Source: Isoptericola sp. BMS4
Lineage (GTDB): Bacteria; Actinomycetota; Actinomycetes; Actinomycetales; Cellulomonadaceae
Direction of reading: 5' to 3'
Length of the DNA stretch: 64,000 nt
NCBI RefSeq assembly: GCF_011634835.1
Contig: NZ_SIRP01000001.1
Location: 3,282,970 to 3,346,969 of the forward strand
Of the stretch, positions 1 to 64,000 are shown piece after piece. The notes beneath the pieces are model-generated. The model had not been told where the DNA came from. It saw only the letters and a list, made by a program, of their open reading frames with translations, and did not search any database. Numbering within the stretch: the first letter of the stretch is position 1; each line of letters starts with the position of its first letter. A program made the position numbers and the translations under genes.

Positions 1-106
1 GAGATGTGGAATGATGCTTCTGGCGGTCGGCTCCCGAGGTACGGGCCGGCCACGTTCTTCGACTCGCTCGCGCGCGGCGCCGTCGCCGGTGCGGGCAGAA
101 AGGGGC

Positions 107-865
107 ATGACCATGGCGAACGGTGGCGGCGTCCAGTCCGTGGACCGAGCGATCGACCTGCTCGAGATCATGACCGATCTCGGCGGCGAGGCGGCCCTGA
201 GCGAGCTCGCCACGGCTGCCGAGCTCCCGCTGCCGACCATCCACCGGCTCATGCGCACCCTGGTGACGCGAGGCTACGCCCGCCAGCTGCCGTCGCGGCG
301 ATACACGCTGGGCCCGCGGCTCATCCGTCTCGGGGAGAGCGCCGGGCGGCAGGTCGGCGCCGGCGCCCGCCCGCACCTCGAGCGGCTGGCCCGTGAGCTC
401 GGCGAGACCGCCAACCTCGCGATGATCGACCGCGACATGGTGGTCTACGTGGCCCAGGCCTCGTCGTCCCACTCGATGCGGATGTTCACCGAGGTCGGCC
501 GCCGGGTCTACTGCCACTGCACCGGGGTGGGCAAGATGGTGCTCGCCGAGCTCCCCGACTCGACGATCAGGGAGATCGTCGGGCGGGTAGGGATGCCCCC
601 CGCCACGGACCAGTCCATCACGACCGTCGAGGGCCTGCTCACCGAGATGGCCACCATCCGCGAGCAGGGCTACTCCGTGGACGACGGCGAGCAGGAGATC
701 GGGGTGCGCTGCTTCGCGGTCCCGGTCCCCGGCGCGCCGACGCCCACCGCCGTGTCGGTCTCCGGGCCCGCGGCGCGCGTGACGTACGAGTTCGGCGAGA
801 CCGCCCTGCCGCTCCTGCACGACGCCGCGCGGCAGATCTCCGCCGAGCTGCTGTCCGCGGCCTGA
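107..865 (+). CDS. IclR-family transcriptional regulator
   Basis: A 252-residue regulator with an N-terminal winged helix-turn-helix (about residues 8-70, including LPTIHRLMRTL) and a C-terminal IclR effector domain (about 80-245; seen in YCHCTGVGKMVLAELP and GEQEIGVRCFAVPV). I chose the ATG at 107, preceded by AGAAAGGGGC, over an in-frame ATG at 11 because only this start gives the usual IclR N-terminus. Its stop lies 11 bases from the convergent end of the urate permease gene. IclR proteins often repress purine, allantoin or glyoxylate catabolism (AllR type), so it is the natural candidate for the palindrome upstream of the urate operon. The ligand is not known from sequence. Confidence 0.9.
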   Translation: MTMANGGGVQSVDRAIDLLEIMTDLGGEAALSELATAAELPLPTIHRLMRTLVTRGYARQLPSRRYTLGPRLIRLGESAGRQVGAGARPHLERLARELGETANLAMIDRDMVVYVAQASSSHSMRMFTEVGRRVYCHCTGVGKMVLAELPDSTIREIVGRVGMPPATDQSITTVEGLLTEMATIREQGYSVDDGEQEIGVRCFAVPVPGAPTPTAVSVSGPAARVTYEFGETALPLLHDAARQISAELLSAA

Positions 866-876
866 CCGCCGCGGGC

Positions 877-2562
877 TCACGACCCCTCCGTCTCCGCGGC
901 GGTGGCGGCGGCCGCGAGCCGGGCCTCGTCCGGGCCTGTCGCGCGAGGCCCGGCGCCCGCCGCGACGCGCGCCCCGTCCCGGACCTCCAGGACGTCCGGG
1001 ACGCCGTCGGCGTCGAGGTCGATCGCCGAGAGGCAACCCGAGCGCCGGCCGTGGCCGTGGCGGACGCGCGCCCGCACGTCGGCGTTGAGCCGGGCCCGTC
1101 GCTCGTCCAGCCGCTCGGCGTCGAGGCGGGCGAAGTACTCCTGCCGGCGCTGCTCCTGCTCGGTGGTCACGACGAGGCGTGCGGAGGAGCCCGCGGTGAA
1201 CACCGACGGGTCCTTGTGGCGCCCGCGGCGGAGCTCGTTGAACACGAGGTTGAGCAGTACCGCCACGACGGCCGCCGCCGCGATGCCCGAGTGGAAGATC
1301 ATGCCGACCCACTCGGGGAACCGGTCGTAGAACTCGGGCACGGCGATGGGGATCACGCCGAAGCCGATCGCCACCGCGACGAGCGTGAGGTTGAGGTTCC
1401 CCTCGTACTCCACGCGTGACAGCGTGCGGATCCCGGAGACGGCCACGGAGCCGAACAGGACGATGCCCGCTCCCCCGAGCACCGGCTCCGGGATGGCTGC
1501 GACGACGCGCCCCAGCACGGGCACGAGCCCGAGGCCGAAGAGCACGGCGCCGCCCGCGGCCACCGCGAAGCGCGACTTGATGCCCGTGATGGCCACGAGC
1601 CCCACGTTCTGGGCGAAGGCCGACGCCGGGAACGAGTTGACGAACGGCGCGAGGACCGTCGCGGCCATGTCGGCGCGCAGCCCGTCCCCGACGCGGCGCT
1701 CGTCCACCTCGGTGTCCAGCACCTCGCCGATGGCGATGAGGTCCGCCGTCGTCTCCGTCATGATCACGAGGACGACGATCGTCATCGAGAGGATCGCGCC
1801 GACCTGGAAGACGGGCGGCCCGAACGCGAAGATCTCCGGCAGGGCGATCGCCGGCCCCTCGTCGACCGCCGAGAAGTCCGCGAGCCCGAACGGCAGCGCG
1901 GCGAGGGTTCCCAGGACCAGCCCGAAGAGGATGGACAGCCGCGAGATCGTGCCCGTGAGGAAGCGGCTCAGCACGAGCACCACGACGAGCGTGCCCAGAG
2001 CGAGCAGCACGTGGGGCACGGAACCCCAGTCGTCCGCCTGCGGGTCGCCGCCCATCATCCACTGCGCCGCGGTGGGCAGCAGCGACAGCCCGATCACCGT
2101 GATGATGGTCCCGGTGACCACGGGCGGGAAGTACCGCACGATCTGGGCGAAGAACGGGCTGATCGCCAGGCCGATCGCGCCCGCGACGAGGATGGCGCCG
2201 AACACCGCGGGCAGCCCGCCGTCGCCGGTCGCGACGGCCACCATGGTGGAGACCGTGGCGAACGAGATCCCCTGCACGAGCGGGAGCCGGGAACCGAAGA
2301 ACGGCAGCCCGAGCGTCTGCAGGGCCGTGGCGAGACCGCTCACCAGCAGGGCCGACGACACCAGCAGGCCGATCCCCGCGCCGCTGAGGCCGGCGGCCTG
2401 CCCCACGATGATCGGCGGCGCGATGACGCCGCCGTACATCGTCATGATGTGCTGCAGCCCGTAGAGGAACGTCCTGCCGAGCGGGTAGCGCTCGTCCTCG
2501 GGTCGCGACCCGCCGGACGCGGTGGTCCCCCGCGCCGTGCTCGTCGTGGTCGTCGTCGTCAT
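877..2562 (-). CDS. NCS2-family nucleobase (xanthine/urate) permease
   Basis: A 561-residue membrane transporter of the nucleobase:cation symporter-2 family (UraA/XanQ/PucJ type) that should import urate or xanthine. Hydrophobic helices fill about residues 25-450. The family's QNVGLVAITG stretch is present, as is the PLVQGISFATV region near the first substrate helix. It is last in a minus-strand operon after uricase, uraH and uraD, which favours urate or xanthine over uracil. The cytoplasmic C-terminal tail of about 110 residues is unusually long and charged and carries DLDADGVPDVLE (about 512-523), which resembles a calcium-binding EF-hand or dockerin loop. The start ATG has a GGAG-type site a few bases upstream. 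Confidence 0.93.
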   Translation of the reverse strand: MTTTTTTSTARGTTASGGSRPEDERYPLGRTFLYGLQHIMTMYGGVIAPPIIVGQAAGLSGAGIGLLVSSALLVSGLATALQTLGLPFFGSRLPLVQGISFATVSTMVAVATGDGGLPAVFGAILVAGAIGLAISPFFAQIVRYFPPVVTGTIITVIGLSLLPTAAQWMMGGDPQADDWGSVPHVLLALGTLVVVLVLSRFLTGTISRLSILFGLVLGTLAALPFGLADFSAVDEGPAIALPEIFAFGPPVFQVGAILSMTIVVLVIMTETTADLIAIGEVLDTEVDERRVGDGLRADMAATVLAPFVNSFPASAFAQNVGLVAITGIKSRFAVAAGGAVLFGLGLVPVLGRVVAAIPEPVLGGAGIVLFGSVAVSGIRTLSRVEYEGNLNLTLVAVAIGFGVIPIAVPEFYDRFPEWVGMIFHSGIAAAAVVAVLLNLVFNELRRGRHKDPSVFTAGSSARLVVTTEQEQRRQEYFARLDAERLDERRARLNADVRARVRHGHGRRSGCLSAIDLDADGVPDVLEVRDGARVAAGAGPRATGPDEARLAAAATAAETEGS

Positions 2563-2599
2563 GTCGATGCTCCTTCGAACCGACGTCGGGGTGAGCGGC

Positions 2600-3538
2600 T
2601 CAGCAGAAGCCCGCCGCGGTCTCCCAGGCCCGGGGCTCCGCGGCGGCGCCCTCGCGCTTCACCTCCGCCTCGATCTTGCCGTACGGCCGGTCGGCGACGT
2701 AGAAGACCTCGTTGGGGTTCTCCATCCCGAAGGGCTCGAAGTCCACGACGAAGTGGTGCAGGTTCGGCATGGAGAACTTGATCTCCCCGATCTCCGGGTG
2801 GGCCTCCAGCACGCGCTTGCCCATCTGGTAGAGCGTCTGCTGCAGCGCGAGCGAGTGCACGTCCGCGAACGTCTCGAGCAGCAGCCGGCGCACGTCGTCG
2901 TACACCGCGTTGAAGTCGATGTCGAGCGTCGTGTAGCGCCACCGGGCCGTGACCGACGTCGCGAGGATCCGGTCGGTGGTCTCCTGCAGCGTGGTGAACC
3001 GGTCCTTGGGGAAGCCGTGGAACTCCGAGCCCGTGGACTTCAGCACCTTGAGGTCCTCCAGGCCCGCGACGACGAAGACCTCGTCCCCGTCGCGCTGCAC
3101 GAGGGCGGTGCGCGTCTCGGTCCCGCCCTTGACGAAGGCGTGGTCGTGCTCGCCGTCGGTCACGTGGCTCTCGAGCGAGGACGGGATGTGCTCCCAGGTG
3201 TACTCCTTGGCCTCCCAGCGCCCGCCCTCGATCCAGTCGAAGCTCGAGGTGAAGTGCTCGGAGAGGCGGATCGCGAACTGCTCGGGCGAGGCGATGCCCT
3301 CCTTCGCGAGCGCGAAGATCGTGTTCTTCTGCGTGTCGGTCGGGACGACGCGACCCTGGTCGCCGTCGATGTGCGCGGCGGAGAAGTCGCCGCGCAGCTG
3401 CGACGTCACCGAGAGCTCGGTGATCCGGTGACGCGACTGGTCGCGGTCGACCTTCATGACGCGGACCTCGGCCTTGCCGTACTGGTTGTCGCCCAGCACG
3501 ATCGTGCCCGTCTGCGTCTCGGTGGCGGTGGCGGTCAT
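2600..3538 (-). CDS. uox: Uricase (factor-independent urate hydroxylase)
   Basis: A 312-residue cofactor-free urate oxidase, near the family's usual length. It converts urate, oxygen and water to 5-hydroxyisourate and peroxide. The catalytic features are visible: Lys22 in YGKAEVRV, the Thr-Asp pair in VVPTDTQKNT (Thr67), and the late histidine in MPNLHHFVVD. Two tandem T-fold domains are expected. It lies between the downstream permease and the upstream uraH gene, whose product consumes 5-hydroxyisourate. A gap of about 130 bases with a strong hairpin separates it from uraH, wider than other gaps in the operon. Confidence 0.97.
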   Translation of the reverse strand: MTATATETQTGTIVLGDNQYGKAEVRVMKVDRDQSRHRITELSVTSQLRGDFSAAHIDGDQGRVVPTDTQKNTIFALAKEGIASPEQFAIRLSEHFTSSFDWIEGGRWEAKEYTWEHIPSSLESHVTDGEHDHAFVKGGTETRTALVQRDGDEVFVVAGLEDLKVLKSTGSEFHGFPKDRFTTLQETTDRILATSVTARWRYTTLDIDFNAVYDDVRRLLLETFADVHSLALQQTLYQMGKRVLEAHPEIGEIKFSMPNLHHFVVDFEPFGMENPNEVFYVADRPYGKIEAEVKREGAAAEPRAWETAAGFC

Positions 3539-3627
3539 CTCGCTAGCTCCTTTGATAGATGACGTGATCGATGGTGCGCCCCGTGCCAGGGACCGTCGAG
3601 ACGGTCTCGGTACGTCGGTGTACGCGA

Positions 3628-3651
3628 GGCCGCGGCGTCGGTGCCGCGGCC
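3628..3651 (-). promoter_or_regulatory. Hairpin in the uraH-uricase gap
   Basis: A perfect 9-base inverted repeat, GGCCGCGGC and GCCGCGGCC, with a 6-base loop lies in the gap between uraH and uricase. There is no T-run. It could be an intercistronic processing or stability hairpin that adjusts uricase expression relative to uraD and uraH. Its function is inferred only. Confidence 0.4.
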
Positions 3652-3670
3652 GGGGAGGTGGCCGCGCCGC

Positions 3671-4009
3671 TCAGCTGCCGCGGTACGTCGAGTACGCGAA
3701 CGGGCTGAGCAGGCAGGGCACGTGGTAGTGGTCGCGTCCCTCGGTGACGAAGAAGTCGATCGTGACGGACGGGTAGAACGTCGGGACGCCCTGGGCGGCG
3801 AAGTAGTCCCCGGTCGCGAACGTGACGCGGTAGGTGCCGGGGACGAGTGCGGCCGGCCCGAGCTCCTTGACGCGCCCGTCCTCGTCCGTCGTCGCCGTGG
3901 CCAGGCGCGTCGCGGCGTCGCCGTCGACACTCCAGAGCGTCACGGGCACACCGGCCGCCGGCGTCCCCGACACCGCGTCCAGGACGTGGGTGGTGATGTG
4001 CGAGGTCAT
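3671..4009 (-). CDS. uraH: 5-hydroxyisourate hydrolase (transthyretin-like)
   Basis: A 112-residue transthyretin-like protein that hydrolyses 5-hydroxyisourate to OHCU, the second step of urate breakdown. The N-terminal signature ITTHVLDAVSGTPAAGVPV and the C-terminal YRGS (family motif YRGS) are both present, as are conserved residues in HYHVPCLLSPFAYSTYRGS. The ATG at 4009 overlaps the stop of uraD by four bases (ATGA), so the two are translationally coupled. The longer in-frame extension upstream is only the uraD gene read in another frame. Confidence 0.96.
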   Translation of the reverse strand: MTSHITTHVLDAVSGTPAAGVPVTLWSVDGDAATRLATATTDEDGRVKELGPAALVPGTYRVTFATGDYFAAQGVPTFYPSVTIDFFVTEGRDHYHVPCLLSPFAYSTYRGS

Positions 4010-4509
4010 GCGAGCTCTCCCTCGAGTCTCAGGACGGCGATCTCCCGCAGCTGTTCGGCGGCGATCCTCCGCTCCGTGGTGGCGTCGTGGCCCAGGCGCT
4101 CCTGGAGCGAGGCGAGGATCTCCTCGGCGCTCCGCCCGGCCGCGCGGATGAGGAACACGTGCCCGAACCTCTCCTCGTAGGCACGGTTGCCGTCCTGCAG
4201 CCGCTCGGCGATGTCGCGGTCCGACGTGTCCACGCCGGCCTGCTCCTGACGCGAGTGTGCGGCGTCCGCCGCGTCGCCGTCGGCCCGCTCCCCGATGCGC
4301 GGGTGCCGCGCCAGCGCCGAGTCCACCTCCGCGTCCGTCCAGGGGTCCGCGACCGTGCGAGCCGCGTCCAGCGCCGCCGCGACGTCGGCGTACGGGCGGT
4401 GGGCCACGACCGCGTCGGCCCACCGGTCGACGGCCGCGCACGACAGCACCAGGTCCCGGGCCACCTCACGGTCCGCGGTGTTGAACGACTCGAGTGCAGC
4501 ACTCGTCAT
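4006..4509 (-). CDS. uraD: OHCU decarboxylase
   Basis: A 167-residue 2-oxo-4-hydroxy-4-carboxy-5-ureidoimidazoline decarboxylase that forms S-allantoin, the third step of urate breakdown. Conserved stretches include HPRIGE (the catalytic His lies in this region), SRQEQAG and NRAYEERFGHVFLIRAAGR. I chose the ATG at 4509 over an in-frame ATG nine codons upstream, because GAGGAGGAAC sits just before it and the family begins at about this point. It is first in the operon; the order uraD, uraH, uricase, permease gives the whole path from urate uptake to allantoin. Allantoinase is not in the window. Confidence 0.95.
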   Translation of the reverse strand: MTSAALESFNTADREVARDLVLSCAAVDRWADAVVAHRPYADVAAALDAARTVADPWTDAEVDSALARHPRIGERADGDAADAAHSRQEQAGVDTSDRDIAERLQDGNRAYEERFGHVFLIRAAGRSAEEILASLQERLGHDATTERRIAAEQLREIAVLRLEGELA

Positions 4510-4530
4510 CGAGCGTTCCTCCTCAGCCTC

Positions 4531-4545
4531 TTCCATTCTATGGAA
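4531..4545. promoter_or_regulatory. Palindromic operator of the urate operon
   Basis: TTCCATTCTATGGAA is a perfect 6-3-6 inverted repeat 21 bases upstream of the uraD start and just downstream of the predicted -10. IclR-family proteins commonly bind short TTCCA/TGGAA-type palindromes, and a site at the transcription start fits repression by the nearby IclR regulator. The pairing of protein and site is inferred. Confidence 0.6.
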
Positions 4546-4564
4546 TTCTGCTTCCGTTTCGTGA

Positions 4565-4594
4565 AGTCTTGCGCGCGACGGACCCTCATGTCAA
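4565..4594 (-). promoter_or_regulatory. Promoter of the urate operon
   Basis: On the minus strand a perfect -35 TTGACA (4594-4589) is followed after 18 bases by AAGACT (4570-4565) as the -10. Transcription would start near 4557, upstream of the palindrome and about 50 bases before uraD. Confidence 0.6.
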
Positions 4595-4599
4595 GTTTG

Positions 4600-5160
4600 C
4601 GCCCGGGCACCCCGCGGCCGGTACCGGAGCCATGGCTCCGCCCGCCCAGGAGCACCGTCGCGAGAGGATCCCGCCGGTTCCAGGGACAGTCCCGCCGTGC
4701 TGGATCGGACCTCGTCGGACGTGGTCCGGTGCGCCGCGCCCGCGTGTGGGGCTCGGCGCAGGCATGCGGTCCGTCGATCTGCCCTGGGCCTCGAGCACGC
4801 AGCTGGGCCGAAGCCTCTCAGTACCGCGCGGCGAGCACCCACGACGAAGTGCCGCACGACGCGGGGGGGGCGTTGTGGGCCCGATCGCTTCCAGGGACTG
4901 CGCGCTACCCATCCGGCCTCGTGGGACCGTGCGCACTGCGGGAGTATCGACTCCGGGCATTGCCTGCCGCGGACCAGGGTCGCGGGCCGGGCAGCCCTTG
5001 CCGACCTGACGACGCGTGGTCGGCACTATCTGCTGCCGGCACACGCCTCGTCCGGTCGGTGCCAGGTCGGATCGCGAGCTGCCGCGCTCAGTTGAGTCCC
5101 CGATAGTGGTGTAGCGCGGTCGCCAGGGTCGTCGCCGAGATCTTCGGCGAGACTATCAAG
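4600..5160. other. Stretch without a recognisable gene
   Basis: I see no convincing gene here. Open frames exist on both strands, but their translations are arginine- and proline-rich with no family resemblance, no sensible start site and no codon pattern like the neighbours. On the minus strand it lies downstream of an rRNA-type promoter and leader (5163-5273), yet nothing in it reads as rRNA or tRNA. It contains one copy of a 20-base repeat (5069-5088) and a hairpin, TCGCCGA/TCGGCGA, at about 5133-5151. It may be a decayed remnant. Confidence 0.5.
5069..5088 (+). repeat. Dispersed repeat, copy 1
   Basis: GGATCGCGAGCTGCCGCGCT matches the sequence at 62732-62751 in 19 of 20 positions. Both copies are intergenic. 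The family and function are unknown. Confidence 0.45.
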
Positions 5161-5162
5161 CA

Positions 5163-5182
5163 CACTGTTGAGTTCTCAAACA
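5163..5182 (-). promoter_or_regulatory. rRNA-operon leader motif (orphan)
   Basis: On the minus strand the sequence reads TGTTTGAGAACTCAACAGTG, which is very like the conserved antitermination/processing leader found ahead of 16S rRNA in actinobacteria. It follows an rrn-like promoter by about 60 bases, but no 16S gene follows. Recognition is from memory of the family motif, not from alignment. Confidence 0.6.
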
Positions 5183-5243
5183 ACCGACGCACACCATCCA
5201 AGACCAGGAATCCCATCCCGACCCCGTCCGGGGCAACCCTTCA

Positions 5244-5273
5244 ACCTTACCAGGTTCCGGCCTTTCCTTCCAA
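5244..5273 (-). promoter_or_regulatory. rRNA-type promoter (orphan)
   Basis: On the minus strand TTGGAA (5273-5268), an 18-base spacer and TAAGGT (5249-5244) are followed by TGAAGGGTTGCCC-like sequence, as in actinobacterial rrn P1 promoters. It points at the leader motif at 5182-5163 and then into the gene-free stretch. Confidence 0.5.
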
Positions 5274-5620
5274 CCCGCTCTCCGGCGGATCATCCGGTCC
5301 GACCTGCGTTCCCGCAAGGCCCTCGCACCGTCTCCAGGGTCCACGAAGGAGCCCTATCCTCGATGTGAGTTCCAGCCCCGGTCGGCCACCTGCGGTGTCC
5401 GTCTCCCTGTCGGGCTGACGTCATGGAACATTACACGCTCCGGGGCCTGCTCACCAACTCGCACCGGGGTGACCCGGGGCACACGCCTCCGGCGCTCGCG
5501 CAGGCCGCCTCGAGGGCCCGCCAGAGGTCGGTGCGGAGCGTCCGCGGCGGCGCCATCGTCCCCTCGCCCCTTCCTGGCGCACGACGTCCCCGCCGGGACC
5601 GCCGTCGTACATTCGGCACC

Positions 5621-6214
5621 GTGACCACCGCCGCAGCACACACACCCGCCGTCCGTGCCGCACGCCCCGAGGAGGCCGCGGAGCTCGCCTGGCTCGCCGC
5701 GCTCACGTTCCCCCTCGCCTGCCCCGCCGGGACACCCGTCGCGACCATGGCGGCCCACATCGCCGACCGGCTGTCCCCCGTCCGCTTCCGCACCTGGGCA
5801 CGGTCGCCCGAGCATGCTCTTCTCGTCGCCGCCGGCACCGGCGACGTCCCCGAGCCCGTCGGCTACGCCCTCGTCTCCTTCGGGTTGCCCGACGGGGCCG
5901 CGGAGCGCGACGCCCTGCTCGCGGCCACCGGCGACGAGGGGCCGTACGCCGAGCTGTCGAAGATCTACGTGCACCCGGGAGCCCAGGGCTCGGGCGTGGC
6001 CGGAGCGCTCATGGACGCGTCGGTCGCCGCCGCCGCGGCGCTCGCCGTCGACCACGGGCACCCCGGGGCGCCCCTCTGGCTCGGCACCAACGGCGAGAAC
6101 GCCCGCGCGCAGGCCTTCTACCGCAAGCACGGCTTCGACGTCGTGGGGCGGCGTACCTACGAGGTGGGCGGCGTGCAGCACGACGACGTCGTGATGCTGC
6201 GGGCGGCCTCCTGA
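5621..6214 (+). CDS. GNAT-family N-acetyltransferase
   Basis: A 197-residue GNAT acetyltransferase. The acetyl-CoA pyrophosphate loop is VHPGAQGSGVAGALM (about residues 118-132), and the C-terminal strand-helix pattern FYRKHGFDVVGRR is typical. I prefer the GTG at 5621 because TACATT lies 7 bases upstream, a leaderless arrangement seen elsewhere in the window; translation upstream of it does not look like protein. The substrate cannot be told. It stands alone between the gene-free stretch and the ebo operon and is followed by a GC-rich hairpin. Confidence 0.88.
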   Translation: MTTAAAHTPAVRAARPEEAAELAWLAALTFPLACPAGTPVATMAAHIADRLSPVRFRTWARSPEHALLVAAGTGDVPEPVGYALVSFGLPDGAAERDALLAATGDEGPYAELSKIYVHPGAQGSGVAGALMDASVAAAAALAVDHGHPGAPLWLGTNGENARAQAFYRKHGFDVVGRRTYEVGGVQHDDVVMLRAAS

Positions 6215-6218
6215 ACCG

Positions 6219-6255
6219 GCCGCCCGGCGCCGAGCGCACGCGCCGGGCCGGCGGC
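6219..6255 (+). terminator. Hairpin after the GNAT gene
   Basis: GCCGCCCGGCGC and GCGCCGGGCCGGC pair across a short loop just after the GNAT stop. There is no T-run, as is common for actinobacterial terminators. Confidence 0.45.
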
Positions 6256-6290
6256 GGACGCCCCCTCTACTATTCGCCGTCGCGCCACGT

Positions 6291-6314
6291 CTTTTGATTG
6301 CCAATCGACAAAAG
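6291..6314. promoter_or_regulatory. Candidate operator upstream of the ebo operon
   Basis: The outer arms CTTTTG and CAAAAG enclose an inner perfect palindrome GATTGCCAATC (6296-6306). It is an AT-rich island in GC-rich DNA, 88 bases before the first ebo-operon gene. A weak -10-like TAGCGT lies at 6321-6326. A regulator probably binds here; which one is unknown. Confidence 0.45.
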
Positions 6315-6401
6315 CCTCGCTAGCGTGGCGGCGGACGAAGGCGGGGACGCCTTCACCAGGGTGCTCGGTGCCGAGCACCGACAGGACCCCGGGGAGCGAC
6401 G

Positions 6402-7598
6402 ATGCACCACGCGACAGCGGACGACCAGACGACGACCGGACCCACGGGCCTCTGGCTCGTCGGGGCCCGAGGGTCGGTCGCCACCACGGCGGCCCTCGGC
6501 CTCGCCGCCCTGGCCGACGGTCAGGCCCCGGCCACGGGCTGCGTGACCGCGGGGACGTCCTTCGACGACGTCCCGCTGCCGGCGTTCGGAGACCTGGTCG
6601 TGGGCGGGCACGACGTCTCCCCCGTGACGATGCCCAAGCGTGCCGAGATGCTCGTCGAGACCGGCATGATCCCCCCGCGGCTGCTCGCGGCCACGCACCA
6701 CGCGCTCGAGGCCGCCGAGGCAGAGGTCCGCACCGGGTACGACCCGGCCGAGCACCGCGGCAGCCAGCAGGACGCCGCCGACCGGCTCGCCGCCGACATC
6801 ACGGCGTTCCGCGAGCGCCACGGCCTCGCCCGCGTCGTGGTGGTGGACGTCGCCTCGACGGAGCCACCGGTCACCCCGCGGCGCGAGCACGACGACGTCG
6901 ACGCGCTGCGCACCGCGCTCACCGACCCGGGGCGCGCGGTGCTGCCCGCCTCGTCGGTCGCCGCGTACGCCGCGGTCCTGGCCGGCGCCCCGTACGCCTC
7001 GTTCACGCCGTCGCCCGGCATGGCGCTGCCCGCCCTGACCCGGCTCGCCACGGAGGCCGGGCTGCCGGTCGCGGGCCAGGACGGCAAGACCGGCCAGACG
7101 TGGCTGCGCACCGTGCTGGCGCCCGCGTTCGCGGCCCGCGGGCTGCGCGTCCTGTCGTGGTCCGGGACCAACCTGCTCGGCGGCGGCGACGGCGCGACGC
7201 TCGCCGACCCGGAGGCGGTGCGCAGCAAGCTCGCCACGAAGACGCGCGGGCTGCGCGACCTCACCGGCAGCGACGTCACCCCCCTGCACATCGACAACGT
7301 GCCCGACCTCGGCGACACGAAGGTCGCGTGGGACCACGTGCACGTCGAGGGTTTCCTGGGCTCGCGGCTCACGCTGCAGACGACGTGGACCGCGTACGAC
7401 TCGATGCTCGCGGCGCCGCTCGTGCTCGACCTGGCGCGGCTGCTCGCCCTCGCGCACGCCGCGGGCCTCTCCGGCCCGGTGCCGGAGCTCGGGTTCTTCT
7501 TCAAGGACCCCTGGGCGTCCGACGTGCACGACGCCGCCGCGCAGGCGTCCGACCTCGCGGGCTGGGCGGCGCGCACGGCGGCGCGGGCGCGCTCGTGA
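6402..7598 (+). CDS. myo-Inositol-1-phosphate synthase-like NAD enzyme (first gene of ebo operon)
   Basis: A 398-residue protein of the inositol-3-phosphate synthase family, which cyclises glucose-6-phosphate to a cyclitol phosphate with NAD as catalyst. It has the N-terminal NAD fold (LVGARGSVATT, residues 19-29), FTPSPGMALPAL, GQDGKTGQTWLRTVL and the late KVAWDHVHVEGFLGS region. GGGGAGCG precedes the ATG. Its stop overlaps the start of the prenyltransferase gene (GTGA). In other ebo clusters a dehydroquinate-synthase-like cyclase (EboD) is present; none is seen here, so this enzyme probably supplies the cyclitol. The exact substrate is unproven; it may be a diverged paralog rather than the housekeeping synthase. 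Confidence 0.85.
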   Translation: MHHATADDQTTTGPTGLWLVGARGSVATTAALGLAALADGQAPATGCVTAGTSFDDVPLPAFGDLVVGGHDVSPVTMPKRAEMLVETGMIPPRLLAATHHALEAAEAEVRTGYDPAEHRGSQQDAADRLAADITAFRERHGLARVVVVDVASTEPPVTPRREHDDVDALRTALTDPGRAVLPASSVAAYAAVLAGAPYASFTPSPGMALPALTRLATEAGLPVAGQDGKTGQTWLRTVLAPAFAARGLRVLSWSGTNLLGGGDGATLADPEAVRSKLATKTRGLRDLTGSDVTPLHIDNVPDLGDTKVAWDHVHVEGFLGSRLTLQTTWTAYDSMLAAPLVLDLARLLALAHAAGLSGPVPELGFFFKDPWASDVHDAAAQASDLAGWAARTAARARS

Positions 7599-8536
7599 CG
7601 CCCCGGGACGTCGCGGAGCTCGTCCGCGCCCCCGCCGCGCTGACGGTGCTCGGCGACACGCTCGCGGGGGCCGCGGCGTCCGACCCCGCGTCGCCCGGCG
7701 CCCGCGCGGGCGGGCGCGACGTCGCGCGCCGCACGATGCTGCCCGCCGCGTCCGCCTGCCTCTACCTCGGCGGCATGGCGCTCAACGACTGGGCCGACCG
7801 CGACCTGGACGCCGTCGAGCGACCAGAGCGCCCCGTGCCCTCCGGGCGGGTGTCCGCGGGCCAGGCGCTCGTCGTGGGCGCGGGCCTCACGGCGGCGGGC
7901 GTCGCCCTCGCGGGCGCCGCCGGTGGCCGGCGGGCGCTCGGTGTCGCGCTCCCGCTGGCCGCGTGCGTGTGGGCGTACGACGGCGTCGCGAAGGACACCC
8001 CGGCCGGGCCCGTCGTCATGGCGGCCTGCCGCGGTCTCGACGTCCTGCTCGGCGCGGCGCCGACCGGGCTGCGGCCCGCCCTGCCCGCGGCGGCCGCGCT
8101 CGCCGCGCACACCGCCGGGGTCACCGCGCTGTCCCGGGGCGAGGTGCACGGCACGACGACGGCGGTCGCCGCCACGGTCGCGGCGGGCACCGTGGGGGTC
8201 ACCGCGTACACGGCGGGGACGGCCGTCGCGGCAGCCCGCCGGCCGCTCGCCGACGGCCCCGCCTCCCCGTCCGCCGGCAGGACCGCCGCCGTCGGCGCGG
8301 CGGTGGCCGCGGCCGCGTACACCGCCGCGTGCCTGCCGGCGCAGGTGCGCGCGGCCCGGGACCGTTCGGCGCCGGCCGCCCGCACGGCCACGGGCGCCGG
8401 GATCGCCGCGATGGTGCCGCTGCAGGCGGCGTGGGCGCTGCGGGGCGGACGCCTCGGCACGGCCGTCGTGCTGGGCGGCGTCGCCATCGCGGGCCGCCTG
8501 CTGCGCCGACGCCGGCGGGCGGTGAGCGTCACATGA
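7595..8536 (+). CDS. eboC: UbiA-like prenyltransferase, EboC type
   Basis: A 313-residue membrane protein of the UbiA superfamily (SCO3242/EboC type). The first aspartate-rich motif is LNDWADRDLDAVERPERP (about residues 65-82), and the second site is YDGVAKDTPAGP (about 128-139). Several alanine-rich membrane helices fill the rest. UbiA enzymes move polyprenyl chains from a diphosphate onto an acceptor using magnesium. The start is GTG at 7595, overlapping the previous stop; its own stop overlaps the next start (ATGA). Together with the inositol-phosphate-synthase-like neighbour it suggests a prenylated cyclitol or a lipid-linked intermediate, which is inference. Confidence 0.88.
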   Translation: MTPRDVAELVRAPAALTVLGDTLAGAAASDPASPGARAGGRDVARRTMLPAASACLYLGGMALNDWADRDLDAVERPERPVPSGRVSAGQALVVGAGLTAAGVALAGAAGGRRALGVALPLAACVWAYDGVAKDTPAGPVVMAACRGLDVLLGAAPTGLRPALPAAAALAAHTAGVTALSRGEVHGTTTAVAATVAAGTVGVTAYTAGTAVAAARRPLADGPASPSAGRTAAVGAAVAAAAYTAACLPAQVRAARDRSAPAARTATGAGIAAMVPLQAAWALRGGRLGTAVVLGGVAIAGRLLRRRRRAVSVT

Positions 8537-9486
8537 GCGGCGACGACCTCCCGACGAGTGCCGTGGCGACGCCGGACCCGCCGTTCACCCTCGGCTACGG
8601 CACCAACGGGTTCGGCGACCACCCGCTGCCGGACGCGCTCGACGTGCTGGACGCGCTCGGGTACGGCGCCGTCGCGCTGACCCTCGGGTTCCCGCACCTC
8701 GACCCGTTCGACGCGGGCACGGACTCCCGGGTGGCGCGGCTCGCGCGGCGGCTGGGCCGCATGCGCGACGGTGCCGGGGCCGCCGTCGTCGTGGAGACCG
8801 GGACCCGGTTCACGCTCGACCCGTGGACCAAGCACGCCCCGACGCTCGTCGACGCCGAGGCCGGACGCCGGATGCGCTACCTGGAGCGCGCCGTCGACGT
8901 GGCCGCGACGCTCGACGCACGCTGCGTGTCGTTCTTCTCCGGCGTCCTGCCCGCCGGCGACCGGCCGGCCGAGGGATGGGCCCGGCTGCGCGACCGGCTC
9001 CCCCTCCTGCTGGACCACGCCCGGGAGCAGGGGGTGCGCCTGTCGCTGGAGCCCGAGCCCGGGATGCTGGTCGAGACGGTGGCCGACGCGCTGCGGCTGC
9101 GCGACGACCTGGGCGCCGACGGTGCCGAGCTCGGCCTCACGGTCGACGTCGGGCACTGCCTGGTCGTGGAGCCCGAGGGGGTGGTCGGCGCGCTGCGTGC
9201 CGCCGGGCCCCACCTGGCGAACGTCCAGCTCGACGACATGCCGTCCACCCACCACGAGCACCGCCCGTTCGGCGAGGGCGAGATCGACCTGCCGCTCGTG
9301 CTCGCCACCCTCGCCGACGTCGGGTACACCGGCGTCGCCGCCGTCGAGCTCCCGCGGCACTCCCACGACGCGCCCGCCCTCGCGCGCCGGAGCCTCGCCG
9401 CGCTCCACGACGCGTGGGCGCGGGCCGCACAGGGCGGCCCCGCACGGCGCACCGCCCCCGGGACGAAGGAGGCTCGACCGGAATGA
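8533..9486 (+). CDS. Sugar phosphate isomerase/epimerase-like TIM barrel
   Basis: A 317-residue xylose-isomerase-like TIM barrel. Metal-ligand style motifs are visible: SLEPEPGMLVE (Glu), LTVDVGHC (Asp/His), NVQLDDMPSTHHEH and AAVELPRHSHDA. The ATG at 8533 overlaps the prenyltransferase stop by four bases, and its own stop overlaps the eboA start. The family isomerises or epimerises sugars, keto-sugars or cyclitols with a divalent metal. It is a separate gene from eboE later in the same operon, so this operon has two TIM-barrel members. The substrate is unknown; acting on a cyclitol made by the upstream synthase is a reasonable guess. Confidence 0.85.
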   Translation: MSGDDLPTSAVATPDPPFTLGYGTNGFGDHPLPDALDVLDALGYGAVALTLGFPHLDPFDAGTDSRVARLARRLGRMRDGAGAAVVVETGTRFTLDPWTKHAPTLVDAEAGRRMRYLERAVDVAATLDARCVSFFSGVLPAGDRPAEGWARLRDRLPLLLDHAREQGVRLSLEPEPGMLVETVADALRLRDDLGADGAELGLTVDVGHCLVVEPEGVVGALRAAGPHLANVQLDDMPSTHHEHRPFGEGEIDLPLVLATLADVGYTGVAAVELPRHSHDAPALARRSLAALHDAWARAAQGGPARRTAPGTKEARPE

Positions 9487-10124
9487 CCAGCACCCCCACC
9501 ACCGACCCGGCCGCGTGGCTGGAGCAGGCGCGCGCGGACGTCGCGCGCGACCCGGAGGCCGTGACCCGCGCGTTCGCGTTCGCCGCCCGCAAGGTGGGCC
9601 GCGAGCCGTTGCGCCCCGAGAACGATCCCGCGGGCGTCGTGCACGGCACGGTCGACGACGCCGCCCGGGCGGAGCTCGTCGTCGCCCTCGCCGAGCACCA
9701 CGGGGACCCCGACGAGCTCGCCGACCGGCTCGCGACCCTCTACCACCAGGGCGACGCGGCCGAGCGGCGTGGCGTGCTGCGCGGCCTCGACGCCCTCACC
9801 GGGCGCGGCCAGGTGCCGCCCGACGTCGTCGCGGTGGGCACCGAGCTCGCCGAGGACGCGCTGCGCGCCAACGACCAGGCGCTCGTCGCGGCCGCCGTCG
9901 GCCCGTTCGGCGCGCGGCACCTGGACCAGCACACCTGGCGGCACGCCGTCCTCAAGCTGGTCTTCCTGGGCGTGAGCCTCGACGCCGTCGCCGGCCTCGC
10001 CGACCGCGCGGACGGCGAGCTCGCCCGCATGGCCGCCGACTTCGCCGCGGAGCGCCGCGCCGCCGGCAGACCCGTCCCCGCCGACGTCGGCCGGCTGATC
10101 CCCACCGACACCACCCGGGAGTGA
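9483..10124 (+). CDS. eboA: EboA-domain protein
   Basis: A 213-residue helical protein resembling EboA, the marker protein of the ebo cluster, whose biochemical role is unknown. Visible traits are an N-terminal helix AWLEQARADVARD, the phrase AFAFAARKVGREPL, and a C-terminal segment HTWRHAVLKLVFLGVSLDAVAGL that is typical of EboA proteins. It has no signal peptide or membrane helix, so it is probably cytoplasmic. The ATG overlaps the previous stop, and the next gene starts two bases after its stop. Assignment rests on these phrases plus the company it keeps. Confidence 0.82.
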   Translation: MTSTPTTDPAAWLEQARADVARDPEAVTRAFAFAARKVGREPLRPENDPAGVVHGTVDDAARAELVVALAEHHGDPDELADRLATLYHQGDAAERRGVLRGLDALTGRGQVPPDVVAVGTELAEDALRANDQALVAAAVGPFGARHLDQHTWRHAVLKLVFLGVSLDAVAGLADRADGELARMAADFAAERRAAGRPVPADVGRLIPTDTTRE

Positions 10125-10126
10125 GC

Positions 10127-11005
10127 ATGCGCATCCTCGACCCGCACATCCACATGACGAGCCGCACCACGGACGACTACGAGGCGATGTACGCCGTGGG
10201 CGTGCGCGCCGTCGTCGAGCCGGCGTTCTGGCTCGGGCAGCCCCGCACGAGCGTGGGGTCGTTCCGCGACTACTTCGACTCGCTGCTCGGGTGGGAGCGG
10301 TTCCGGGCCGCGCAGTTCGGCATCCGGCACCACGCGACCATCGCCCTGAACCCCAAGGAGGCGAACGACCCCCGCTGCCGCGAGGTGCTCGACGAGATCC
10401 CCCGCTACCTGCTCAAGGACGGTGTCGTCGCCGTTGGTGAGGTCGGGTACGACTCGATGACGCCCGCCGAGGACGAGGTCTTCGCCGCGCAGCTCCAGCT
10501 GGCGCGCGACGCGGGGCTGCCGGTGCTCGTGCACACCCCGCACCGGGACAAGGCGGCCGGGACCCGCCGCACGCTCGACGTCGTGCGCGAGTCCGGCCTG
10601 CCGCCCGAGCAGGTGCTCGTCGACCACCTCAACGAGACGACCGTGGAGATGGTGCGCGACGCCGGCTGCTGGGCCGGGTTCTCCATCTACCCCGACACGA
10701 AGATGGACGAGGCGCGCATGGTCGCGCTGCTGCGCGAGTACGGCACGGAGCGGATGATCGTGAACTCCGCCGCGGACTGGGGCCGGTCCGACCCGCTGAA
10801 GACGGCGCGCACCGGGCACGCGATGCTCGAGGCCGGCTTCGGCGACGACGACGTCGACCAGGTGCTGTGGCGCAGCCCCGTGGCGTTCTACGAACAGTCG
10901 GGCAACCTCGTCCTCGACCCCGTGCCGGGCTTCGTCGCCGGCGAGGCGCCGCCGGCGGGCGTCGAGTTCGAGGGCTCGTCCGTGCTCCGCGGCGCACGGG
11001 TCTGA
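10127..11005 (+). CDS. eboB: TatD-family metal-dependent hydrolase, EboB type
   Basis: A 292-residue amidohydrolase-fold protein. All metal ligands expected of the TatD family are visible: DPHIHM near the N-terminus, VGEVGYD (Glu), LVHTPHRDK (His), VDHLNE (His) and NSAADWG (Asp). It is longer than classical TatD DNases and matches the EboB position in ebo clusters, where it is proposed to work on a metabolite rather than DNA. The ATG is two bases past the eboA stop, so coupling is likely. A 28-base gap with AAGGAG leads to eboE. Confidence 0.9.
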   Translation: MRILDPHIHMTSRTTDDYEAMYAVGVRAVVEPAFWLGQPRTSVGSFRDYFDSLLGWERFRAAQFGIRHHATIALNPKEANDPRCREVLDEIPRYLLKDGVVAVGEVGYDSMTPAEDEVFAAQLQLARDAGLPVLVHTPHRDKAAGTRRTLDVVRESGLPPEQVLVDHLNETTVEMVRDAGCWAGFSIYPDTKMDEARMVALLREYGTERMIVNSAADWGRSDPLKTARTGHAMLEAGFGDDDVDQVLWRSPVAFYEQSGNLVLDPVPGFVAGEAPPAGVEFEGSSVLRGARV

Positions 11006-11033
11006 GGGCGCGGGACCGAGAAGGAGCGCACCG

Positions 11034-12224
11034 ATGCGACTGTCCTACTGCACCAACGTCCACCCGGCCGAGGACCTCGACGGCGTCCTCGACCAGCTCG
11101 CCCGGTACGCGGCGCCGATCCGGCGCCAGGCCGGGCTCGACCGGCTCGGCGTCGGCCTGTGGCTGCCCGCCGAGCTCGCGCACCGGCTCGACCGGTCGCC
11201 CGCGGACCGCGCCCTGCTGCGCGCGACGCTCGACCGGCACGGCCTCGAGGTGCACACCCTCAACGCCTTCCCGTACGGCGCCTTCCACTCCGACGTCGTC
11301 AAGCACGCCGTCTACTCCCCCACCTGGGCCGAGCGCGCCCGCCTCAACTACGTGCTCGCCTGCGCCCGCGTCCTCGCCGACCTGCTGCCCGACGGCGTGG
11401 ACGGCTCGATCTCGACCCTCCCGCTCGCCTGGCGCGCCCCGTGGACACCGCTGGACGACGCGGAGGCCACCCGCGCCTTCGCGACGCTCTCCGCCGGGCT
11501 GCGGGAGCTGGCCGCGCGCACGGGGAAGGTGGTGCGCGTCGCCGTCGAGCCGGAGCCCGGCTGCGTGCTGGACACCGTCGACGACGTCGTCGGCTGGCTG
11601 GCTCCGCGCACGGCCGCGGCCCGCGCCGACGACGAGCGCATCGACCCCGAGCTCGTCGGCGTCTGCCTGGACACCTGCCACCTCGCCGTGTCGTTCGCCG
11701 ACCCGGGGGCGGCCGTGCGCCGCATCACCGACGCCGGGCTGCGCGTCGTCAAGGTGCAGGCGTCGGCGGCCCTGCACGTCGACGACCCGGCCGACGCGGG
11801 CGCACGCGCCGCCGTCGAGCGCTTCGTCGAGAAGCGGTACCTGCACCAGACCCGCGAGCTCGCCCCCGACGGTGCGGTGCTCGGCGCCGACGACCTGCCG
11901 GAGGCGCTCGCGGCGCTGCCCGGCGCAGGGCCGTGGCGCGTGCACTTCCACGTGCCGCTGCACCACGAGCCCGCCGCGCCCCTGACCTCGACCACCGAGG
12001 TCCTGCGGGAGGCCGTCGCGGCCGTCGCCGCGGCGCCGCACGGTGCCGACGCGCACCTCGACGTCGAGACGTACACCTGGTCGGTGCTGCCCGCCGAGAC
12101 CCTGCCCGCCGGCGCCGACGAGCTCGTCGCCGGCATCGCGGCCGAGCTGAGGTGGGCGGACGAGCACCTACGGCCCGCCGGCACCCCCGCCGGCGCCGCA
12201 CCCCGCCCCGCCCCCGCCGCCTGA
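11034..12224 (+). CDS. eboE: EboE-like metabolite traffic TIM barrel
   Basis: A 396-residue TIM-barrel protein starting MRLSYCTNVHPAEDLDGV, the hallmark opening of EboE. Later motifs AVEPEPGCVLDTVDD, GVCLDTCHLAVSF and VHFHVPLHHEP carry candidate metal ligands, and the end HLDVETYTWSVLP is also typical. In Nostoc the ebo genes are needed to move scytonemin precursors to the periplasm, hence the name metabolite traffic; the catalytic role is not established. AAGGAG lies just ahead of the ATG. An Ala/Pro-rich tail closes the protein. Eleven bases separate it from eboF. Confidence 0.9.
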   Translation: MRLSYCTNVHPAEDLDGVLDQLARYAAPIRRQAGLDRLGVGLWLPAELAHRLDRSPADRALLRATLDRHGLEVHTLNAFPYGAFHSDVVKHAVYSPTWAERARLNYVLACARVLADLLPDGVDGSISTLPLAWRAPWTPLDDAEATRAFATLSAGLRELAARTGKVVRVAVEPEPGCVLDTVDDVVGWLAPRTAAARADDERIDPELVGVCLDTCHLAVSFADPGAAVRRITDAGLRVVKVQASAALHVDDPADAGARAAVERFVEKRYLHQTRELAPDGAVLGADDLPEALAALPGAGPWRVHFHVPLHHEPAAPLTSTTEVLREAVAAVAAAPHGADAHLDVETYTWSVLPAETLPAGADELVAGIAAELRWADEHLRPAGTPAGAAPRPAPAA

Positions 12225-12234
12225 AGGAGCCGCC

Positions 12235-13653
12235 ATGAAGCCCGTCCTGCTGCTCGACGTCGTCGGGCTCACCGCCCGCGCGCTGTCGCACATGCCCCGC
12301 CTGAGCCGGCTCGCCGCCGGCGGCTGGTCGTCCGAGCTCGCGACGGTGCTGCCCGCCGTGACGTGCAGCGTGCAGTCCACGATGCTCACCGGCCTGGCCC
12401 CCGCCCAGCACGGCGCCGTCGGCAACGGCTGGTACTTCCGGGGGCTCGGCGACGTCTACCTGTGGCGCCAGCACAACCGGCTCGTGGCCGGGGAGAAGCT
12501 CTGGGAGGCCGGCCGCGCCGCCGACCCCGGCTACTCCGCCGCGAACGTGTGCTGGTGGTACGCGATGGGGATGACGACCGACGCCACCGTCACCCCGCGC
12601 CCCGTCTACCACGCGGACGGGCGCAAGTCCCCCGACGCGTACGTGCGCCCGGCCACCCTGCACGACGAGCTCACCGATCTGCTCGGCGACTTCCCGCTGT
12701 TCACGTACTGGGGCCCCACCGCGTCGATCACGTCGTCCCGCTGGGTCGTCGGCGCCACGCAGCACCTCATGCGCACGCGCGGCCACGACCTCACGATGGC
12801 GTACGTGCCGCACCTGGACTACGACCTGCAGCGGTTCGGCCCGGACTCCCCGCAGGCCGACGCCGCCGCGGCCGCCCTCGACGCCGCGCTGACGCCGCTG
12901 CTCGACCAGGCCGAGGCCGACGGCGTCACCGTGGTCGCCGTGTCCGAGTACGGGATCGGGCCCGCCGACCGCCCGGTGCACCTCAACCGGCTGCTGCGCC
13001 GCGAGGGCCTGCTCGAGGTGTACGTGCAGGACGGCCGCGAGCAGCTCGACCCGTGGACGTCCCGCGCGTTCGCCGTCGCCGACCACCAGGTCGCCCACGT
13101 GTACGTGGCCGACGACGCCGACCTCGCGCGGGTGGCCGGCCTGCTGCGCGAGGTCCCCGGCGTCGACGAGGTGCTCGACCGCGAGGCGCAGGCCCGGTAC
13201 GGGATCGACCACGAGCGCGCCGGCGAGCTGGTCGTCGTCGCCGAGCCGGGGGCCTGGTTCACGTACTACTTCTGGCTCGACGACGACCGGGCGCCGGAGT
13301 ACGCGCGCGGCGTCGACATCCACCGCAAGCCCGGCTACGACCCGGCGGAGCTGTTCTTCGACCCCGCGGACCGGCTGGCGAAGGCGAAGGCGGGCATGAA
13401 CCTGGTGCGCAAGAAGCTCGGCCTGCGGTACGCCATGAGCACGGTCCCGCTCGACCCGTCGTGCGTCGGCGGCACGCACGGGCGCCTGCCGACGTCGTCC
13501 GCGGACACGCCGCTGATCCTGTGCTCCGACGACGCCGTGCCGTCCTCGGTGGCCGGCCTCGTGGGCGCCGACGACCGGCAGGTGCCGGCCGCGGCGGTGA
13601 AGGACCTCGTGCTCGAGCTGCAGGGGGTGCGCGACCCCGCCGTCGCGGGCTGA
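12235..13653 (+). CDS. eboF: Alkaline-phosphatase-superfamily phosphodiesterase, EboF type
   Basis: A 472-residue member of the nucleotide pyrophosphatase/phosphodiesterase branch of the alkaline phosphatase superfamily. Visible active-site elements are LLLDVVGLT (first Asp), PAVTCSVQSTMLTG (nucleophilic Thr), PHLDYDLQRFGP (Asp/His), SEYGIGP and GGTHGRLP (His). There is no signal peptide, so it appears cytoplasmic like other EboF proteins. It is the last gene of the operon, preceded by GAAGGAG and followed by a large hairpin. A phosphate-ester or diphosphate-removing step in the ebo pathway is the likely job. Confidence 0.9.
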   Translation: MKPVLLLDVVGLTARALSHMPRLSRLAAGGWSSELATVLPAVTCSVQSTMLTGLAPAQHGAVGNGWYFRGLGDVYLWRQHNRLVAGEKLWEAGRAADPGYSAANVCWWYAMGMTTDATVTPRPVYHADGRKSPDAYVRPATLHDELTDLLGDFPLFTYWGPTASITSSRWVVGATQHLMRTRGHDLTMAYVPHLDYDLQRFGPDSPQADAAAAALDAALTPLLDQAEADGVTVVAVSEYGIGPADRPVHLNRLLRREGLLEVYVQDGREQLDPWTSRAFAVADHQVAHVYVADDADLARVAGLLREVPGVDEVLDREAQARYGIDHERAGELVVVAEPGAWFTYYFWLDDDRAPEYARGVDIHRKPGYDPAELFFDPADRLAKAKAGMNLVRKKLGLRYAMSTVPLDPSCVGGTHGRLPTSSADTPLILCSDDAVPSSVAGLVGADDRQVPAAAVKDLVLELQGVRDPAVAG

Positions 13654-13682
13654 GCCCCCGAGGCGCGGCCCCTGGGCACGGG

Positions 13683-13732
13683 ACGACGGCGGCGGCCCGG
13701 GACGCGACGATCGCGTCCCGGGCCGCCGTCGT
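13683..13732. terminator. Bidirectional terminator hairpin
   Basis: A long near-perfect inverted repeat (arms of about 20 bases, core GGCCCGGGACGCG and CGCGTCCCGGGCC) sits between the convergent ends of eboF and the secreted TIM-barrel gene, so it can end transcripts from both sides. Confidence 0.75.
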
Positions 13733-13764
13733 GGGCGAGGCCGGCCCTCAGCCGGCCGGGCGGA

Positions 13765-14757
13765 TCACCCGCACCGCCCGCCGCGCAGGGCGAGAAGCGC
13801 GTCGGCGCTCCGCCCGGCGTTGCCCAGCGAGTCGAGCTCGTGCGGGGGCTCCGCCACCGAGGCGGCGTTGTCCTGCTCCCAGATGCCGTGCTGCCGGCCG
13901 GACCCCGTCAGCGCCCCGAGGAACGCCTGGTAGTCGATGTCCCCGACGCCGAACTCGACCATGTCGTACCCGCCGGCCGAGTCCGGGTTCGTCCGGCCGT
14001 CCTTGAGGTGGAACAGCGGGTAGCGGGACCGGTTCGCCAGGACGTACTCCACGGGCTCGAACCCGGGGTAGCGGTGCTGCCCGACGAACGCCCAGTACAC
14101 GTCCATCTCGAGGAACACCGAGGCGGGGTCCGTGTGCTCCAGGAAGACGTCGTACAGCCGGACCGACGGGTCGTCCTCGGCGAACCCGAACTCGCCGTCG
14201 TGGTTGTGCTGGTAGAACTTCAGCCCGCGGGCCGCGGCCGCCTCGCCGAAGCCGTTGAACTGCTCGGCGGCCGCGCGGTACCCGTCGACGGTCCGGTCGT
14301 TCGTCGGGGCGTCGGCCGTGCCGACGTGCCGCATGCCGAGGGTCTCGGCGATGTCGAGCTCGGCCTCCATGTTCGCCGCGAAGTCGCGGATCCCGCGGTG
14401 CGACCCGACCGCGACGAGGCCGTTGTCGTCGAGCAGCGTCCGGATCTCGGCCGGCGTGATCGGCCCGACCTGGTTCTGCGTGTACCCGGCGAACTCCACC
14501 TCGGCGTACCCCAGCTCGGCGAGCCGCTCGAACACGGCGCGGAACCCGAGCGACGACACCTTGTCACGGATCGAGTACAGCTGGATGCCGAGCTTGCCCG
14601 GCGGCACGAGGCGCCGCCCCTGCCCGGCGGGCGCGGCGGAGGCCGCCGGGGCGGCGGACGCCGCGGTCGTGCCGCCGAGCGTGGCGGCACCGACGGCGAC
14701 GGAGGAGCCCGCGAGACGCATGAAGGTCCTGCGGTCGAGCGCGGAACGGATGGTCAT
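13765..14757 (-). CDS. Tat-exported sugar isomerase/epimerase-like TIM barrel
   Basis: A 330-residue protein with a twin-arginine signal (DRRTFMRLAGSSVAVGAATL, residues 8-27), then a xylose-isomerase-like TIM barrel starting LGIQLYSIRDKV. Candidate metal ligands are in YQHNHDGEFG, VFLEMDVYWA, FHLKDGR and the late WEQDNA. Such exported barrels accompany ThuA and Gfo/Idh proteins in loci that attack keto-sugars or glycosides outside the cytoplasm. It is the last gene of the minus-strand sugar operon and has AAGGAG before the ATG. Tat export suggests folding with a metal before secretion. The substrate is not known. Confidence 0.87.
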   Translation of the reverse strand: MTIRSALDRRTFMRLAGSSVAVGAATLGGTTAASAAPAASAAPAGQGRRLVPPGKLGIQLYSIRDKVSSLGFRAVFERLAELGYAEVEFAGYTQNQVGPITPAEIRTLLDDNGLVAVGSHRGIRDFAANMEAELDIAETLGMRHVGTADAPTNDRTVDGYRAAAEQFNGFGEAAAARGLKFYQHNHDGEFGFAEDDPSVRLYDVFLEHTDPASVFLEMDVYWAFVGQHRYPGFEPVEYVLANRSRYPLFHLKDGRTNPDSAGGYDMVEFGVGDIDYQAFLGALTGSGRQHGIWEQDNAASVAEPPHELDSLGNAGRSADALLALRGGRCG

Positions 14758-14804
14758 GATGATCTCCTTCGATCACACGAGGTCTCGATCACACGGTGCT
14801 TCGG

Positions 14805-15806
14805 TCACTTCGTGGAGAAGGCGGCGTCGAACGCCGCCTCGGGGGCGTCGAACGCGTACCGGCGCACGAACTCCAGGGCCTCGGGGGCGCCGACCAGGCG
14901 GTCCATCCCGGCGTCCTCCCACTCGACCGAGATCGGCCCCGTGTACTCGATCGAGTTGAGCATCCGGAACGCGTCCTCCCAGGGCACGTCGCCGTGCCCG
15001 GTGGAGATGAAGTCCCAGCCGCGGCGCGGGTCCGCCCACGCCAGGTGCGAGCCCAGGCGCCCGTTGCGCCCGTTGTGCATCCGCTTCTTCGTGTCCTTGC
15101 AGTCCACGTGGTAGATACGGTCGCGGAAGTCCCACAGGAACGCGACGGGGTCCAGGTCCTGCCACACCATGTGCGACGGGTCCCAGTTCAGCCCGAACGC
15201 CTCGCGGTGCCCGATCGCCTCCAGCGTGCGCACGGTCGTCCAGTAGTCGTACGCGATCTCGGACGGGTGGACCTCGTGCGCGAACCGCACCCCCACCTCG
15301 TCGAACACGTCCAGGATCGGGTTCCACCGGTCCGCGAAGTCCTGGTAGCCCGCGTCGACCATGTCCTGCGAGGCCGGCGGGAACATCGCCACGTACTTCC
15401 AGATCGACGACCCGGTGAACCCCACGACGGTGTCCACACCGAGCTTCGCCGCCAGGCGCGCCGTGTGCTGCATCTCCTCGGCCGCGCGGCGCCGCACGCC
15501 CTCGGGGTCGCCGTCGCCCCACACGACGTCGGGCAGGATGTCGCGGTGGCGCTGGTCGATCGGGTCGTCGCAGACCGCCTGGCCCTTGAGGTGGTTGGAG
15601 ATCGCCCAGACCTTCAGCCCGTACCTCTCGAGCAGGTCCTTGCGCGACTGCACGTAGGCGTCGTCGTCCCAGCGCCACGGGTCGAGGTGGTCGCCCCAGC
15701 AGGCGAGCTCGAGCCCGTCGTACCCCCACTCCGAGGCCAGCCGAGCCACCTCCTCGAGCGGGAGGTCCGCCCACTGCCCGGTGAACAGAGTGATCGGTCG
15801 TGCCAT
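14805..15806 (-). CDS. Sugar phosphate isomerase/epimerase-like TIM barrel (cytoplasmic)
   Basis: A 333-residue xylose-isomerase-like TIM barrel with no signal peptide. It opens [16 protein letters not shown] and shows likely metal ligands in [34 protein letters not shown] and [22 protein letters not shown] precedes the ATG. The family includes inosose, hydroxypyruvate and keto-sugar isomerases and C-glycoside-cleaving enzymes. It probably handles the cytoplasmic product of the neighbouring Gfo/Idh dehydrogenase. It lies between the Tat-exported barrel and the giant secreted protein. Confidence 0.88.
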
Positions 15807-15870
15807 GTCAGCTCCTTCGTGTGCGGGGCGAGCCCCGGTCGTACGGCGGGTCCGGCCCGGACCCGGAGGG

Positions 15871-15912
15871 CCCCGGTGCAGGGCCGGAGCGCGTTCCCGC
15901 CCTGCACCGGGG
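15871..15912 (-). terminator. Terminator hairpin after the giant ThuA protein
   Basis: CCCCGGTGCAGGGC (15871-15884) pairs perfectly with GCCCTGCACCGGGG (15899-15912) in the gap between the giant gene and the next TIM barrel. It may reduce read-through into the last two genes. Confidence 0.55.
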
Positions 15913-15931
15913 TGGCCGGTCTCCCGGCCGG

Positions 15932-16002
15932 GTCGTCGCGGCCGTCACCCGGGCGGGGCCCGGACCGGAGCCGTCGCCGGGTGGGTCGACGGCCGCGACG
16001 AC
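15932..16002 (-). terminator. Second hairpin after the giant ThuA protein
   Basis: GTCGTCGCGGCCGTC (15932-15946) and GACGGCCGCGACGAC (15988-16002) form a perfect 15-base stem with a GC-rich loop just after the stop codon at 16008. Two strong hairpins in one 200-base gap suggest partial termination or RNA processing. Confidence 0.5.
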
Positions 16003-16007
16003 GTCTG

Positions 16008-19000
16008 TCAGCCGCAGTCCACCTCCTCGAGAGTGACCACGGTGGTCACGCGACCGCCGTCGGCGGCCTCCCAGCCGTCACCCGCGACCAGGTCGGTGCG
16101 GGGAGCCGGCGAGGCGGTCACGCGGTAGTCGCCCGGCGCGAGGTTCGTGCCGTCGAGCTTCTTGCCCTTGCCGTCGGCACGGATCTCGTACCTCTTGACG
16201 GTGTCCATGGGCACGCCGGTGATCGTCCCGCCCGCGTCGCAGGTCGGCGGCTCGACGAGGACGGCGGGCACGCCCTGCGGCGGGCACTCCGGCTCGTCGA
16301 CAGTGACCCGCAGCACGCCGATGCCGGCGGCGTTGACCCGCCAGCCCTCACCGGGCTCGACGACGTAGCCGTCGGCCGGCCGGGCGGCGACCCGGTAGGT
16401 GCCGGGGTCGAGGTCGGACGGGTCGTCGACGACCGCCCCGGCCCCGTCCTCGGTGACCGGCCGGATCACGTAGCGCAGCCCCTCGACGTCGGCGGTCACG
16501 ATCGCCCCGCCCGTGACGTCGTACGCGCCGTCCGGCGCCCACGTGCAGGTGGCCTGCGTGACCTCCGCACCAGGCGTCACGGGTGTCGCCGGCGTGGCGA
16601 TCGTGAACGTCACCGGGTCGCCGACGACGGTCTCGCCGTCGACGGACGCCCGCACCTCGACGGTGTGGTCGCCCGGATCCGCGACCTCGACGGGAGCGGT
16701 GTACTCGACCCACCCCGCGCCGTCGACGTTCACCTCGCGGTACACGGTGGCGCCGTCGGGCCCCCCGGTCGTGGAGACCGAGACCGTGACCGGACCGAGC
16801 CACGCCCCGCCCTCGCCGTCCGGCTCGGACGGCTCGAGGCTCGCGGCGACCTCCAGCGGTGCGACGTCGTCCGTCAGCACCCGGAAGTGGTCGAACGAGG
16901 CCGGCACGTTCGCGTCGCCCTGCGCGCCGCCGCCCAGGGCGAAGAGCCCGACCGACGCCGTGTCCAGCGCGGTGTTCTCGACGACGCCGACGTCCGTCCA
17001 GGTCTCCCCGTCCGGGCTGTAGGCACCGGTGTAGGTGTCACCGGAGCGGGTGAGCCGGAGCCAGGCCTCGGCACCGACGTCCTGGACGCCGGGCTGCGGC
17101 TCCAGGATCTCGGCGTCGAGCTCGCTGCGCAGCTCGATGCGCCGGTGCACGTCGGAGCCCGCGGTGTTGTCGGCCACCAGGTCGAGCTTCACGTAGTGGT
17201 CGTCGTCGCCGTACAGGAGGATCCCGCCCTGCTGGTACTGGCGGTCGAACGCCGACCCGTCGACGCGGGTCTGCACGGTCCACTCGTCACCCGGCTGGGG
17301 CTGGAGCACCAGGTTCGGCACGTCGGAGTTGTCACCCGTGTAGATGTCGTTCGGCGACGTGTCGATCTCCAGGGCGCCACCGGCGACCCGGTAGCCGTCG
17401 GTGTCCTCGTTCAGGACGCTCCAGCGGCAGGCGTCCAGCGCGTCGCCGTCGAACTCGTCGTCCGGCCCCGTGGCCACCGAGTCGTCCGGCGTGATGTGGA
17501 ACCAGTCGAACGACGCGTCCACGACCGGGGCGGACGTGCCGTTGCCGGCGAGCGCCACGAGCCCGATCCGCGGGTCGGTGAGACCGGCCAGCGACTTCGT
17601 CTCCGGCATGTCCGTGAAGGTCACGCCGTCGTGCGAGTAGGACGCGTTCAGCGATGTCCCGTCGGTCGACGTGAACCGCACGTAGACCGTGGACGGGTAG
17701 TCCGCGCCGAGCGCGGCGGTGTTGGAGTCACCGACCTCGTTCGGCTGACCGCCCTCCTCGCGGATGAACTGGAAGATGCGCGTCGCCGGGTCGGCCGGGG
17801 CCGAGCGCCCCTGCAGCACCATCTTCGCGTAGTCGTCCGGTCCGTCGTAGATGAGCAGGCCGGCCTGCTGGTACTGGGCGTCCGCCTCGACCGTGAGCTT
17901 CGCGGTCGCGGTGAACGGCCCGTCAGGCAGGTCCTGCAGCACCAGGTTGGGCACGGTGGTGTTGTCGGAGCCGTAGAAGTCGCTCACCGACGCCGGGACC
18001 ACGAGGGACCCGTCCGCGACGTGGAGCTGCTGGTCGCGGTCGACGACGGTCCAGCGGTCCTCGTCGAGCTCGGTGCCGTCGAACCCGTCCGATCGGCCGT
18101 CGAGGCAGATCGGCGGCGGGACGACCTCGCCGGTGACCGTGACGGTGGCGTCCTCGACGGTGTACGCGCCGAGCTCGTCGGTCACGCGCACCTGGAGGCG
18201 GTACTCCCCCGGTTCGTCGTAGGTCACGGAGAAGTCCTCCGAGCCGTCGACGAACCCGCCGCCGAGCCCGTCGTCCCACGCGTAGCTGAGCGCGTGGCCC
18301 TCGGGGTCGGTGGCGGCCACGGAGGCCGTGACCTCCAGGGGCGCCTCGCCGGCGAGCGGTCCGACGTCGAACGTGTCGACCTCGGGCCGGGAGTTGGTCG
18401 CCGCGCCGGTCCCGGTGAACTCGACCCAGTTGACGTTGATCCCGCCGTCGAGCAGGACGAAGTACAGCGTCCCGCTGCCGTCGGGCACGTCGCCGAGCGT
18501 GGTGCTGACGTCGGTGTACGCCTGCCAGTCACCCGTGTCCGGGACGGTGATCTGCCCGAGCTCCGGTCCGTCGGGGGCGTCCCAGCGCACGGAGACGGTG
18601 CCGCCGCCCGCGCCGGTCGCGGCCCGCAGGCCGATCTCGTCGACGCCGTCGAGGCTGATCCGCTCGTACGCCCACCAGTCGTCGGGCTCGATGTAACCGA
18701 GGTTCAGCCCGCCGCCGGCGCTGTCGCCGGTCTCCTCGGTCTGCACGCCGGCGTCACCGTCGCTGCTCGACCCGGCCAGCCGGCCGGTGTCGGTGAAGAA
18801 CTCCGCCTGGAGCAGCTTCGGCTGCAGGATCTGCTGGTGCGTCGTCGTCAGCGGGACGCCGGCGTCGCCGCCGTCGTCGGTGAACTCGGCCTCGAGCACC
18901 CAGAAGAGCCGCGCCTCGATGCCGTGGCCCTCGTCGCGCGCGGTCTGCACGACGCCGGAGCAGCCGTCGAGCACCTCGATCGGGTGGCCGTGGGTGTCGT

Positions 19001-21617
19001 GGCCGAGGAAGGTGCGCATCGTGACGTCGGCGCAGTCCACCTCGCCGTCGGGGTCGGTCACGGAGATCTCGTAGGCGACCTGGTCGCCCCAGTCGAAGAT
19101 CCCGCCGTCGTCCGGGAACGTGATCTCCACCGTGGGTGCCGTGTTCCCGACGGTGATCTCGACGTTCGCGACGCCGCTCTGCCCGTCCGGGGCCGTGGCC
19201 GTGAGCTGGGCGGTGTACGCGCCCACCTCGGCGTAGGTGTGCGCGGGGTCCGCCTCGGTGGACGTCTCGCCGTCGCCGAAGTCCCACGACAGCTCGAGCG
19301 GCTCCCCGGCGGGGTGCCGGGTTCCCTCCGAGGAGAACTGGACCGTCAGCGGCGCGGGGCCGTCGGTGACGTCGGCGGCGGCGCGGGCGATCGGCGCGGG
19401 GTCGCCCTGGATGTAGTCGACCCGGTAGATGCCGCTGGAGTCGTTGTCCCCGCCGAAGCCGGAACCCCAGTCGCTGACGTACAGGGCGCCGTCGGACCCG
19501 AACTCCATGTCCATCGGCCGGTCGAAGCCGGCGGACGGGTCGAGGATGCCGGGCAGCACGCGGTTGATGTCCACGAGGTCGTCGCGGGCCTCGCCGGCGA
19601 GCTGGAAGGAGTACACGGTGCCCTGGTTCCACTCGCCGAACAGCGCCTTGCCGTCCCAGTAGGCGGGCCACTGCCGGTCGGAGTCGAGCTCGGGGTCGAA
19701 CTCGTAGACCGGGCCGCCCATGGGCGCACCACCGCCGCCGATCTCCGGGAACGACGGGTTGCCGCCGTAGCCGTACCAGACCTCCGCGCCGATCGCGGGC
19801 GGGAGCTGCGTGATGCCGGTGTTGTTCGGCGAGTCGTTCACGGGGCCGCCGGCGCAGTCGAAGGGCTCGCCGGACTGACCGGTCGCGAAGTCGTAGTCGA
19901 CGTAGGCGTTGTTGGCGCCCGTGCAGTACGGCCAGCCGTAGAACCCGGGTTCGGACACGACGTTCCACTCGACGGTCCCGGCGGGGCCGCGTGCGGGGTT
20001 CGCGCTGCCGGCGTCGGGGCCGTAGTCACCCACGAGGACGTTGTCCGTGGCCGGGTCGATCGCGATGCGGAACGGGTTGCGGAAGCCCATCGCGTAGATC
20101 TCGGGGCGGGTGTCCGCGGTGCCCGGGGCGAACATGTTGCCCTCGGGGATCGTGTACGTCCCGTCGTCCTCGGGGTGGATGCGCAGCACCTTGCCGCGCA
20201 GGTCGTTCGAGTTCGCCGCCGTGCGCTGCGAGTCGAAGTGGGCGCGGCCGTCGCGCTCGTCGATCGGGGCGTAGCCGCCGGACTCGAACGGGTCGGTGTT
20301 GTCGCCCGTGGCGAGGATCAGGTTGCCCGCCGCGTCGAACTGCATGTCGCCGCCCGCGTGGCAGCAGCGGTCCCGCTGCGTGGGCACCTGCAGGATGTCG
20401 ACCTCGCTGGCCGGGTCGATCGTGCCCGTGGCGGAGTCGTAGACGAACCGGGACACGCGGTTGTGCGGCCCGTCGCCGCCGACGTCCGCGGGCGACCAGT
20501 ACAGGTACACCCAGGAGTTCGACGCGAAGTCCGGGTCGAGCACGATGCCGGTCAGCCCGTCCTCGTTCGCGACGGTGACGTCGAGGGTCATCGCGGTCGA
20601 GGTGGTCTGGGTGTCCGGGTCGATCACCCGCACCCGGCCGTCGCGCTCCACGAAGAAGACCGTGCCGTCGTCGGCCACGGACAGCATCATCGGGTTCTGC
20701 GTGTTCTCGTCGAGCGGCACCATCTCGTAGCTGTCGCTCTGGGTGGCCGAGCAGTCGGCGTCGACGACGCCCGCGGCCGTCATGAGGCCGCCGAGCAGGT
20801 GGTCGAGGAACGCCGGCTCGGAAAACGATTCCGCAGTGTGGCCGCCGCCGGTGTACCAGGACCGGCCGCCGTCGTAGTCCTGGCACCACGCGGTCGGGTG
20901 CTCGGCGCCCATGGCGCCGGACCCCGCGTCGTAGGTGGTCTCGTCGAGGCTCGCGAGGACGTGCACGTCGTCGCGCGGGTTCGACCGGAAGTTGTACCAC
21001 TCGTCGAAGCGGTCCCACCGCTGCGGCAGGTGGGTGGTGGACGGGTGGACGGCGTCCTCGACCTTGACGGTCGCGTCCTGGTTCTGCGGGTGGGAGTCGA
21101 AGTAGGCGCCCACCAGCTCGCCATACCACGGCCAGTCGTACTCGGTGTCGCTGGCCGCGTGGACCCCGGCGTACCCGCCGCCGCCCTGGATGTACCGCTC
21201 GAACGCGGCCTGCTGGTCGGCGTCCAGCACGTCGCCGGTGGTCGACAGGAAGACCACGACCTCGTAGTCGGCCAGGCCCTCGTCCGTGAAGACCGTCGGG
21301 TCCTCGGTCGCCGTCACGCTGAACTCGTGCTCGGTGCCGAGCTGCTCGATCGCGGCGACGCCCGCCGGGATCGAGTCGTGCCGGAACCCCGCGGTGCGCG
21401 AGAAGACCAGCGCGTCGAAGGGCTCGCCCCCGTGCTCGTCCGCCGGGTGGGCGGCCAGGCCGGTCGGGACGGTCGCCGGCACCGATGCCGGTGCGGCCGG
21501 CGTCGCCTGCGCGGTGACGGCGAGAGTGGCGGACAGGGACAGGGCACCCAGCGTCGCGGTGCCGATCCGGGCGGCCCGCAGGGCCGCGCGTGGTCGTCGT
21601 TGTCGCACGTGGTTCAC
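16008..21617 (-). CDS. Giant secreted ThuA / sugar dehydrogenase / carbohydrate-binding protein
   Basis: A 1869-residue exported protein. Approximate order: signal peptide (1-40); ThuA domain (45-290; FSRTAGFRHDSIPAG, GGGGYAGVHAASDTEYDW); a glucose/sorbosone-dehydrogenase-type beta-propeller (295-730; CCHAGGDMQFDAAGNLILAT, GFRNPFRIAIDPAT); PKD domain (735-825; WDFGDGETSTEADPAHTYAE); an Ig-like part (825-930); CBM6-like domain (934-1067; EPDDWWAYERISL); a second PKD (1072-1162); two DUF1349/concanavalin-like domains (1169-1379, 1384-1584; SDGFDGTELDEDRW and DDEFDGDALDACRW); an Ig-like domain and two short C-terminal repeats. No membrane anchor or sortase motif is seen. The GTG start follows GAGGAGAAG. 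It likely binds and oxidises extracellular sugars, feeding the ABC transporter. A family with this full order is not one I can name. Confidence 0.85.
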   Translation of the reverse strand: MNHVRQRRPRAALRAARIGTATLGALSLSATLAVTAQATPAAPASVPATVPTGLAAHPADEHGGEPFDALVFSRTAGFRHDSIPAGVAAIEQLGTEHEFSVTATEDPTVFTDEGLADYEVVVFLSTTGDVLDADQQAAFERYIQGGGGYAGVHAASDTEYDWPWYGELVGAYFDSHPQNQDATVKVEDAVHPSTTHLPQRWDRFDEWYNFRSNPRDDVHVLASLDETTYDAGSGAMGAEHPTAWCQDYDGGRSWYTGGGHTAESFSEPAFLDHLLGGLMTAAGVVDADCSATQSDSYEMVPLDENTQNPMMLSVADDGTVFFVERDGRVRVIDPDTQTTSTAMTLDVTVANEDGLTGIVLDPDFASNSWVYLYWSPADVGGDGPHNRVSRFVYDSATGTIDPASEVDILQVPTQRDRCCHAGGDMQFDAAGNLILATGDNTDPFESGGYAPIDERDGRAHFDSQRTAANSNDLRGKVLRIHPEDDGTYTIPEGNMFAPGTADTRPEIYAMGFRNPFRIAIDPATDNVLVGDYGPDAGSANPARGPAGTVEWNVVSEPGFYGWPYCTGANNAYVDYDFATGQSGEPFDCAGGPVNDSPNNTGITQLPPAIGAEVWYGYGGNPSFPEIGGGGAPMGGPVYEFDPELDSDRQWPAYWDGKALFGEWNQGTVYSFQLAGEARDDLVDINRVLPGILDPSAGFDRPMDMEFGSDGALYVSDWGSGFGGDNDSSGIYRVDYIQGDPAPIARAAADVTDGPAPLTVQFSSEGTRHPAGEPLELSWDFGDGETSTEADPAHTYAEVGAYTAQLTATAPDGQSGVANVEITVGNTAPTVEITFPDDGGIFDWGDQVAYEISVTDPDGEVDCADVTMRTFLGHDTHGHPIEVLDGCSGVVQTARDEGHGIEARLFWVLEAEFTDDGGDAGVPLTTTHQQILQPKLLQAEFFTDTGRLAGSSSDGDAGVQTEETGDSAGGGLNLGYIEPDDWWAYERISLDGVDEIGLRAATGAGGGTVSVRWDAPDGPELGQITVPDTGDWQAYTDVSTTLGDVPDGSGTLYFVLLDGGINVNWVEFTGTGAATNSRPEVDTFDVGPLAGEAPLEVTASVAATDPEGHALSYAWDDGLGGGFVDGSEDFSVTYDEPGEYRLQVRVTDELGAYTVEDATVTVTGEVVPPPICLDGRSDGFDGTELDEDRWTVVDRDQQLHVADGSLVVPASVSDFYGSDNTTVPNLVLQDLPDGPFTATAKLTVEADAQYQQAGLLIYDGPDDYAKMVLQGRSAPADPATRIFQFIREEGGQPNEVGDSNTAALGADYPSTVYVRFTSTDGTSLNASYSHDGVTFTDMPETKSLAGLTDPRIGLVALAGNGTSAPVVDASFDWFHITPDDSVATGPDDEFDGDALDACRWSVLNEDTDGYRVAGGALEIDTSPNDIYTGDNSDVPNLVLQPQPGDEWTVQTRVDGSAFDRQYQQGGILLYGDDDHYVKLDLVADNTAGSDVHRRIELRSELDAEILEPQPGVQDVGAEAWLRLTRSGDTYTGAYSPDGETWTDVGVVENTALDTASVGLFALGGGAQGDANVPASFDHFRVLTDDVAPLEVAASLEPSEPDGEGGAWLGPVTVSVSTTGGPDGATVYREVNVDGAGWVEYTAPVEVADPGDHTVEVRASVDGETVVGDPVTFTIATPATPVTPGAEVTQATCTWAPDGAYDVTGGAIVTADVEGLRYVIRPVTEDGAGAVVDDPSDLDPGTYRVAARPADGYVVEPGEGWRVNAAGIGVLRVTVDEPECPPQGVPAVLVEPPTCDAGGTITGVPMDTVKRYEIRADGKGKKLDGTNLAPGDYRVTASPAPRTDLVAGDGWEAADGGRVTTVVTLEEVDCG

Positions 21618-21757
21618 AGATCTTCTCCTCGTCGAGCAGGATCACGGAACCCCGCCGGCCGGGTCGGCCGTCGGGTCGAGCCACCGGCGCGCGGGCGCCG
21701 GCCGTGCGCTCCGGCCGTCCGGACACCGTGGTCCGCGATGTCCGACGACGGCGGGCC

Positions 21758-21799
21758 GGGTGGGCGGTGGCTCCCCCGCGGGACGGTCACCGCCCACCC
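21758..21799 (-). terminator. Hairpin after the Gfo/Idh gene
   Basis: GGGTGGGCGGTG (21758-21769) pairs with CACCGCCCACCC (21788-21799) right after the Gfo/Idh stop at 21809. It is a likely partial terminator inside the sugar operon. Confidence 0.55.
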
Positions 21800-21808
21800 C
21801 GGCTTCGG

Positions 21809-22987
21809 TCAGGCCAGGTCCACCCAGCCGCTGCCGGAGTCCGAGCTCCGCTCGACGGCGTCCAGCACGCGCTGGACGGCGAGGCCCTCGGCGAAGGAGG
21901 GCGACGGCGGGCGCCCGGCCGCCAGGTCGTGCACGAGGTCGACGACCTGGTGGGTGAAGGAGTGCTCGTACCCCAGCCCGTGCCCCGGAGGCCACCACTG
22001 CGCGATGTAGGGGTGCTCGGCCTCCGTGACGACGATGCGCCGGAAGCCCGCCGTGGCGGCGTCCTCCGCGGCGTCGAAATAGTGCAGGAGGTTCATGTCC
22101 TCGAAGTCGAACGCCACCGAACCCCGGTCGCCGTTGATCTCCAGCCGGATGGCGTTCTTGCGGCCCGCGGCGAACCGCGTGGCCTCGAAGCTCGCCAACC
22201 CCCCGCCGGACATGCGGCCGAGGAACACGGCGGCGTCGTCGACGGTGACGGGACCCGTGCCCTCGCCGGCCTCGCCCGAGAGCCCGGAGAAGGACGCCGG
22301 GCGGGGCCGCTCCTTGACGAACGTCTCGAGCATCCCGCAGACCCCGACCACCTGCTCGCCGGTGACGAACTGAGCCAGGTCGACGGCGTGCGCGCCGATG
22401 TCGCCGAGCGCGCCCGAGCCGGCCTTGGCCTTGTCCAGGCGCCACGACAGCGGCGCCTGCGGGTCGGTGAGCCAGTCCTGCAGGTACTGCACGCGCACGT
22501 GCCGCACCTGTCCGATGCGCCCGTCCGCCACCATGCGGCGCGCGAGCTGGATCGCCGGCACGCGCCGGTAGGTGAAGCCCACCATGGCGTGCACCCCGCG
22601 CTCGGCGGCCGCGGAGGCCGCGGCGGCCATCGCCTCGGCCTCCGCCACCGAGTTGGCGAGCGGCTTCTCGCAGAGCACGTGCTTGCCCGCCTGCAGCGCG
22701 GCGATCGCGATCTCGGCGTGCGTGTCGCCCGGGGTGCAGACGTCGACGAGGTCGATGTCGTCCCGCGCGACCAGGTCCTGCCAGCTCGTCATCGCCTCGT
22801 CCCAGCCGAGCCGCGCCGCCGCTGCCTTCACGGGCTCGGCGTGGCGCCCGACCACGACCCGCATCCGTGGCGACAGCGGCAGGTCGAAGAACCGCGGCGC
22901 GGTCCGCCAGGCCTGCGAGTGCGCCGCCCCCATGAACGAATAGCCGACCATGCCGACGCCGAGCGTGGGCGTACCGGACTCGCTCAT
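21809..22987 (-). CDS. Gfo/Idh/MocA-family sugar dehydrogenase
   Basis: A 392-residue NAD(P)-dependent oxidoreductase. The N-terminal Rossmann motif is VGMVGYSFMGAAHSQAW, and the family's catalytic EKP occurs in VLCEKPLANSVAEAEAM. The C-terminal domain has the GDIGAHAVDLAQF histidine typical of the family. Members oxidise sugars or cyclitols at a ring hydroxyl, often giving 3-keto-sugars. AAGGAGGGG precedes the ATG. It lies between the ABC transporter genes and the giant ThuA protein, so it probably acts on the imported sugar and passes a keto-sugar to the TIM-barrel enzymes. Confidence 0.93.
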   Translation of the reverse strand: MSESGTPTLGVGMVGYSFMGAAHSQAWRTAPRFFDLPLSPRMRVVVGRHAEPVKAAAARLGWDEAMTSWQDLVARDDIDLVDVCTPGDTHAEIAIAALQAGKHVLCEKPLANSVAEAEAMAAAASAAAERGVHAMVGFTYRRVPAIQLARRMVADGRIGQVRHVRVQYLQDWLTDPQAPLSWRLDKAKAGSGALGDIGAHAVDLAQFVTGEQVVGVCGMLETFVKERPRPASFSGLSGEAGEGTGPVTVDDAAVFLGRMSGGGLASFEATRFAAGRKNAIRLEINGDRGSVAFDFEDMNLLHYFDAAEDAATAGFRRIVVTEAEHPYIAQWWPPGHGLGYEHSFTHQVVDLVHDLAAGRPPSPSFAEGLAVQRVLDAVERSSDSGSGWVDLA

Positions 22988-23035
22988 CGACCCCTCCTTT
23001 GCGTGTGCGTGTGTCGTGGTGTGGTGCGCCGGGCG

Positions 23036-24103
23036 TCAGGACCGGAAGCCGATGTCCATGTACTGGTCGACGTTGTCCGCCGTGACGACGGGCGCGAACA
23101 GGGTGGTGGTGCGCGGCACGCCCGCGGAGACCAGGTCGCCCATGTTCTTGTTCTGCGCGATGAGGCGCGCGAGCTTGATGCCGTCCGCCGCCTGGGTCGA
23201 CGGGTAGACGACCGTCGCCTGGAGGACCGAGTCGCCCGCCTGGATGTGCTCCATGACGTCGAGCGACCCCGCGCCGCCGACCATGAAGAACTCGTCGCGG
23301 CCGGCGTTCTCGATCGCCGCGAGGACGCCGACGCCCTGGTCGTCGTCGTGGTTCCAGATGGCGTCGATCTCCGGCTCGGCCTGCAGCAGGTTCGACGTGG
23401 CCGACTCGCCACCCTGGATGGTGAAGTCGGCCGCCACCTGCGCGTCGACGTCGAGGCCGCAGTCGGCCAGCGCGTCCTCGAAGCCCTGGCTGCGGTCCTG
23501 GGTCAGCGGGAGCGACTCGATGCCCTGGATCTCCGCGATCACGGCGTCGGGGTTGTCCCCGAGCTGCTCGCACATGTAGGTGCCGGCGCTCACGCCCATG
23601 CCGTAGTTGTCGCCCAGGACGGTGGCGCGCGAGGCGAACGGGCTGGAGAACTCGCGGTCGACGTTGATGACCGGGATGCCGGCCTCCATCGCCTCGGTCG
23701 CGATCGGCGTGAGCGCGGCGCCGTCGAACGGCAGCAGCACGATGGCGTCGACGCCCTCGTTGATGAACTGCTCGATGTGGCTGATCTGCACGTTCACGTC
23801 GTTGGTGGCCTCGGCCTGGCGCAGCTCGACGTCCTCGTACTGGTCTGCGGTGTCGACGGCGGCCCGGGTGATGGCGCCCATCCAGCCGTGGTCGGCCGCG
23901 GGGGCGGAGAAGCCGATGACGACCTCGTCGCCGGGCTCGTCGTTGGCCTCGACGGGTGCGGCCGCAGCGGTCTCCTCGCCGCCCTCCTCCTCGGGCGGCT
24001 CGTTGCTGGTGCAGCCGGCGGCGAGCAGGAGGGCGGCCCCCGCGGCGATCGCGCCGGAGATCGCGCGGCGCCGGTGCTGTCCCGTGGTCAGGTGTGCGGA
24101 CAT
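23036..24103 (-). CDS. Sugar ABC transporter substrate-binding lipoprotein
   Basis: A 355-residue ribose/LacI-type periplasmic binding protein with a lipoprotein signal, LLLAAGC (Cys31), and an acidic linker rich in glutamate after it. The two-lobed sugar-binding fold is visible in VVIGFSAPAADHGWMGAITR, IVLLPFDGAALTPI, IPVINVDREF and IWNHDDDQGVGVLAAI. I chose the ATG at 24103 because GAGGAAGATGAC precedes it and a signal sequence follows. It works with the permease and ATPase encoded just upstream. The ligand is probably an aldose, cyclitol or glycoside product. Confidence 0.94.
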   Translation of the reverse strand: MSAHLTTGQHRRRAISGAIAAGAALLLAAGCTSNEPPEEEGGEETAAAAPVEANDEPGDEVVIGFSAPAADHGWMGAITRAAVDTADQYEDVELRQAEATNDVNVQISHIEQFINEGVDAIVLLPFDGAALTPIATEAMEAGIPVINVDREFSSPFASRATVLGDNYGMGVSAGTYMCEQLGDNPDAVIAEIQGIESLPLTQDRSQGFEDALADCGLDVDAQVAADFTIQGGESATSNLLQAEPEIDAIWNHDDDQGVGVLAAIENAGRDEFFMVGGAGSLDVMEHIQAGDSVLQATVVYPSTQAADGIKLARLIAQNKNMGDLVSAGVPRTTTLFAPVVTADNVDQYMDIGFRS

Positions 24104-24213
24104 GTCATCTTCCTCGATTCGGTCCGGGTGCTGCTGGTGGATGCTGCTGCTGGTGCGAGGGCCGTCGCCGGTCCGGTGGGTGACGGCGCGGCCGATCACA
24201 GGGATGTCGAGCG

Positions 24214-25224
24214 CTACGGAGTCTTCGAGCGTTGAGCGAAGCGCTGCTGGAGCAGGACGGCGATGACGATGATGGCGCCCTTGGCGACGTTCTGCGCCGA
24301 CGTCGACATGTTGTTGAGCACGAAGACGTTGGTCAGCGTGCTGAAGATCAGCACGCCCAGCACGGAGCCCATGATCGTGCCGCGCCCGCCGATCAGGAGC
24401 GTGCCGCCGACGACGACCGCGGCGATCACGTCGAGCTCGAGGAGCAGACCGTGCGTCGACGTGCCCGCCGTGGTGCGGCCCAGCATCATCACGCCGCCGA
24501 TGCCGGCGGTGAGGCCGGCGAGGCCGTAGATATAGAGGATGTGCCGCTGGACCTTGATGCCGGCGAGCCGGGCGGCCTCGACGTTGCCGCCGACGGCGAC
24601 CGTCCGGCGGCCGAACGTGGTGCGGTTGAGCAGGATCCAACCAGCCGCAGCCACGAGGGCGAAGATCCACACGATCACCGGGATCCCCAGCAGATCCGCC
24701 CGGAAGAAGTCGGTGAACCCGGATACCGAGACCGGCTGGGTGCGGCGGTCGGAGATCATCTCTGCCAGCCCGCGCGCCGCGGCGAGCATCGCGAGGGTCG
24801 CGATGAACGGGACGACCCTGCCGTAGGCGATGATCGCGCCGTTGATCAGACCGGCGACGGTGCCGACGACGAGCGCCGTGGCCACCATGACGATCCAGTG
24901 CACGTCCTCGGCCATCGTCTGCGTGGCGAGCGTCGTCGCCCACACGGTGGTGAGCCCAAGCACGGAGCCGACCGACAGGTCGATGCCGCCGGAGGTGATG
25001 ACGAACGTCATCCCCATGGCGACGACCCCGGTCACGGCCGCGAGCCGCAGGATGGTGAGGACGTTGTCAAGGTCGGCGAACCGCTCGCCGCCCGTGGCGA
25101 CGCCCACGACGCAGATGAGGGCGAGCGCGACGACGAGGCCGAGGTTGCGGCCCGCGGGGCCGGAGAGCCAGGAGCGGCGCTCGGTCGGCGCGTCGGCCGG
25201 CGGGCTGTGCGTGGTGGTGCTCAC
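24214..25224 (-). CDS. Sugar ABC transporter permease (RbsC type)
   Basis: A 336-residue inner-membrane permease of the ribose/xylose type with 8-10 hydrophobic helices. Family phrases include MGMTFVITSGGIDLSVGSV, GLINGAIIAYGRVVPFIATLAML and the cytoplasmic coupling loop LNRTTFGRRTVAVGGN EAARLAGI region. Its ATG overlaps the stop of the ATPase gene (ATGA at 25221-25224), so the two are coupled. A gap of about 110 bases leads to the binding-protein gene, which often allows separate and higher expression of that product. Confidence 0.95.
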   Translation of the reverse strand: MSTTTHSPPADAPTERRSWLSGPAGRNLGLVVALALICVVGVATGGERFADLDNVLTILRLAAVTGVVAMGMTFVITSGGIDLSVGSVLGLTTVWATTLATQTMAEDVHWIVMVATALVVGTVAGLINGAIIAYGRVVPFIATLAMLAAARGLAEMISDRRTQPVSVSGFTDFFRADLLGIPVIVWIFALVAAAGWILLNRTTFGRRTVAVGGNVEAARLAGIKVQRHILYIYGLAGLTAGIGGVMMLGRTTAGTSTHGLLLELDVIAAVVVGGTLLIGGRGTIMGSVLGVLIFSTLTNVFVLNNMSTSAQNVAKGAIIVIAVLLQQRFAQRSKTP

Positions 25225-26852
25225 GCGGCACTTCCTTCCATGACGAGGTCGAGCACGCCGTGCTCGTCGATGTCCTGCGCGGGTGCCTGGTGCACCACGC
25301 GCCCGTCAGAGACCACGTGGACGCGGTCGGCGAGGCCGAGGACCTCGGGGATCTCGCTGGAGACGACCAGCACGGCGGTACCGGCGTCCGCGAGCTGTCG
25401 CACCAGGGCGTAGAGCTCGGAGCGGGCGCCCACGTCGACCCCGCGGGTCGGCTCGTCGAGGAGCAGGACGTCGCACCCGTGGACGAGCCAGCGCGCGAGC
25501 ACCGCCTTCTGCTGGTTGCCGCCCGACAGGGTGCGGATCGCCCGGTCGACGCCGCGCGGGCGCAGGTCGAGGGCCTCGGCCTGCTGCTGCGCGTCGCGCC
25601 GCTCTGCCGCCTCGTCGAGCCAGCCGCCGCGCGCCGTGCGTGCGAAGGTCGACAGGGTGATGTTGCGGTACACGGCCTCGTCGAGCACGAGCCCCTGGCT
25701 CTTGCGCTCCTCGGGGCACAGCCCGACGCCGGCCGCGACAGCCGTGGGGACGGAGCCCGGGCGGAGCCGCTTCCCGGAGACGGTGACCGTCCCGGTGGTC
25801 TGGCGGCGCGCGCCGTAGATTGTCTCGAGGATCTCGGAGCGGCCCGAGCCGACGAGCCCGGCCAGTCCGACCACCTCGCCGGCGCGCACCTGCAGCGAGA
25901 CGCCGGAGAAGCTCCCCGCGAGGCTCAGGTCCTCGACGTCGAGGACCACCGGGGCGTCGGCGGGGACGCCGGGCCGCTCGGGGAACGCGTACTCGACGTC
26001 GCGGCCCGTCATGAGCGAGATGAGCTCGCGGGTCGGGGTGTCCGCGGGCAGGTCCCGGCCGACCGTGCGGCCGTCCTTGAGCACGGTGATCCGGTCGCCG
26101 ATCGCGCGGATCTCCTCCATGCGGTGGGAGATGTAGACGATCGCCACGCCCTGCGCGGTGAGCTCCCGGACCACCCGGAAGAGGTTCTCCACCTCGCCGG
26201 CGTCCAGGACGGCGGACGGCTCGTCCATGATGATCACGCGGGCGTCGTGCGACAGCGCGCGGGCCATCGACACGAGCTGCTTGCCCGCTGCGGGCAGCTG
26301 GCCGACCTCGCGGTGCGGCGAGATCTCGGGGTGGCCGAGGCGGGCCATCAGCTCCCGGGTGCGGCGGGCGACCTCGCGGCGCTGCGTGAACCCGGCCGAC
26401 GCCAGCTCGTGGCCCAGGAAGATGTTCTCGGCCACGGTGAGCCCGTCGACGACGTCGAGCTCCTGGTACATGGTGGCGATGCCGTGTCCCAGCGCGGCGA
26501 CCGGGTGCGCGATCGACACCTCGGCGTCGTCGATGAGGATGCGCCCGGCGGTGGGCTGGTGCGCGCCCGAGAGCACCTTGATGAGCGTGGACTTGCCGGC
26601 GCCGTTCTGCCCGAGCAGGCAGTGCACCTCGCCCGCGACGACGTCGAGGTCGACGCCGTCGAGCGCCTTGGCGCCGGGGAAGTGCTTGACGATGCCCTCC
26701 ATGCGCAGCATCGGGGGCGTCGGGGACGTGCGGGGCTCGGGAGCCGACGCCGGCGGCGTCGTCTCGTGCGGGTCAGGAGCGGCGTCGGTGTCCACGCCGT
26801 GGCGTGGCTCGTGCCGCTGCGTCGGGGCCTCGTCGGGGTCTGCGTCGACCAT
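25221..26852 (-). CDS. Sugar ABC transporter ATP-binding protein (RbsA type, two domains)
   Basis: A 543-residue protein with two fused ATPase domains. The first has the Walker A GQNGAGKSTL and the second the signature LSGGNQQKAVLARW with a degenerate Walker A GLVGSGRSEI, the normal RbsA pattern. About 48 proline- and acid-rich residues precede the first domain. No ribosome site is seen at the ATG, but a -10 (TAGGTT) lies 7 bases upstream, so the mRNA is probably leaderless; this supports the 26852 start over an in-frame ATG at 26888. First gene of the sugar operon, divergent from the ROK gene. Confidence 0.94.
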   Translation of the reverse strand: MVDADPDEAPTQRHEPRHGVDTDAAPDPHETTPPASAPEPRTSPTPPMLRMEGIVKHFPGAKALDGVDLDVVAGEVHCLLGQNGAGKSTLIKVLSGAHQPTAGRILIDDAEVSIAHPVAALGHGIATMYQELDVVDGLTVAENIFLGHELASAGFTQRREVARRTRELMARLGHPEISPHREVGQLPAAGKQLVSMARALSHDARVIIMDEPSAVLDAGEVENLFRVVRELTAQGVAIVYISHRMEEIRAIGDRITVLKDGRTVGRDLPADTPTRELISLMTGRDVEYAFPERPGVPADAPVVLDVEDLSLAGSFSGVSLQVRAGEVVGLAGLVGSGRSEILETIYGARRQTTGTVTVSGKRLRPGSVPTAVAAGVGLCPEERKSQGLVLDEAVYRNITLSTFARTARGGWLDEAAERRDAQQQAEALDLRPRGVDRAIRTLSGGNQQKAVLARWLVHGCDVLLLDEPTRGVDVGARSELYALVRQLADAGTAVLVVSSEIPEVLGLADRVHVVSDGRVVHQAPAQDIDEHGVLDLVMEGSAA

Positions 26853-26859
26853 GTGACAG

Positions 26860-26888
26860 AACCTAGGCCCACTTATGCCGATCGTCAA
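26860..26888 (-). promoter_or_regulatory. Promoter of the sugar operon
   Basis: On the minus strand TTGACG (26888-26883), a 17-base spacer and TAGGTT (26865-26860). The -10 ends 7 bases before the ATG at 26852, predicting a leaderless transcript. Confidence 0.6.
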
Positions 26889-26903
26889 GCAAAAGTGGCG
26901 GGT

Positions 26904-26918
26904 TAATGATCATGATTG
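26904..26918. promoter_or_regulatory. Candidate ROK operator
   Basis: An AT-rich patch centred on the palindrome ATGATCAT (26906-26913), flanked by TTA and TTG, in the divergent gap between the ROK regulator and the sugar operon. TAATGAT (26904-26910) may double as the -10 of the ROK gene. ROK repressors usually bind AT-rich inverted repeats in such gaps. Confidence 0.4.
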
Positions 26919-26927
26919 ACTGTGTTC

Positions 26928-28112
26928 ATGGAGGAACTGCTGAAGTTCGCCCCCCGCCCGACGGGTGCCGGGGCGATGTTCCAGATGCTGCGCGACGGTC
27001 AGCCCCGCACCCGCGCCGACCTCGCCGCCGCCACCGGACAGGCCCGCTCGACGATCGCGGCACGCATCGACCTCCTGATGTCGGCGGGCCTCATCGTGCC
27101 CGCGGGCGAGGCCACGTCCACCGGCGGACGCCCGCCCGCGACGTTCGCCTTCAACCCCCGCGCCAAGGTGGTGCTCGCCGTCGACCTCGGCGCCCAGCAC
27201 GCCCGGATCGCCCTCACCGACCTCGCCTCGACCGTGCTCGCCGAGGCCGATGCCCCCCTGGCCATCGCCGAGGGACCGGACGTCGTGCTGTCCTGGGTAG
27301 CCGAGCAGGGCGAGAAGCTGCTCGCCGAGGCGGACCGGGAGCGCGGCGACCTCGCCGGCATCGGCGTCGGCCTCCCCGGGCCCGTCGAGCACTCCACCGG
27401 CCACCCGATCATGCCGCCGATCATGCCCGCGTGGGACCACGTCGACACGCCCGGCATCCTGCGCAAGCACTTCGACGTGCCCGTCCTCGTGGACAACGAC
27501 GTGAACATCATGGCGCTCGGCGAGCACCGCGCCGCATGGGCGAGCGTCGACAACGTGCTGTTCGTCAAGGTCGCCACGGGCATCGGCTCCGGCATCATCG
27601 CCGACGGGGCGCTGCGCCGCGGCGCACAGGGCTCGGCGGGCGACCTCGGGCACGTCGCCGTCCCCGGGGCCGAGGAGGTCCCGTGCCGGTGCGGCAACGT
27701 CGGCTGCCTCGAGGCCATCGCGAGCGGCCAGGCCGTCGCCGACAAGCTCGCGTCCGAGGGCCTCGACGCCCACCGCGGCGTCGACGTCGTCGCCCTGGTC
27801 CGGGGCGGCGACCTGCGCGCGAGCGCGGCCGTGCGGCAGGCCGGACGCGACATCGGCTCCGTGCTCGCGGCGTGCGTGAGCATGCTCAACCCGTCCGTCA
27901 TCGTCATCGGCGGGATCCTCGCCGACGCCGGGGAGCACCTCATCGCCGGGATCCGCGAGGTCGTCTATCGGCGCTCGCTGCCCCTCGCGACGCAGCACCT
28001 GCGCATCGTCACCTCCCAGACGCGGGGCGAGGCCGGCGTGCTGGGCGCGAGCGCGATGGTCGTGGACCACGTGCTCTCGGCGGCCGCGATCGACGCCCTC
28101 GCCGGGGCCTGA
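26928..28112 (+). CDS. ROK-family transcriptional repressor
   Basis: A 394-residue ROK protein with an N-terminal helix-turn-helix (about 15-60; RTRADLAAATGQARSTIAAR) followed by a sugar-kinase-like domain. The ROK zinc motif is intact: GHVAVPGAEEVPCRCGNVGC. The phosphoryl-site DNDVN is also present, so sugar binding is likely. Three in-frame starts are possible (TTG 26916, GTG 26922, ATG 26928); I prefer the ATG by composition. It is divergent from the ABC transporter operon and very probably represses it, releasing DNA when the sugar binds. Confidence 0.93.
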   Translation: MEELLKFAPRPTGAGAMFQMLRDGQPRTRADLAAATGQARSTIAARIDLLMSAGLIVPAGEATSTGGRPPATFAFNPRAKVVLAVDLGAQHARIALTDLASTVLAEADAPLAIAEGPDVVLSWVAEQGEKLLAEADRERGDLAGIGVGLPGPVEHSTGHPIMPPIMPAWDHVDTPGILRKHFDVPVLVDNDVNIMALGEHRAAWASVDNVLFVKVATGIGSGIIADGALRRGAQGSAGDLGHVAVPGAEEVPCRCGNVGCLEAIASGQAVADKLASEGLDAHRGVDVVALVRGGDLRASAAVRQAGRDIGSVLAACVSMLNPSVIVIGGILADAGEHLIAGIREVVYRRSLPLATQHLRIVTSQTRGEAGVLGASAMVVDHVLSAAAIDALAGA

Positions 28113-28179
28113 CCGCGGGCCGCCGAGGGGCGCCGGCAGCAGGCCGGACGGGTTCACCCGGACCGGTTCGACATCGATA

Positions 28180-28208
28180 TTGACGCCGGTCGGACACCGG
28201 TGAAGCAT
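28180..28208 (+). promoter_or_regulatory. Promoter of the small ThuA-like gene
   Basis: TTGACG (28180-28185), a 17-base spacer and AAGCAT (28203-28208), 65 bases before the GTG start. The -35 closely resembles that of the sugar operon. Confidence 0.4.
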
Positions 28209-28273
28209 GTGGGATGGCAGGCCGCGGCCCGACCGGCCGGCGGCGCCTGGAGAGCGATCGTCAAGGAGGACTC

Positions 28274-28939
28274 GTGACCGAACGGGAACGCCGTGCGCTG
28301 GTGGTCCAGGGTGGCTGGCCGGGGCACGCCCCGGCGGAGGCGACCGAGCTGTTCACTCCCTTCCTCAAGGAGGCGGGGTTCGACGTGACGGTCACCGACA
28401 CGCTGGAGGCCTACGCGGACGCCGAGTACATGGCGGGCGTCGACCTGGTCGTCCAGTGCTGGACGATGGGCGAGATCCTGCCCGACGAGATCCGCGGGCT
28501 CCGGGCCGCCGTCGCCGCCGGCACGGGCTTCGCGGGCTGGCACGGCGGCGTCGTCGACTCCTTCCGGATGGCGACCGACTACCTCCAGCTGGTCGGCGGG
28601 CAGTTCGCCGCCCACGCCCACGACCTGGTGCCGTACAGCGTCGAGGTGGTTCCCGAGCACGCCGACCACCCGATCGTCGCCGGCATCGACCGGATAGACC
28701 TCTTCTCGGAGCAGTACTGGGTGCTCACCGACAGCGCCTGCGAGGTGCTCGCCACGACCGAGATCCCGCCGCGGGACGACGACCCCTGGCACGAGCCGAT
28801 CGTCTCTCCCGTGGTGTGGACCCGGCGCTGGGGCGCGGGCAGGGTCTTCGTGTGCACCGAGGGGCACCAGCTCGCCGACCTCGAGACGCCCGAGGTGCGC
28901 ACCGTCATCGAGCGCGGGCTGCTCTGGGCGAGCCGCTGA
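28274..28939 (+). CDS. ThuA-like domain protein (small, cytoplasmic)
   Basis: A 221-residue ThuA-family protein with the glutamine-amidotransferase-like fold. Typical phrases are ALVVQGGWPGHAPAEAT, AAGTGFAGWHGGVVDSF and VSPVVWTRRWGAGRVFV. AAGGAGGA precedes the GTG at 28274. ThuA proteins occur with sugar ABC transporters and Gfo/Idh enzymes, and take part in disaccharide or keto-sugar use, with no settled reaction. It lies after the ROK gene and shares its family with the N-terminal domain of the giant secreted protein, giving the regulon one intracellular and one extracellular ThuA domain. Confidence 0.9.
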   Translation: MTERERRALVVQGGWPGHAPAEATELFTPFLKEAGFDVTVTDTLEAYADAEYMAGVDLVVQCWTMGEILPDEIRGLRAAVAAGTGFAGWHGGVVDSFRMATDYLQLVGGQFAAHAHDLVPYSVEVVPEHADHPIVAGIDRIDLFSEQYWVLTDSACEVLATTEIPPRDDDPWHEPIVSPVVWTRRWGAGRVFVCTEGHQLADLETPEVRTVIERGLLWASR

Positions 28940-28944
28940 CGCCT

Positions 28945-28984
28945 CCGGCGCTCCGGCCGGCACCGAGCCGGGACGGAGCGCCGG
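28945..28984. terminator. Bidirectional terminator hairpin
   Basis: CCGGCGCTCCG (28945-28955) pairs perfectly with CGGAGCGCCGG (28974-28984) between the convergent ThuA-like and ligA genes. Confidence 0.7.
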
Positions 28985-31532
<2,548 letters not shown>

Positions 31533-31571
31533 CGCGTTTTGAGCACTCACCGATCGACAGCAAGGACGCCC

Positions 31572-33086
31572 ATGAAGATCGCCGTCGTCGGCGCTGGATT
31601 CGCCGGTCTGGCCAGCGCGAAGGTTCTCCGCGAGTTCGGCCACGACATCACCGTGTTCGAGAAGGCGCCGGACGTCGGCGGGGTCTGGAGCGCGACCCGC
31701 CGCTACTCCGGTCTGTTCACGCAGAACAACAAGGGGTCGTACTCCTACAGCGACCTGCCCATGCCGAAGCACTACCCGGAGTGGCCGAGCGGGGAGCAGG
31801 TGCAGGCCTACCTCGAGCAGTACGTGGCGCTGCACGACCTCGAGCCCGCCCTGCGGCTGTCCACGGAGGTCGTGCGCGCAGAGCTCACCGCCGACGAGGA
31901 CGGCTGGCTCGTCACGTCCCGGCGCACCGGGGCGCCGGTGGGCGACCCGGAGTCCTTCGACCACGTCGTCGTCGCGAACGGGATCTTCTCCGACCCCGTG
32001 ATCCCCCGGTTCGAGGGCCTCGTCCAGCTCATGCGCGCCGGCGGCAAGGTCATCGCGTCCAGCCAGCTCAACTCCACCGAGGACGTGCGCGGCAAGAACG
32101 TCGTCGTCGTCGGCTACGGCAAGTCCGCGTGCGACGTCGCCGCGGACGTCGGCCCCGTCGCCGCGAGCACCACGGTCGTGGCCCGCAACCTCATCTGGAA
32201 GATGCCGAAGAAGATCGGCAAGGCCGTGAACATGAAGTACCTGCTGCTCACGCGCCTCGGCGAGGGCCTCTTCCGCTACGAGTCCCTGCCCAACCGGGTC
32301 GAGCGGTTCCTCCACGGTCCCGGCGACCCCGTGCGCCGCTCGATGCTGGGCAGCATCGGCGCCGTCGCACGCAAGCAGCTGTACCTCGACGAGCTCGGGC
32401 TCGTCCCCCGCGGCGACTTCGAGGAGATCGCGCGGTCCACCGTCTCGCTGTCCACGGACGGCTTCTACGAGCAGGTCCGCGACGGCGCCATCACCGTGCA
32501 CCGCGACACCGAGATCCAGCGCCTGTCGGTCGACGACGAGGGCGACCCGGTCGCCGTCCTGAGCAACGGGAAGACGGTCCGCGCCGACGTCGTGGTGTGC
32601 GGCACCGGGTTCCACCAGCGGGTCCCGTTCCTCGACGGGGACCTCACCGCCCGGCTGCTCGACGACCGCGGCAACTTCCAGCTCTACCGTCACGTGCTGC
32701 CCCACGACGTGCCGCACCTGACCTTCGTCGGGTACAACTCGTCCCTCTTCAGCCCGCTCTCCGCCGAGATGGCCGCCGTGTGGATCGCCGGCCACCTCGC
32801 CGGCGCGTTCGAGCTGCCGCCGATCGAGGAGCGCCGCCGCCAGGTGGCGGCGCGCGTGGACTGGATGGAGAAGCGGACGGACGGCAAGCACGCCCGCGGC
32901 ACCAACGTCATCCCGTTCTCGCTGCACCAGATCGACGAGATGCTCGACGACCTCGACCTCAACCTGTCCCGGTCGGCCCAGGTCAAGCAGTGGCTGCTGC
33001 CGATCGACCCCGGCGCCTACCGCCACGTGTCGACGCGGCTCAAGGAGCGCGTCGACCAGGGCGAGCGGGTGACCCAGCAGTCCTGA
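31572..33086 (+). CDS. Flavin-containing monooxygenase-like protein
   Basis: A 504-residue FAD/NADPH oxidoreductase of the flavin-monooxygenase type. The FAD motif VVGAGFAGLASAKVL is at the N-terminus, a second dinucleotide fold VVVVGYGKSACDVAADV lies at about residue 178, and VVVCGTGFHQRVPFL near residue 340 matches the ATG-containing linker of the family. Substrates of relatives are soft N, S or ketone groups. AAGGAC precedes the ATG. It is transcribed towards the conservon, and the two are separated by a large inverted repeat. The substrate is unknown. Confidence 0.88.
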   Translation: MKIAVVGAGFAGLASAKVLREFGHDITVFEKAPDVGGVWSATRRYSGLFTQNNKGSYSYSDLPMPKHYPEWPSGEQVQAYLEQYVALHDLEPALRLSTEVVRAELTADEDGWLVTSRRTGAPVGDPESFDHVVVANGIFSDPVIPRFEGLVQLMRAGGKVIASSQLNSTEDVRGKNVVVVGYGKSACDVAADVGPVAASTTVVARNLIWKMPKKIGKAVNMKYLLLTRLGEGLFRYESLPNRVERFLHGPGDPVRRSMLGSIGAVARKQLYLDELGLVPRGDFEEIARSTVSLSTDGFYEQVRDGAITVHRDTEIQRLSVDDEGDPVAVLSNGKTVRADVVVCGTGFHQRVPFLDGDLTARLLDDRGNFQLYRHVLPHDVPHLTFVGYNSSLFSPLSAEMAAVWIAGHLAGAFELPPIEERRRQVAARVDWMEKRTDGKHARGTNVIPFSLHQIDEMLDDLDLNLSRSAQVKQWLLPIDPGAYRHVSTRLKERVDQGERVTQQS

Positions 33087-33174
33087 CCCACCGTTCGCCG
33101 GTCGCGCTCGGGGCTTCGTGCGCGTCGGTCGAGCTCGGGCTTCGCGCGCGAAGCCTGACCCGCAGGTCGGGGTC

Positions 33175-33250
33175 GGGGCTCCGCGCGCGGCAGTCAATCC
33201 CGAAGTGGAGGGCCCCCAGGGCCCGTGAACGCTGCCGCGCGCGGAGCCCC
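33175..33250. terminator. Large inverted repeat between convergent genes
   Basis: Perfect 19-base arms (33175-33193 and 33232-33250; core CTCCGCGCGCGGCAG) enclose a loop that itself folds (GGGCCC pairs across CCA). It lies between the convergent monooxygenase and cvnE genes and can stop both. Confidence 0.65.
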
Positions 33251-33286
33251 CGAGCCCGACCCGCGCCCGACGGACGGAGACGTCCG

Positions 33287-34513
33287 TCAGGCGAAGCGGA
33301 CCGGGAGCTCTCGCGGGTAGCGCGCCCACGCCGAGCGCACGGGCTCGACCTGCGCGGGTGCCACCGTCAGCTCGGCGCCGCCGCGGCCGACGAAGTGCCC
33401 CACGACGGTCCTGGTGATGAGGGGCGCGGTGCGGTGCGCCGGGCACGCGTGGGCCCCGACGCCCCACGTGAGGTGGAACTGGGACCCGACCTGCTCCCAC
33501 GGGTCGTCGGACTGCACGGCCCGGTCCGCGTTGGCGGCCGCGACGGCCGGGACGACGGCGTCGCCCGCGGCGATGGGCTGCCCGCCCAGCTCCGTGTCGG
33601 CACGCGCGTAGCGCGGCAGCAGGTGCGGCAGGGGCGGGGTGTCGCGCGCGACCTCGTCCAGCGCGTCGTCGAGGGAGATCCGGCCGCCGTCGACACGTGC
33701 CGTGAACCCGGGGTCGGCCAGCAGCCGCTCCAGCGCGTTGGCGATCCAGGAGACCTCGGAGTCGAGCGCCGTCCGGAAGAGGAGGCCCACCGCCCCCATC
33801 ACCTCGAGGTCGTTCTCGTGGCCGGGGTGGGCGAGCAGCGCCGACGTGAGGTCGTCCCCGGGCTCCGCCCGCCGTGCGGCGACGAAGCCCGCGAGCAGGT
33901 CCTCCATCTCCGTGGCCGCCGGCCGCGACACCTCGGTCCCGGAGCGCAGGTCCACGGTCAGCACGCCCATCCGTCGCGCGTCGGCTAGCGTCATCCCCAG
34001 CAGGTCGGCCAGCACCCGCACCGGGACGTCCATCGCGTAGTCCGCGACCAGGTCGGCCTCGCCGCGGGCGACGAGCCGGTCGAGCACCGAGGTGCACGCG
34101 ACCTCCACGGTGCGGGCGACCCGCCGCTCGTCGACGCCGTCCAGGACGTCGGCCAGCGGGCCGCGCAGCCGGCGGTGGTCCTCGCCGTCGCGGTCGTGCG
34201 CGGCGTCGCGCTGCTCGAGCACCGCGCGCGACGGCGAGCGGCGCCCGACGAGGCGCCCGGACTCGTACCGCCAGTCGCGGGAGTCCCGGGAGAAGACCAC
34301 GTCGTGGCGCAGCACCGCGACGACCTCGTCGTACCCGAGCGCGAGCCACGCCGGCACGCCGGGCTCCAGGTCGACCGGGGCGACGGGGCCCCACCGGGAG
34401 CGCAGGGCGTCGTAGCGCTGCGTCACGTCGGCAGCGCCCGCGAGGTCCGCGAGCAGCGGCCGGTCGGCGATGTCCTCGAGCCGCACCACGCGGCCCGCGG
34501 CGGTGAGGCTCAT
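33287..34513 (-). CDS. cvnE: Cytochrome P450, conservon CvnE type
   Basis: A 408-residue P450, last gene of a conservon. The heme-binding loop is WGVGAHACPAHR with its cysteine, and the K-helix ExxR is EVAR in DEVARDTPPL. The usual I-helix oxygen-activation motif (AGxxT) is not evident; the matching stretch reads LLFRTALDSEVSWIANAL. I chose the ATG at 34513, which overlaps the GTPase stop (ATGA). Some conservons encode a P450 as the fifth member, thought to work with the G-protein-like complex at the membrane. Weak active-site conservation leaves open whether it is a normal monooxygenase. Confidence 0.88.
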   Translation of the reverse strand: MSLTAAGRVVRLEDIADRPLLADLAGAADVTQRYDALRSRWGPVAPVDLEPGVPAWLALGYDEVVAVLRHDVVFSRDSRDWRYESGRLVGRRSPSRAVLEQRDAAHDRDGEDHRRLRGPLADVLDGVDERRVARTVEVACTSVLDRLVARGEADLVADYAMDVPVRVLADLLGMTLADARRMGVLTVDLRSGTEVSRPAATEMEDLLAGFVAARRAEPGDDLTSALLAHPGHENDLEVMGAVGLLFRTALDSEVSWIANALERLLADPGFTARVDGGRISLDDALDEVARDTPPLPHLLPRYARADTELGGQPIAAGDAVVPAVAAANADRAVQSDDPWEQVGSQFHLTWGVGAHACPAHRTAPLITRTVVGHFVGRGGAELTVAPAQVEPVRSAWARYPRELPVRFA

Positions 34514-35130
34514 GCCGCCGCGCTCCCCTCGGTCTGCCGGCGCAGCGCGTGCTCCACGAGGGTGGTGAGCGCCTCCACCGCCCGGGGCCGCTCGCGCAGG
34601 TCGCCCGAGACGACGGGGGTGCCCTCGGGCAGGTCGAGGGCGGACCGGACGTCCTCGGGGGCGTGGCGCGGCGCGCCCTCGAACTCGTTGACAACCACGG
34701 TGAGCGGCAGGCGGGTGTGCTCCTCGAGCTGGTCCAGCACCTCGAAGCTCTCCTCCAGGTGGCGGGTGTCGACGAGGACCAGCACACCGACGGCGCCGTC
34801 CGCGAGGCCCGCCCACAGGTCCCAGAAGCGCCGCTGGCCCGGCGTGCCGAAGAGGTACAGCGCGATGTCCCGGCCCACCGTCACGCGGCCGAAGTCCATC
34901 GCGACGGTCGTCGTCGACTTCGTGTCCCGTGCCCTGTCGACCCCGACGCTCGCCGTGGTGATGGTCTCCTCCGTGCTGAGCATCGGGATCTCGCTCACCG
35001 CGCCGATGAGGGTCGTCTTGCCGACGCCGAACGCGCCCACCACCAGGATCTTCACCGAGCGCGCGACGCTCGGGGCCAGGTGGGCCGGGGCAGGCCCCGG
35101 GCCGGTCGCCTCAGAACTCGCGGAGGCCAT
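34510..35130 (-). CDS. cvnD: Conservon GTPase CvnD
   Basis: A 206-residue small GTPase-like protein. The P-loop is GAFGVGKTT (about residues 32-40), the switch region has ETITTASVGVD, the DxxG position reads FGTPGQRRFW, and the guanine-specificity site VVNEFEG replaces the usual NKxD, as in this ATP/GTP-binding family of actinobacteria. The first 20 bases overlap the end of cvnC, and the stop overlaps cvnE, so the three genes are tightly coupled. It probably cycles at the membrane with CvnA-C in a eukaryote-like G-protein complex. Confidence 0.95.
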   Translation of the reverse strand: MASASSEATGPGPAPAHLAPSVARSVKILVVGAFGVGKTTLIGAVSEIPMLSTEETITTASVGVDRARDTKSTTTVAMDFGRVTVGRDIALYLFGTPGQRRFWDLWAGLADGAVGVLVLVDTRHLEESFEVLDQLEEHTRLPLTVVVNEFEGAPRHAPEDVRSALDLPEGTPVVSGDLRERPRAVEALTTLVEHALRRQTEGSAAA

Positions 35131-35464
35131 CGAGCACCTCCTCCAGCAGGTCGGCGGCGGGCAGGTCGTGGACCGGGTTGGAGCGGATCGCCAGGTAGCC
35201 CTCGTCGATCAGGTCGGACGCCATCACCACGACGAGGCTCACGGGCAGGCGCAGGTAGGCGGCGAGCTCGGCCAGCGCGAGCGTGCCGCGGCACGTCTCG
35301 AGCAGCGCCCGCTGATGGCGCCCGGCGGATGCCGGCAGGCGACGGCCGTCGTCCACGGTGCACAGCAGCGTCTCGGGTCGCAGCGTGTTGCGGGTCGGGT
35401 GCGCACGTCCTCCGGTCAGGACGTACGAGCGCACCGGGTGGTCGCGATAGCCGTCGGTCTGCAT
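35111..35464 (-). CDS. cvnC: Conservon DUF742 protein CvnC
   Basis: A 117-residue DUF742 protein. It has the family's RSYVLTGGRAHPTRNTLRPE opening and a winged-helix-like segment ALAELAAYLRLPVSLVVVMA, then SDLIDEGYLAIR. In conservons it bridges the roadblock protein and the GTPase. Its end overlaps cvnD by 20 bases. A 44-base gap containing part of a tandem repeat separates it from cvnB. Confidence 0.95.
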   Translation of the reverse strand: MQTDGYRDHPVRSYVLTGGRAHPTRNTLRPETLLCTVDDGRRLPASAGRHQRALLETCRGTLALAELAAYLRLPVSLVVVMASDLIDEGYLAIRSNPVHDLPAADLLEEVLDGLREF

Positions 35465-35488
35465 CAGCCCGCCTCTCTCCTCAGTGTT

Positions 35489-35516
35489 CGGCCCTCAACG
35501 CCCGGCCCTCAACGTC
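35489..35516 (-). repeat. Tandem 14-base repeat at the end of cvnB
   Basis: CGGCCCTCAACGCC (35489-35502) is followed directly by CGGCCCTCAACGTC (35503-35516). The second unit covers the last codons and stop of cvnB; the first lies in the gap before cvnC. It looks like a small slippage duplication of the gene end. Confidence 0.6.
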
Positions 35517-35931
35517 CGGCCCGGTCCGTACCGAGCGTGCGCTCGCCGATCATGAGCACCTGCGCCTGCATCTGCTGGGCCACCAGCCCGGGATCGATCC
35601 CCTGGTCGGTGACGACCGCGAGCCGTGACCCGTCGCCCGCCCCGCGGACGAACAGGAACCCGCCGTCGAACTCGACGAGGACCTGCCGCAGCCCGTCCCC
35701 CGCGCCGAACTCGCGTCCCATGCTCATCCCGAGCGCCACGAGCCCGGCGCACGCCGCCGCCACCTTGTCGGCGGTGTCGGGGTCGGTGTCGTCCGTGCGC
35801 ACCTTCACCAGGCCGTCGGAGCTGAGCACGACGGCGTGCCGGACACCTCGCACCCCGGCCACGAGGTCGAGCATCCACCCGTCGGGGTGCGCCTCCTGCT
35901 GTGACGTCTCTTCGCTGGTCTGCGTCGTCAT
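35509..35931 (-). CDS. cvnB: Conservon roadblock/LC7 protein CvnB
   Basis: A 140-residue roadblock/LC7 domain protein, a putative GTPase regulator. The core WMLDLVAGVRGVRHAVVLSS, then GLVKVRTDD and a hydrophobic strand GGFLFVRGAG, is characteristic. Its ATG overlaps the stop of cvnA (ATGA). In conservons the roadblock protein is thought to act on the CvnD nucleotide cycle, like MglB on MglA. Confidence 0.95.
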   Translation of the reverse strand: MTTQTSEETSQQEAHPDGWMLDLVAGVRGVRHAVVLSSDGLVKVRTDDTDPDTADKVAAACAGLVALGMSMGREFGAGDGLRQVLVEFDGGFLFVRGAGDGSRLAVVTDQGIDPGLVAQQMQAQVLMIGERTLGTDRAGR

Positions 35932-37475
35932 CGGTCCTCCGTGTTCAGGTCCGTCCCCCCGGACTTCTCCCGCGGGCTCTGGGCTTCGTGGGCTTCATGG
36001 TCGTCCGGCGCCGACGGTGCGGCCGGCACCGACTCGCCGGCGGCGGCGAAGAAGGCACCGATCCAGGCACCCGCCTGCTCGGCGGTCTGGTCCGCGGCAC
36101 GGACGGCCGGCCCCCGGTCCCGGCGCGCGGCCGGCGAAGCGCCCTCGGGCGCCCCCGGGCCGCCCCGCCGGGCGCGACCCGCCCCGACCTCCCCGGCGTC
36201 GATGCTGCCGGTCTCCGCACGCCGCGACCTGCGCTGCGGCAGGACGGGCCGCTCCGCCGGGACGGGCGGTGCCTCGGCGGCCCGCTCGCCGGGAGACGGC
36301 GCCACGGCGGGCGCGTCGACGACGGCCGTGGGCGCGGAGTGCGCGCCGACCGGGCGTGCCGGCGGCACCGCGCCGGAGGGAGCGGACGCCCGCCACGCCT
36401 CGTCGACGGCGGGCGCGAGCGCGTCGGTCGCCGCCGAGGCCGGCACCGTGATCTCGCTGGGCACCATGACCACGGCGCGCAACCCTCCGTAGACGGACTC
36501 GACGAGGTCGACGCGCAGGCCCAGCTGGCGGGCGTACGCCCCGACGACGGCCAGGCCCGTCTGCGGCACCTCGCCGAGGTCGGCGATGCCGACCTGCTCC
36601 TTGCCGGACGCGACCTGCCGGGCCCGGTCCAGCTCGCGGCTGCCCATACCGACGCCGCAGTCGTCGATCTCGACGACCGCGCCGCGCTGCACCTGACGGA
36701 TGACCACGAGCACCTGGGTGCTGGGCGGGGAGCACTGCGTGGCGTTGGCCAGCAGCTCCGCCACCACGTGGACGACAGGCTCGACCGCCTGCCCGACGAC
36801 CGCGAGGCCGGGCTCCCCCGAGACGTCCACGCGCTGGAAGGCCGTGATGCGCCCCGCGGCGGCCTTGACGACGTCCGGGAGCGGGAGCGGCGCGTCCCAC
36901 GACTGACCCGGGCGCCGGCCGCAGAGCGCGACCAGGTTCTGCGCCTGCCGGGCGTGCTGCGCCGCGGCGTGGTCGATACGCATGGACGTCTGCAGGACGT
37001 CCGGGTCGGCCGAGTGCCGCTGCACCATGCGCGCCGCCTCCTCCTGGATCCGGTGGGCCGAGGCCTGCACCTTGCGGCTCAGCGCCACGACGGCGATCTC
37101 CACCGCCTTGCGCTGCTCGTCGCGGGACTCCTCCTCCCGCCGGAGCGCCGTCGTCGCCCCCTCCAGGGCGGCCACGGCCTCGTCCAGGCTGGCGGCGAGG
37201 CTGTCGCGCTGGGCGACGACGCCACGCAGGGTCGCGTCGTCGCGGCGGCGGGCGACCAGCAGCAGCACGGCCGCCACGACCGTGAGGAGTGCCGCCGACC
37301 CGCCCAGCACCCAGCCGAACGTGCGGGTGGCGGCGTCCTGCGCGAGCGGGAGCGCGGCCGCGCACAGGGCTGCCCCCACCACGCAGAGCGATGGAAGGAC
37401 CTGCCCGGTCGCACGTGGTCTTGGAGAGGTCGTCGTGCTCACCGCACCCCCGTCGGTAGGACCGGGCCCGTTCAC
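35928..37475 (-). CDS. cvnA: Conservon sensor histidine-kinase-like protein CvnA
   Basis: A 515-residue membrane sensor. Two hydrophobic segments (about 27-45 and 53-75) with a very short outside loop are followed by a helical region and a histidine-kinase-type ATPase domain (N-box ELLANATQCSPP, G-box DDCGVGMGSREL). A long proline/alanine-rich, charged C-terminal tail (about 350-515) follows. There is no classical phospho-acceptor block, as usual for CvnA. The start is GTG at 37475; an in-frame GTG at 37442 with GGGGG before it is an alternative. First gene of the conservon, divergent from the S9 peptidase. Confidence 0.9.
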   Translation of the reverse strand: MNGPGPTDGGAVSTTTSPRPRATGQVLPSLCVVGAALCAAALPLAQDAATRTFGWVLGGSAALLTVVAAVLLLVARRRDDATLRGVVAQRDSLAASLDEAVAALEGATTALRREEESRDEQRKAVEIAVVALSRKVQASAHRIQEEAARMVQRHSADPDVLQTSMRIDHAAAQHARQAQNLVALCGRRPGQSWDAPLPLPDVVKAAAGRITAFQRVDVSGEPGLAVVGQAVEPVVHVVAELLANATQCSPPSTQVLVVIRQVQRGAVVEIDDCGVGMGSRELDRARQVASGKEQVGIADLGEVPQTGLAVVGAYARQLGLRVDLVESVYGGLRAVVMVPSEITVPASAATDALAPAVDEAWRASAPSGAVPPARPVGAHSAPTAVVDAPAVAPSPGERAAEAPPVPAERPVLPQRRSRRAETGSIDAGEVGAGRARRGGPGAPEGASPAARRDRGPAVRAADQTAEQAGAWIGAFFAAAGESVPAAPSAPDDHEAHEAQSPREKSGGTDLNTEDR

Positions 37476-37622
37476 GCCGCGCGCGCCACCCCGGTCTGCG
37501 CAGCCTTCTCCACGAACCCGGCGGAAATGTTCGTACCGGATAAAAGCCCTGACCAGGAGTTTCTACCACGTGCCACGGTCGGGTGAAAGGGTCCGCGCCC
37601 CGACCAGGTCGGTCCGCCGGGC

Positions 37623-37628
37623 TATCGT
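37623..37628 (+). promoter_or_regulatory. -10 element of the S9 peptidase gene
   Basis: TATCGT ends 7 bases before the ATG at 37636, and no ribosome site lies between, predicting a leaderless mRNA. Confidence 0.45.
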
Positions 37629-37635
37629 GCCCGGC

Positions 37636-39870
37636 ATGAGCGCCGAGACCACCCAGACCACCCGGACCCCCCGGAGCACGGCGGAGCCCGCCGCACCCGT
37701 CACCCCTCTCGACCCGCAGGGCCCCGACCCGTTCGGGTGGCTGGAGGACGTCTCCGGCGCCGTGGCGCTCGACTGGGTGCGGGCGCGCAACGCCGAGTCG
37801 CACGCGCGCCTCGGGGGGGAGCGGTCACGGGCGACCGAAGCCGCGATCCTCGAGGTCCTCGACTCCGACGACCGCATCCCCCAGGTGTCCCGGGTCGGCG
37901 GGCACTGCTACAACTTCTGGCGCGACGCCGGCCACGAGCGCGGCGTCTGGCGCCGCACCACCCCGGAGTCGTACCGCACGGACTCGCCCGAGTGGGAGAC
38001 GGTGCTGGACCTCGACGCGCTCGCCGAGGACGAGGGCATCAGCTGGGTCTGGCACGGCGCCTCGCTGCTGCGGCCCACCCCGGAGCAGCTCGCCGCGGGC
38101 GAGCCGTGGAGACGTGCCCTCGTGGACCTCTCCGTGGGCGGGTCGGACGCCGACGTCACCTGCGAGTTCGACCTCGTCGAGAAGCGGTTCGTCCCGGCCG
38201 CCGAGGGCGGGTTCGAGCGCGACCACGCGCCCGAGGCCGGCGGCGGGGGCGCGAAGGGCGGCCTGTCCTGGGCCGACGAGGACACCGTGTACGTGTTCAC
38301 CGACTTCGGCCCGGGCACGACGACGCCCTCGGGCTACCCCCGCACCGTGCGGCTGTGGCGGCGCGGGACGCCCCTCGACGACGCCGTCGAGGTCTACGCG
38401 GGCGCCCCCGACGACCTGGGCGTCTCGGCCCACCGCTCCCGGACGCCGGGGTTCGAGCGGGACGTGGTGCGACGCGGGATCGCCTTCTTCGCCTCGGAGA
38501 CCTTCCTGGTCCACGACGTCGGCACGCCGCACCAGCGGCTCGTGCGGATCGACGTCCCCGAGTCGGCCGAGGTCGGGTTCCACCGCGAGTGGCTGCTCGT
38601 CGAGCTCCGCGACGACTGGACCGTGGGCGACGGCGACGCCGCGCGCACGTACGCCGCGGGGTCGCTGCTCGCCGCACCCGCGGACGACTTCCTCGCCGGC
38701 TCGCGCGAGCTCACCGTGCTCTTCGCGCCGACGCCCTCGACCTCCCTCGCGGGGGCGACCTGGACCCGCCACCACCTGGTCGTCACCGTGCTCGAGGACG
38801 TGGTGAACACGCTGCACGTGCTCACCCCGCCGACGGACGCCGCCGCCGGCGTCGCCTGGGAGCGCCGCGAGCTGCCCCTCGGCGGCCACCTGCAGACGGT
38901 GACCACCCGCGCCGTCGACCCGCTCGAGAGCGACGACGTGTGGGTCACGACCACCGGTTACCTCACCCCCGCGACGCTCGCGACCGCCACCGTCCCGGGC
39001 CCTGGCGACCCCGACCCGGAGCCCGAGGCCCTCAAGTCGGCCCCGGCGTTCTTCGACCCCGAGGGCCTCGTCGCCGACCAGCACGTCGCGACCTCCGCCG
39101 ACGGCACGCGGGTGCCGTACTTCGTCGTGGGCCGCGAGGACCTGGTCCGCCCGGCCGACCCCTCGGCGCCCGGCACCGCCCCCACCCTGCTGTACGGGTA
39201 CGGCGGCTTCGAGATCCCGCTGCTGCCCGGCTACTCGGGCACGGTCGGGCGCGCCTGGCTCACGGGGCCCGACGCCGGCGTCTACGTGGTGGCGAACATC
39301 CGCGGCGGCGGCGAGTACGGGCCGTCGTGGCACCAGGCGGCGCTGCGCGAGCACCGGCACCGGGCCTACGAGGACTTCGCCGCCGTGGCCCGCGACCTCG
39401 TGGCCCGCGGCATCACCTCGCCGCGGCACCTGGGCGTCCAGGGCGGGTCGAACGGCGGGCTGCTGGCGGGGAACATGCTCACCCGCCACCCCGAGCTGTT
39501 CGGTGCGGTCGTGATCCAGGTGCCGCTGCTCGACATGAAGCGGTACTCGCACCTGCTCGCCGGCGCGTCGTGGACGGCCGAGTACGGCGACCCCGACACC
39601 GACGACTGGGAGTTCATCCGCACGTTCTCCCCCTACCACCTGGTGGACGCCGCCCGTGACTACCCCCCGGTGCTGCTGACGACGTCCACCAAGGACGACC
39701 GGGTGCACCCCGGCCACGCCCGCAAGATGGCGGCGCTGCTGCACGCCGCCGGCAAGGACGTCACCTACTACGAGAACGTCGAGGGCGGGCACGGCGGGGC
39801 CGCGAACAACGCCCAGGCCGCGCACATGAGCGCGCTCGCCTGGACGTTCCTGCGCGACCGGCTCACCTGA
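37636..39870 (+). CDS. Prolyl oligopeptidase-family serine peptidase (S9)
   Basis: A 744-residue prolyl-oligopeptidase-type enzyme with an N-terminal beta-propeller (DPFGWLEDVSG opening) and a C-terminal alpha/beta hydrolase domain. The nucleophile is Ser in GVQGGSNGGLLAGN, the Asp lies in TSTKDDRVHPGHA and the His in VEGGHGGAANN. The region YVVANIRGGGEYGPSWHQA forms the oxyanion environment. No signal peptide is visible, so it is probably cytoplasmic and trims short proline-containing peptides. It is monocistronic, divergent from cvnA, and ends at a very large inverted-repeat region. Confidence 0.94.
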   Translation: MSAETTQTTRTPRSTAEPAAPVTPLDPQGPDPFGWLEDVSGAVALDWVRARNAESHARLGGERSRATEAAILEVLDSDDRIPQVSRVGGHCYNFWRDAGHERGVWRRTTPESYRTDSPEWETVLDLDALAEDEGISWVWHGASLLRPTPEQLAAGEPWRRALVDLSVGGSDADVTCEFDLVEKRFVPAAEGGFERDHAPEAGGGGAKGGLSWADEDTVYVFTDFGPGTTTPSGYPRTVRLWRRGTPLDDAVEVYAGAPDDLGVSAHRSRTPGFERDVVRRGIAFFASETFLVHDVGTPHQRLVRIDVPESAEVGFHREWLLVELRDDWTVGDGDAARTYAAGSLLAAPADDFLAGSRELTVLFAPTPSTSLAGATWTRHHLVVTVLEDVVNTLHVLTPPTDAAAGVAWERRELPLGGHLQTVTTRAVDPLESDDVWVTTTGYLTPATLATATVPGPGDPDPEPEALKSAPAFFDPEGLVADQHVATSADGTRVPYFVVGREDLVRPADPSAPGTAPTLLYGYGGFEIPLLPGYSGTVGRAWLTGPDAGVYVVANIRGGGEYGPSWHQAALREHRHRAYEDFAAVARDLVARGITSPRHLGVQGGSNGGLLAGNMLTRHPELFGAVVIQVPLLDMKRYSHLLAGASWTAEYGDPDTDDWEFIRTFSPYHLVDAARDYPPVLLTTSTKDDRVHPGHARKMAALLHAAGKDVTYYENVEGGHGGAANNAQAAHMSALAWTFLRDRLT

Positions 39871-39890
39871 GCCGGAGACGCCCACGGCCT

Positions 39891-40010
39891 CTGGCGGGAG
39901 GTCGGGCCGGGGACGGGTCCTTGTCGCGAGGCGCGCCATTCGCCGCTCGTTCCTCGCGGCTCCCGCCAGGCCCGGCCAGCCTCTCGACAAGGACCCGTCC
40001 CCGACCCGAC
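39891..40010. terminator. Interleaved inverted repeats between convergent genes
   Basis: Arms at 39901-39930 and 39981-40010 pair at about 28 of 30 positions (core GGGGACGGGTCCTTGTCG). CTGGCGGGAG (39891-39900), just outside the left arm, pairs perfectly with CTCCCGCCAG (39960-39969) inside the loop, and GCGAGG (39926-39931) with CCTCGC (39952-39957). The stems interleave, so a pseudoknot or alternative folds are possible. It sits between the S9 peptidase and GH65 gene ends. Confidence 0.65.
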
Positions 40011-40035
40011 ACCGAGCGGACGCATGCGGCCGTGC

Positions 40036-42513
40036 TCAGCTGTGCGGCACCCGCGCGGTGATGAGGGTGCCGTCGTCGCGCCGGTTCCCCGACAGCGCCC
40101 GCAGGCCCGGCCGCCCGGACCGCCGCGGGCCCTGCCCGTCGAGCGGCACGCGGCTGACCGTCCCCGGCGTGACGGTGACGGTGGCACCGCAGACGGTGAC
40201 CGTGGCGCCGTCGCCGGTCTCCGCGTCGATCTCCAGGGCGTCGGGCAGCACGGTGACGCGCAGCCGCGAGGAGCGCCACGTCACCCGGAACGTCAGGCCC
40301 TCCCAGCCGTCGGGCAGCCGCGGGTCGAACGACAGCTCGCCCCCGTGGTCGCGCATGCCGCCGAACCCGTAGGCCAGCGCCGACCAGGTGCCGCCCGCGG
40401 AGGCCACGTGGACGCCGTCGCTCGCGTTCGCGTGCAGGTTGGCCAGGTCCACGAACAGCGACGACAGGAAGTACTCCATCGCGAGCTCGTGGTACCCGAC
40501 CTCGGCCGCCACGATCGACTGCACGACGCCGGACAGCGTCGAGTCCCCCGTCGTCAGCGGGTCGTAGTACTCGAAGTCGGCGAGCTTCTCCTCCGCCGTG
40601 AAGTGCTGCCCCTGCAGGAAGAGCGCCAGGACGACGTCGGCCTGCTTGAGCACCTGGTACCGGTAGATGACCAGCGGGTGGTAGTGCAGCAGCAGCGGCC
40701 GCTTGTCGGGCGGGGTCGCCGCCAGGTCCCAGATCTCCCGCTCGAGGAAGTGCGAGTCCTGCGGGTGGATGCCGATCTGCTTGGCGTACGGGATCGCCAT
40801 GTGGTCGGCCGTGCGTGCCCACTCCCCGCTCTCGTGCGGGGCCAGGCCGAGCCGCCCGACGAGCCGCACGTACTCCTCGGGGTGGTCGGCGCGCATGTCG
40901 TCCACGACCCGGGCGGCCGCGCGGAGGTTGAACCGCGCCATGACGTTGGTGAACAGGTTGTCGTTGACGACCGTCGTGTACTCGTCGGGGCCCGTGACCC
41001 CGTGGATGTGGAAGTCGTAGTCGCCGTTGGCGCGCCAGAAGCCGAGGTCCTGCCACAGGCGCGCCGTCTCCACCAGCACGTCGACGCCCTCGCGGTGCAG
41101 GAACTCGGTGTCGCGCGTGGCGCGCACGTACTGCACCAGCGCGAAGCTGATGTCGGCGTCGATGTGGTACTGCGCCGTGCCCGCCGCGTAGTAGGCCGAC
41201 GCCTCCTCACCGTTGATGGTGCGCCACGGGAACAGGGCGCCCTTCTGCGAGAGCTCGCCCGCACGGCGCCGGGCCGCGTCGAGCATCTGGTAGCGGAACC
41301 GCAGCGCGTTCCGGGCGTACCGCGGGTTGGTGTAGGTGAGGAACGGCAGCACGTACACCTCGGTGTCCCAGAAGTAGTGCCCCGAGTAGCCGCTGCCGGT
41401 CAGGCCCTTGGCGGGCACGCCGGAGCCCTCGGCGCGCGCCGTCGCCTGGGCGAGCTGGAACAGGTTCCAGCGCACCGCCTGCTGGACCTCCGGGTTGCCC
41501 GCCACCTCGACGTCCGAGGCCGTCCAGAACTCGTCGAGCCACTCGCGCTGCTGGCGGCGCTCGACGTCGATGCCGCGCGAGCGCACGCGGTCGAGGGTGC
41601 GGCGGCACCGGTCGACGAGCTCGCGCGGGGGCACCCCGCGCGACGAGTGGTACGACACGACCTTGGTGAGCCGGATCGTGTGGCCCGCGCGCGCGTCGAC
41701 GCGGAAGACGTGCTTGGCGAGGTCGTCCTCCGCCTGCGAGCGCACGTCCCACGGGTCCTCGGTCTCCAGGACGTCGTCCGCGGCCACGGCGAGCGTCATG
41801 CCGGAGTTGCTGCACCGGTAGCCCAGCACCATGCGGACGTCGTCGCACCACTGCAGCTCGGGCTGCAGCACCCGGTGCGTGAACTGCTCCGCCTTGCGGG
41901 GGTCGAACCCCTCCCCCAGCGACGCCGCCGGCACGTGGTACTCGTCCGAGCCGTCCTGCCGGTTGAGGATCTGCGACGCGATCGCCACCGGGGCGTCGTG
42001 GTCCAGCAGCGTCACCTCGAACGTCATCACGGCCAGGTGCCGCTCGGCGAACGACACCATGCGCTCCGAGCGCACCCGCACACGCTTGCCCGACGGCGTG
42101 CGCCACAGGAACGCGCGGCGCAGCACACCGTCGCGCATGTCCAGCGCGCGCTCGTACTCGGCGAGGTCGGCGACGGACAGCAGCAGCGGCTCGTCGTCCA
42201 CGTAGAGGCGGATCACCTTGGCGTCCGGGACGTTGACGATCGTCTGGCCCACCTTGGCGAACCCGTACGCGTCCTCCGCGTGCTGGATCGGCCACGTCTC
42301 GTGGAACCCGTTGACGAACGTGCCGTGGGCGTGCGACTCGCGCCCCTCCTCCAGGTTCCCCCGCATGCCCAGGTACCCGTTGGCCACGGCGAAGAGCGTC
42401 TCCGTGACGCCCAGGTCGTCCGACCGGTATTCGGACTCGACCAGCCGCCACGGGTCGACCGGGAACCTCACCCGGTCGACCACCCGCTGCTCGTCGGCGG
42501 TCCGGTGCCTCAT
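40036..42513 (-). CDS. GH65 disaccharide phosphorylase (maltose/trehalose/kojibiose type)
   Basis: An 825-residue glycoside hydrolase family 65 protein. The N-terminal beta-sandwich opens TLFAVANGYLGMRGNLEEG; the catalytic (alpha/alpha)6 domain has YFWDTEVYVLPFL, the general-acid Glu in VTGPDEYTTVVNDN, and QYHIDADISFAL. A short C-terminal beta domain ends in GTLITARVPHS. The family phosphorolyses alpha-linked disaccharides to glucose and beta-glucose-1-phosphate. The overlapping pgmB partner (ATGA at 42510-42513) supports phosphorylase over hydrolase activity. Which disaccharide is used cannot be told from motifs I can read. GAGGGGGCAG precedes the ATG. Confidence 0.93.
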   Translation of the reverse strand: MRHRTADEQRVVDRVRFPVDPWRLVESEYRSDDLGVTETLFAVANGYLGMRGNLEEGRESHAHGTFVNGFHETWPIQHAEDAYGFAKVGQTIVNVPDAKVIRLYVDDEPLLLSVADLAEYERALDMRDGVLRRAFLWRTPSGKRVRVRSERMVSFAERHLAVMTFEVTLLDHDAPVAIASQILNRQDGSDEYHVPAASLGEGFDPRKAEQFTHRVLQPELQWCDDVRMVLGYRCSNSGMTLAVAADDVLETEDPWDVRSQAEDDLAKHVFRVDARAGHTIRLTKVVSYHSSRGVPPRELVDRCRRTLDRVRSRGIDVERRQQREWLDEFWTASDVEVAGNPEVQQAVRWNLFQLAQATARAEGSGVPAKGLTGSGYSGHYFWDTEVYVLPFLTYTNPRYARNALRFRYQMLDAARRRAGELSQKGALFPWRTINGEEASAYYAAGTAQYHIDADISFALVQYVRATRDTEFLHREGVDVLVETARLWQDLGFWRANGDYDFHIHGVTGPDEYTTVVNDNLFTNVMARFNLRAAARVVDDMRADHPEEYVRLVGRLGLAPHESGEWARTADHMAIPYAKQIGIHPQDSHFLEREIWDLAATPPDKRPLLLHYHPLVIYRYQVLKQADVVLALFLQGQHFTAEEKLADFEYYDPLTTGDSTLSGVVQSIVAAEVGYHELAMEYFLSSLFVDLANLHANASDGVHVASAGGTWSALAYGFGGMRDHGGELSFDPRLPDGWEGLTFRVTWRSSRLRVTVLPDALEIDAETGDGATVTVCGATVTVTPGTVSRVPLDGQGPRRSGRPGLRALSGNRRDDGTLITARVPHS

Positions 42514-43265
42514 TCGTCTGCCCCCTCGTTCACGTGCGCCCGCGCCGGGCGGTCCAGGACCGCCGCGTCGAGCTCCCCCAGATCGGTCACGACCACCGTC
42601 GCCCCGCCGGAGCGCAGCAGGTCCGCCCCGACACCGCGGTCCACCCCGAGCACCAGGCCGAACGCGCCCGCGGCGCCGGCCTGGACCCCGGACAGGGCGT
42701 CCTCGACCACGACCGCCTCCTCGGCGCGCACCCCGAGGCGCTCGGCCGCGCGCAGGTAGGTGTCCGGCGCGGGCTTGCCCGGCAGACCCTCTGCGGACGC
42801 GACGTTGCCGTCCACGACGACCTCGAAGCGGTCCGCGAGGCCCGCGGCCTGCAGCACGGCCGGCGTGTTGCGCGACGACGACACCACGGCCACCAGCGCG
42901 CCGGCGGCCGTGACGGCGTCGAGAAAGCGTACCGACCCCGGGTACGGGGCGATCCCCTCCGTGGCGAACAGGTCGTTGACGATCGCGTCCTTGCGGTTGC
43001 CCAGGGCGCAGACGGTGTCCTCCCCCGGCGCGTCGTCCGCCGTGCCCCGGGGCAGCTCGACGCCCCGCGACGCCAGGAACGTCGCGACGCCGTCGTACCG
43101 CGGCTTGCCGTCGATGTGCGCGAAGTAGTCCGCGGGTTCGTACGGGGCGAGGCCGTGGGCGCGACACCAGGGCGCGAAGAGCCGCTCCCATGCGCGCATG
43201 TGGAGCTCGGCGGTCGGGGTGAGCACCCCGTCGAGGTCGAAGAGCACGGCTCGCAGCCTGGTCAC
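42510..43265 (-). CDS. pgmB: Beta-phosphoglucomutase-like HAD hydrolase
   Basis: A 251-residue HAD-family protein. The nucleophile motif is VLFDLDGVLTPT, motif II is VVSSSRN, and the acidic motif is VVVEDALSGVQAG. The cap-region phrase AYEPADYFAHIDGKPRYDGV matches the substrate-specificity loop of beta-phosphoglucomutases. It would turn beta-glucose-1-phosphate from the GH65 phosphorylase into glucose-6-phosphate. The start is GTG at 43265 with GAAGGGA before it; its stop overlaps the GH65 start, so the pair forms an operon. The upstream leader contains the palindrome GCGTACGC (43342-43349), a possible operator. Confidence 0.9.
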   Translation of the reverse strand: MTRLRAVLFDLDGVLTPTAELHMRAWERLFAPWCRAHGLAPYEPADYFAHIDGKPRYDGVATFLASRGVELPRGTADDAPGEDTVCALGNRKDAIVNDLFATEGIAPYPGSVRFLDAVTAAGALVAVVSSSRNTPAVLQAAGLADRFEVVVDGNVASAEGLPGKPAPDTYLRAAERLGVRAEEAVVVEDALSGVQAGAAGAFGLVLGVDRGVGADLLRSGGATVVVTDLGELDAAVLDRPARAHVNEGADE

Positions 43266-43341
43266 GACGGTCCCTTCACGGGTCGGTGGGTGCGGACTGC
43301 CGGAGACCGGCGCTCCGGCGGGGCGACGATGCCCTGTCGTA

Positions 43342-43349
43342 GCGTACGC
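43342..43349. promoter_or_regulatory. Small palindrome upstream of pgmB-GH65
   Basis: GCGTACGC, within a slightly longer imperfect dyad, about 77 bases before pgmB. LacI-type sugar repressors use sites of this general form. A GCCGGAG/CTCCGGC hairpin follows at 43299-43319. Both are weak evidence. Confidence 0.25.
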
Positions 43350-43399
43350 AGGCAAATCGCCGCGGGACCGGCGCGACGCGCGCGGCGCGTCGGTCCTGG

Positions 43400-44437
43400 T
43401 CAGCCCTCCGCACGCTCGGCGAGCGCCTCCGCGACCCGGCCCAGGTTCGCGAGCTCGGCGCGGTGCGCGTCCACGCCCGCGAGCTCCCGGCGCGGCGCCG
43501 ACAGGACGGTGACAGCGGCGAGCCCGCCGGCGGGCAGCCCGATCCGCCGCCAGGGCTCGGCGACCAGGCGGACGAGCTCGCCGAGCTGCGGGCCCGAGCA
43601 CTGGGACACCTCGGGCGCGGGCAGCCCGGCCCACAGCCCCATGCCGCGCTCGCTCGCCCGCGCGACACGCTCCCACGCCCGCTCGTCCCAGCCCCGCGGG
43701 CCCAGGTCGGCGAGGTCGAGGCCGATCGCGTCCGCGCCCGCCAGCGCGACCGCAGGGATGCCCACCCACGTCGCGCCGAGGTGCACCACGACGCGGGCGC
43801 CGGCGGCGTGCGCCGCCGCGACGACCGGCTCGAGGCCCTCGACGACGTCGGGGCCGGGCACGCCCCGGATCCGGGAGTAGCCGGAGAAGCTGGGCAGCAC
43901 GCCGGCGTGCACCTGTCCGAGCAGCGGCTCCGCCAGCTGGACGACCGGGTCGGCGCCCGGCACCTGCGACCGCAGGGTCGTCAGGTGATCGGTCAGGCCG
44001 GCGGCCAGCGCCTGGCCCAGGTCGCGCCGGGCGCCGACGTCCGCCAGGACGCGGTCGCCGCGGGCGGACCACAGCTCGGCGGCGAGCGTCCACGGCCCCA
44101 GGACCTCGGTGGCCAGCGGGCCGGCGTACCCCGCGGCCGCGACCGCGAGCGCCTCGACGTCCTCCCGCAGCAGCGCGGCCGCCCGCCGCTCGTCCGCGCC
44201 GGGCCGGTCGGCCAGCTTCCAGCCGTGCGGGCCGAGCTCGACGGGCGTCCCGGCGAGCAGGGCGCCCGTGCGTCCGACGGCGTCCGCTCCCGGCCCCCGG
44301 TCGGTCAGCCGGGTGAGGAAGCCCACGGCATCGACGCCCGTGGGCAGGGCCGCCAGGTCGTCGAGCACCGTGAGCTGCGCCGTCAGCACGTCCGCGTCGC
44401 CGCCCGGCCAGGGTCCGTGCCCGCTCACCGTCACCAT
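43400..44437 (-). CDS. MetE C-terminal-like / uroporphyrinogen-decarboxylase-fold protein (Rv3015c-like)
   Basis: A 345-residue protein related to the C-terminal domain of cobalamin-independent methionine synthase and the uroporphyrinogen-decarboxylase fold. Phrases such as ATEVLGPWTLAAELW, VVQLAEPLLGQV and VVVHLGATWVGIPAVALAGADAIGLDLADLG fit the barrel. It resembles the mycobacterial Rv3015c protein, which also lies near ligA, mnmA and a cysteine desulfurase. Its reaction is unknown. TAGAGT lies 8 bases before the ATG at 44437, so its mRNA is probably leaderless. Confidence 0.8.
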   Translation of the reverse strand: MVTVSGHGPWPGGDADVLTAQLTVLDDLAALPTGVDAVGFLTRLTDRGPGADAVGRTGALLAGTPVELGPHGWKLADRPGADERRAAALLREDVEALAVAAAGYAGPLATEVLGPWTLAAELWSARGDRVLADVGARRDLGQALAAGLTDHLTTLRSQVPGADPVVQLAEPLLGQVHAGVLPSFSGYSRIRGVPGPDVVEGLEPVVAAAHAAGARVVVHLGATWVGIPAVALAGADAIGLDLADLGPRGWDERAWERVARASERGMGLWAGLPAPEVSQCSGPQLGELVRLVAEPWRRIGLPAGGLAAVTVLSAPRRELAGVDAHRAELANLGRVAEALAERAEG

Positions 44438-44488
44438 GGGGCGCCACTCTAGACTGCGAGCGCACCCCCACGACGAAAGGCCGTACCC

Positions 44489-45301
44489 GTGCGGATCACC
44501 ACGCGCAACGCCCGGTTCCAGCTGCTGACCACGCTCGGCACGAACCGCACCAAGCGCGGCCGCGCCGGCGAGTTCCTGGTGCAGGGCGTGCGGCCGATCA
44601 CCCTCGCGGTGGAGCACGGCTGGCCGGTGCGCACCCTGCTGCACGAGGACGGCCGGCGGCTGTCCGCCTGGGCGCAGGACGTGCTGCGGGCCACGGGCGC
44701 CGAGAGCATCGCGATGGCGCCGGACCTGCTGGCGGAGCTGGCGGAGAAGGAGCCGGGCGCCACCGAGCTCGTCGCCGTGGTGGCGATGCCCGCCGACGAC
44801 CTGGACCGCATCGGCGTCGGCGGGGACTTCCTCGGCGTCGTGTTCGACCGGCCCACGCAGCCGGGCAACGTCGGCGCCGTCGTGCGGTCGGCCGACGCGT
44901 TCGGCGCCCACGGGCTCGTCGTCACCGGCCACGCGGCCGACCCGTACGACCCGAAGGCGGTGCGCGCGTCGACCGGGTCGCTGTTCGCGCTGCCGGTCGT
45001 GCGCGCGGCGTCCCACCGCGAGGTGACGGCCTGGCTCGCCGCGCACCGGGACGCCGGGCGTCCCGTCACGGTGGTCGCGACCGACGAGGACGGCGACGCC
45101 GCGCCGGGCGACGTGGACCTCACCGGCCCCGTGCTGCTGGCCGTCGGCAACGAGACCGCCGGGCTGTCGAAGGGGTGGCGGGAGGCCGCGGACGTGACCG
45201 TCGCGATCCCGATGGCCGGCAGCGCGAGCTCCCTCAACGCGTCGAACGCGGCGTCGATCGTGCTGTACGAGGCGCACCGGCAGCGGCTCGCGCGGGACTG
45301 A
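44489..45301 (+). CDS. TrmH/SpoU-family RNA methyltransferase
   Basis: A 270-residue SPOUT methyltransferase that 2'-O-methylates rRNA or tRNA. It has an N-terminal substrate-binding domain (GEFLVQGVRPITLAV) and the three SPOUT motifs: VFDRPTQPGNVGAVVRSADAF, LLAVGNETAGLS and IPMAGSASSLNASNAASIVLYE, which form the knotted SAM site. The start is GTG at 44489 with GAAAGG upstream. It is convergent with mnmA. It may be an rRNA (TsnR-like) or a tRNA methylase; sequence alone does not settle this. Confidence 0.92.
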   Translation: MRITTRNARFQLLTTLGTNRTKRGRAGEFLVQGVRPITLAVEHGWPVRTLLHEDGRRLSAWAQDVLRATGAESIAMAPDLLAELAEKEPGATELVAVVAMPADDLDRIGVGGDFLGVVFDRPTQPGNVGAVVRSADAFGAHGLVVTGHAADPYDPKAVRASTGSLFALPVVRAASHREVTAWLAAHRDAGRPVTVVATDEDGDAAPGDVDLTGPVLLAVGNETAGLSKGWREAADVTVAIPMAGSASSLNASNAASIVLYEAHRQRLARD

Positions 45302-45334
45302 CGGGCGGGTTCGGCCGCCGGTCCGGCAGAGGGC

Positions 45335-46480
45335 TCAGGCCCGCCAGGCGCGGGCGACCGTCGCCTGCCCGAGCACCTGGGTGCCGCGGTAGGCGACGAC
45401 GGACTGGCCCGCCGCGACGCCGCGCAGCGTCTCGCCGGTGAGGTGGACCTCCATGCCGGGCACGCCGTCGGCGGCGACGACGGTGGCGCCGTCGTCGCCG
45501 CGGCCGGGGGTGCCGGCCGTGGCGCGGACGCGCGCGGGGACGGGCGTGCCGTGCGCGCGGACCTGCACCTCGGCGTCGAGCCACTCCCCCGGCCCGGGGG
45601 CCGGGCTCAGCCACACGGCCTTCTCCGCGGCGACGGTGTCCACGCTGAGCAGCTCGGCGGGGCCCACGACGACCGTGTTGGACGACGTGCGCACGTCGAC
45701 GACGTACCGCGCTCGGCCGTCCGGGGCGGGACGCCCGAGCCCGAGGCCCTTGCGCTGCCCGACGGTGTACGCGTACGCGCCGTCGTGGTCGCCGACGACG
45801 TTGCCGTCCGTGTCGACGACCTCGCCCGGCCGGGAGCCGAGCCGCTCGCGCAGGAAGCCGCGGGTGTCGCCGTCGGCGACGAAGCAGATGTCGTAGGAGT
45901 CGGGCTTGGCGCTCACGGACAGGCCTCGACGCTCCGCCTCGGCGCGCACCTCGTCCTTCGAGGCGAAGCCGCCCAGCGGGAACATCGCGCGCTCCAGGCG
46001 CTCCGGCCCCATGACCGCCAGCACGTACGACTGGTCCTTCTCCGTGTTCGGGGACCGGTGCAGCTCGCGCGTCCCGTCGTCGCGCGTCACGACCCGCGCG
46101 TAGTGCCCGGTCGCGACGGCGTCGAACCCGAGCGCCGTGGCCTTGTCCAGCAGCGCGGTGAACTTGATGTGCTCGTTGCAGCGCACGCACGGGTTCGGGG
46201 TGCGGCCCGCCTCGTACTCGGACAGGAAGTCGGCGACGACGGTCTCGGAGAAGCGCTCGGACAGGTCCCACACGTAGTACGGGATGCCGAGCACGTCGGC
46301 CGCGCGCCGGGCGTCGCCGGCGTCCTCGATGGAGCAGCAGCCGCGCGAGCCGGTGCGGAACTGGTCACGGTTGCGGCTCAGGGCCATGTGCACGCCCACG
46401 ACGTCGTGCCCGGCCTCCACCGCGAGCGCCGCCGCGACGGCCGAGTCGACCCCGCCGGACATGGCGGCCAGCACCCTCAT
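45335..46480 (-). CDS. mnmA: tRNA-specific 2-thiouridylase
   Basis: A 381-residue MnmA that adds sulfur to U34 of tRNAs for Lys, Glu and Gln. The ATP-binding PP-loop is [10 protein letters not shown] (residues 6-15); the two catalytic cysteines lie in NPCVRCN and [10 protein letters not shown]. The C-terminal beta-barrel domains follow. It starts at the ATG at 46480, overlapping the stop of the cysteine desulfurase gene (ATGA), a logical pair because the desulfurase supplies the sulfur. The same pairing occurs in mycobacteria. Confidence 0.97.
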
Positions 46481-47736
46481 GCCGGTCCCCCCGCCCCCGC
46501 GGGCCCGGAGACCAGGCCGGCTGCGCGCGCCCGCTCGACGACCCGGGGCAGCGCGGCGACGAGCCGTTCCACGTCGGCCTCGGTCGACGTCGCCCCGAGG
46601 GAGAAGCGCAGCGCCCCGCGCGCCTCGAGCTCGGCCACGCCCATGGCGAGCAGCACGTGCGACGGCTGCGGGACGCCCGCCTGGCACGCCGAGCCCGTCG
46701 AGGCCTGGACGCCCGCCGAGTCCAGCAGGTACAGCAGCGAGTCGCCCTCGGCGCCGGGGAAGGTGAAGTGGGCGTTGCCGGGCAGCCGTGGCGGCGCGTC
46801 GTCCGGGTGCCCGTCCGACGGGGCGTCGGGCTCGGGGCCGCGCAGCACCGCCTCCGGGTCGACCTGCCGGACCCCTGCCACGAGCGCGTCGCGGAGCTCG
46901 GCGAGGACCGCGGCGCGCTCCGGGCGGGCGTCGACCGCCTCGGCGAGCGCCACGGCGAACGCGCGGATCCCGGGCACGTCGAGCGTACCCGAGCGGACGC
47001 CCCGCTCCTGGCCGCCGCCGTGCAGCACCGCCTCGAGGTGCAGGTCGCGGCGCGCGACCAGGGCCCCGACGCCCGGCGGGCCGCCGAGCTTGTGCCCCGT
47101 GAGCGTCATGGCGTCCACGCCCGAGGCGGCGAAGTCGACCGGCACCTGCCCCACGGCCTGCACCGCGTCCGTGTGCACCGGCACGCCGTGCTGGTGCGCC
47201 AGCCGGACGACGTCGCGCACCGGCTGCAGCGTGCCGACCTCGTTGTTCGCCCACATCACCGACACGAGGGCGACCTCGTCGGCGTGCGCGGCCAGCTCGG
47301 CGCGCAGGGCCGCCAGGTCGAGGCGCCCGTCGCCGTCCACCGGCAGCAGCACGATGTCCGCGCCCGCGTGCCCGGCGAGCCAGAACGCCGGGTCGAGGAC
47401 GGCGTGGTGCTCGACGGCGGAGACCAGCACCCGGGTGCGGCGCGCCTCCTGCCGGCGCCGGCCCCAGAACATGCCCTTGATCGCCAGGTTGTCGGACTCC
47501 GTGCCCCCGGCGGTGAAGATGACCTCGCTGGGGCGGGCGCCCAGCGCGCCCGCGACGGTCTCGCGCGACTCCTCCACGGCCCGGCGGGCGGCGCGCCCGG
47601 CCGAGTGCAGGGAGCTCGCGTTGCCCGTGCGCCCCGCCTCGGCGACGTACGCCTCCAGCGCCGCGCGCGACATGGGCGTCGTGGCGGCGTGGTCGAGGTA
47701 GGCCCCGGTCTCCCCGGTGCCGAAGGCGTCGGTCAC
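46477..47736 (-). CDS. Cysteine desulfurase (IscS/NifS type)
   Basis: A 419-residue PLP enzyme that takes sulfur from cysteine. The N-terminus [19 protein letters not shown] and the PLP lysine motif [16 protein letters not shown] are clear, and the catalytic Cys is in [18 protein letters not shown]. It is a type I (NifS/IscS-like) desulfurase. The start is GTG at 47736, with TAGACT 8 bases upstream and no ribosome site, so a leaderless mRNA is likely. It is first in the operon with mnmA, so tRNA thiolation is its evident role; supplying Fe-S clusters is possible too. Confidence 0.95.
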
Positions 47737-47792
47737 GGTGCCCCAGTCTACGAACTCCGGCGCGCCCGCCCGAACCGTGCTCCCGGACGAGT

Positions 47793-47826
47793 GCAGGGCC
47801 GCCGCGATCGCTCGCGGCGGCCCTGC
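47793..47826 (-). terminator. Terminator hairpin after phoX
   Basis: A perfect 15-base stem (GCAGGGCCGCCGCGA and its complement) with a 4-base loop lies just beyond the phoX stop and ahead of the desulfurase promoter. Confidence 0.7.
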
Positions 47827-47858
47827 GCTACCTCGCGGTGCCCGTGCGCCTCCTCAGG

Positions 47859-50063
47859 TCAGCGCCGGCCCCGCGAGCCCCGCGACCACGGGAACGGTCC
47901 GGGACCGTCCCACCCCCCGTGGCCGTGGTCGCCATCCTTCCAGGGCCCACGGCCCTTGTCGGCCCTGTAGACCTGGACCGTCGACGGACGCGGGCCGCGC
48001 CAGGCGCCCGCCGGCACGTCCTCGCCCTCCTCGAGGTAGTCCGGGAAGTACGAGTTCTGCGCCCCGAACGAGCCGTCCTCGCCCGGGTGCTGCACGTTCA
48101 CGTAGACCATCGCGTCGCGCGAGTCCACGACCGGGCCGCAGGTCTCGGCGTCGCGCGGCACGGACAGGAACTGCTCGACGTTCCCGCGCCGGCGTCCGTC
48201 GAGCGTCACCTTGAACAGCCCGTCGCACTTCTGGATCGTCGAGGGCTGGCCGTCGGTGGAGATCCACAGGTTGCCCTCGGCGTCGAACGCGAGGTTGTCC
48301 GGGCAGGAGATCGGCGACACCTTCTCGACCGGGAACCCGGAGAAGTACGCCGACTCGTTCACGCTCGGGTCGCCCGCGACGAGCAGCAGGTTCCACCGGA
48401 ACGTCGTGGCGGTCTGGTCGCCACGGTCCTCGACGATCTCCACGACGTGCCCGTCACGGTTGACGGTGCGCGGGTTCATCTCGTCCGCGGCGGCGTACCC
48501 GTCCTTGCCACGGTTGGAGTTGTTGGTGCACGCCACGTAGACGCGCCCGGTGACCGGGTTGGGCTCGACGTCCTCGGGCCGGTCCATCTTCGTGGCCCCG
48601 ACGGCGTCGGCCGCGAGGCGGGTGAAGACGAGCACCTCCTCGACGCTCATGCCCTCGACCTGGGACTCGCCGTCCTTGACGAGCGCGACCCACTCGCCGG
48701 TGCCGTCGAACGAGCCGTCCGAGGGGACCGCGCCCGTGCCGTCGATCTCCCCGGCCGGGGAGTCGCCGGAGAACCGCGCGACGTACAGGTCGCCCTCGCT
48801 CAGCAGCGTCTTGTTGTGGCGGCGCGCCCAGCGGCTGCGCCCCTTGCGGAAGGTCTGGGCCGACACGAACTTGTAGACGTAGTCGAAGCGCTCGTCGTCG
48901 CCCATGTAGGCGACGGCGTGACCGTTCCTCGACAGGATGACGTTGGCGCCCTCGTGCTTGAACCGGCCCATCGCGGTGTGCTTCACGGGCGGCTCGTCGG
49001 GGTCGTACGGGTCCACCTCGACGACCCAGCCGAAGCGGTGGTTCTCGTACTCGTACCCCGGGTTGTTGCCGTCGAACCGGGGGTCGTCGAGCTCCCAGCC
49101 GTAGCCGGTGGGCTCGTTGCGCAGGCCGTACCGCTCGTCGCGCGGGTCCTTGCCGTTCACCCGCAGGTTGGCGTGGAAGTTCTCCTCGCCCGAGACGACC
49201 GTGCCCCACGGGGTGGTGCCGCCCGCGCAGTTGTTCAGGGTGCCGCGCACGCGCGTGCCCGTCGGGTCCTCGACGGTCCTCATGAGCCGCGAGCCTGCCG
49301 CCGGGCCGTCGACGGTGAACTCGGTGTCGACGGTGATGCGGCGGTTGTAGCGGCTGATCCGCGAGTACGTCCACGGCGCGCCCTCGTCGTCACGCGTCAC
49401 CTCGACGACGGACATGCCCCACGCGGCACGCTCGATGGCCCGGCGCGTCGCCGCGTCGTACGAGTCGTCGAACATGATCGACGCGTTGGTGTACTCGTGG
49501 TTGCTCACGAGCAGGCCGCGGCGGCCGCGCCGCGTCCGCCCGCGCGTGCGGACGCCGTCCGGGTCGTCCGGCAGGATGTCGAGGTAGTCGCAGTTGTAGC
49601 CGAACTGCTTCGCCTGCTGCTCCGGCGTCTGGTGGGCGACGTCGAACGCGCGCCCGCCGGGCAGGATGGGGTCGCCCCAGCGGATGATCGGCGACCACTC
49701 GTAGCCCTCGGGCACGACGAAGGCGTCGGTGGCAGCCGGCTGCGGTGTGATCGGGCCGAAGGCGAGGCCCTTGCCGTGGCCCCGGCCGGTCGCCGCGGCG
49801 GCCTCCGCCGCCGGGGCGCCGGCGACCTGGGACCCCACCACGACGGTGGCGGCCGCGGCGGCGAGGCCGCCCAGCATCACCCGGCGGGACAGGGCGCGCG
49901 AGGCGACGTCCCGGAAGTACTCGTTGGCGGACTCGTTGGGCGCGGGGTGGGAGCAGGCGTCGGCGCACTTCAGGCGGCACGTGACCGCGCTGCGCTTGCC
50001 ACGCGCGTACGGGTGCACGTCTGCCAGCTCCAGCAGCGGGCGCGACTCGGGGGCGATCGTCAT
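47859..50063 (-). CDS. phoX: PhoX-family alkaline phosphatase (Tat-exported)
   Basis: A 734-residue PhoX (DUF839) phosphatase that frees phosphate from organic esters outside the cell, using calcium and iron. A long N-terminal leader carries a Tat motif SRRVMLGGLAAAAATVVVGS (about residues 59-78). Family phrases include TPWGTVVSGEENFHANLRVN, the GWVVEVDPYDP stretch, and NLAFDAEGNLWISTDGQ. CAGGAGAGC precedes the ATG at 50063. It is a single gene with a PHO-box-like repeat about 100 bases upstream and a terminator behind, so induction by phosphate starvation through PhoP is likely. Confidence 0.95.
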   Translation of the reverse strand: MTIAPESRPLLELADVHPYARGKRSAVTCRLKCADACSHPAPNESANEYFRDVASRALSRRVMLGGLAAAAATVVVGSQVAGAPAAEAAAATGRGHGKGLAFGPITPQPAATDAFVVPEGYEWSPIIRWGDPILPGGRAFDVAHQTPEQQAKQFGYNCDYLDILPDDPDGVRTRGRTRRGRRGLLVSNHEYTNASIMFDDSYDAATRRAIERAAWGMSVVEVTRDDEGAPWTYSRISRYNRRITVDTEFTVDGPAAGSRLMRTVEDPTGTRVRGTLNNCAGGTTPWGTVVSGEENFHANLRVNGKDPRDERYGLRNEPTGYGWELDDPRFDGNNPGYEYENHRFGWVVEVDPYDPDEPPVKHTAMGRFKHEGANVILSRNGHAVAYMGDDERFDYVYKFVSAQTFRKGRSRWARRHNKTLLSEGDLYVARFSGDSPAGEIDGTGAVPSDGSFDGTGEWVALVKDGESQVEGMSVEEVLVFTRLAADAVGATKMDRPEDVEPNPVTGRVYVACTNNSNRGKDGYAAADEMNPRTVNRDGHVVEIVEDRGDQTATTFRWNLLLVAGDPSVNESAYFSGFPVEKVSPISCPDNLAFDAEGNLWISTDGQPSTIQKCDGLFKVTLDGRRRGNVEQFLSVPRDAETCGPVVDSRDAMVYVNVQHPGEDGSFGAQNSYFPDYLEEGEDVPAGAWRGPRPSTVQVYRADKGRGPWKDGDHGHGGWDGPGPFPWSRGSRGRR

Positions 50064-50156
50064 CGGTAGCTCTCCTGACGTAGGGCTGGGGGTGACCCTG
50101 GGGTCGCGCCCGACGCTAGGGAGGCTCCGTGGCCTGGCGCCGTCGCCGTGCCGACC

Positions 50157-50178
50157 GTCAGGTGAACACCGGGTGACC
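50157..50178 (-). promoter_or_regulatory. PHO box (PhoP-binding direct repeats) upstream of phoX
   Basis: On the minus strand two 11-base units, GGTCACCCGGT and GTTCACCTGAC, match the actinobacterial PHO-box form (GTTCACC repeated every 11 bases). The site lies 94-115 bases before phoX and just after the end of the mogA-moaE gene. Confidence 0.65.
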
Positions 50179-50204
50179 GGCCGGTTCACCCGCGTCCCGG
50201 CAGG

Positions 50205-51242
50205 TCATCCGAGCGAGGCCACCCACTCGCTGCTGCCGTCGTCGAAGCCCTGCTCCTTCCAGATCGGCACCTCGGCCTTGAGCTCGGTGACCAGGTCCGC
50301 GAGCGCGGTGAACGCGGCCTGCCGGTGCCCGCTCGCGACGGCGGCGACGACGGCCACGTCGCCGACGCCGAGGTCCCCGGTGCGGTGCACCACCGCGGCG
50401 CGCACGCGGTCGCCCGCCTCCCGGGCCGTCCGGCCGGCGACCCGGTCCGCGACCCGGCGCAGCACGGCGGCGGCGTCCGGGTGCGCCTCGTAGTGCAGCG
50501 CGACGACGCCGCGACCCTCGTCGTGGTCGCGGACGTGGCCGACGAAGGTGGCGACCGCGCCGCACGTGTCGTCCCGCACGAGCTCGCTCAGCTCGCCGAG
50601 CAGGCCGTCGAGGGGGGTCTCGACGACGTCCGCGCGCAGCACCTGCGCCGGCGCGCCCGCCGCGGTAGTGCCTCCCGCGCTACCGCGCGGGCCGGCCGGG
50701 TGGTCGCCTCCGCGCAGCTGGTCGACGGCGTGCTCCAGGACGTCGGCGAGCGCGTCGAGTCCGTCGACCACGCCGCCCACCGACCCCGGAAGGTTGACGA
50801 CCAGCGTCCGCCCGGCGACCCCGGCGACGCCGCGGGACAGCGCGGCCGCCGGGACGGCGCGCTTGGCGGGGTCGGTGGGCACCAGGGAGCGTGCGCGCAC
50901 CAGCTCGGCGATCCCGGGGACCTCGCGGTCCAGCACGGCGCGGGTCGCCTCGGGGGTCGCGTCGCGCGCGGCGAGCCCCGTGCCGCCGCTGGTGACGACC
51001 ACGTCGGGGACGTCGTCGGGGGCGGCGACGAGGAGCGCCGCGATCGCCTCGCGGACGGGGTCGCCGTCGGGCACGACGACGGGCGGCGAGGTCCGCCACC
51101 CGCGCGCCGCGAACCACTCCACGGCCGCCGGCCCGGACCGGTCCTCGTACTCCCCCGCCGCCGCGCGGTCGGAGGCGACGACGACGGCGGCGCGGCGGCC
51201 CGCGTCCCCGTCCAGGTGGGGGTGGTCGTGCGTGCCGGTCAT
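50205..51242 (-). CDS. MogA-MoaE fusion protein (molybdenum cofactor synthesis)
   Basis: A 345-residue two-domain protein. The N-terminal part (about 15-165) is a MogA/MoaB-like domain that adenylylates molybdopterin (VTSGGTGLAARDATPE, LPGSVGGVVDGLDAL). The C-terminal part (about 205-345) is MoaE, the large subunit of molybdopterin synthase (VGHVRDHDEGRGVVALHYEA, VASGHRQAAFTALADLV, and the lysines in KAEVPIWKEQGF). An Ala/Gly-rich linker joins them. Its ATG overlaps the moaC stop (ATGA). One polypeptide would thus cover sulfur insertion and the next activation step. It is last in the moeA-moaC operon. Confidence 0.93.
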   Translation of the reverse strand: MTGTHDHPHLDGDAGRRAAVVVASDRAAAGEYEDRSGPAAVEWFAARGWRTSPPVVVPDGDPVREAIAALLVAAPDDVPDVVVTSGGTGLAARDATPEATRAVLDREVPGIAELVRARSLVPTDPAKRAVPAAALSRGVAGVAGRTLVVNLPGSVGGVVDGLDALADVLEHAVDQLRGGDHPAGPRGSAGGTTAAGAPAQVLRADVVETPLDGLLGELSELVRDDTCGAVATFVGHVRDHDEGRGVVALHYEAHPDAAAVLRRVADRVAGRTAREAGDRVRAAVVHRTGDLGVGDVAVVAAVASGHRQAAFTALADLVTELKAEVPIWKEQGFDDGSSEWVASLG

Positions 51243-51745
51243 GCGTCCTCCCGGGTCTCGTGCGCCGCGGGGCGCGACCAGTCGCCGGACTTCCCGCCCG
51301 ACTTCGCCACGACCTGCACGTCCGTGAGCACGGCGGCCTTGTCGACGGCCTTGATCATGTCGTAGAGCGTGAGCCCGGCGACCGTGACGGCCGTGAGCGC
51401 CTCCATCTCCACGCCGGTGCGCCCGGTGGTGCGCACGGTGGCCGTGATCTCGACGGCGCCGGGGTCGTCGCCGGCGGGGACGACGTCGATCTCGACGCCG
51501 GAGATCGGCAGCGGGTGGCACAGCGGCACGAGGTCGGGCGTGCGCTTGGCCCCCATGATCCCGGCGACGCGCGCCGTGGCGACCGCCTCGCCCTTGGGCA
51601 GGTCGCCGCTCACGATGCGCTCGACGACGTCGGCACGCGTGCGCAGGACGCCGGTCGCCGTGGCCTCGCGCCGCGTGACGTCCTTCGCGGAGACGTCGAC
51701 CATGTGCGCGGCGCCGTCGGAGCGGTAGTGGGTGAGGTCGGTCAT
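51239..51745 (-). CDS. moaC: Cyclic pyranopterin monophosphate synthase
   Basis: A 168-residue MoaC that makes cyclic pyranopterin monophosphate, the first committed intermediate of molybdenum cofactor. Signatures are MVDVSAKDVTRREATA, VPLCHPLPISGVEIDV, GVEMEALTAVTVAGLTLYDM and the ending KSGGKSGDW. It overlaps its neighbours at both ends by four bases: moeA upstream and mogA-moaE downstream. The MoaA partner enzyme is not in this window. Confidence 0.97.
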   Translation of the reverse strand: MTDLTHYRSDGAAHMVDVSAKDVTRREATATGVLRTRADVVERIVSGDLPKGEAVATARVAGIMGAKRTPDLVPLCHPLPISGVEIDVVPAGDDPGAVEITATVRTTGRTGVEMEALTAVTVAGLTLYDMIKAVDKAAVLTDVQVVAKSGGKSGDWSRPAAHETREDA

Positions 51746-53076
51746 CGGAGCTCCCAGTAGTCGACGGGGTCGCCGGCCGGAAGGTGGGCGACGCCGGGCG
51801 GCACGTGCACGAGGATCGTCGCGGCGGCGAGGTGGGTGAGCAGGTGCGAGCCCGGCCCGCCGACCATGCGCACGCGGCCGTCGTCGTCGAGCCTGCCACG
51901 ACGCACCTGGTGCAGGGCGGGCGGTGAGTCGAGCGGCTCGGCGAGCGGTGCCCGGCCCGTCGCGCGGCGCGCGGGCTCCGCCCCGGTGGCGCGCGCCAGC
52001 ACGGGGCGCAGGAACAGCTCGAACGACACGAACGCGCTCACCGGGTTGCCGGGGAACGCCACGAGCGGCACGTCGCGGCCGGTCCCGAGCGTCACCGTGC
52101 CGAGGCCCTGCGGTCCACCCGGCTGCACGGCCACGTGCCCGAACCACGCGTCGTCGAGGGTCTGGCGCACCACCTCGTACGCCCCCGCGGAGACGCCGCC
52201 GGTGGTGACGACGAGCACCACCTCCCCGGGTGCCTCGGCGAGGGTACGGCGCAGGGCGTCGGGGACGTCGGGGACCACGCGGTGGGTGACCCGGGCACCC
52301 GACGCGGCCAGGGCGGCGGTGAGAGCGGCGCCGTTCGCGTCGTGCACCTGGGCCGGGCCGGGCCGCTCGCCGGCGGGCACCAGCTCCGAGCCGGTCGAGA
52401 CGAGGAGCACGTGCGGCGGCGGGGCGAGGTCGACGGTGGCGACACCTGCGGCGACCAGCGCCCCGAGCTGCGCACCGCCGACCGGCGTGCCGGCCGGCAG
52501 CAGCAGGTCGCCCACGGCGACGTCCGAGCCCGCGCGCCGCACGAACGTCCCCGCCTCGACCGGGGCGGCGAACCGCACCACGGTCGTGGGGTCCGGCGAG
52601 GGCTCGGGGAACCGGGGCGGGTCCGCGTCCTCGATCCGCACGACCGCGTCCGCTCCGGCTGGGACCGGGGCCCCCGTCATCACCGGCGCCGCCGTCCCGG
52701 GGTCCAGCGGAGGCGGCTGCGTGCCCGCCGGCACGGGCGCCCCCACGGGCAGCTCGACCGGGGTGCCGGCGCCGGCCGCGGCGAGGTCCGCCGCGCGCAC
52801 GGCGTACCCGTCCATCTGCGAGTTGTCGAAGCCCGGCAGCGCGACGGCGGCGACGGTGTCGCGCGCGAGCACGCACGGGAACGGCGCCGCGCCGGACGCC
52901 GCCCGCGCGAGCAGCGCGGCGACCTCCACCGTCTCCGTACCCGAGCCGCGGGCGGCGGCCAGCGCGGGCGCGACCAGGTCGCGGACCGCCGCGGCGTGGT
53001 CGCCCACGGACCGGCGGACCGGGTGGCCGGTGCCGTGCCCGGCCGCCGGCCGGGCCGTCGTCACGTCGTCATGCAC
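51742..53076 (-). CDS. moeA: Molybdopterin molybdenumtransferase
   Basis: A 444-residue MoeA that inserts molybdate into molybdopterin. Clear family phrases are LPGFDNSQMDGYAVRAADL, APVMTGAPVPAGADAVVRIED, LVSTGSELV, TTGGVSAGAYEVV and AFPGNPVSAFVSFELF. I chose the GTG at 53076 because TAGGCT ends 7 bases upstream, predicting a leaderless mRNA, and because upstream translation does not look like MoeA; a GTG at 53064 is also possible. First in the minus-strand operon moeA-moaC-mogA/moaE, divergent from the molybdate uptake operon. Confidence 0.94.
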   Translation of the reverse strand: MHDDVTTARPAAGHGTGHPVRRSVGDHAAAVRDLVAPALAAARGSGTETVEVAALLARAASGAAPFPCVLARDTVAAVALPGFDNSQMDGYAVRAADLAAAGAGTPVELPVGAPVPAGTQPPPLDPGTAAPVMTGAPVPAGADAVVRIEDADPPRFPEPSPDPTTVVRFAAPVEAGTFVRRAGSDVAVGDLLLPAGTPVGGAQLGALVAAGVATVDLAPPPHVLLVSTGSELVPAGERPGPAQVHDANGAALTAALAASGARVTHRVVPDVPDALRRTLAEAPGEVVLVVTTGGVSAGAYEVVRQTLDDAWFGHVAVQPGGPQGLGTVTLGTGRDVPLVAFPGNPVSAFVSFELFLRPVLARATGAEPARRATGRAPLAEPLDSPPALHQVRRGRLDDDGRVRMVGGPGSHLLTHLAAATILVHVPPGVAHLPAGDPVDYWELR

Positions 53077-53156
53077 GCGCGCCAGCCTAGTCGGCGCGAC
53101 ACCGCTCCATCGCGCCCCCAGGCGGTGCGCGGATGCGGGACATCGGCCCTGGATTC

Positions 53157-53178
53157 GCCGCAGATGCGGCAGTAGCAT
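53157..53178 (+). promoter_or_regulatory. Palindrome overlapping the promoter of the HTH-TOBE/mod operon
   Basis: GCCGCAGATGCGGC (53157-53170) is a perfect 6-2-6 dyad ending 2 bases before TAGCAT (53173-53178), the -10 that sits 7 bases ahead of the ATG at 53186. A bound repressor here would block RNA polymerase. Autoregulation by the HTH-TOBE protein in response to molybdate is the simplest idea. Confidence 0.5.
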
Positions 53179-53185
53179 CGCCGGT

Positions 53186-53593
53186 ATGCCGCACATGAGA
53201 ATCTCCGAGGCGTCCGTCTACCTCGGGGTCAGCGACGACACCGTGCGCCGCTGGATCGACCGGGGGCTGCTGCGCGCCTCGACGGACGACTCCGGCCGCA
53301 AGGTGGTCGACGGGTACGAGGTGGCGATGGTCGCCCGCGAGCACGCGACACCGCCGGGGCTGCCGGGCGGGATGCGGAGCTCCGCGCGCAACCGCTTCGT
53401 CGGCCTGGTCACCGACATCCAGGTGGACGCCGTCATGGCCCAGGTCGAGCTGCAGTGCGGGCCGTTCCGTGTCGTGTCGCTCATGAGCAGCGAGGCGGTG
53501 CGCGACCTCGGGCTCGAGCGGGGGTCGGTCGCGGTGGCCGTCATCAAGTCGACGACCGTGGTGGTCGAGGCCTCCGCCCCGGAGGCGTCGTGA
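53186..53593 (+). CDS. Helix-turn-helix/TOBE molybdate-responsive regulator
   Basis: A 135-residue protein with a MerR/excisionase-like DNA-binding helix-turn-helix (about 4-50; [20 protein letters not shown]) joined to a single TOBE/Mop domain (about 68-130; [25 protein letters not shown] and [19 protein letters not shown]) that binds molybdate. It begins at ATG 53186 in a leaderless arrangement; an internal ATG at 53195 is possible. Its stop overlaps the modA start (GTGA), so it is the first gene of the mod operon. It probably senses molybdate and controls modABC, and perhaps moeA on the other side. Confidence 0.92.
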
Positions 53594-54351
53594 GGGCGCG
53601 CCGCGCCGGGGTCGCGGGCGCCGTCGTCGTGATGACCGCGCTGGCCGGCTGCGGCAGCCCCGCGGCGGGGGACGGCGACGAAGCCACCCTCACCGTGTTC
53701 GCCGCCGCGTCGCTGCGGGAGGCGTTCGAACCGGTCGCGGCCGACTTCGAGGCCGCGCACCCGGGCGTCGACGTGCGGGTCAGCTACGCCGGCTCCTCCA
53801 GCCTCGCCGCCCAGGTCCGCGAGGGGGCGCCGGCCGACGTCCTCGCGTCGGCGAACAGGCCGGTCATGGACGCGCTCGCCGCGGACGACCTCGTCACCGC
53901 CCCCCGGGACTTCGCGACGAACACCCTCGAGATCGCCGTCCCGCCGGGCAACCCGGCCGGCGTCACCACCCTGGCCGACCTGGCGGACCCGGCGCTCGAC
54001 GTCGTCGTGTGCGCGCCGGCGGTGCCGTGCGGGTCCGCCACCACCGCCGTCGAGGCCGACGCGGGGGTGGAGCTGAGCCCCGTCAGCGAGGAGCAGAGCG
54101 TCACGGACGTGCTCGCCAAGGTGGTGGCGGGCGAGGCCGACGCCGGGCTCGTCTACGTCACCGACGTCACCGCGGCGGGCGACGACGTCGACGGGATCGC
54201 GTTCGACGAGTCGGCGGCGGCCGTGAACACCTACCCGATCGCCACCGTCGCGGGCAGCCCGCACGCCGCCCTCGCCGACGAGCTCGTCGCCGCCGTGCTC
54301 GACGACGCGGGGCAGGCCACGCTCGCCTCGTACGGGTTCGGCGCGCCGTGA
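53590..54351 (+). CDS. modA: Molybdate-binding lipoprotein
   Basis: A 253-residue molybdate ABC transporter binding protein. A lipobox LAGC (Cys21) ends the signal sequence. The ModA pattern is visible in [39 protein letters not shown] and [17 protein letters not shown]; the Ser residues in the first two bind oxyanion. The GTG start overlaps the stop of the regulator gene, and its stop overlaps modB. It captures molybdate (or tungstate) outside the membrane. Confidence 0.96.
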
Positions 54352-55205
54352 GCGGCCGGGCGACCGTCGCCGCCCGCCCGGCACGGCGCCGTGCCGACGA
54401 CGGCGTGGTCGCCGCCGGCGTCCCGCGCTGGGCGTTCGTCCCCGCCGTGCTCGGCGGGCTGCTCGTGCTGCTGCCGCTCGTCGCCATGGCCACGCGCGTC
54501 GACTGGTCGAGCTTCTGGGCCCTGGTGACCAGCGGGTCTGCCCGCACGGCCCTGGCGCTGAGCCTGCGGACCGCGGCCGCCAGCACCCTGGCCTGCCTGG
54601 TGCTCGGCATCCCGATGGCGCTCGTCCTGGCCCGCTGCCGGTTCCGCGGGCTCGGGGTGCTGCGGTCGCTCGTGCTGCTCCCGCTGGTCGTCCCGCCCGT
54701 CGTGGGCGGCATCGCGCTCCTGTACACGTTCGGGCGCCGCGGGCTGCTCGGCGAGACCCTGGAGGTCGCGGGGCTGCAGGTCGCGTTCTCGACGACGGCG
54801 GTGGTGCTCGCGCAGACGTTCGTCGCGCTGCCGTTCCTGGTGGTGAGCCTGGAGGGCGCGCTGCGCACCGCCGGCGGCCGGTACGACGCCGTCGCGGCGT
54901 CGCTCGGGGCACGGCCGACCACGGTGCTGCGCCGCGTGACGCTGCCGCTGGTCTGGCCCGGCCTGCTGTCGGGGGCCGTGCTCTCCTTCGCCCGCGCGCT
55001 CGGCGAGTTCGGCGCCACGATCACGTTCGCCGGCAGCCTGCAGGGCACCACCCGCACGCTGCCGCTGGAGATCTACCTGCAGCGCGAGACCGACCCCGAC
55101 GCCGCCGTCGCCCTGTCGCTGCTCCTCGTGGTGGTCGCCGTCGCCGTCATCGGCCTGACCTACCGGGCCCGGCAGCACGGCGGGGAACGCGGGGGCACGC
55201 CGTGA
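54348..55205 (+). CDS. modB: Molybdate ABC transporter permease
   Basis: A 285-residue membrane permease with about six helices. The EAA loop that contacts the ATPase reads [20 protein letters not shown] followed by [26 protein letters not shown] and [16 protein letters not shown] are typical of ModB. The GTG start overlaps the modA stop, and its own stop overlaps modC, giving a fully coupled uptake operon. Confidence 0.96.
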
Positions 55206-56263
55206 CCCTCGCGTTCGCCGCGACGCTGCCGGGCCGCGGGTACGACGTGGAGCTGGAGCTCGCCGCGGGGCGCACGCTCGCGCTGCTCGGGCCGAACGGC
55301 GCCGGCAAGTCGACGACGCTCGGCCTCGCAGCGGGCACGCTGCGGCCGCGGGACGGGCACGTCACGCTCGACGGCCGCACGCTGGTGCGTGCCACCGCCG
55401 GGCGCGTGCGCGCGTGGGTGCCGGCGCACGACCGGTCGGTGGCCCTACTGGCCCAGGACCCGCTGCTGTTCCCGCACCTGTCGGTGCGCCACAACGTGGC
55501 GTTCGGACCGCGCTCCCAGGGGCGCGGCCGCCGGGACGCCGCCCGCCTGGCGGACGAGTGGCTGGGCCGGACCGGGCTGACCCCGCTGGCCGACCGCCGA
55601 CCGGCCACGCTCTCCGGCGGCCAGGCCCAGCGCGTCGCGGTCGCCCGCGCACTCGCGGCCCGTCCTCGGCTGCTGCTCCTGGACGAGCCGCTGGCGGCGC
55701 TGGACGTCGACGTGGCCCCGGCGCTGCGCCAGACGCTCCGCGGCCTGCTCGCCGGGCGGACGGCGGTCGTCACGACCCACGACGTGCTCGACGCCCTGGT
55801 CCTCGCGGACGAGATCGCCGTCGTCGAGCACGGCCGGGTCGTGGAGCGCGGGACCACCGCCGAGGTGCTGACCCGGCCCCGCAGCGCGTTCGCGGCGCGG
55901 ATCGCCGGGCTCAACCTGCTGACAGGGACCTGGGGCCCGGACGGTCTGGTCACGCCCGCCGGAGAGGTCGTCCACGGCCACGGCACGCCCGGCGGCGCCG
56001 GGATCCGCGCCGGCGCGCCCGCGACGGCCGTCTTCCGACCGTCCGCCGTGTCGGTCTACCTCGCCCCGCACGCCGGGTCGCCCCGCAACACGTTCCGGGG
56101 CCGCGTCGAGACCCTCGAGCCGCACGGCGACCTCGTCCGGGTCCGCACCGGTCACCTGGCCGCCGACGTCACTCCGCGCTCGGTGGCGGACCTCGCGCTC
56201 ACGCCCGGGACCGAGGTCTGGCTGTCCGTGAAGGCCGCGGAGGTGGACGTCTACCCCGGGTGA
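55202..56263 (+). CDS. modC: Molybdate ABC transporter ATPase with TOBE domain
   Basis: A 353-residue ATPase that powers molybdate import. Walker A is [13 protein letters not shown], the signature [15 protein letters not shown], Walker [15 protein letters not shown] and the switch histidine [11 protein letters not shown]-terminal TOBE domain (about 285-350; [19 protein letters not shown]) probably senses molybdate. It starts with GTG overlapping modB and ends the operon, 8 bases from the convergent membrane-protein gene. Confidence 0.96.
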
Positions 56264-56271
56264 CGCGACGG

Positions 56272-56829
56272 TCAGGCGGCCTGGCGGACGCCCTCGGCGT
56301 ACGCGGCGAGCCGGTCCGCGACGGCCTCCGCGCGCGCCAGGGTGAGCGGGCCGCTGAGGTAGGACGTCGCCCGTTCGCCGCGGGCGTGCACGCTCGGCAG
56401 GCCGCGGCGCTCCGGCGCGATCACGGCATCGGCGACCGTCCGGTGCAGCCGCGTGGTCGCCACCGTCATCCGCGCGCTGGCCGGGGTGTCCGGGTGGGGC
56501 GCGGCGTAGACGGTGAGCTGCATGACGGCGATGTCGTGGCCGGCGTGGTTCCCCTCGAAGACGTGGAACGCCCGGCAGAACGCCCCCGGCGTGGCGAAGT
56601 TCCGGAACGGGGCGTACTCCTCCATGCCCTCGAGCGGCTCGTTGTCGAACTCCGTGTACGACAGCCCCCGCTCCTGCGCCCACGCCGGGAACGACGGGAT
56701 CTCGTAGCGCTGCCGCGCGAGGCCTCGCCGGTTCCGCCACCGGATCCAGCCGAAGAAGACCACGGCCACCACGACGACCAGGGCGACGAGCCCACCGACG
56801 ACCGCCAGGACCACCGTGAACGCGTTCAT
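56272..56829 (-). CDS. Membrane-anchored protein of unknown function (copy 1)
   Basis: A 185-residue protein I do not recognise. It has one N-terminal membrane helix (about residues 5-30, MNAFTVVLAVVGGLVALVVV) followed by a soluble domain with SFPAWAQERGLSYTEFDNEP and, near the end, ARGERATSYLSGPLTLARAE. Its neighbour 56902-57465 is a clear paralog (same opening MNAF, FPAW, and a matching end), so this is a tandem duplication. The start at 56829 matches that of the paralog. It lies between the molybdate and nitrite gene clusters without evident functional link. Confidence 0.75.
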   Translation of the reverse strand: MNAFTVVLAVVGGLVALVVVVAVVFFGWIRWRNRRGLARQRYEIPSFPAWAQERGLSYTEFDNEPLEGMEEYAPFRNFATPGAFCRAFHVFEGNHAGHDIAVMQLTVYAAPHPDTPASARMTVATTRLHRTVADAVIAPERRGLPSVHARGERATSYLSGPLTLARAEAVADRLAAYAEGVRQAA

Positions 56830-56901
56830 GCGCGTGACGCTACTGCAGGTCACCGGCCGGTGTCGTGTCCGGTTCCGGCCACGGAGGTGCCGGCGCGACG
56901 G

Positions 56902-57465
56902 TCAGGCCGCCCGCCCGACGCCCTCGACGTACGCGGCGAGCCGGTCGCGCACGGCGGCGGCCTTCTCCAGGGTGAGCGGGCCGTTGAGGTAGCACGTCGC
57001 CCGCTCGCCCTGCGCGTGCACCGCCGGCTCGCCCTGCGCCGCGGGACGGAGGAAGGCGGCCTCCACGGGGCGGGGCAGCCGCACGGTGGCCACGGTCAGC
57101 GTCCCCTTGGCGGGCGCGTCCGGGGCGGGGTTGGCGTAGGCGCTGAACTGGAAGAGCGCGAGGTCGTCCGCGGTGTCCCGTCCGCGGAACACGTGGGCCA
57201 CGCGGAAGGTCGCCCCCGGGACCGCGAAGAACCGGAACGGGTTGTACGCCTCCAGCCCCTTGCCGAGCAGGAGCTCGTCGTCGCGCTCGGCATAGGTCAG
57301 GCCCCGCTCGGAGCCCCACGCCGGGAAGGACGGGGCCTCGCGGCGCTGGGTCGCCAGGCCCTGCCGGACCTTCCACCGCGTCCAGCCGAAGAAGCCCACG
57401 ACCGCACCGACGACGAGGACGACGAGGGCGCCGACGACGATCAGGACCACGAGGAACGCGTTCAT
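56902..57465 (-). CDS. Membrane-anchored protein of unknown function (copy 2)
   Basis: A 187-residue paralog of the preceding protein with the same layout: one N-terminal helix (MNAFLVVLIVVGALVVLVVG), a basic stretch TRWKVRQGLATQRR, then a domain with SFPAWGSERGLTYAERDDEL, AHVFRGRDTADDLALFQFSA and GERATCYLNGPLTLEKAAAV. The topology suggests a cytoplasmic domain tethered to the membrane, because the basic residues follow the helix. No enzyme motif is visible. It is separated from the first copy by about 70 bases and is on the same strand. Confidence 0.75.
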   Translation of the reverse strand: MNAFLVVLIVVGALVVLVVGAVVGFFGWTRWKVRQGLATQRREAPSFPAWGSERGLTYAERDDELLLGKGLEAYNPFRFFAVPGATFRVAHVFRGRDTADDLALFQFSAYANPAPDAPAKGTLTVATVRLPRPVEAAFLRPAAQGEPAVHAQGERATCYLNGPLTLEKAAAVRDRLAAYVEGVGRAA

Positions 57466-57506
57466 GCGCTCGCACGCTACCGCAGGTCGTCGTGCCGGTC
57501 CCGGCG

Positions 57507-58688
57507 TCAGGCGCGGTGCTCCAGCTCCAGCCGGTAGCCGCGCTTGACGACGGTCTTGACGAGGTCGCGCCGGCCCACCGCCTCGCGCAGCCGGGCGACG
57601 GCGACCTCGACGGCATGCGTGTCGCGCGAGTCCCCCGGGAGCACGTCCAGGACGCGGTCGCGCAGCACCACGTCCCCGCCCGCGGCGGCGAGCAGCCGCA
57701 GCAGCCCGACCCCGGTGGGCGACAGCGGCAGCACCCGACCGTCCAGCACCGCGACGCGGGCCCGGATGGTGAGCGGCCCGGCGACCGTGGCCAGCGCGAC
57801 CGACTCGATGTGCTCGTAGTGGCCGACGAGGGCGCGCACGAGCGCGCCGAGGCGGCCGCGCTCGGGCTGCAGCGTGGGGACGCCGCGGGACTCCAGGGGC
57901 CGGGCGGTGACCGGCCCGACGGCCGCCGCGACCATCGACCCGTCCGCGAACCGTGCCACGACGTCGTCGAGAACGCCCTGCGCCTCCACGACCCGCATCC
58001 ACGCCTCGGCGCCCGGCGCGGAGGTGAACGTGACCGCGTCGATCTCGCCGGCCGCGGCGTCGCGCGCCGACGCCGCCACGGCCTCCGGGTCCGGCGGCGG
58101 CCCCCAGCGGTAGACGACCAGCGGGGAGACCCGCGCGCCGGCCTTGGCGAACACGTCGTCGAGGCCGTCGGCGCCCGCGCCGTGGTGCTGGATCGCGACG
58201 TGCAGGCCGGAGACGCCCTCGCTGAGCAGCACCTCGGCCACCTCGGCGGACGTCTCGGACTCGGCGACCCAGTCGGCCTGCAGGCCGGCGGCCTGGATCG
58301 CGCCCCGCGCCTTGGGGCCGCGCGCCACGATCCGCGAGCCGCCCAGCACCCCCAGCAGGTCGCCCGCCAGCCCGTGGGCGTCGGCGGCCTCGACCCAGGC
58401 GCGGAATCCGACGCCGGTGGTGGCGACGACGACGTCGGGCGGGTCGGCGACGAGCGTGCGCGTGGCGGCGACCAGGGTGTCGTCGTCGGCGTGCGGGATC
58501 ATGCTCAGCGCGGGCGCGTGCCGCACGGTGGCGCCCCGCCGTTCGAGGGCGGCGGCGAGCTCGCCGGAACGCCGGTCCGCCGTGACCAGCACCGTGCAGC
58601 CCGCCATGACCTGCCCCAGCGCGGGCCGGGTGGCCTCAGCCACCTGCCCGTCCCGCGCCTCGTCCCGCGCCCGGTTCGACACCCGCAC
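57507..58688 (-). CDS. hemD: Uroporphyrinogen-III synthase-like protein with C-terminal winged helix
   Basis: A 393-residue fusion. The N-terminal two thirds (about 28-280) is a HemD-type fold (VLVTADRRSGELAAALERRG, AVTFTSAPGAEAWMRV), and the last 95 residues are an OmpR-type winged helix (VLPLSPTGVGLLRLLAAAGG, AVEVAVARLREAVGRRDLV then VKRGYRLE). Such fusions are common in actinobacterial nitrite reductase loci and may regulate as well as, or instead of, catalysing. The GTG start at 58688 overlaps cobA by 53 bases; the ATG at 58607 would avoid this. It supports siroheme synthesis for NirB. Confidence 0.88.
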   Translation of the reverse strand: MRVSNRARDEARDGQVAEATRPALGQVMAGCTVLVTADRRSGELAAALERRGATVRHAPALSMIPHADDDTLVAATRTLVADPPDVVVATTGVGFRAWVEAADAHGLAGDLLGVLGGSRIVARGPKARGAIQAAGLQADWVAESETSAEVAEVLLSEGVSGLHVAIQHHGAGADGLDDVFAKAGARVSPLVVYRWGPPPDPEAVAASARDAAAGEIDAVTFTSAPGAEAWMRVVEAQGVLDDVVARFADGSMVAAAVGPVTARPLESRGVPTLQPERGRLGALVRALVGHYEHIESVALATVAGPLTIRARVAVLDGRVLPLSPTGVGLLRLLAAAGGDVVLRDRVLDVLPGDSRDTHAVEVAVARLREAVGRRDLVKTVVKRGYRLELEHRA

Positions 58689-59442
58689 CCTCCAGCACTC
58701 CCTCGGCCGCCACGTCCCCGATCACGATCACGGCCGGGGCCCGGACGCCGAGCTCGTCGGCCCGCTTGGCCGCGAGGTCGAGCTCGACACGGGTGACCCG
58801 CTGCTCGGGCGTGGACCCGCGCTCCACGATCGCCACGGGGGTGGCCGGGTCCGCGCCGGCGTCGCGCAGCCGCGCGACCACCTGGGGCAGGGCGGACACC
58901 CCCATGAGGATCACCAGCGTAGCCGCGCGGCGGGTGACGCAGGACACGGCGACGTCGTCGAGCACGTCGTCGCGGCCGGGGCGGTCGCCGCGCGTGTGCG
59001 CGGTGACGACGTGGAACGCCGTCGTCAGCCCCCGGTGGGTCAGCGGGACGCCCGCCAGCGACGGGACCGCGAGCGCCGACGAGACCCCCGGGACCACGTC
59101 GACCGCGACGCCGGCCGCGGCGCAGGCCGCGTACTCCTCTCCCCCGCGGCCGAAGACGAACGGGTCGCCGCCCTTGAGCCGCACGACGTGCCGGCCCGCC
59201 AGCGCATGCTCCACGAGGAGGGCGTTGATGCCCTCCTGCGGCACCTTGTGGTGACCCGGCGCCTTGCCGACGTCGACCACCTCGACGTCCGGGCCGAGGT
59301 CGTCGAGGACCTCCAGCGGCACGAGGCGGTCGTGCACGACGACGTCGGCCCGCGTCAGGGCGCGCCAGGCGCGGTAGGTCAGCAGGTCGGCGGCGCCGGG
59401 GCCCGCGCCGACGAGGGTGACCCGCCCCGGCCCGGTGGTCAT
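58636..59442 (-). CDS. cobA: Uroporphyrinogen-III C-methyltransferase
   Basis: A 268-residue SAM-dependent methylase (SUMT) that makes precorrin-2, the precursor of siroheme. Signatures are VTLVGAGPGAADLLTYRAWR, VVVHDRLV and VRLKGGDPFVFGRGGEE, and the late TLVILMGV segment. The ATG overlaps the nirD stop (ATGA), placing it in the nirB-nirD-cobA-hemD operon. The siroheme is needed by the NirB subunit encoded two genes upstream. Separate dehydrogenase/chelatase genes are not in the window. Confidence 0.95.
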   Translation of the reverse strand: MTTGPGRVTLVGAGPGAADLLTYRAWRALTRADVVVHDRLVPLEVLDDLGPDVEVVDVGKAPGHHKVPQEGINALLVEHALAGRHVVRLKGGDPFVFGRGGEEYAACAAAGVAVDVVPGVSSALAVPSLAGVPLTHRGLTTAFHVVTAHTRGDRPGRDDVLDDVAVSCVTRRAATLVILMGVSALPQVVARLRDAGADPATPVAIVERGSTPEQRVTRVELDLAAKRADELGVRAPAVIVIGDVAAEGVLEGAGVEPGAGRGAGRAGG

Positions 59443-59861
59443 CCGACCCTCACGCGCACGACGCCGTCCACGACGGCGACCGGGTACGACGCGAGGTCGC
59501 CCGACAGCCCCGGCCTCGGCTCCTTGCCGCCCGTGTCGAGGCAGCGCCCGGTGGCCAGCTCGAACACCTGCTTGTACACGGGCGCGGCGACGGTGGGGGT
59601 GCCGCGGCGGGTGCCGACGATGCCCCGGGACATGACGTGCGCGCCGGCGTACGGGTCGAGCTGCTGCACGGCGTGCACGGCGCCGTCGAGCAGGCGGAAC
59701 AGGGCGACCTGCACCTCCGTGCCGTCCGGGCGGGTGAGCAGGGCGGCCGCCCCGCGCTCGGGGACCAGGGCGTCGAGGGGGCAGACGGCCTCCCAGCCGG
59801 GGCCGGGCGGCGGGGCCGAGCCCGTGTCCCGCTGCGTGTCCTGCTGCGTGGCGAGGGTCAT
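59439..59861 (-). CDS. nirD: Nitrite reductase small subunit
   Basis: A 140-residue NirD subunit of NADH-dependent assimilatory nitrite reductase. It has a Rieske-like fold but lacks the Cys/His cluster ligands, which is normal for NirD; seen phrases are QQLDPYAGAHVMSRGIVG and PVYKQVFELATGRCLDTGG. It starts at ATG 59861, overlapping the nirB stop by four bases, and its own stop overlaps cobA. Confidence 0.95.
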   Translation of the reverse strand: MTLATQQDTQRDTGSAPPPGPGWEAVCPLDALVPERGAAALLTRPDGTEVQVALFRLLDGAVHAVQQLDPYAGAHVMSRGIVGTRRGTPTVAAPVYKQVFELATGRCLDTGGKEPRPGLSGDLASYPVAVVDGVVRVRVG

Positions 59862-62569
59862 GCGCGCACCTCCAGGGTGGGTCCGGTCACGAGGACGGGG
59901 CCGTCGACGACGGCGACCAGCTCGGGGTCGACGGGGCCGGCCGCGCCGGCGGCGACCTCGTCGGGGGTGGCGGGGCGCTTCTGCCCGCGCTCCGGCACGT
60001 ACGCGAGCGCCGGGTCGGGCGTCGCCGGGGCGTTGACGAACGACCCGAACCGGGCGAGCTTCTCCGGGTCCTCCAGGACGGCCTTCCACTCGTCCTGGTA
60101 GCCCTCGACGTGCGCGGCCATCGCGGCGTCGAGGTCGGCGCCGATGCCCAGCGAGTCCTCCAGCACCACCTCGCGGATGGCGTCCAGTCCGCCCTCGTAC
60201 TCCTCGACCCAGGGCGCGGTGCGCTGCAGGCGGTCCGCGGTGCGGATGTACAGCATGAGGAACCGGTCGATCGTGCGCAGCAGGGTCGCGGTGTCGAGGT
60301 CCTCGGCGAGGAGCCTCGCGTGCTTCGGCGTCTGGCCGCCGTTGCCTCCGACGTAGACGTTCCAGCCCTTGTCGGTGGCGATGACGCCGACGTCCTTGCC
60401 GCGGGCCTCGGCGCACTCGCGGGCGCAGCCGGAGACGCCGAGCTTGAGCTTGTGCGGGCTGCGCAGCCCGCGGTACCGCAGCTCCAGCTCCACGGCCATG
60501 CCGACGGAGTCCTGCACGCCGTACCGGCACCAGGTGGAGCCGACGCACGACTTCACGGTGCGCAGCGACTTGCCGTACGCGTGGCCGGACTCGAAGCCGG
60601 CGTCGACGAGGCGCTTCCAGATCTGCGGAAGCTGCTCGACCCGGGCGCCGAACATGTCGATGCGCTGCCCGCCGGTGATCTTCGTGTACAGGCCGAAGTC
60701 CTTCGCGACCTGGCCCACGACGATGAGGCCCTCCGGGGTGACCTCGCCGCCCGGCATGCGCGGCACGACGGAGTAGGTGCCGTCCTTCTGCATGTTGGCG
60801 AGCATGTGGTCGTTGGTGTCCTGCAGCGCGGACTGCTCCCCGGCGAGGATGTGCCCGTTGCCCTGGCTGGCGAGGATGGACGCCACGACCGGCTTGCAGA
60901 TGTCGCAGCCGCGACCGGCGCTCTCGGCGCCCTCGGGGACCACGCCGAACCGCTCGATGATGTCGCTGAACGAGTGCAGGTCGGCGACGCGGACCGCGTC
61001 GAACAGCTGGGCGCGGGTCAGCGCGAAGTGCTCGCACAGCGCGCTGCTCACCTCGAGGCCCGCGCGGGCCATCTCGGTCTTCGTGAGCTTCGTGACCAGC
61101 GGAAGGCAGGCACCGCAGGTGGTGCCGGCCTTCGTGCAGCTCTTGACGTCGCCGACCGAGGTGCAGTCGTGGTCGGTCACCGCGCCGCGGATGGTGCCGG
61201 CCGAGACGTTGTTGCAGGAGCAGACGTTCGCGTCGTCGGGCAGCTCCAGGTCCGGGGCCGCTCCGGCGCCCTCGGGCAGCAGGAACGCGCCGGGGTCGCC
61301 GGGGAGCTCGGCCCCCAGCATGGGCCGCAGCGACGCGTACGGGGCGGCGTCGCCCACGAAGACCCCGCCGAGCAGCGTGGACGCGTCGTCGGACATGACG
61401 AGCTTCTTGTAGACGCCGGCCGTCGGGTCGGCCCACACGACCTCGATCGAGTCCTCGGTGCGGCCGTGCGCGTCGCCGAAGGACGCGACGTCCACCCCGG
61501 AGAGCTTCAGCTTGGTCGCCGTGTCCGCGCCGGGGAACTCGGCGTCGCCGCCGAGCAGCCGGTCCGCGACGACCTCCGCCATCGTGTTGCCGGGTGCGAC
61601 GAGGCCGAGGCAGCGGCCACCGATGCACGCCACCTCGCCGATCGCCCACACGTGCTCGTCGGCGGTGCGGCAGCGGTCGTCGACGACGGCACCGCCGCGC
61701 TCGCCGATCTCCAGCCCGGCGGCGCGGGCGAGCTCGTCGCGGGGGCGCACGCCCGTGGCCAGGACGACGACGTCGACGTCGAGCCGGCCGCCGTCGGCGA
61801 AGTCCATGCGGCCCACGTGCCCGGTGCGCCGGTGGGGGCGCATCGCCTGCGTGGCGGTGTCGCAGCGCACCGCGATGCCCTTGTCGTTGATGAGCCGCTT
61901 GAGCGCCTCGCCGCCGCCCAGGTCGATCTGCACGTCCATGAGGTGGGTGCCGAACTGGATCACGGTGGCCTGCGCGCCGAGCGCCTTGAGCGCGCCGGCG
62001 GCCTCGAGCCCGAGGAGGCCGCCGCCCACGACGGCGCCGCGCACCGGCTTGGCGAGCGGGCCGCGGCGGGTCGTGACCGTGCTGGCCTCCCGCTTGGCCT
62101 CCACCCAGCCGCGCAGCGCCGCCACGTCGTCGATCGTGCGGTACACGAACACGCCCGGCAGGTCCGCGCCCTCGATCGGCGGTACGGCCGCGTTCGAGCC
62201 CGTCGCCAGCACCAGATCGTCGTACGCGTGCACCCGGCCGAGCCGGTCCGTGACCGTCCGCGCCTCCCGGTCGATCGACTCGACCGCGCAGTCCCGGTGC
62301 AGGGTGACGAGCGGGTCGTCCCACAGCTCGGGGGTGCCGAGACTCAGCTCGTCGGCGTCGCGCACCTCGAAGTAGCGCGTGAGGCCCACGCGGTCGTACG
62401 GCTTGCGCGGCTCCTCGGCGAAGACGGTGACCCGCCACGCGCCATCGGTGTCCCGCGCACGCAGGGCCTCGACGAAGCGGTGGGCGACCATGCCGCCGCC
62501 GACGACGACGACGTGGCGCCGGCCGTCGGCGCCCGCGGTCCGGGCTGGGGTGGGGGGCTCGCTGCTCAT
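59858..62569 (-). CDS. nirB: Nitrite reductase [NAD(P)H] large subunit
   Basis: A 903-residue flavoprotein that reduces nitrite to ammonium. The FAD fold opens VVVGGGMVAHRFVEAL; a second dinucleotide fold is GAVVGGGLLGLEAAGALKAL. A BFD-like [2Fe-2S] region has CSCNNVSAGTIRGAV and CTKAGTTCGACLP, with a further cysteine pair in GCDICKP. The siroheme/4Fe-4S ligands lie in CVGSTWCRYGVQDS and GVSGCARECAEARGKDVGVI. First gene of the nir operon. TAGCGT ends 6 bases before the ATG, so the mRNA is probably leaderless, and a GlnR-like box lies about 45-60 bases upstream of the start. Confidence 0.97.
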   Translation of the reverse strand: MSSEPPTPARTAGADGRRHVVVVGGGMVAHRFVEALRARDTDGAWRVTVFAEEPRKPYDRVGLTRYFEVRDADELSLGTPELWDDPLVTLHRDCAVESIDREARTVTDRLGRVHAYDDLVLATGSNAAVPPIEGADLPGVFVYRTIDDVAALRGWVEAKREASTVTTRRGPLAKPVRGAVVGGGLLGLEAAGALKALGAQATVIQFGTHLMDVQIDLGGGEALKRLINDKGIAVRCDTATQAMRPHRRTGHVGRMDFADGGRLDVDVVVLATGVRPRDELARAAGLEIGERGGAVVDDRCRTADEHVWAIGEVACIGGRCLGLVAPGNTMAEVVADRLLGGDAEFPGADTATKLKLSGVDVASFGDAHGRTEDSIEVVWADPTAGVYKKLVMSDDASTLLGGVFVGDAAPYASLRPMLGAELPGDPGAFLLPEGAGAAPDLELPDDANVCSCNNVSAGTIRGAVTDHDCTSVGDVKSCTKAGTTCGACLPLVTKLTKTEMARAGLEVSSALCEHFALTRAQLFDAVRVADLHSFSDIIERFGVVPEGAESAGRGCDICKPVVASILASQGNGHILAGEQSALQDTNDHMLANMQKDGTYSVVPRMPGGEVTPEGLIVVGQVAKDFGLYTKITGGQRIDMFGARVEQLPQIWKRLVDAGFESGHAYGKSLRTVKSCVGSTWCRYGVQDSVGMAVELELRYRGLRSPHKLKLGVSGCARECAEARGKDVGVIATDKGWNVYVGGNGGQTPKHARLLAEDLDTATLLRTIDRFLMLYIRTADRLQRTAPWVEEYEGGLDAIREVVLEDSLGIGADLDAAMAAHVEGYQDEWKAVLEDPEKLARFGSFVNAPATPDPALAYVPERGQKRPATPDEVAAGAAGPVDPELVAVVDGPVLVTGPTLEVRA

Positions 62570-62575
62570 GCCCCG

Positions 62576-62581
62576 ACGCTA
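62576..62581 (-). promoter_or_regulatory. -10 element of the nir operon
   Basis: On the minus strand TAGCGT (62581-62576) ends 6 bases before the nirB ATG at 62569, implying a transcript that starts at or next to the start codon. Confidence 0.45.
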
Positions 62582-62613
62582 GGAAGCCGCCGTGTCGCCA
62601 CCGTCAGGCAGCG

Positions 62614-62629
62614 GTTACCTGTCGGGAAC
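62614..62629. promoter_or_regulatory. GlnR-like box upstream of nirB
   Basis: GTTAC-CTGTCG-GGAAC matches the actinobacterial GlnR form gTnAc-n6-GaAAc at nine of ten conserved positions. It sits at about -45 to -60 of the predicted nirB start site, a normal activator position, and fits nitrogen control of nitrite assimilation. Confidence 0.6.
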
Positions 62630-62702
62630 ATCTGCCTCACGCGACAGGGGCGGCGGTCGTGAGTCGCGAGGGGCGTCCCCGGCGATCACCGCGGCACTCC
62701 CG

Positions 62703-62736
62703 GATCCGATCGGCAGTCCGAACTGCCGATCGGATC
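62703..62736. repeat. Perfect 15-base inverted repeat in the nirB/methyltransferase gap
   Basis: GATCCGATCGGCAGT (62703-62717) and ACTGCCGATCGGATC (62722-62736) flank the loop CCGA. It lies between two divergent genes, so it is not a normal terminator; it could be an operator, a structured leader or a mobile short palindrome. Confidence 0.6.
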
Positions 62737-62751
62737 GCGAACTGCCGCGCT
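62732..62751 (+). repeat. Dispersed repeat, copy 2
   Basis: GGATCGCGAACTGCCGCGCT overlaps the right end of the inverted repeat and differs from 5069-5088 at one base. CGAACTGCCG also occurs at 62720-62729, inside the palindrome. Confidence 0.45.
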
Positions 62752-62780
62752 GACCGGCAGGCTCGCTACCCTCGGGCGTC

Positions 62781-63485
62781 ATGGTGGCCGACCCGCGCAC
62801 GACGACGAACCCGCTGGTCCGCGCCGGAGGACGCTGGCTCGGTCGGGTCAACGCGCGGCACCCGTGGAACCACAACGACCACTTCCACTCCTGGATCCTG
62901 CGCCGGCTGCCGCCCCGCCGGCGCCGGGCCCTGGACGTCGGCTGCGGCGCGGGCCGGCTCGTGGCGCGCCTGCGGGAGGAGGTCGCCGAGGTCGTCGCCC
63001 TGGACGCCGACGCCGGGATGGCCGGCCTGGCACGCGAGCGGTTCGCCGGCGACGACGCCGTCCACGTGCGGCACAGGCGGTTCGAGGACGTGCCCGCGGA
63101 CGGCTCCTTCGACGTCGTGACGATGGTCGCCTCCCTGCACCACATGGACCTCGAGGCCGCGCTGCGCCACGCCGCCGGGGTGCTCGCGCCCGGCGGCCGG
63201 CTGCTCGTCGTCGGCCACGCCCGGATCGGTGCCCGGCGCGACCTCGCCGTCGACCTCGTCTCGTCGTTCGCCAGCCCGCTCGTGGGGCTGGTCAAGCACC
63301 CGCGGGTCGCCCGGCCCGCCCCCGCGTCCGGGCCGCCCATGCCCGTGCGCGACCCGGGGCACACGTACGGCGAGGTCGCCGCGACCGCCCGGCGCGTGCT
63401 CCCTGGGTCCCGGTTCCGGCAGCGACTGTTCTTCCGCTACACGCTGGAGTGGACGCGGTCGCCCTGGCACCGGTCGACCGGCTGA
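62781..63485 (+). CDS. Class I SAM-dependent methyltransferase
   Basis: A 234-residue methyltransferase. Motif I is ALDVGCGAGRLVARL, the acidic residue follows in VVALDADAGMAGLA, and a late motif is FDVVTMVASLHHMDLEAAL. The family methylates small molecules such as quinones or lipids. TACCCT ends 8 bases before the ATG, so a leaderless mRNA is likely. It is divergent from nirB, and its stop is 11 bases from the convergent ribbon-helix-helix gene. The substrate is unknown. Confidence 0.88.
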   Translation: MVADPRTTTNPLVRAGGRWLGRVNARHPWNHNDHFHSWILRRLPPRRRRALDVGCGAGRLVARLREEVAEVVALDADAGMAGLARERFAGDDAVHVRHRRFEDVPADGSFDVVTMVASLHHMDLEAALRHAAGVLAPGGRLLVVGHARIGARRDLAVDLVSSFASPLVGLVKHPRVARPAPASGPPMPVRDPGHTYGEVAATARRVLPGSRFRQRLFFRYTLEWTRSPWHRSTG

Positions 63486-63496
63486 CCCGGGCCAGG

Positions 63497-63829
63497 TCAG
63501 GATGCCGGCGCGAGCAGGTCCTGCCGCAGGGTCGCCCGCAGCGCGTGCCGCACTGCCGCTTCGACCTCGCTGTGCACGGTAGGACCCTCGTCCATGGCCT
63601 GGAGCAGCAGCGCCCGCGCCACCGTCGACGTCGGAAGACCCCGCTCGTCGGCCACCTTCTCGAGCTGGGCAAGCTCATCGTCGTTCAACCGGATCTGAAG
63701 CACACGGGCACGCGAATGGCCGCGGGTCACCTTGACCTCGGAAAGCTCCCGAAGCTGACCCCCGCGCTCCTCCGCCTCCTCGACGGCCTGCGCCTCGGCG
63801 GCGAGGACCTGAGCGATGTCCTTCGTCAT
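63497..63829 (-). CDS. Ribbon-helix-helix DNA-binding protein (antitoxin-like)
   Basis: A 110-residue protein. The core VLQIRLNDDELAQLEKVADE then RGLPTSTVARALLLQAM is a CopG/Arc-type ribbon-helix-helix fold; about 40 charged residues precede it and a helical tail follows. GGAGGAGCATC sits before the ATG at 63829, which I prefer over an in-frame ATG at 63961. Proteins of this size are often antitoxins or autoregulators. No toxin partner is visible in the 170 bases upstream to the window edge, so it could pair with a gene outside or act alone. Confidence 0.78.
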   Translation of the reverse strand: MTKDIAQVLAAEAQAVEEAEERGGQLRELSEVKVTRGHSRARVLQIRLNDDELAQLEKVADERGLPTSTVARALLLQAMDEGPTVHSEVEAAVRHALRATLRQDLLAPAS

Positions 63830-63968
63830 GATGCTCCTCCCTCTCGGTACAGACGGCGGTCCTTCGAGTTCGACGGCCATCCGTTGACGCCGTAGCCCGT
63901 CGCGTCGTGTGAGTTCCGCACTCTGACCAGTCAGCCCTCTCCACCACCGAATGATCGTCATACGTTGT

Positions 63969-63984
63969 AGTACAGAAAGTACAG
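63969..63984 (-). promoter_or_regulatory. Short direct repeats upstream of the ribbon-helix-helix gene
   Basis: AGTACAG occurs twice (63969-63975 and 63978-63984), spaced 9 bases apart in an AT-richer patch; on the minus strand TTGAAC and TGTACT lie here as weak promoter elements. Ribbon-helix-helix proteins often bind such short repeats to control themselves. Confidence 0.4.
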
Positions 63985-64000
63985 GGCCAGGTTCAAGGAC

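Follow-up and report, generated by a model that had tools for sequence, protein, structure and literature searches.

A seven-gene ebo-type operon of Isoptericola sp. BMS4 with a MIPS-like cyclase and no EboD, and a palindrome common to this operon and a neighbouring sugar locus

Introduction

The ebo operon, comprising genes A to F, has been reported from eustigmatophyte plastids, Bacteroidota and Cyanobacteria, and a prenylated cyclitol was proposed as early as 2016 for its EboD-type form (Yurchenko 2016, PMC5133447). The operon received its name in 2016. In Nostoc, ebo genes were reported to be required for a metabolite to reach the periplasm, and EboD is described as being located nearby in Nostoc punctiforme (Klicki 2018, PMC6282210). 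In Streptomyces coelicolor, SCO3243 is listed as a myo-inositol phosphate synthase of the CDA cluster (PMC3610822). An EboC subtype of NCBI (NF045897) is named after SCO3242. The genes SCO3237-3243 presumably represent a whole ebo operon in this organism.

The locus analysed here lies within a 64,000-nucleotide stretch of the Isoptericola sp. BMS4 genome, referred to as the window. Based on profiles or homology, EboA, EboB, EboC, EboE and EboF are common to this locus and the published ABCDEF operon (PMC5133447), and the corresponding genes A, B, C, E and F are shared with the Nostoc punctiforme cluster (PMC6282210). However, the present operon is without EboD and instead encodes a MIPS-like cyclase and a second TIM barrel (TIM2), in the order MIPS-C-TIM2-A-B-E-F. 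A literature search revealed no description of a MIPS form of the ebo operon; together with the apparent regulatory link presented below, this form offers new handles on the pathway.

Organisation and gene identities of the operon

Seven close-packed genes were identified at positions 6402-13653 of the window, in agreement with the original prediction of a seven-gene ebo-type operon, all ORFs of which were found at the predicted place.

6402-7598, plus strand: MIPS-like NAD-dependent cyclase of the archaeal type, 398 aa (PF07994, PF01658)
7595-8536, plus strand: EboC, UbiA-superfamily membrane prenyltransferase, GTG start (PF01040, NF045897, NDxxD motif)
8533-9486, plus strand: TIM2, xylose-isomerase-like TIM barrel with a keto-sugar epimerase fold (AP_endonuc_2)
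9483-10124, plus strand: EboA (NF035938; all-helical model)
10127-11005, plus strand: EboB, TatD-like amidohydrolase (PF01026)
11034-12224, plus strand: EboE, TIM barrel (NF035939)
12235-13653, plus strand: EboF, type I phosphodiesterase/nucleotide pyrophosphatase family (PF01663, 203 bits)
13686-13732, no strand: GC-rich hairpin, possible terminator between convergent genes (22-nt arms, 95% complementary, 3-nt loop)

Profiles and synteny place EboA, EboB, EboC, EboE and EboF together on one strand. Start codons overlap with the preceding stop at 7595-7598, 8533-8536 and 9483-9486 (4 nt each), and the EboA-EboB, EboB-EboE and EboE-EboF gaps amount to 2, 28 and 10 nt, respectively.

Pfam profile searches identified both MIPS domains in the product of the first gene (PF07994, 166.5 bits; PF01658, 103.7 bits), the nearest profile relative of which, and also its best solved relative, is the MIPS of Archaeoglobus fulgidus (1u1i, 322.9 bits). 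Residues N257, L259, D263, K276, K280, K307 and K368, the counterparts of A. fulgidus N255, L257, D261, K274, K278, K306 and K367, were invariant across 11 sequences. The catalytic Asp/Asn/Lys set of the MIPS family is present, with the same residues as in the archaeal enzyme. The present protein differs from 1u1i in being encoded inside an ebo operon. It scored 32.7 against a cut-off of 638 on the mycothiol-type INO1 profile (TIGR03450), operon-type MIPS proteins formed a clade of their own in the tree, and a separate, canonical-looking INO1 is encoded elsewhere in the genome (C1:299999).

EboC matched the UbiA family (PF01040, 69.4 bits, cut-off 34.2) and the 'SCO3242 family prenyltransferase' profile (NF045897, 314.1, cut-off 260), and its UbiA-superfamily motifs, including the first Asp-rich motif NDxxD, were kept in 18 of 18 sequences. 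Among 98 actinobacterial loci, a polyprenyl synthase was found in 10 and an Idi-like NUDIX protein in four. TIM2 (AP_endonuc_2, 120.6 bits) has the fold of the keto-sugar epimerase/isomerase family (3wqo, UlaE and IolI), yet with an identity of only ~20%; its Glu, Asp and His positions are conserved and presumably constitute a metal site.

The profile check set beforehand for EboA and EboE was positive for both, at 156.6 bits for the EboA domain (NF035938, cut-off 50) and 439.2 bits for EboE (NF035939, cut-off 250). The predicted structure of EboA is all-helical (pLDDT 95.2), and EboB matched TatD (PF01026, 53.0 bits, cut-off 27). Conversely, the cut-offs of two subfamily profiles were not reached by EboC (equivalog NF035940, 137.9 against 250) or EboA (EboA_family NF035937, 66.3 against 320), which counts against the interpretation favoured below.

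Distribution of the operon and replacement of EboD

Of 18 regions taken from further Actinomycetota, 16 had all seven genes in this order, and the proposed co-occurrence of the genes thus extends to other genomes. Among 296 Actinomycetota genomes, EboE scored above its cut-off in 17, and operon-type MIPS was present in exactly those 17 (553-635 bits; next score 330), a coincidence with a chance figure of 5.5e-28 when kinship is ignored. Profiles, synteny and this genome survey thus back both the gene identities that had been predicted and the notion of a 'rewired gene set'.

EboD was found neither among the ORFs of the window nor in any of 80 named actinobacterial loci, and none of the 296 Actinomycetota genomes contained an EboD above the profile cut-off; the operon is thus classed as a variant rather than as the published six-gene form. 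The single DHQ-synthase-type gene found in the Isoptericola genome reached 170 on the EboD-like profile, for which the cut-off is 333, and is located 0.77 Mb away. Three genomes of the survey (G143, G192 and G222) carry extra DHQ-synthase-like genes scoring below the EboD cut-off. Conversely, MIPS and TIM2 were absent, at a 40-bit threshold, from all seven EboD-type regions fetched from other phyla, and all 15 plasmid records with EboE that came from outside Actinomycetota, Gemmatimonadota and Archaea also carried EboD. MIPS and TIM2 occupy the position of EboD in the other phyla examined and seem to be its non-homologous substitute, and the MIPS-bearing seven-gene operon is the standard actinobacterial ebo form.

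Against this reading, 80 loci had sufficient upstream sequence, and 14 of them contained no MIPS in the cluster. In 13 of these 14 genomes a MIPS gene is present elsewhere, in 10 cases beside other ebo genes; in the remaining one, Streptomyces alanosinicus, none was found elsewhere in the genome. In favour of the reading, TIM2-MIPS pairs without ebo genes in the stretch examined were observed in Hymenobacter, Methylobacterium and one further genome.

A palindrome shared with a neighbouring sugar locus

The operon had been predicted to start at 6291; its first codon is located at 6402, and at position 6291 an operator-like palindrome begins, a second copy of which is located beyond an adjacent sugar locus.

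6291-6314, no strand: operator-like palindrome CTTTTG-N12-CAAAAG, 87 nt ahead of the first codon of the operon
13765-14757, minus strand: first gene of the sugar locus, encoding a TIM barrel that carries a Tat-like signal (PF01261, 60.2 bits; N-terminus inspected)
14805-15806, minus strand: third TIM barrel, sugar locus (PF01261, 146.9 bits)
16008-21617, minus strand: ThuA, GSDH, PKD and CBM6 protein, 1869 aa, probably secreted (Pfam; N-terminus inspected)
21809-26852, minus strand: Gfo/Idh/MocA oxidoreductase, sugar-binding protein, ABC permease and ABC ATPase (Pfam)
26872-26895, no strand: second palindrome copy, CTTATG-N12-CAAAAG
26922-28112, plus strand: ROK-family regulator, candidate palindrome binder (PF00480, 190.4 bits)

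The pattern CTTWTG-N12-CAWAAG has two exact sites in the whole 4.43 Mb genome, compared with none for a backwards control, and the expectation for the window with up to one mismatch allowed is 0.01 sites. The second exact site, 20 kb from that of the operon, lies between the ROK regulator, probably the protein binding the palindrome, and the sugar transporter. The palindrome also precedes the ebo MIPS gene of Promicromonospora, Oerskovia (one mismatch) and Microbacterium. In Promicromonospora and Oerskovia, where the ebo and ThuA/GSDH loci are unlinked, the other exact sites are again found at ThuA/GSDH loci. Judging from the placement of these sites, the operon and secreted sugar-oxidising enzymes appear to be under one genetic switch, which would tie operon regulation to extracellular sugar chemistry. 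However, one exact site, in Zhihengliuella, is located at unlabelled genes, the palindrome of Georgenia and Arthrobacter lies 1.6-2.2 kb ahead of MIPS rather than adjoining it, and the backwards control gave one match among the relatives, in Arthrobacter.

Across the 98 actinobacterial loci, homologues of the 13765-14757 and 14805-15806 TIM barrels were present in 37 and 33, respectively, and a GSDH homologue in 44. That GSDH was not seen in the other 54, a number which includes contig-cut loci and missed gene calls, counts against the favoured interpretation, as does the fact that the gene tables of the seven EboD-type regions named no GSDH-type product.

Proposed pathway and alternative explanations

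The locus is probably best explained as a conserved actinobacterial ebo operon with a different enzyme at the ring-forming step, its product being a prenyl-linked cyclitol used in chemistry that takes place outside the membrane. From the gene set, with which the idea of a prenylated cyclitol fits, we infer the following substrates and order of steps. The NAD-dependent MIPS-family cyclase, in place of the DHQ-synthase-type sugar phosphate cyclase EboD, would close the ring of a hexose phosphate, most likely converting glucose-6-phosphate to an inositol-type cyclitol phosphate. As its partner, TIM2 may adjust the cyclitol or its keto form in the manner of a keto-sugar-epimerase-like metalloenzyme, and tailoring would be performed by EboE (as second TIM barrel), EboB (amidohydrolase) and EboF (phosphodiesterase family). 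A point against this scheme is that EboF is present with both cyclase types although EboD-type enzymes release phosphate, so that its role cannot simply be to dephosphorylate the MIPS product. EboC would attach a polyprenyl group at the membrane, with EboA, an alpha-helical repeat-like protein, possibly keeping the components together. The prenyl-linked cyclitol would be used at or beyond the membrane and, in this strain, be co-produced with the sugar importer and the secreted keto-sugar enzymes of the ThuA/GSDH type, as the common operator, to which the ROK regulator probably binds, would control both loci. The presence of two unrelated ring-closing enzymes in the same slot suggests that the rest of the pathway needs a carbocyclic polyol; as one of these cyclases belongs to a family with a well-understood reaction, the pathway becomes testable.

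A possible, though less convincing, explanation is that the product is a glycolipid-like carrier for the transmembrane passage of small molecules, a role suggested in Nostoc for the export of the scytonemin monomer, with the cyclase swap altering the head group only. Nostoc ebo deletions were reported to leave the scytonemin monomer in the cytoplasm (PMC6282210), and actinobacterial copies occur in biosynthetic clusters, SCO3242 and SCO3243 being listed among the CDA-cluster genes (PMC3610822). Furthermore, one Streptomyces plasmid carries aromatase/cyclase and oxidoreductase neighbours, and in two Streptomyces plasmids the operon adjoins a ScyD/ScyE family gene, a Nostoc-like trait, and a multicopper oxidase. 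However, no transporter gene is a constant member of the seven, and the palindrome partner in Isoptericola comprises a sugar importer and secreted sugar enzymes rather than a pathway for an export substrate.

It is distinctly unlikely that the operon forms part of a catabolic locus for a sugar or cyclitol, with MIPS and the TIM barrels acting on some unusual sugar taken up from outside. ROK repressors are typical of catabolic loci, and the palindrome is indeed common to the operon and the ABC importer, Gfo/Idh/MocA, ThuA and TIM barrel genes, but in such a locus neither a membrane prenyltransferase whose motifs are intact nor the prenyl-diphosphate synthases encoded nearby would have an obvious role, and other copies of the operon have biosynthetic surroundings. 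That MIPS, with its intact catalytic set, merely supplies inositol phosphate for mycothiol or phosphatidylinositol from an incidental ebo location is highly improbable, given the separate INO1, the low score on the mycothiol profile, the distinct clade and its confinement to EboE-bearing genomes among the 296.

The ebo pathway might, although this seems doubtful, supply secreted beta-propeller oxidoreductases with a lipid-soluble redox mediator or cofactor derived from a cyclitol. The Nostoc phenotype would then reflect failed periplasmic oxidation chemistry and not transport itself. The clients proposed for such a mediator are ScyE in cyanobacteria and in certain Streptomyces, the ThuA/GSDH proteins of the present strain and of its relatives, and a haloarchaeal GSDH-plastocyanin protein. 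A ScyE profile search of the Isoptericola genome gave nothing above the cut-off (22 against 80 bits). In a tree constructed without 1u1i, the operon MIPS was located on the same side of a supported branch as those of Gemmatirosa and haloarchaeal ebo-like loci, and these haloarchaeal relatives carry the theme beyond bacteria.

Gene content of the operon

Seven consecutive genes, separated by no more than 28 nt and with 4-nt stop/start overlaps linking the first four, were located at positions 6402-13653 of the window. Profile searches resulted in the following assignments.

Genes of the ebo-type operon, in order
Gene 1, + strand, MIPS-family (inositol-phosphate-synthase-like) cyclase
Gene 2, + strand, UbiA prenyltransferase of the 'SCO3242' subtype (EboC)
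Gene 3, + strand, xylose-isomerase-like TIM barrel (TIM2)
Gene 4, + strand, EboA
Gene 5, + strand, TatD-like EboB
Gene 6, + strand, EboE
Gene 7, + strand, EboF

The seven identities that the original prediction had read from the sequence were borne out by these matches, the curated cut-offs of the EboA_domain and EboE profiles being far exceeded; the window proteins scored below the cut-offs of two narrower profiles, EboA_family and EboC. Genes of purine catabolism, encoding Xan_ur_permease, uricase and OHCU decarboxylase, were observed upstream of the operon at 877-4536.

Conservation among Actinomycetota

EboE was detected above cut-off in 17 of 296 genomes drawn from the Actinomycetota. When 18 regions around EboE matches from 17 other genomes were compared, 16 were shown to contain all seven genes in identical order (one with TIM2 and EboA within a single ORF), so that the predicted co-occurrence was also confirmed. 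The other two represent a second copy within a genome, devoid of MIPS, and a degraded-looking cluster (L041, genome G244) with a split, below-cut-off EboE and neither MIPS nor TIM2. In a MIPS-alignment search of the same 296 genomes, operon-type MIPS scored 553-635 bits in 17 genomes, which were exactly the 17 EboE genomes, the next score being 330.

A scan of named genomes, restricted to the best 80 of at least 587 matches, yielded 80 loci, all actinobacterial by title, among which 55 encode MIPS, 11 are cut by a contig end before the MIPS position and 14 have room for MIPS but lack it. EboD, the DHQ-synthase-type sugar phosphate cyclase of the published six-gene operon, was found in none of these 80. 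Because 13 of the 14 genomes with MIPS-less loci carry an ebo-type MIPS elsewhere (beside other ebo genes in ten), a second cluster may provide the enzyme; the genome search of the fourteenth returned none. Counts that depend on the gene caller are lower bounds.

Eight MIPS-less clusters (L025, L098, L100, L102, L105, L118, L119 and L129), seven of them in named Streptomyces, share flavin amine-oxidase-like and inositol-monophosphatase-family genes upstream, often with a P450 gene downstream. Partial MIPS matches adjoining TIM2 and EboA were observed in two further Streptomyces loci (L151 and L152).

MIPS and TIM2 in the place of EboD

Plasmid records contained 49 EboE matches. With 40 of 44 MIPS matches listed, at least 28 of the 32 actinobacterial EboE matches have MIPS on the same record, the other four being Streptomyces records, one a fragment. 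EboE was also found with MIPS on one Gemmatirosa plasmid, and a weak EboE match adjoins MIPS on one haloarchaeal plasmid. Conversely, EboD is present in all 15 EboE records from Pseudomonadota, Deinococcota and Bacteroidota, and profiles identified it in seven of seven fetched EboD-type regions, none of which contains MIPS or TIM2 at 40 bits; in that of Ketogulonicigenium, a different sugar isomerase is annotated further downstream. Among the 296 Actinomycetota genomes, no protein reached the 333 bits required by the EboD-like profile (best score 219.6; Azospirillum EboD, as reference, 571), and extra DHQ-synthase-like genes below this cut-off occur in three EboE genomes. Given this distribution across loci, plasmids and genomes, MIPS and TIM2 of the actinobacterial form occupy the slot that EboD fills elsewhere.

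The partner of TIM2 seems to be MIPS rather than ebo, since MIPS-like and TIM2-like genes are paired, with no ebo gene in the visible stretch, in Hymenobacter, in Methylobacterium and in one actinobacterium (L047 7590-14216, L048 and L173). Such pairs possibly represent a separate cyclitol pathway; that of Hymenobacter is accompanied by HD, Gfo/Idh/MocA, YcaO and PIG-L genes. In the EboD-bearing loci of Aureibacter, Mycetohabitans and Gloeothece (L046, L053 and L186), a ferritin-like protein is encoded near the ebo genes each time, as is a large hypothetical protein.

Relatives of the cyclase

The Isoptericola genome encodes a canonical-looking INO1 as a second such gene. Profile comparison gave the operon MIPS family 322.9 bits with its nearest relative, the archaeal 1u1i, against only 72.1 bits with the five-membered-cyclitol-phosphate synthase 6k96 and 64.9 bits with 1gr0, the M. 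tuberculosis type. Archaeal-enzyme positions N255, L257, D261, K274, K278, K306 and K367 are invariant in 11 MIPS sequences. According to the alignments, K278 and K367 are the positions that set the deposited variants 3qvw and 3qvx apart from 1u1i; the other five are likewise assigned a catalytic role. In a tree of 50 proteins, a branch supported at 99/100 sets the MIPS proteins from ebo-type loci (those of Actinomycetota, of Gemmatirosa and of two haloarchaea) together on one side.

Plasmids of Natronococcus and Halocatena (L042 and L043) combine TatD, UbiA, two TIM2-like TIM barrels, MIPS and an EboF-like phosphodiesterase. Profiles detected no EboA and no EboE near cut-off at these loci, which are ebo-like only. 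Both clusters have genes for a sugar ABC transporter and for TIM barrels in their vicinity, and the Natronococcus locus extends to a GSDH protein with a terminal plastocyanin domain.

Proposed pathway

The most likely pathway would begin with ring closure by the MIPS-like enzyme, after which TIM2 and EboE would adjust the ring, EboB and EboF would perform hydrolysis steps and EboC would prenylate at the membrane, giving a product active at the membrane or outside. Both cyclase types keep EboF and EboE, whose substrates therefore probably belong to a common later part.

Yurchenko 2016 (PMC5133447) proposes that EboD-type operons make an isoprenoid-cyclitol and describes actinobacterial proteins with EboA fused to a xylose-isomerase-like domain; by word count, 'inositol' is absent from its main text. 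The ebo set of a prenyltransferase study (PMC9235831) includes EboD, and the scytonemin monomer stays cytoplasmic in ebo mutants according to Klicki 2018 (PMC6282210). No paper among the matches listed, a coverage mostly outside subscription literature, describes a MIPS-bearing ebo operon.

Neighbouring sugar genes and a shared palindrome

Downstream of the operon, the opposite strand encodes two TIM barrels, the first of them bearing a Tat-like signal, and a ThuA-GSDH-PKD-CBM6 protein. The genes of a Gfo/Idh/MocA oxidoreductase and of a sugar ABC transporter follow on that strand, and a ROK regulator gene is oriented divergently from them. Across 98 actinobacterial loci (the window, L024-L040 and L056-L135, contig-cut loci among them; gene calling was incomplete), homologues were found for GSDH in at least 44, the Tat-type TIM barrel in at least 37 and the other TIM barrel in at least 33, with a polyprenyl diphosphate synthase in at least ten. 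By coordinates, GSDH lies at most 10 kb from EboE in 12 of the 17 EboE genomes; the chance expectation averages 0.018 per genome, and 200,000 simulations, which ignore kinship, peaked at 5.

A sequence search identified two copies of a palindrome.

Copies of CTTWTG-N12-CAWAAG
6291-6314, separated by 87 nt from the first codon of MIPS
26872-26895, flanked by the genes for the ABC ATPase and the ROK regulator

These are the only exact sites in the whole genome (backwards control, 0), and six related genomes have one to three apiece, with one backwards-control match (Arthrobacter). The two sites of Microbacterium testaceum are at the ebo operon and at an ABC transporter, while Promicromonospora has one at the ebo operon and another, ~1 Mb off, one gene from a GSDH/ThuA gene. 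In Oerskovia, a one-mismatch site accompanies ebo, near which sugar genes are absent, and all three exact sites are at ROK/ABC/GSDH loci on another contig. The sole exact site lies 2.2 kb (Georgenia) and 1.6 kb (Arthrobacter) before MIPS, not adjoining it, and that of Zhihengliuella lies elsewhere, at unlabelled genes. This shared motif suggests that, in four or more of the seven genomes, ebo and the sugar enzymes belong to a single regulon, the palindrome being a candidate binding site of the ROK protein.

On two Streptomyces ebo plasmids, a ScyD/ScyE family gene is directly upstream of MIPS (L055 6191-7393 and L188 5933-7132), with a multicopper oxidase downstream and an aromatic prenyltransferase nearby, indicative of possible scytonemin-like oxidative coupling outside cyanobacteria. 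A tet(W/32/O) resistance prediction in PLSDB at L055 18439-18762 falls on a gene with a 2Fe-2S protein annotation and is apparently spurious.
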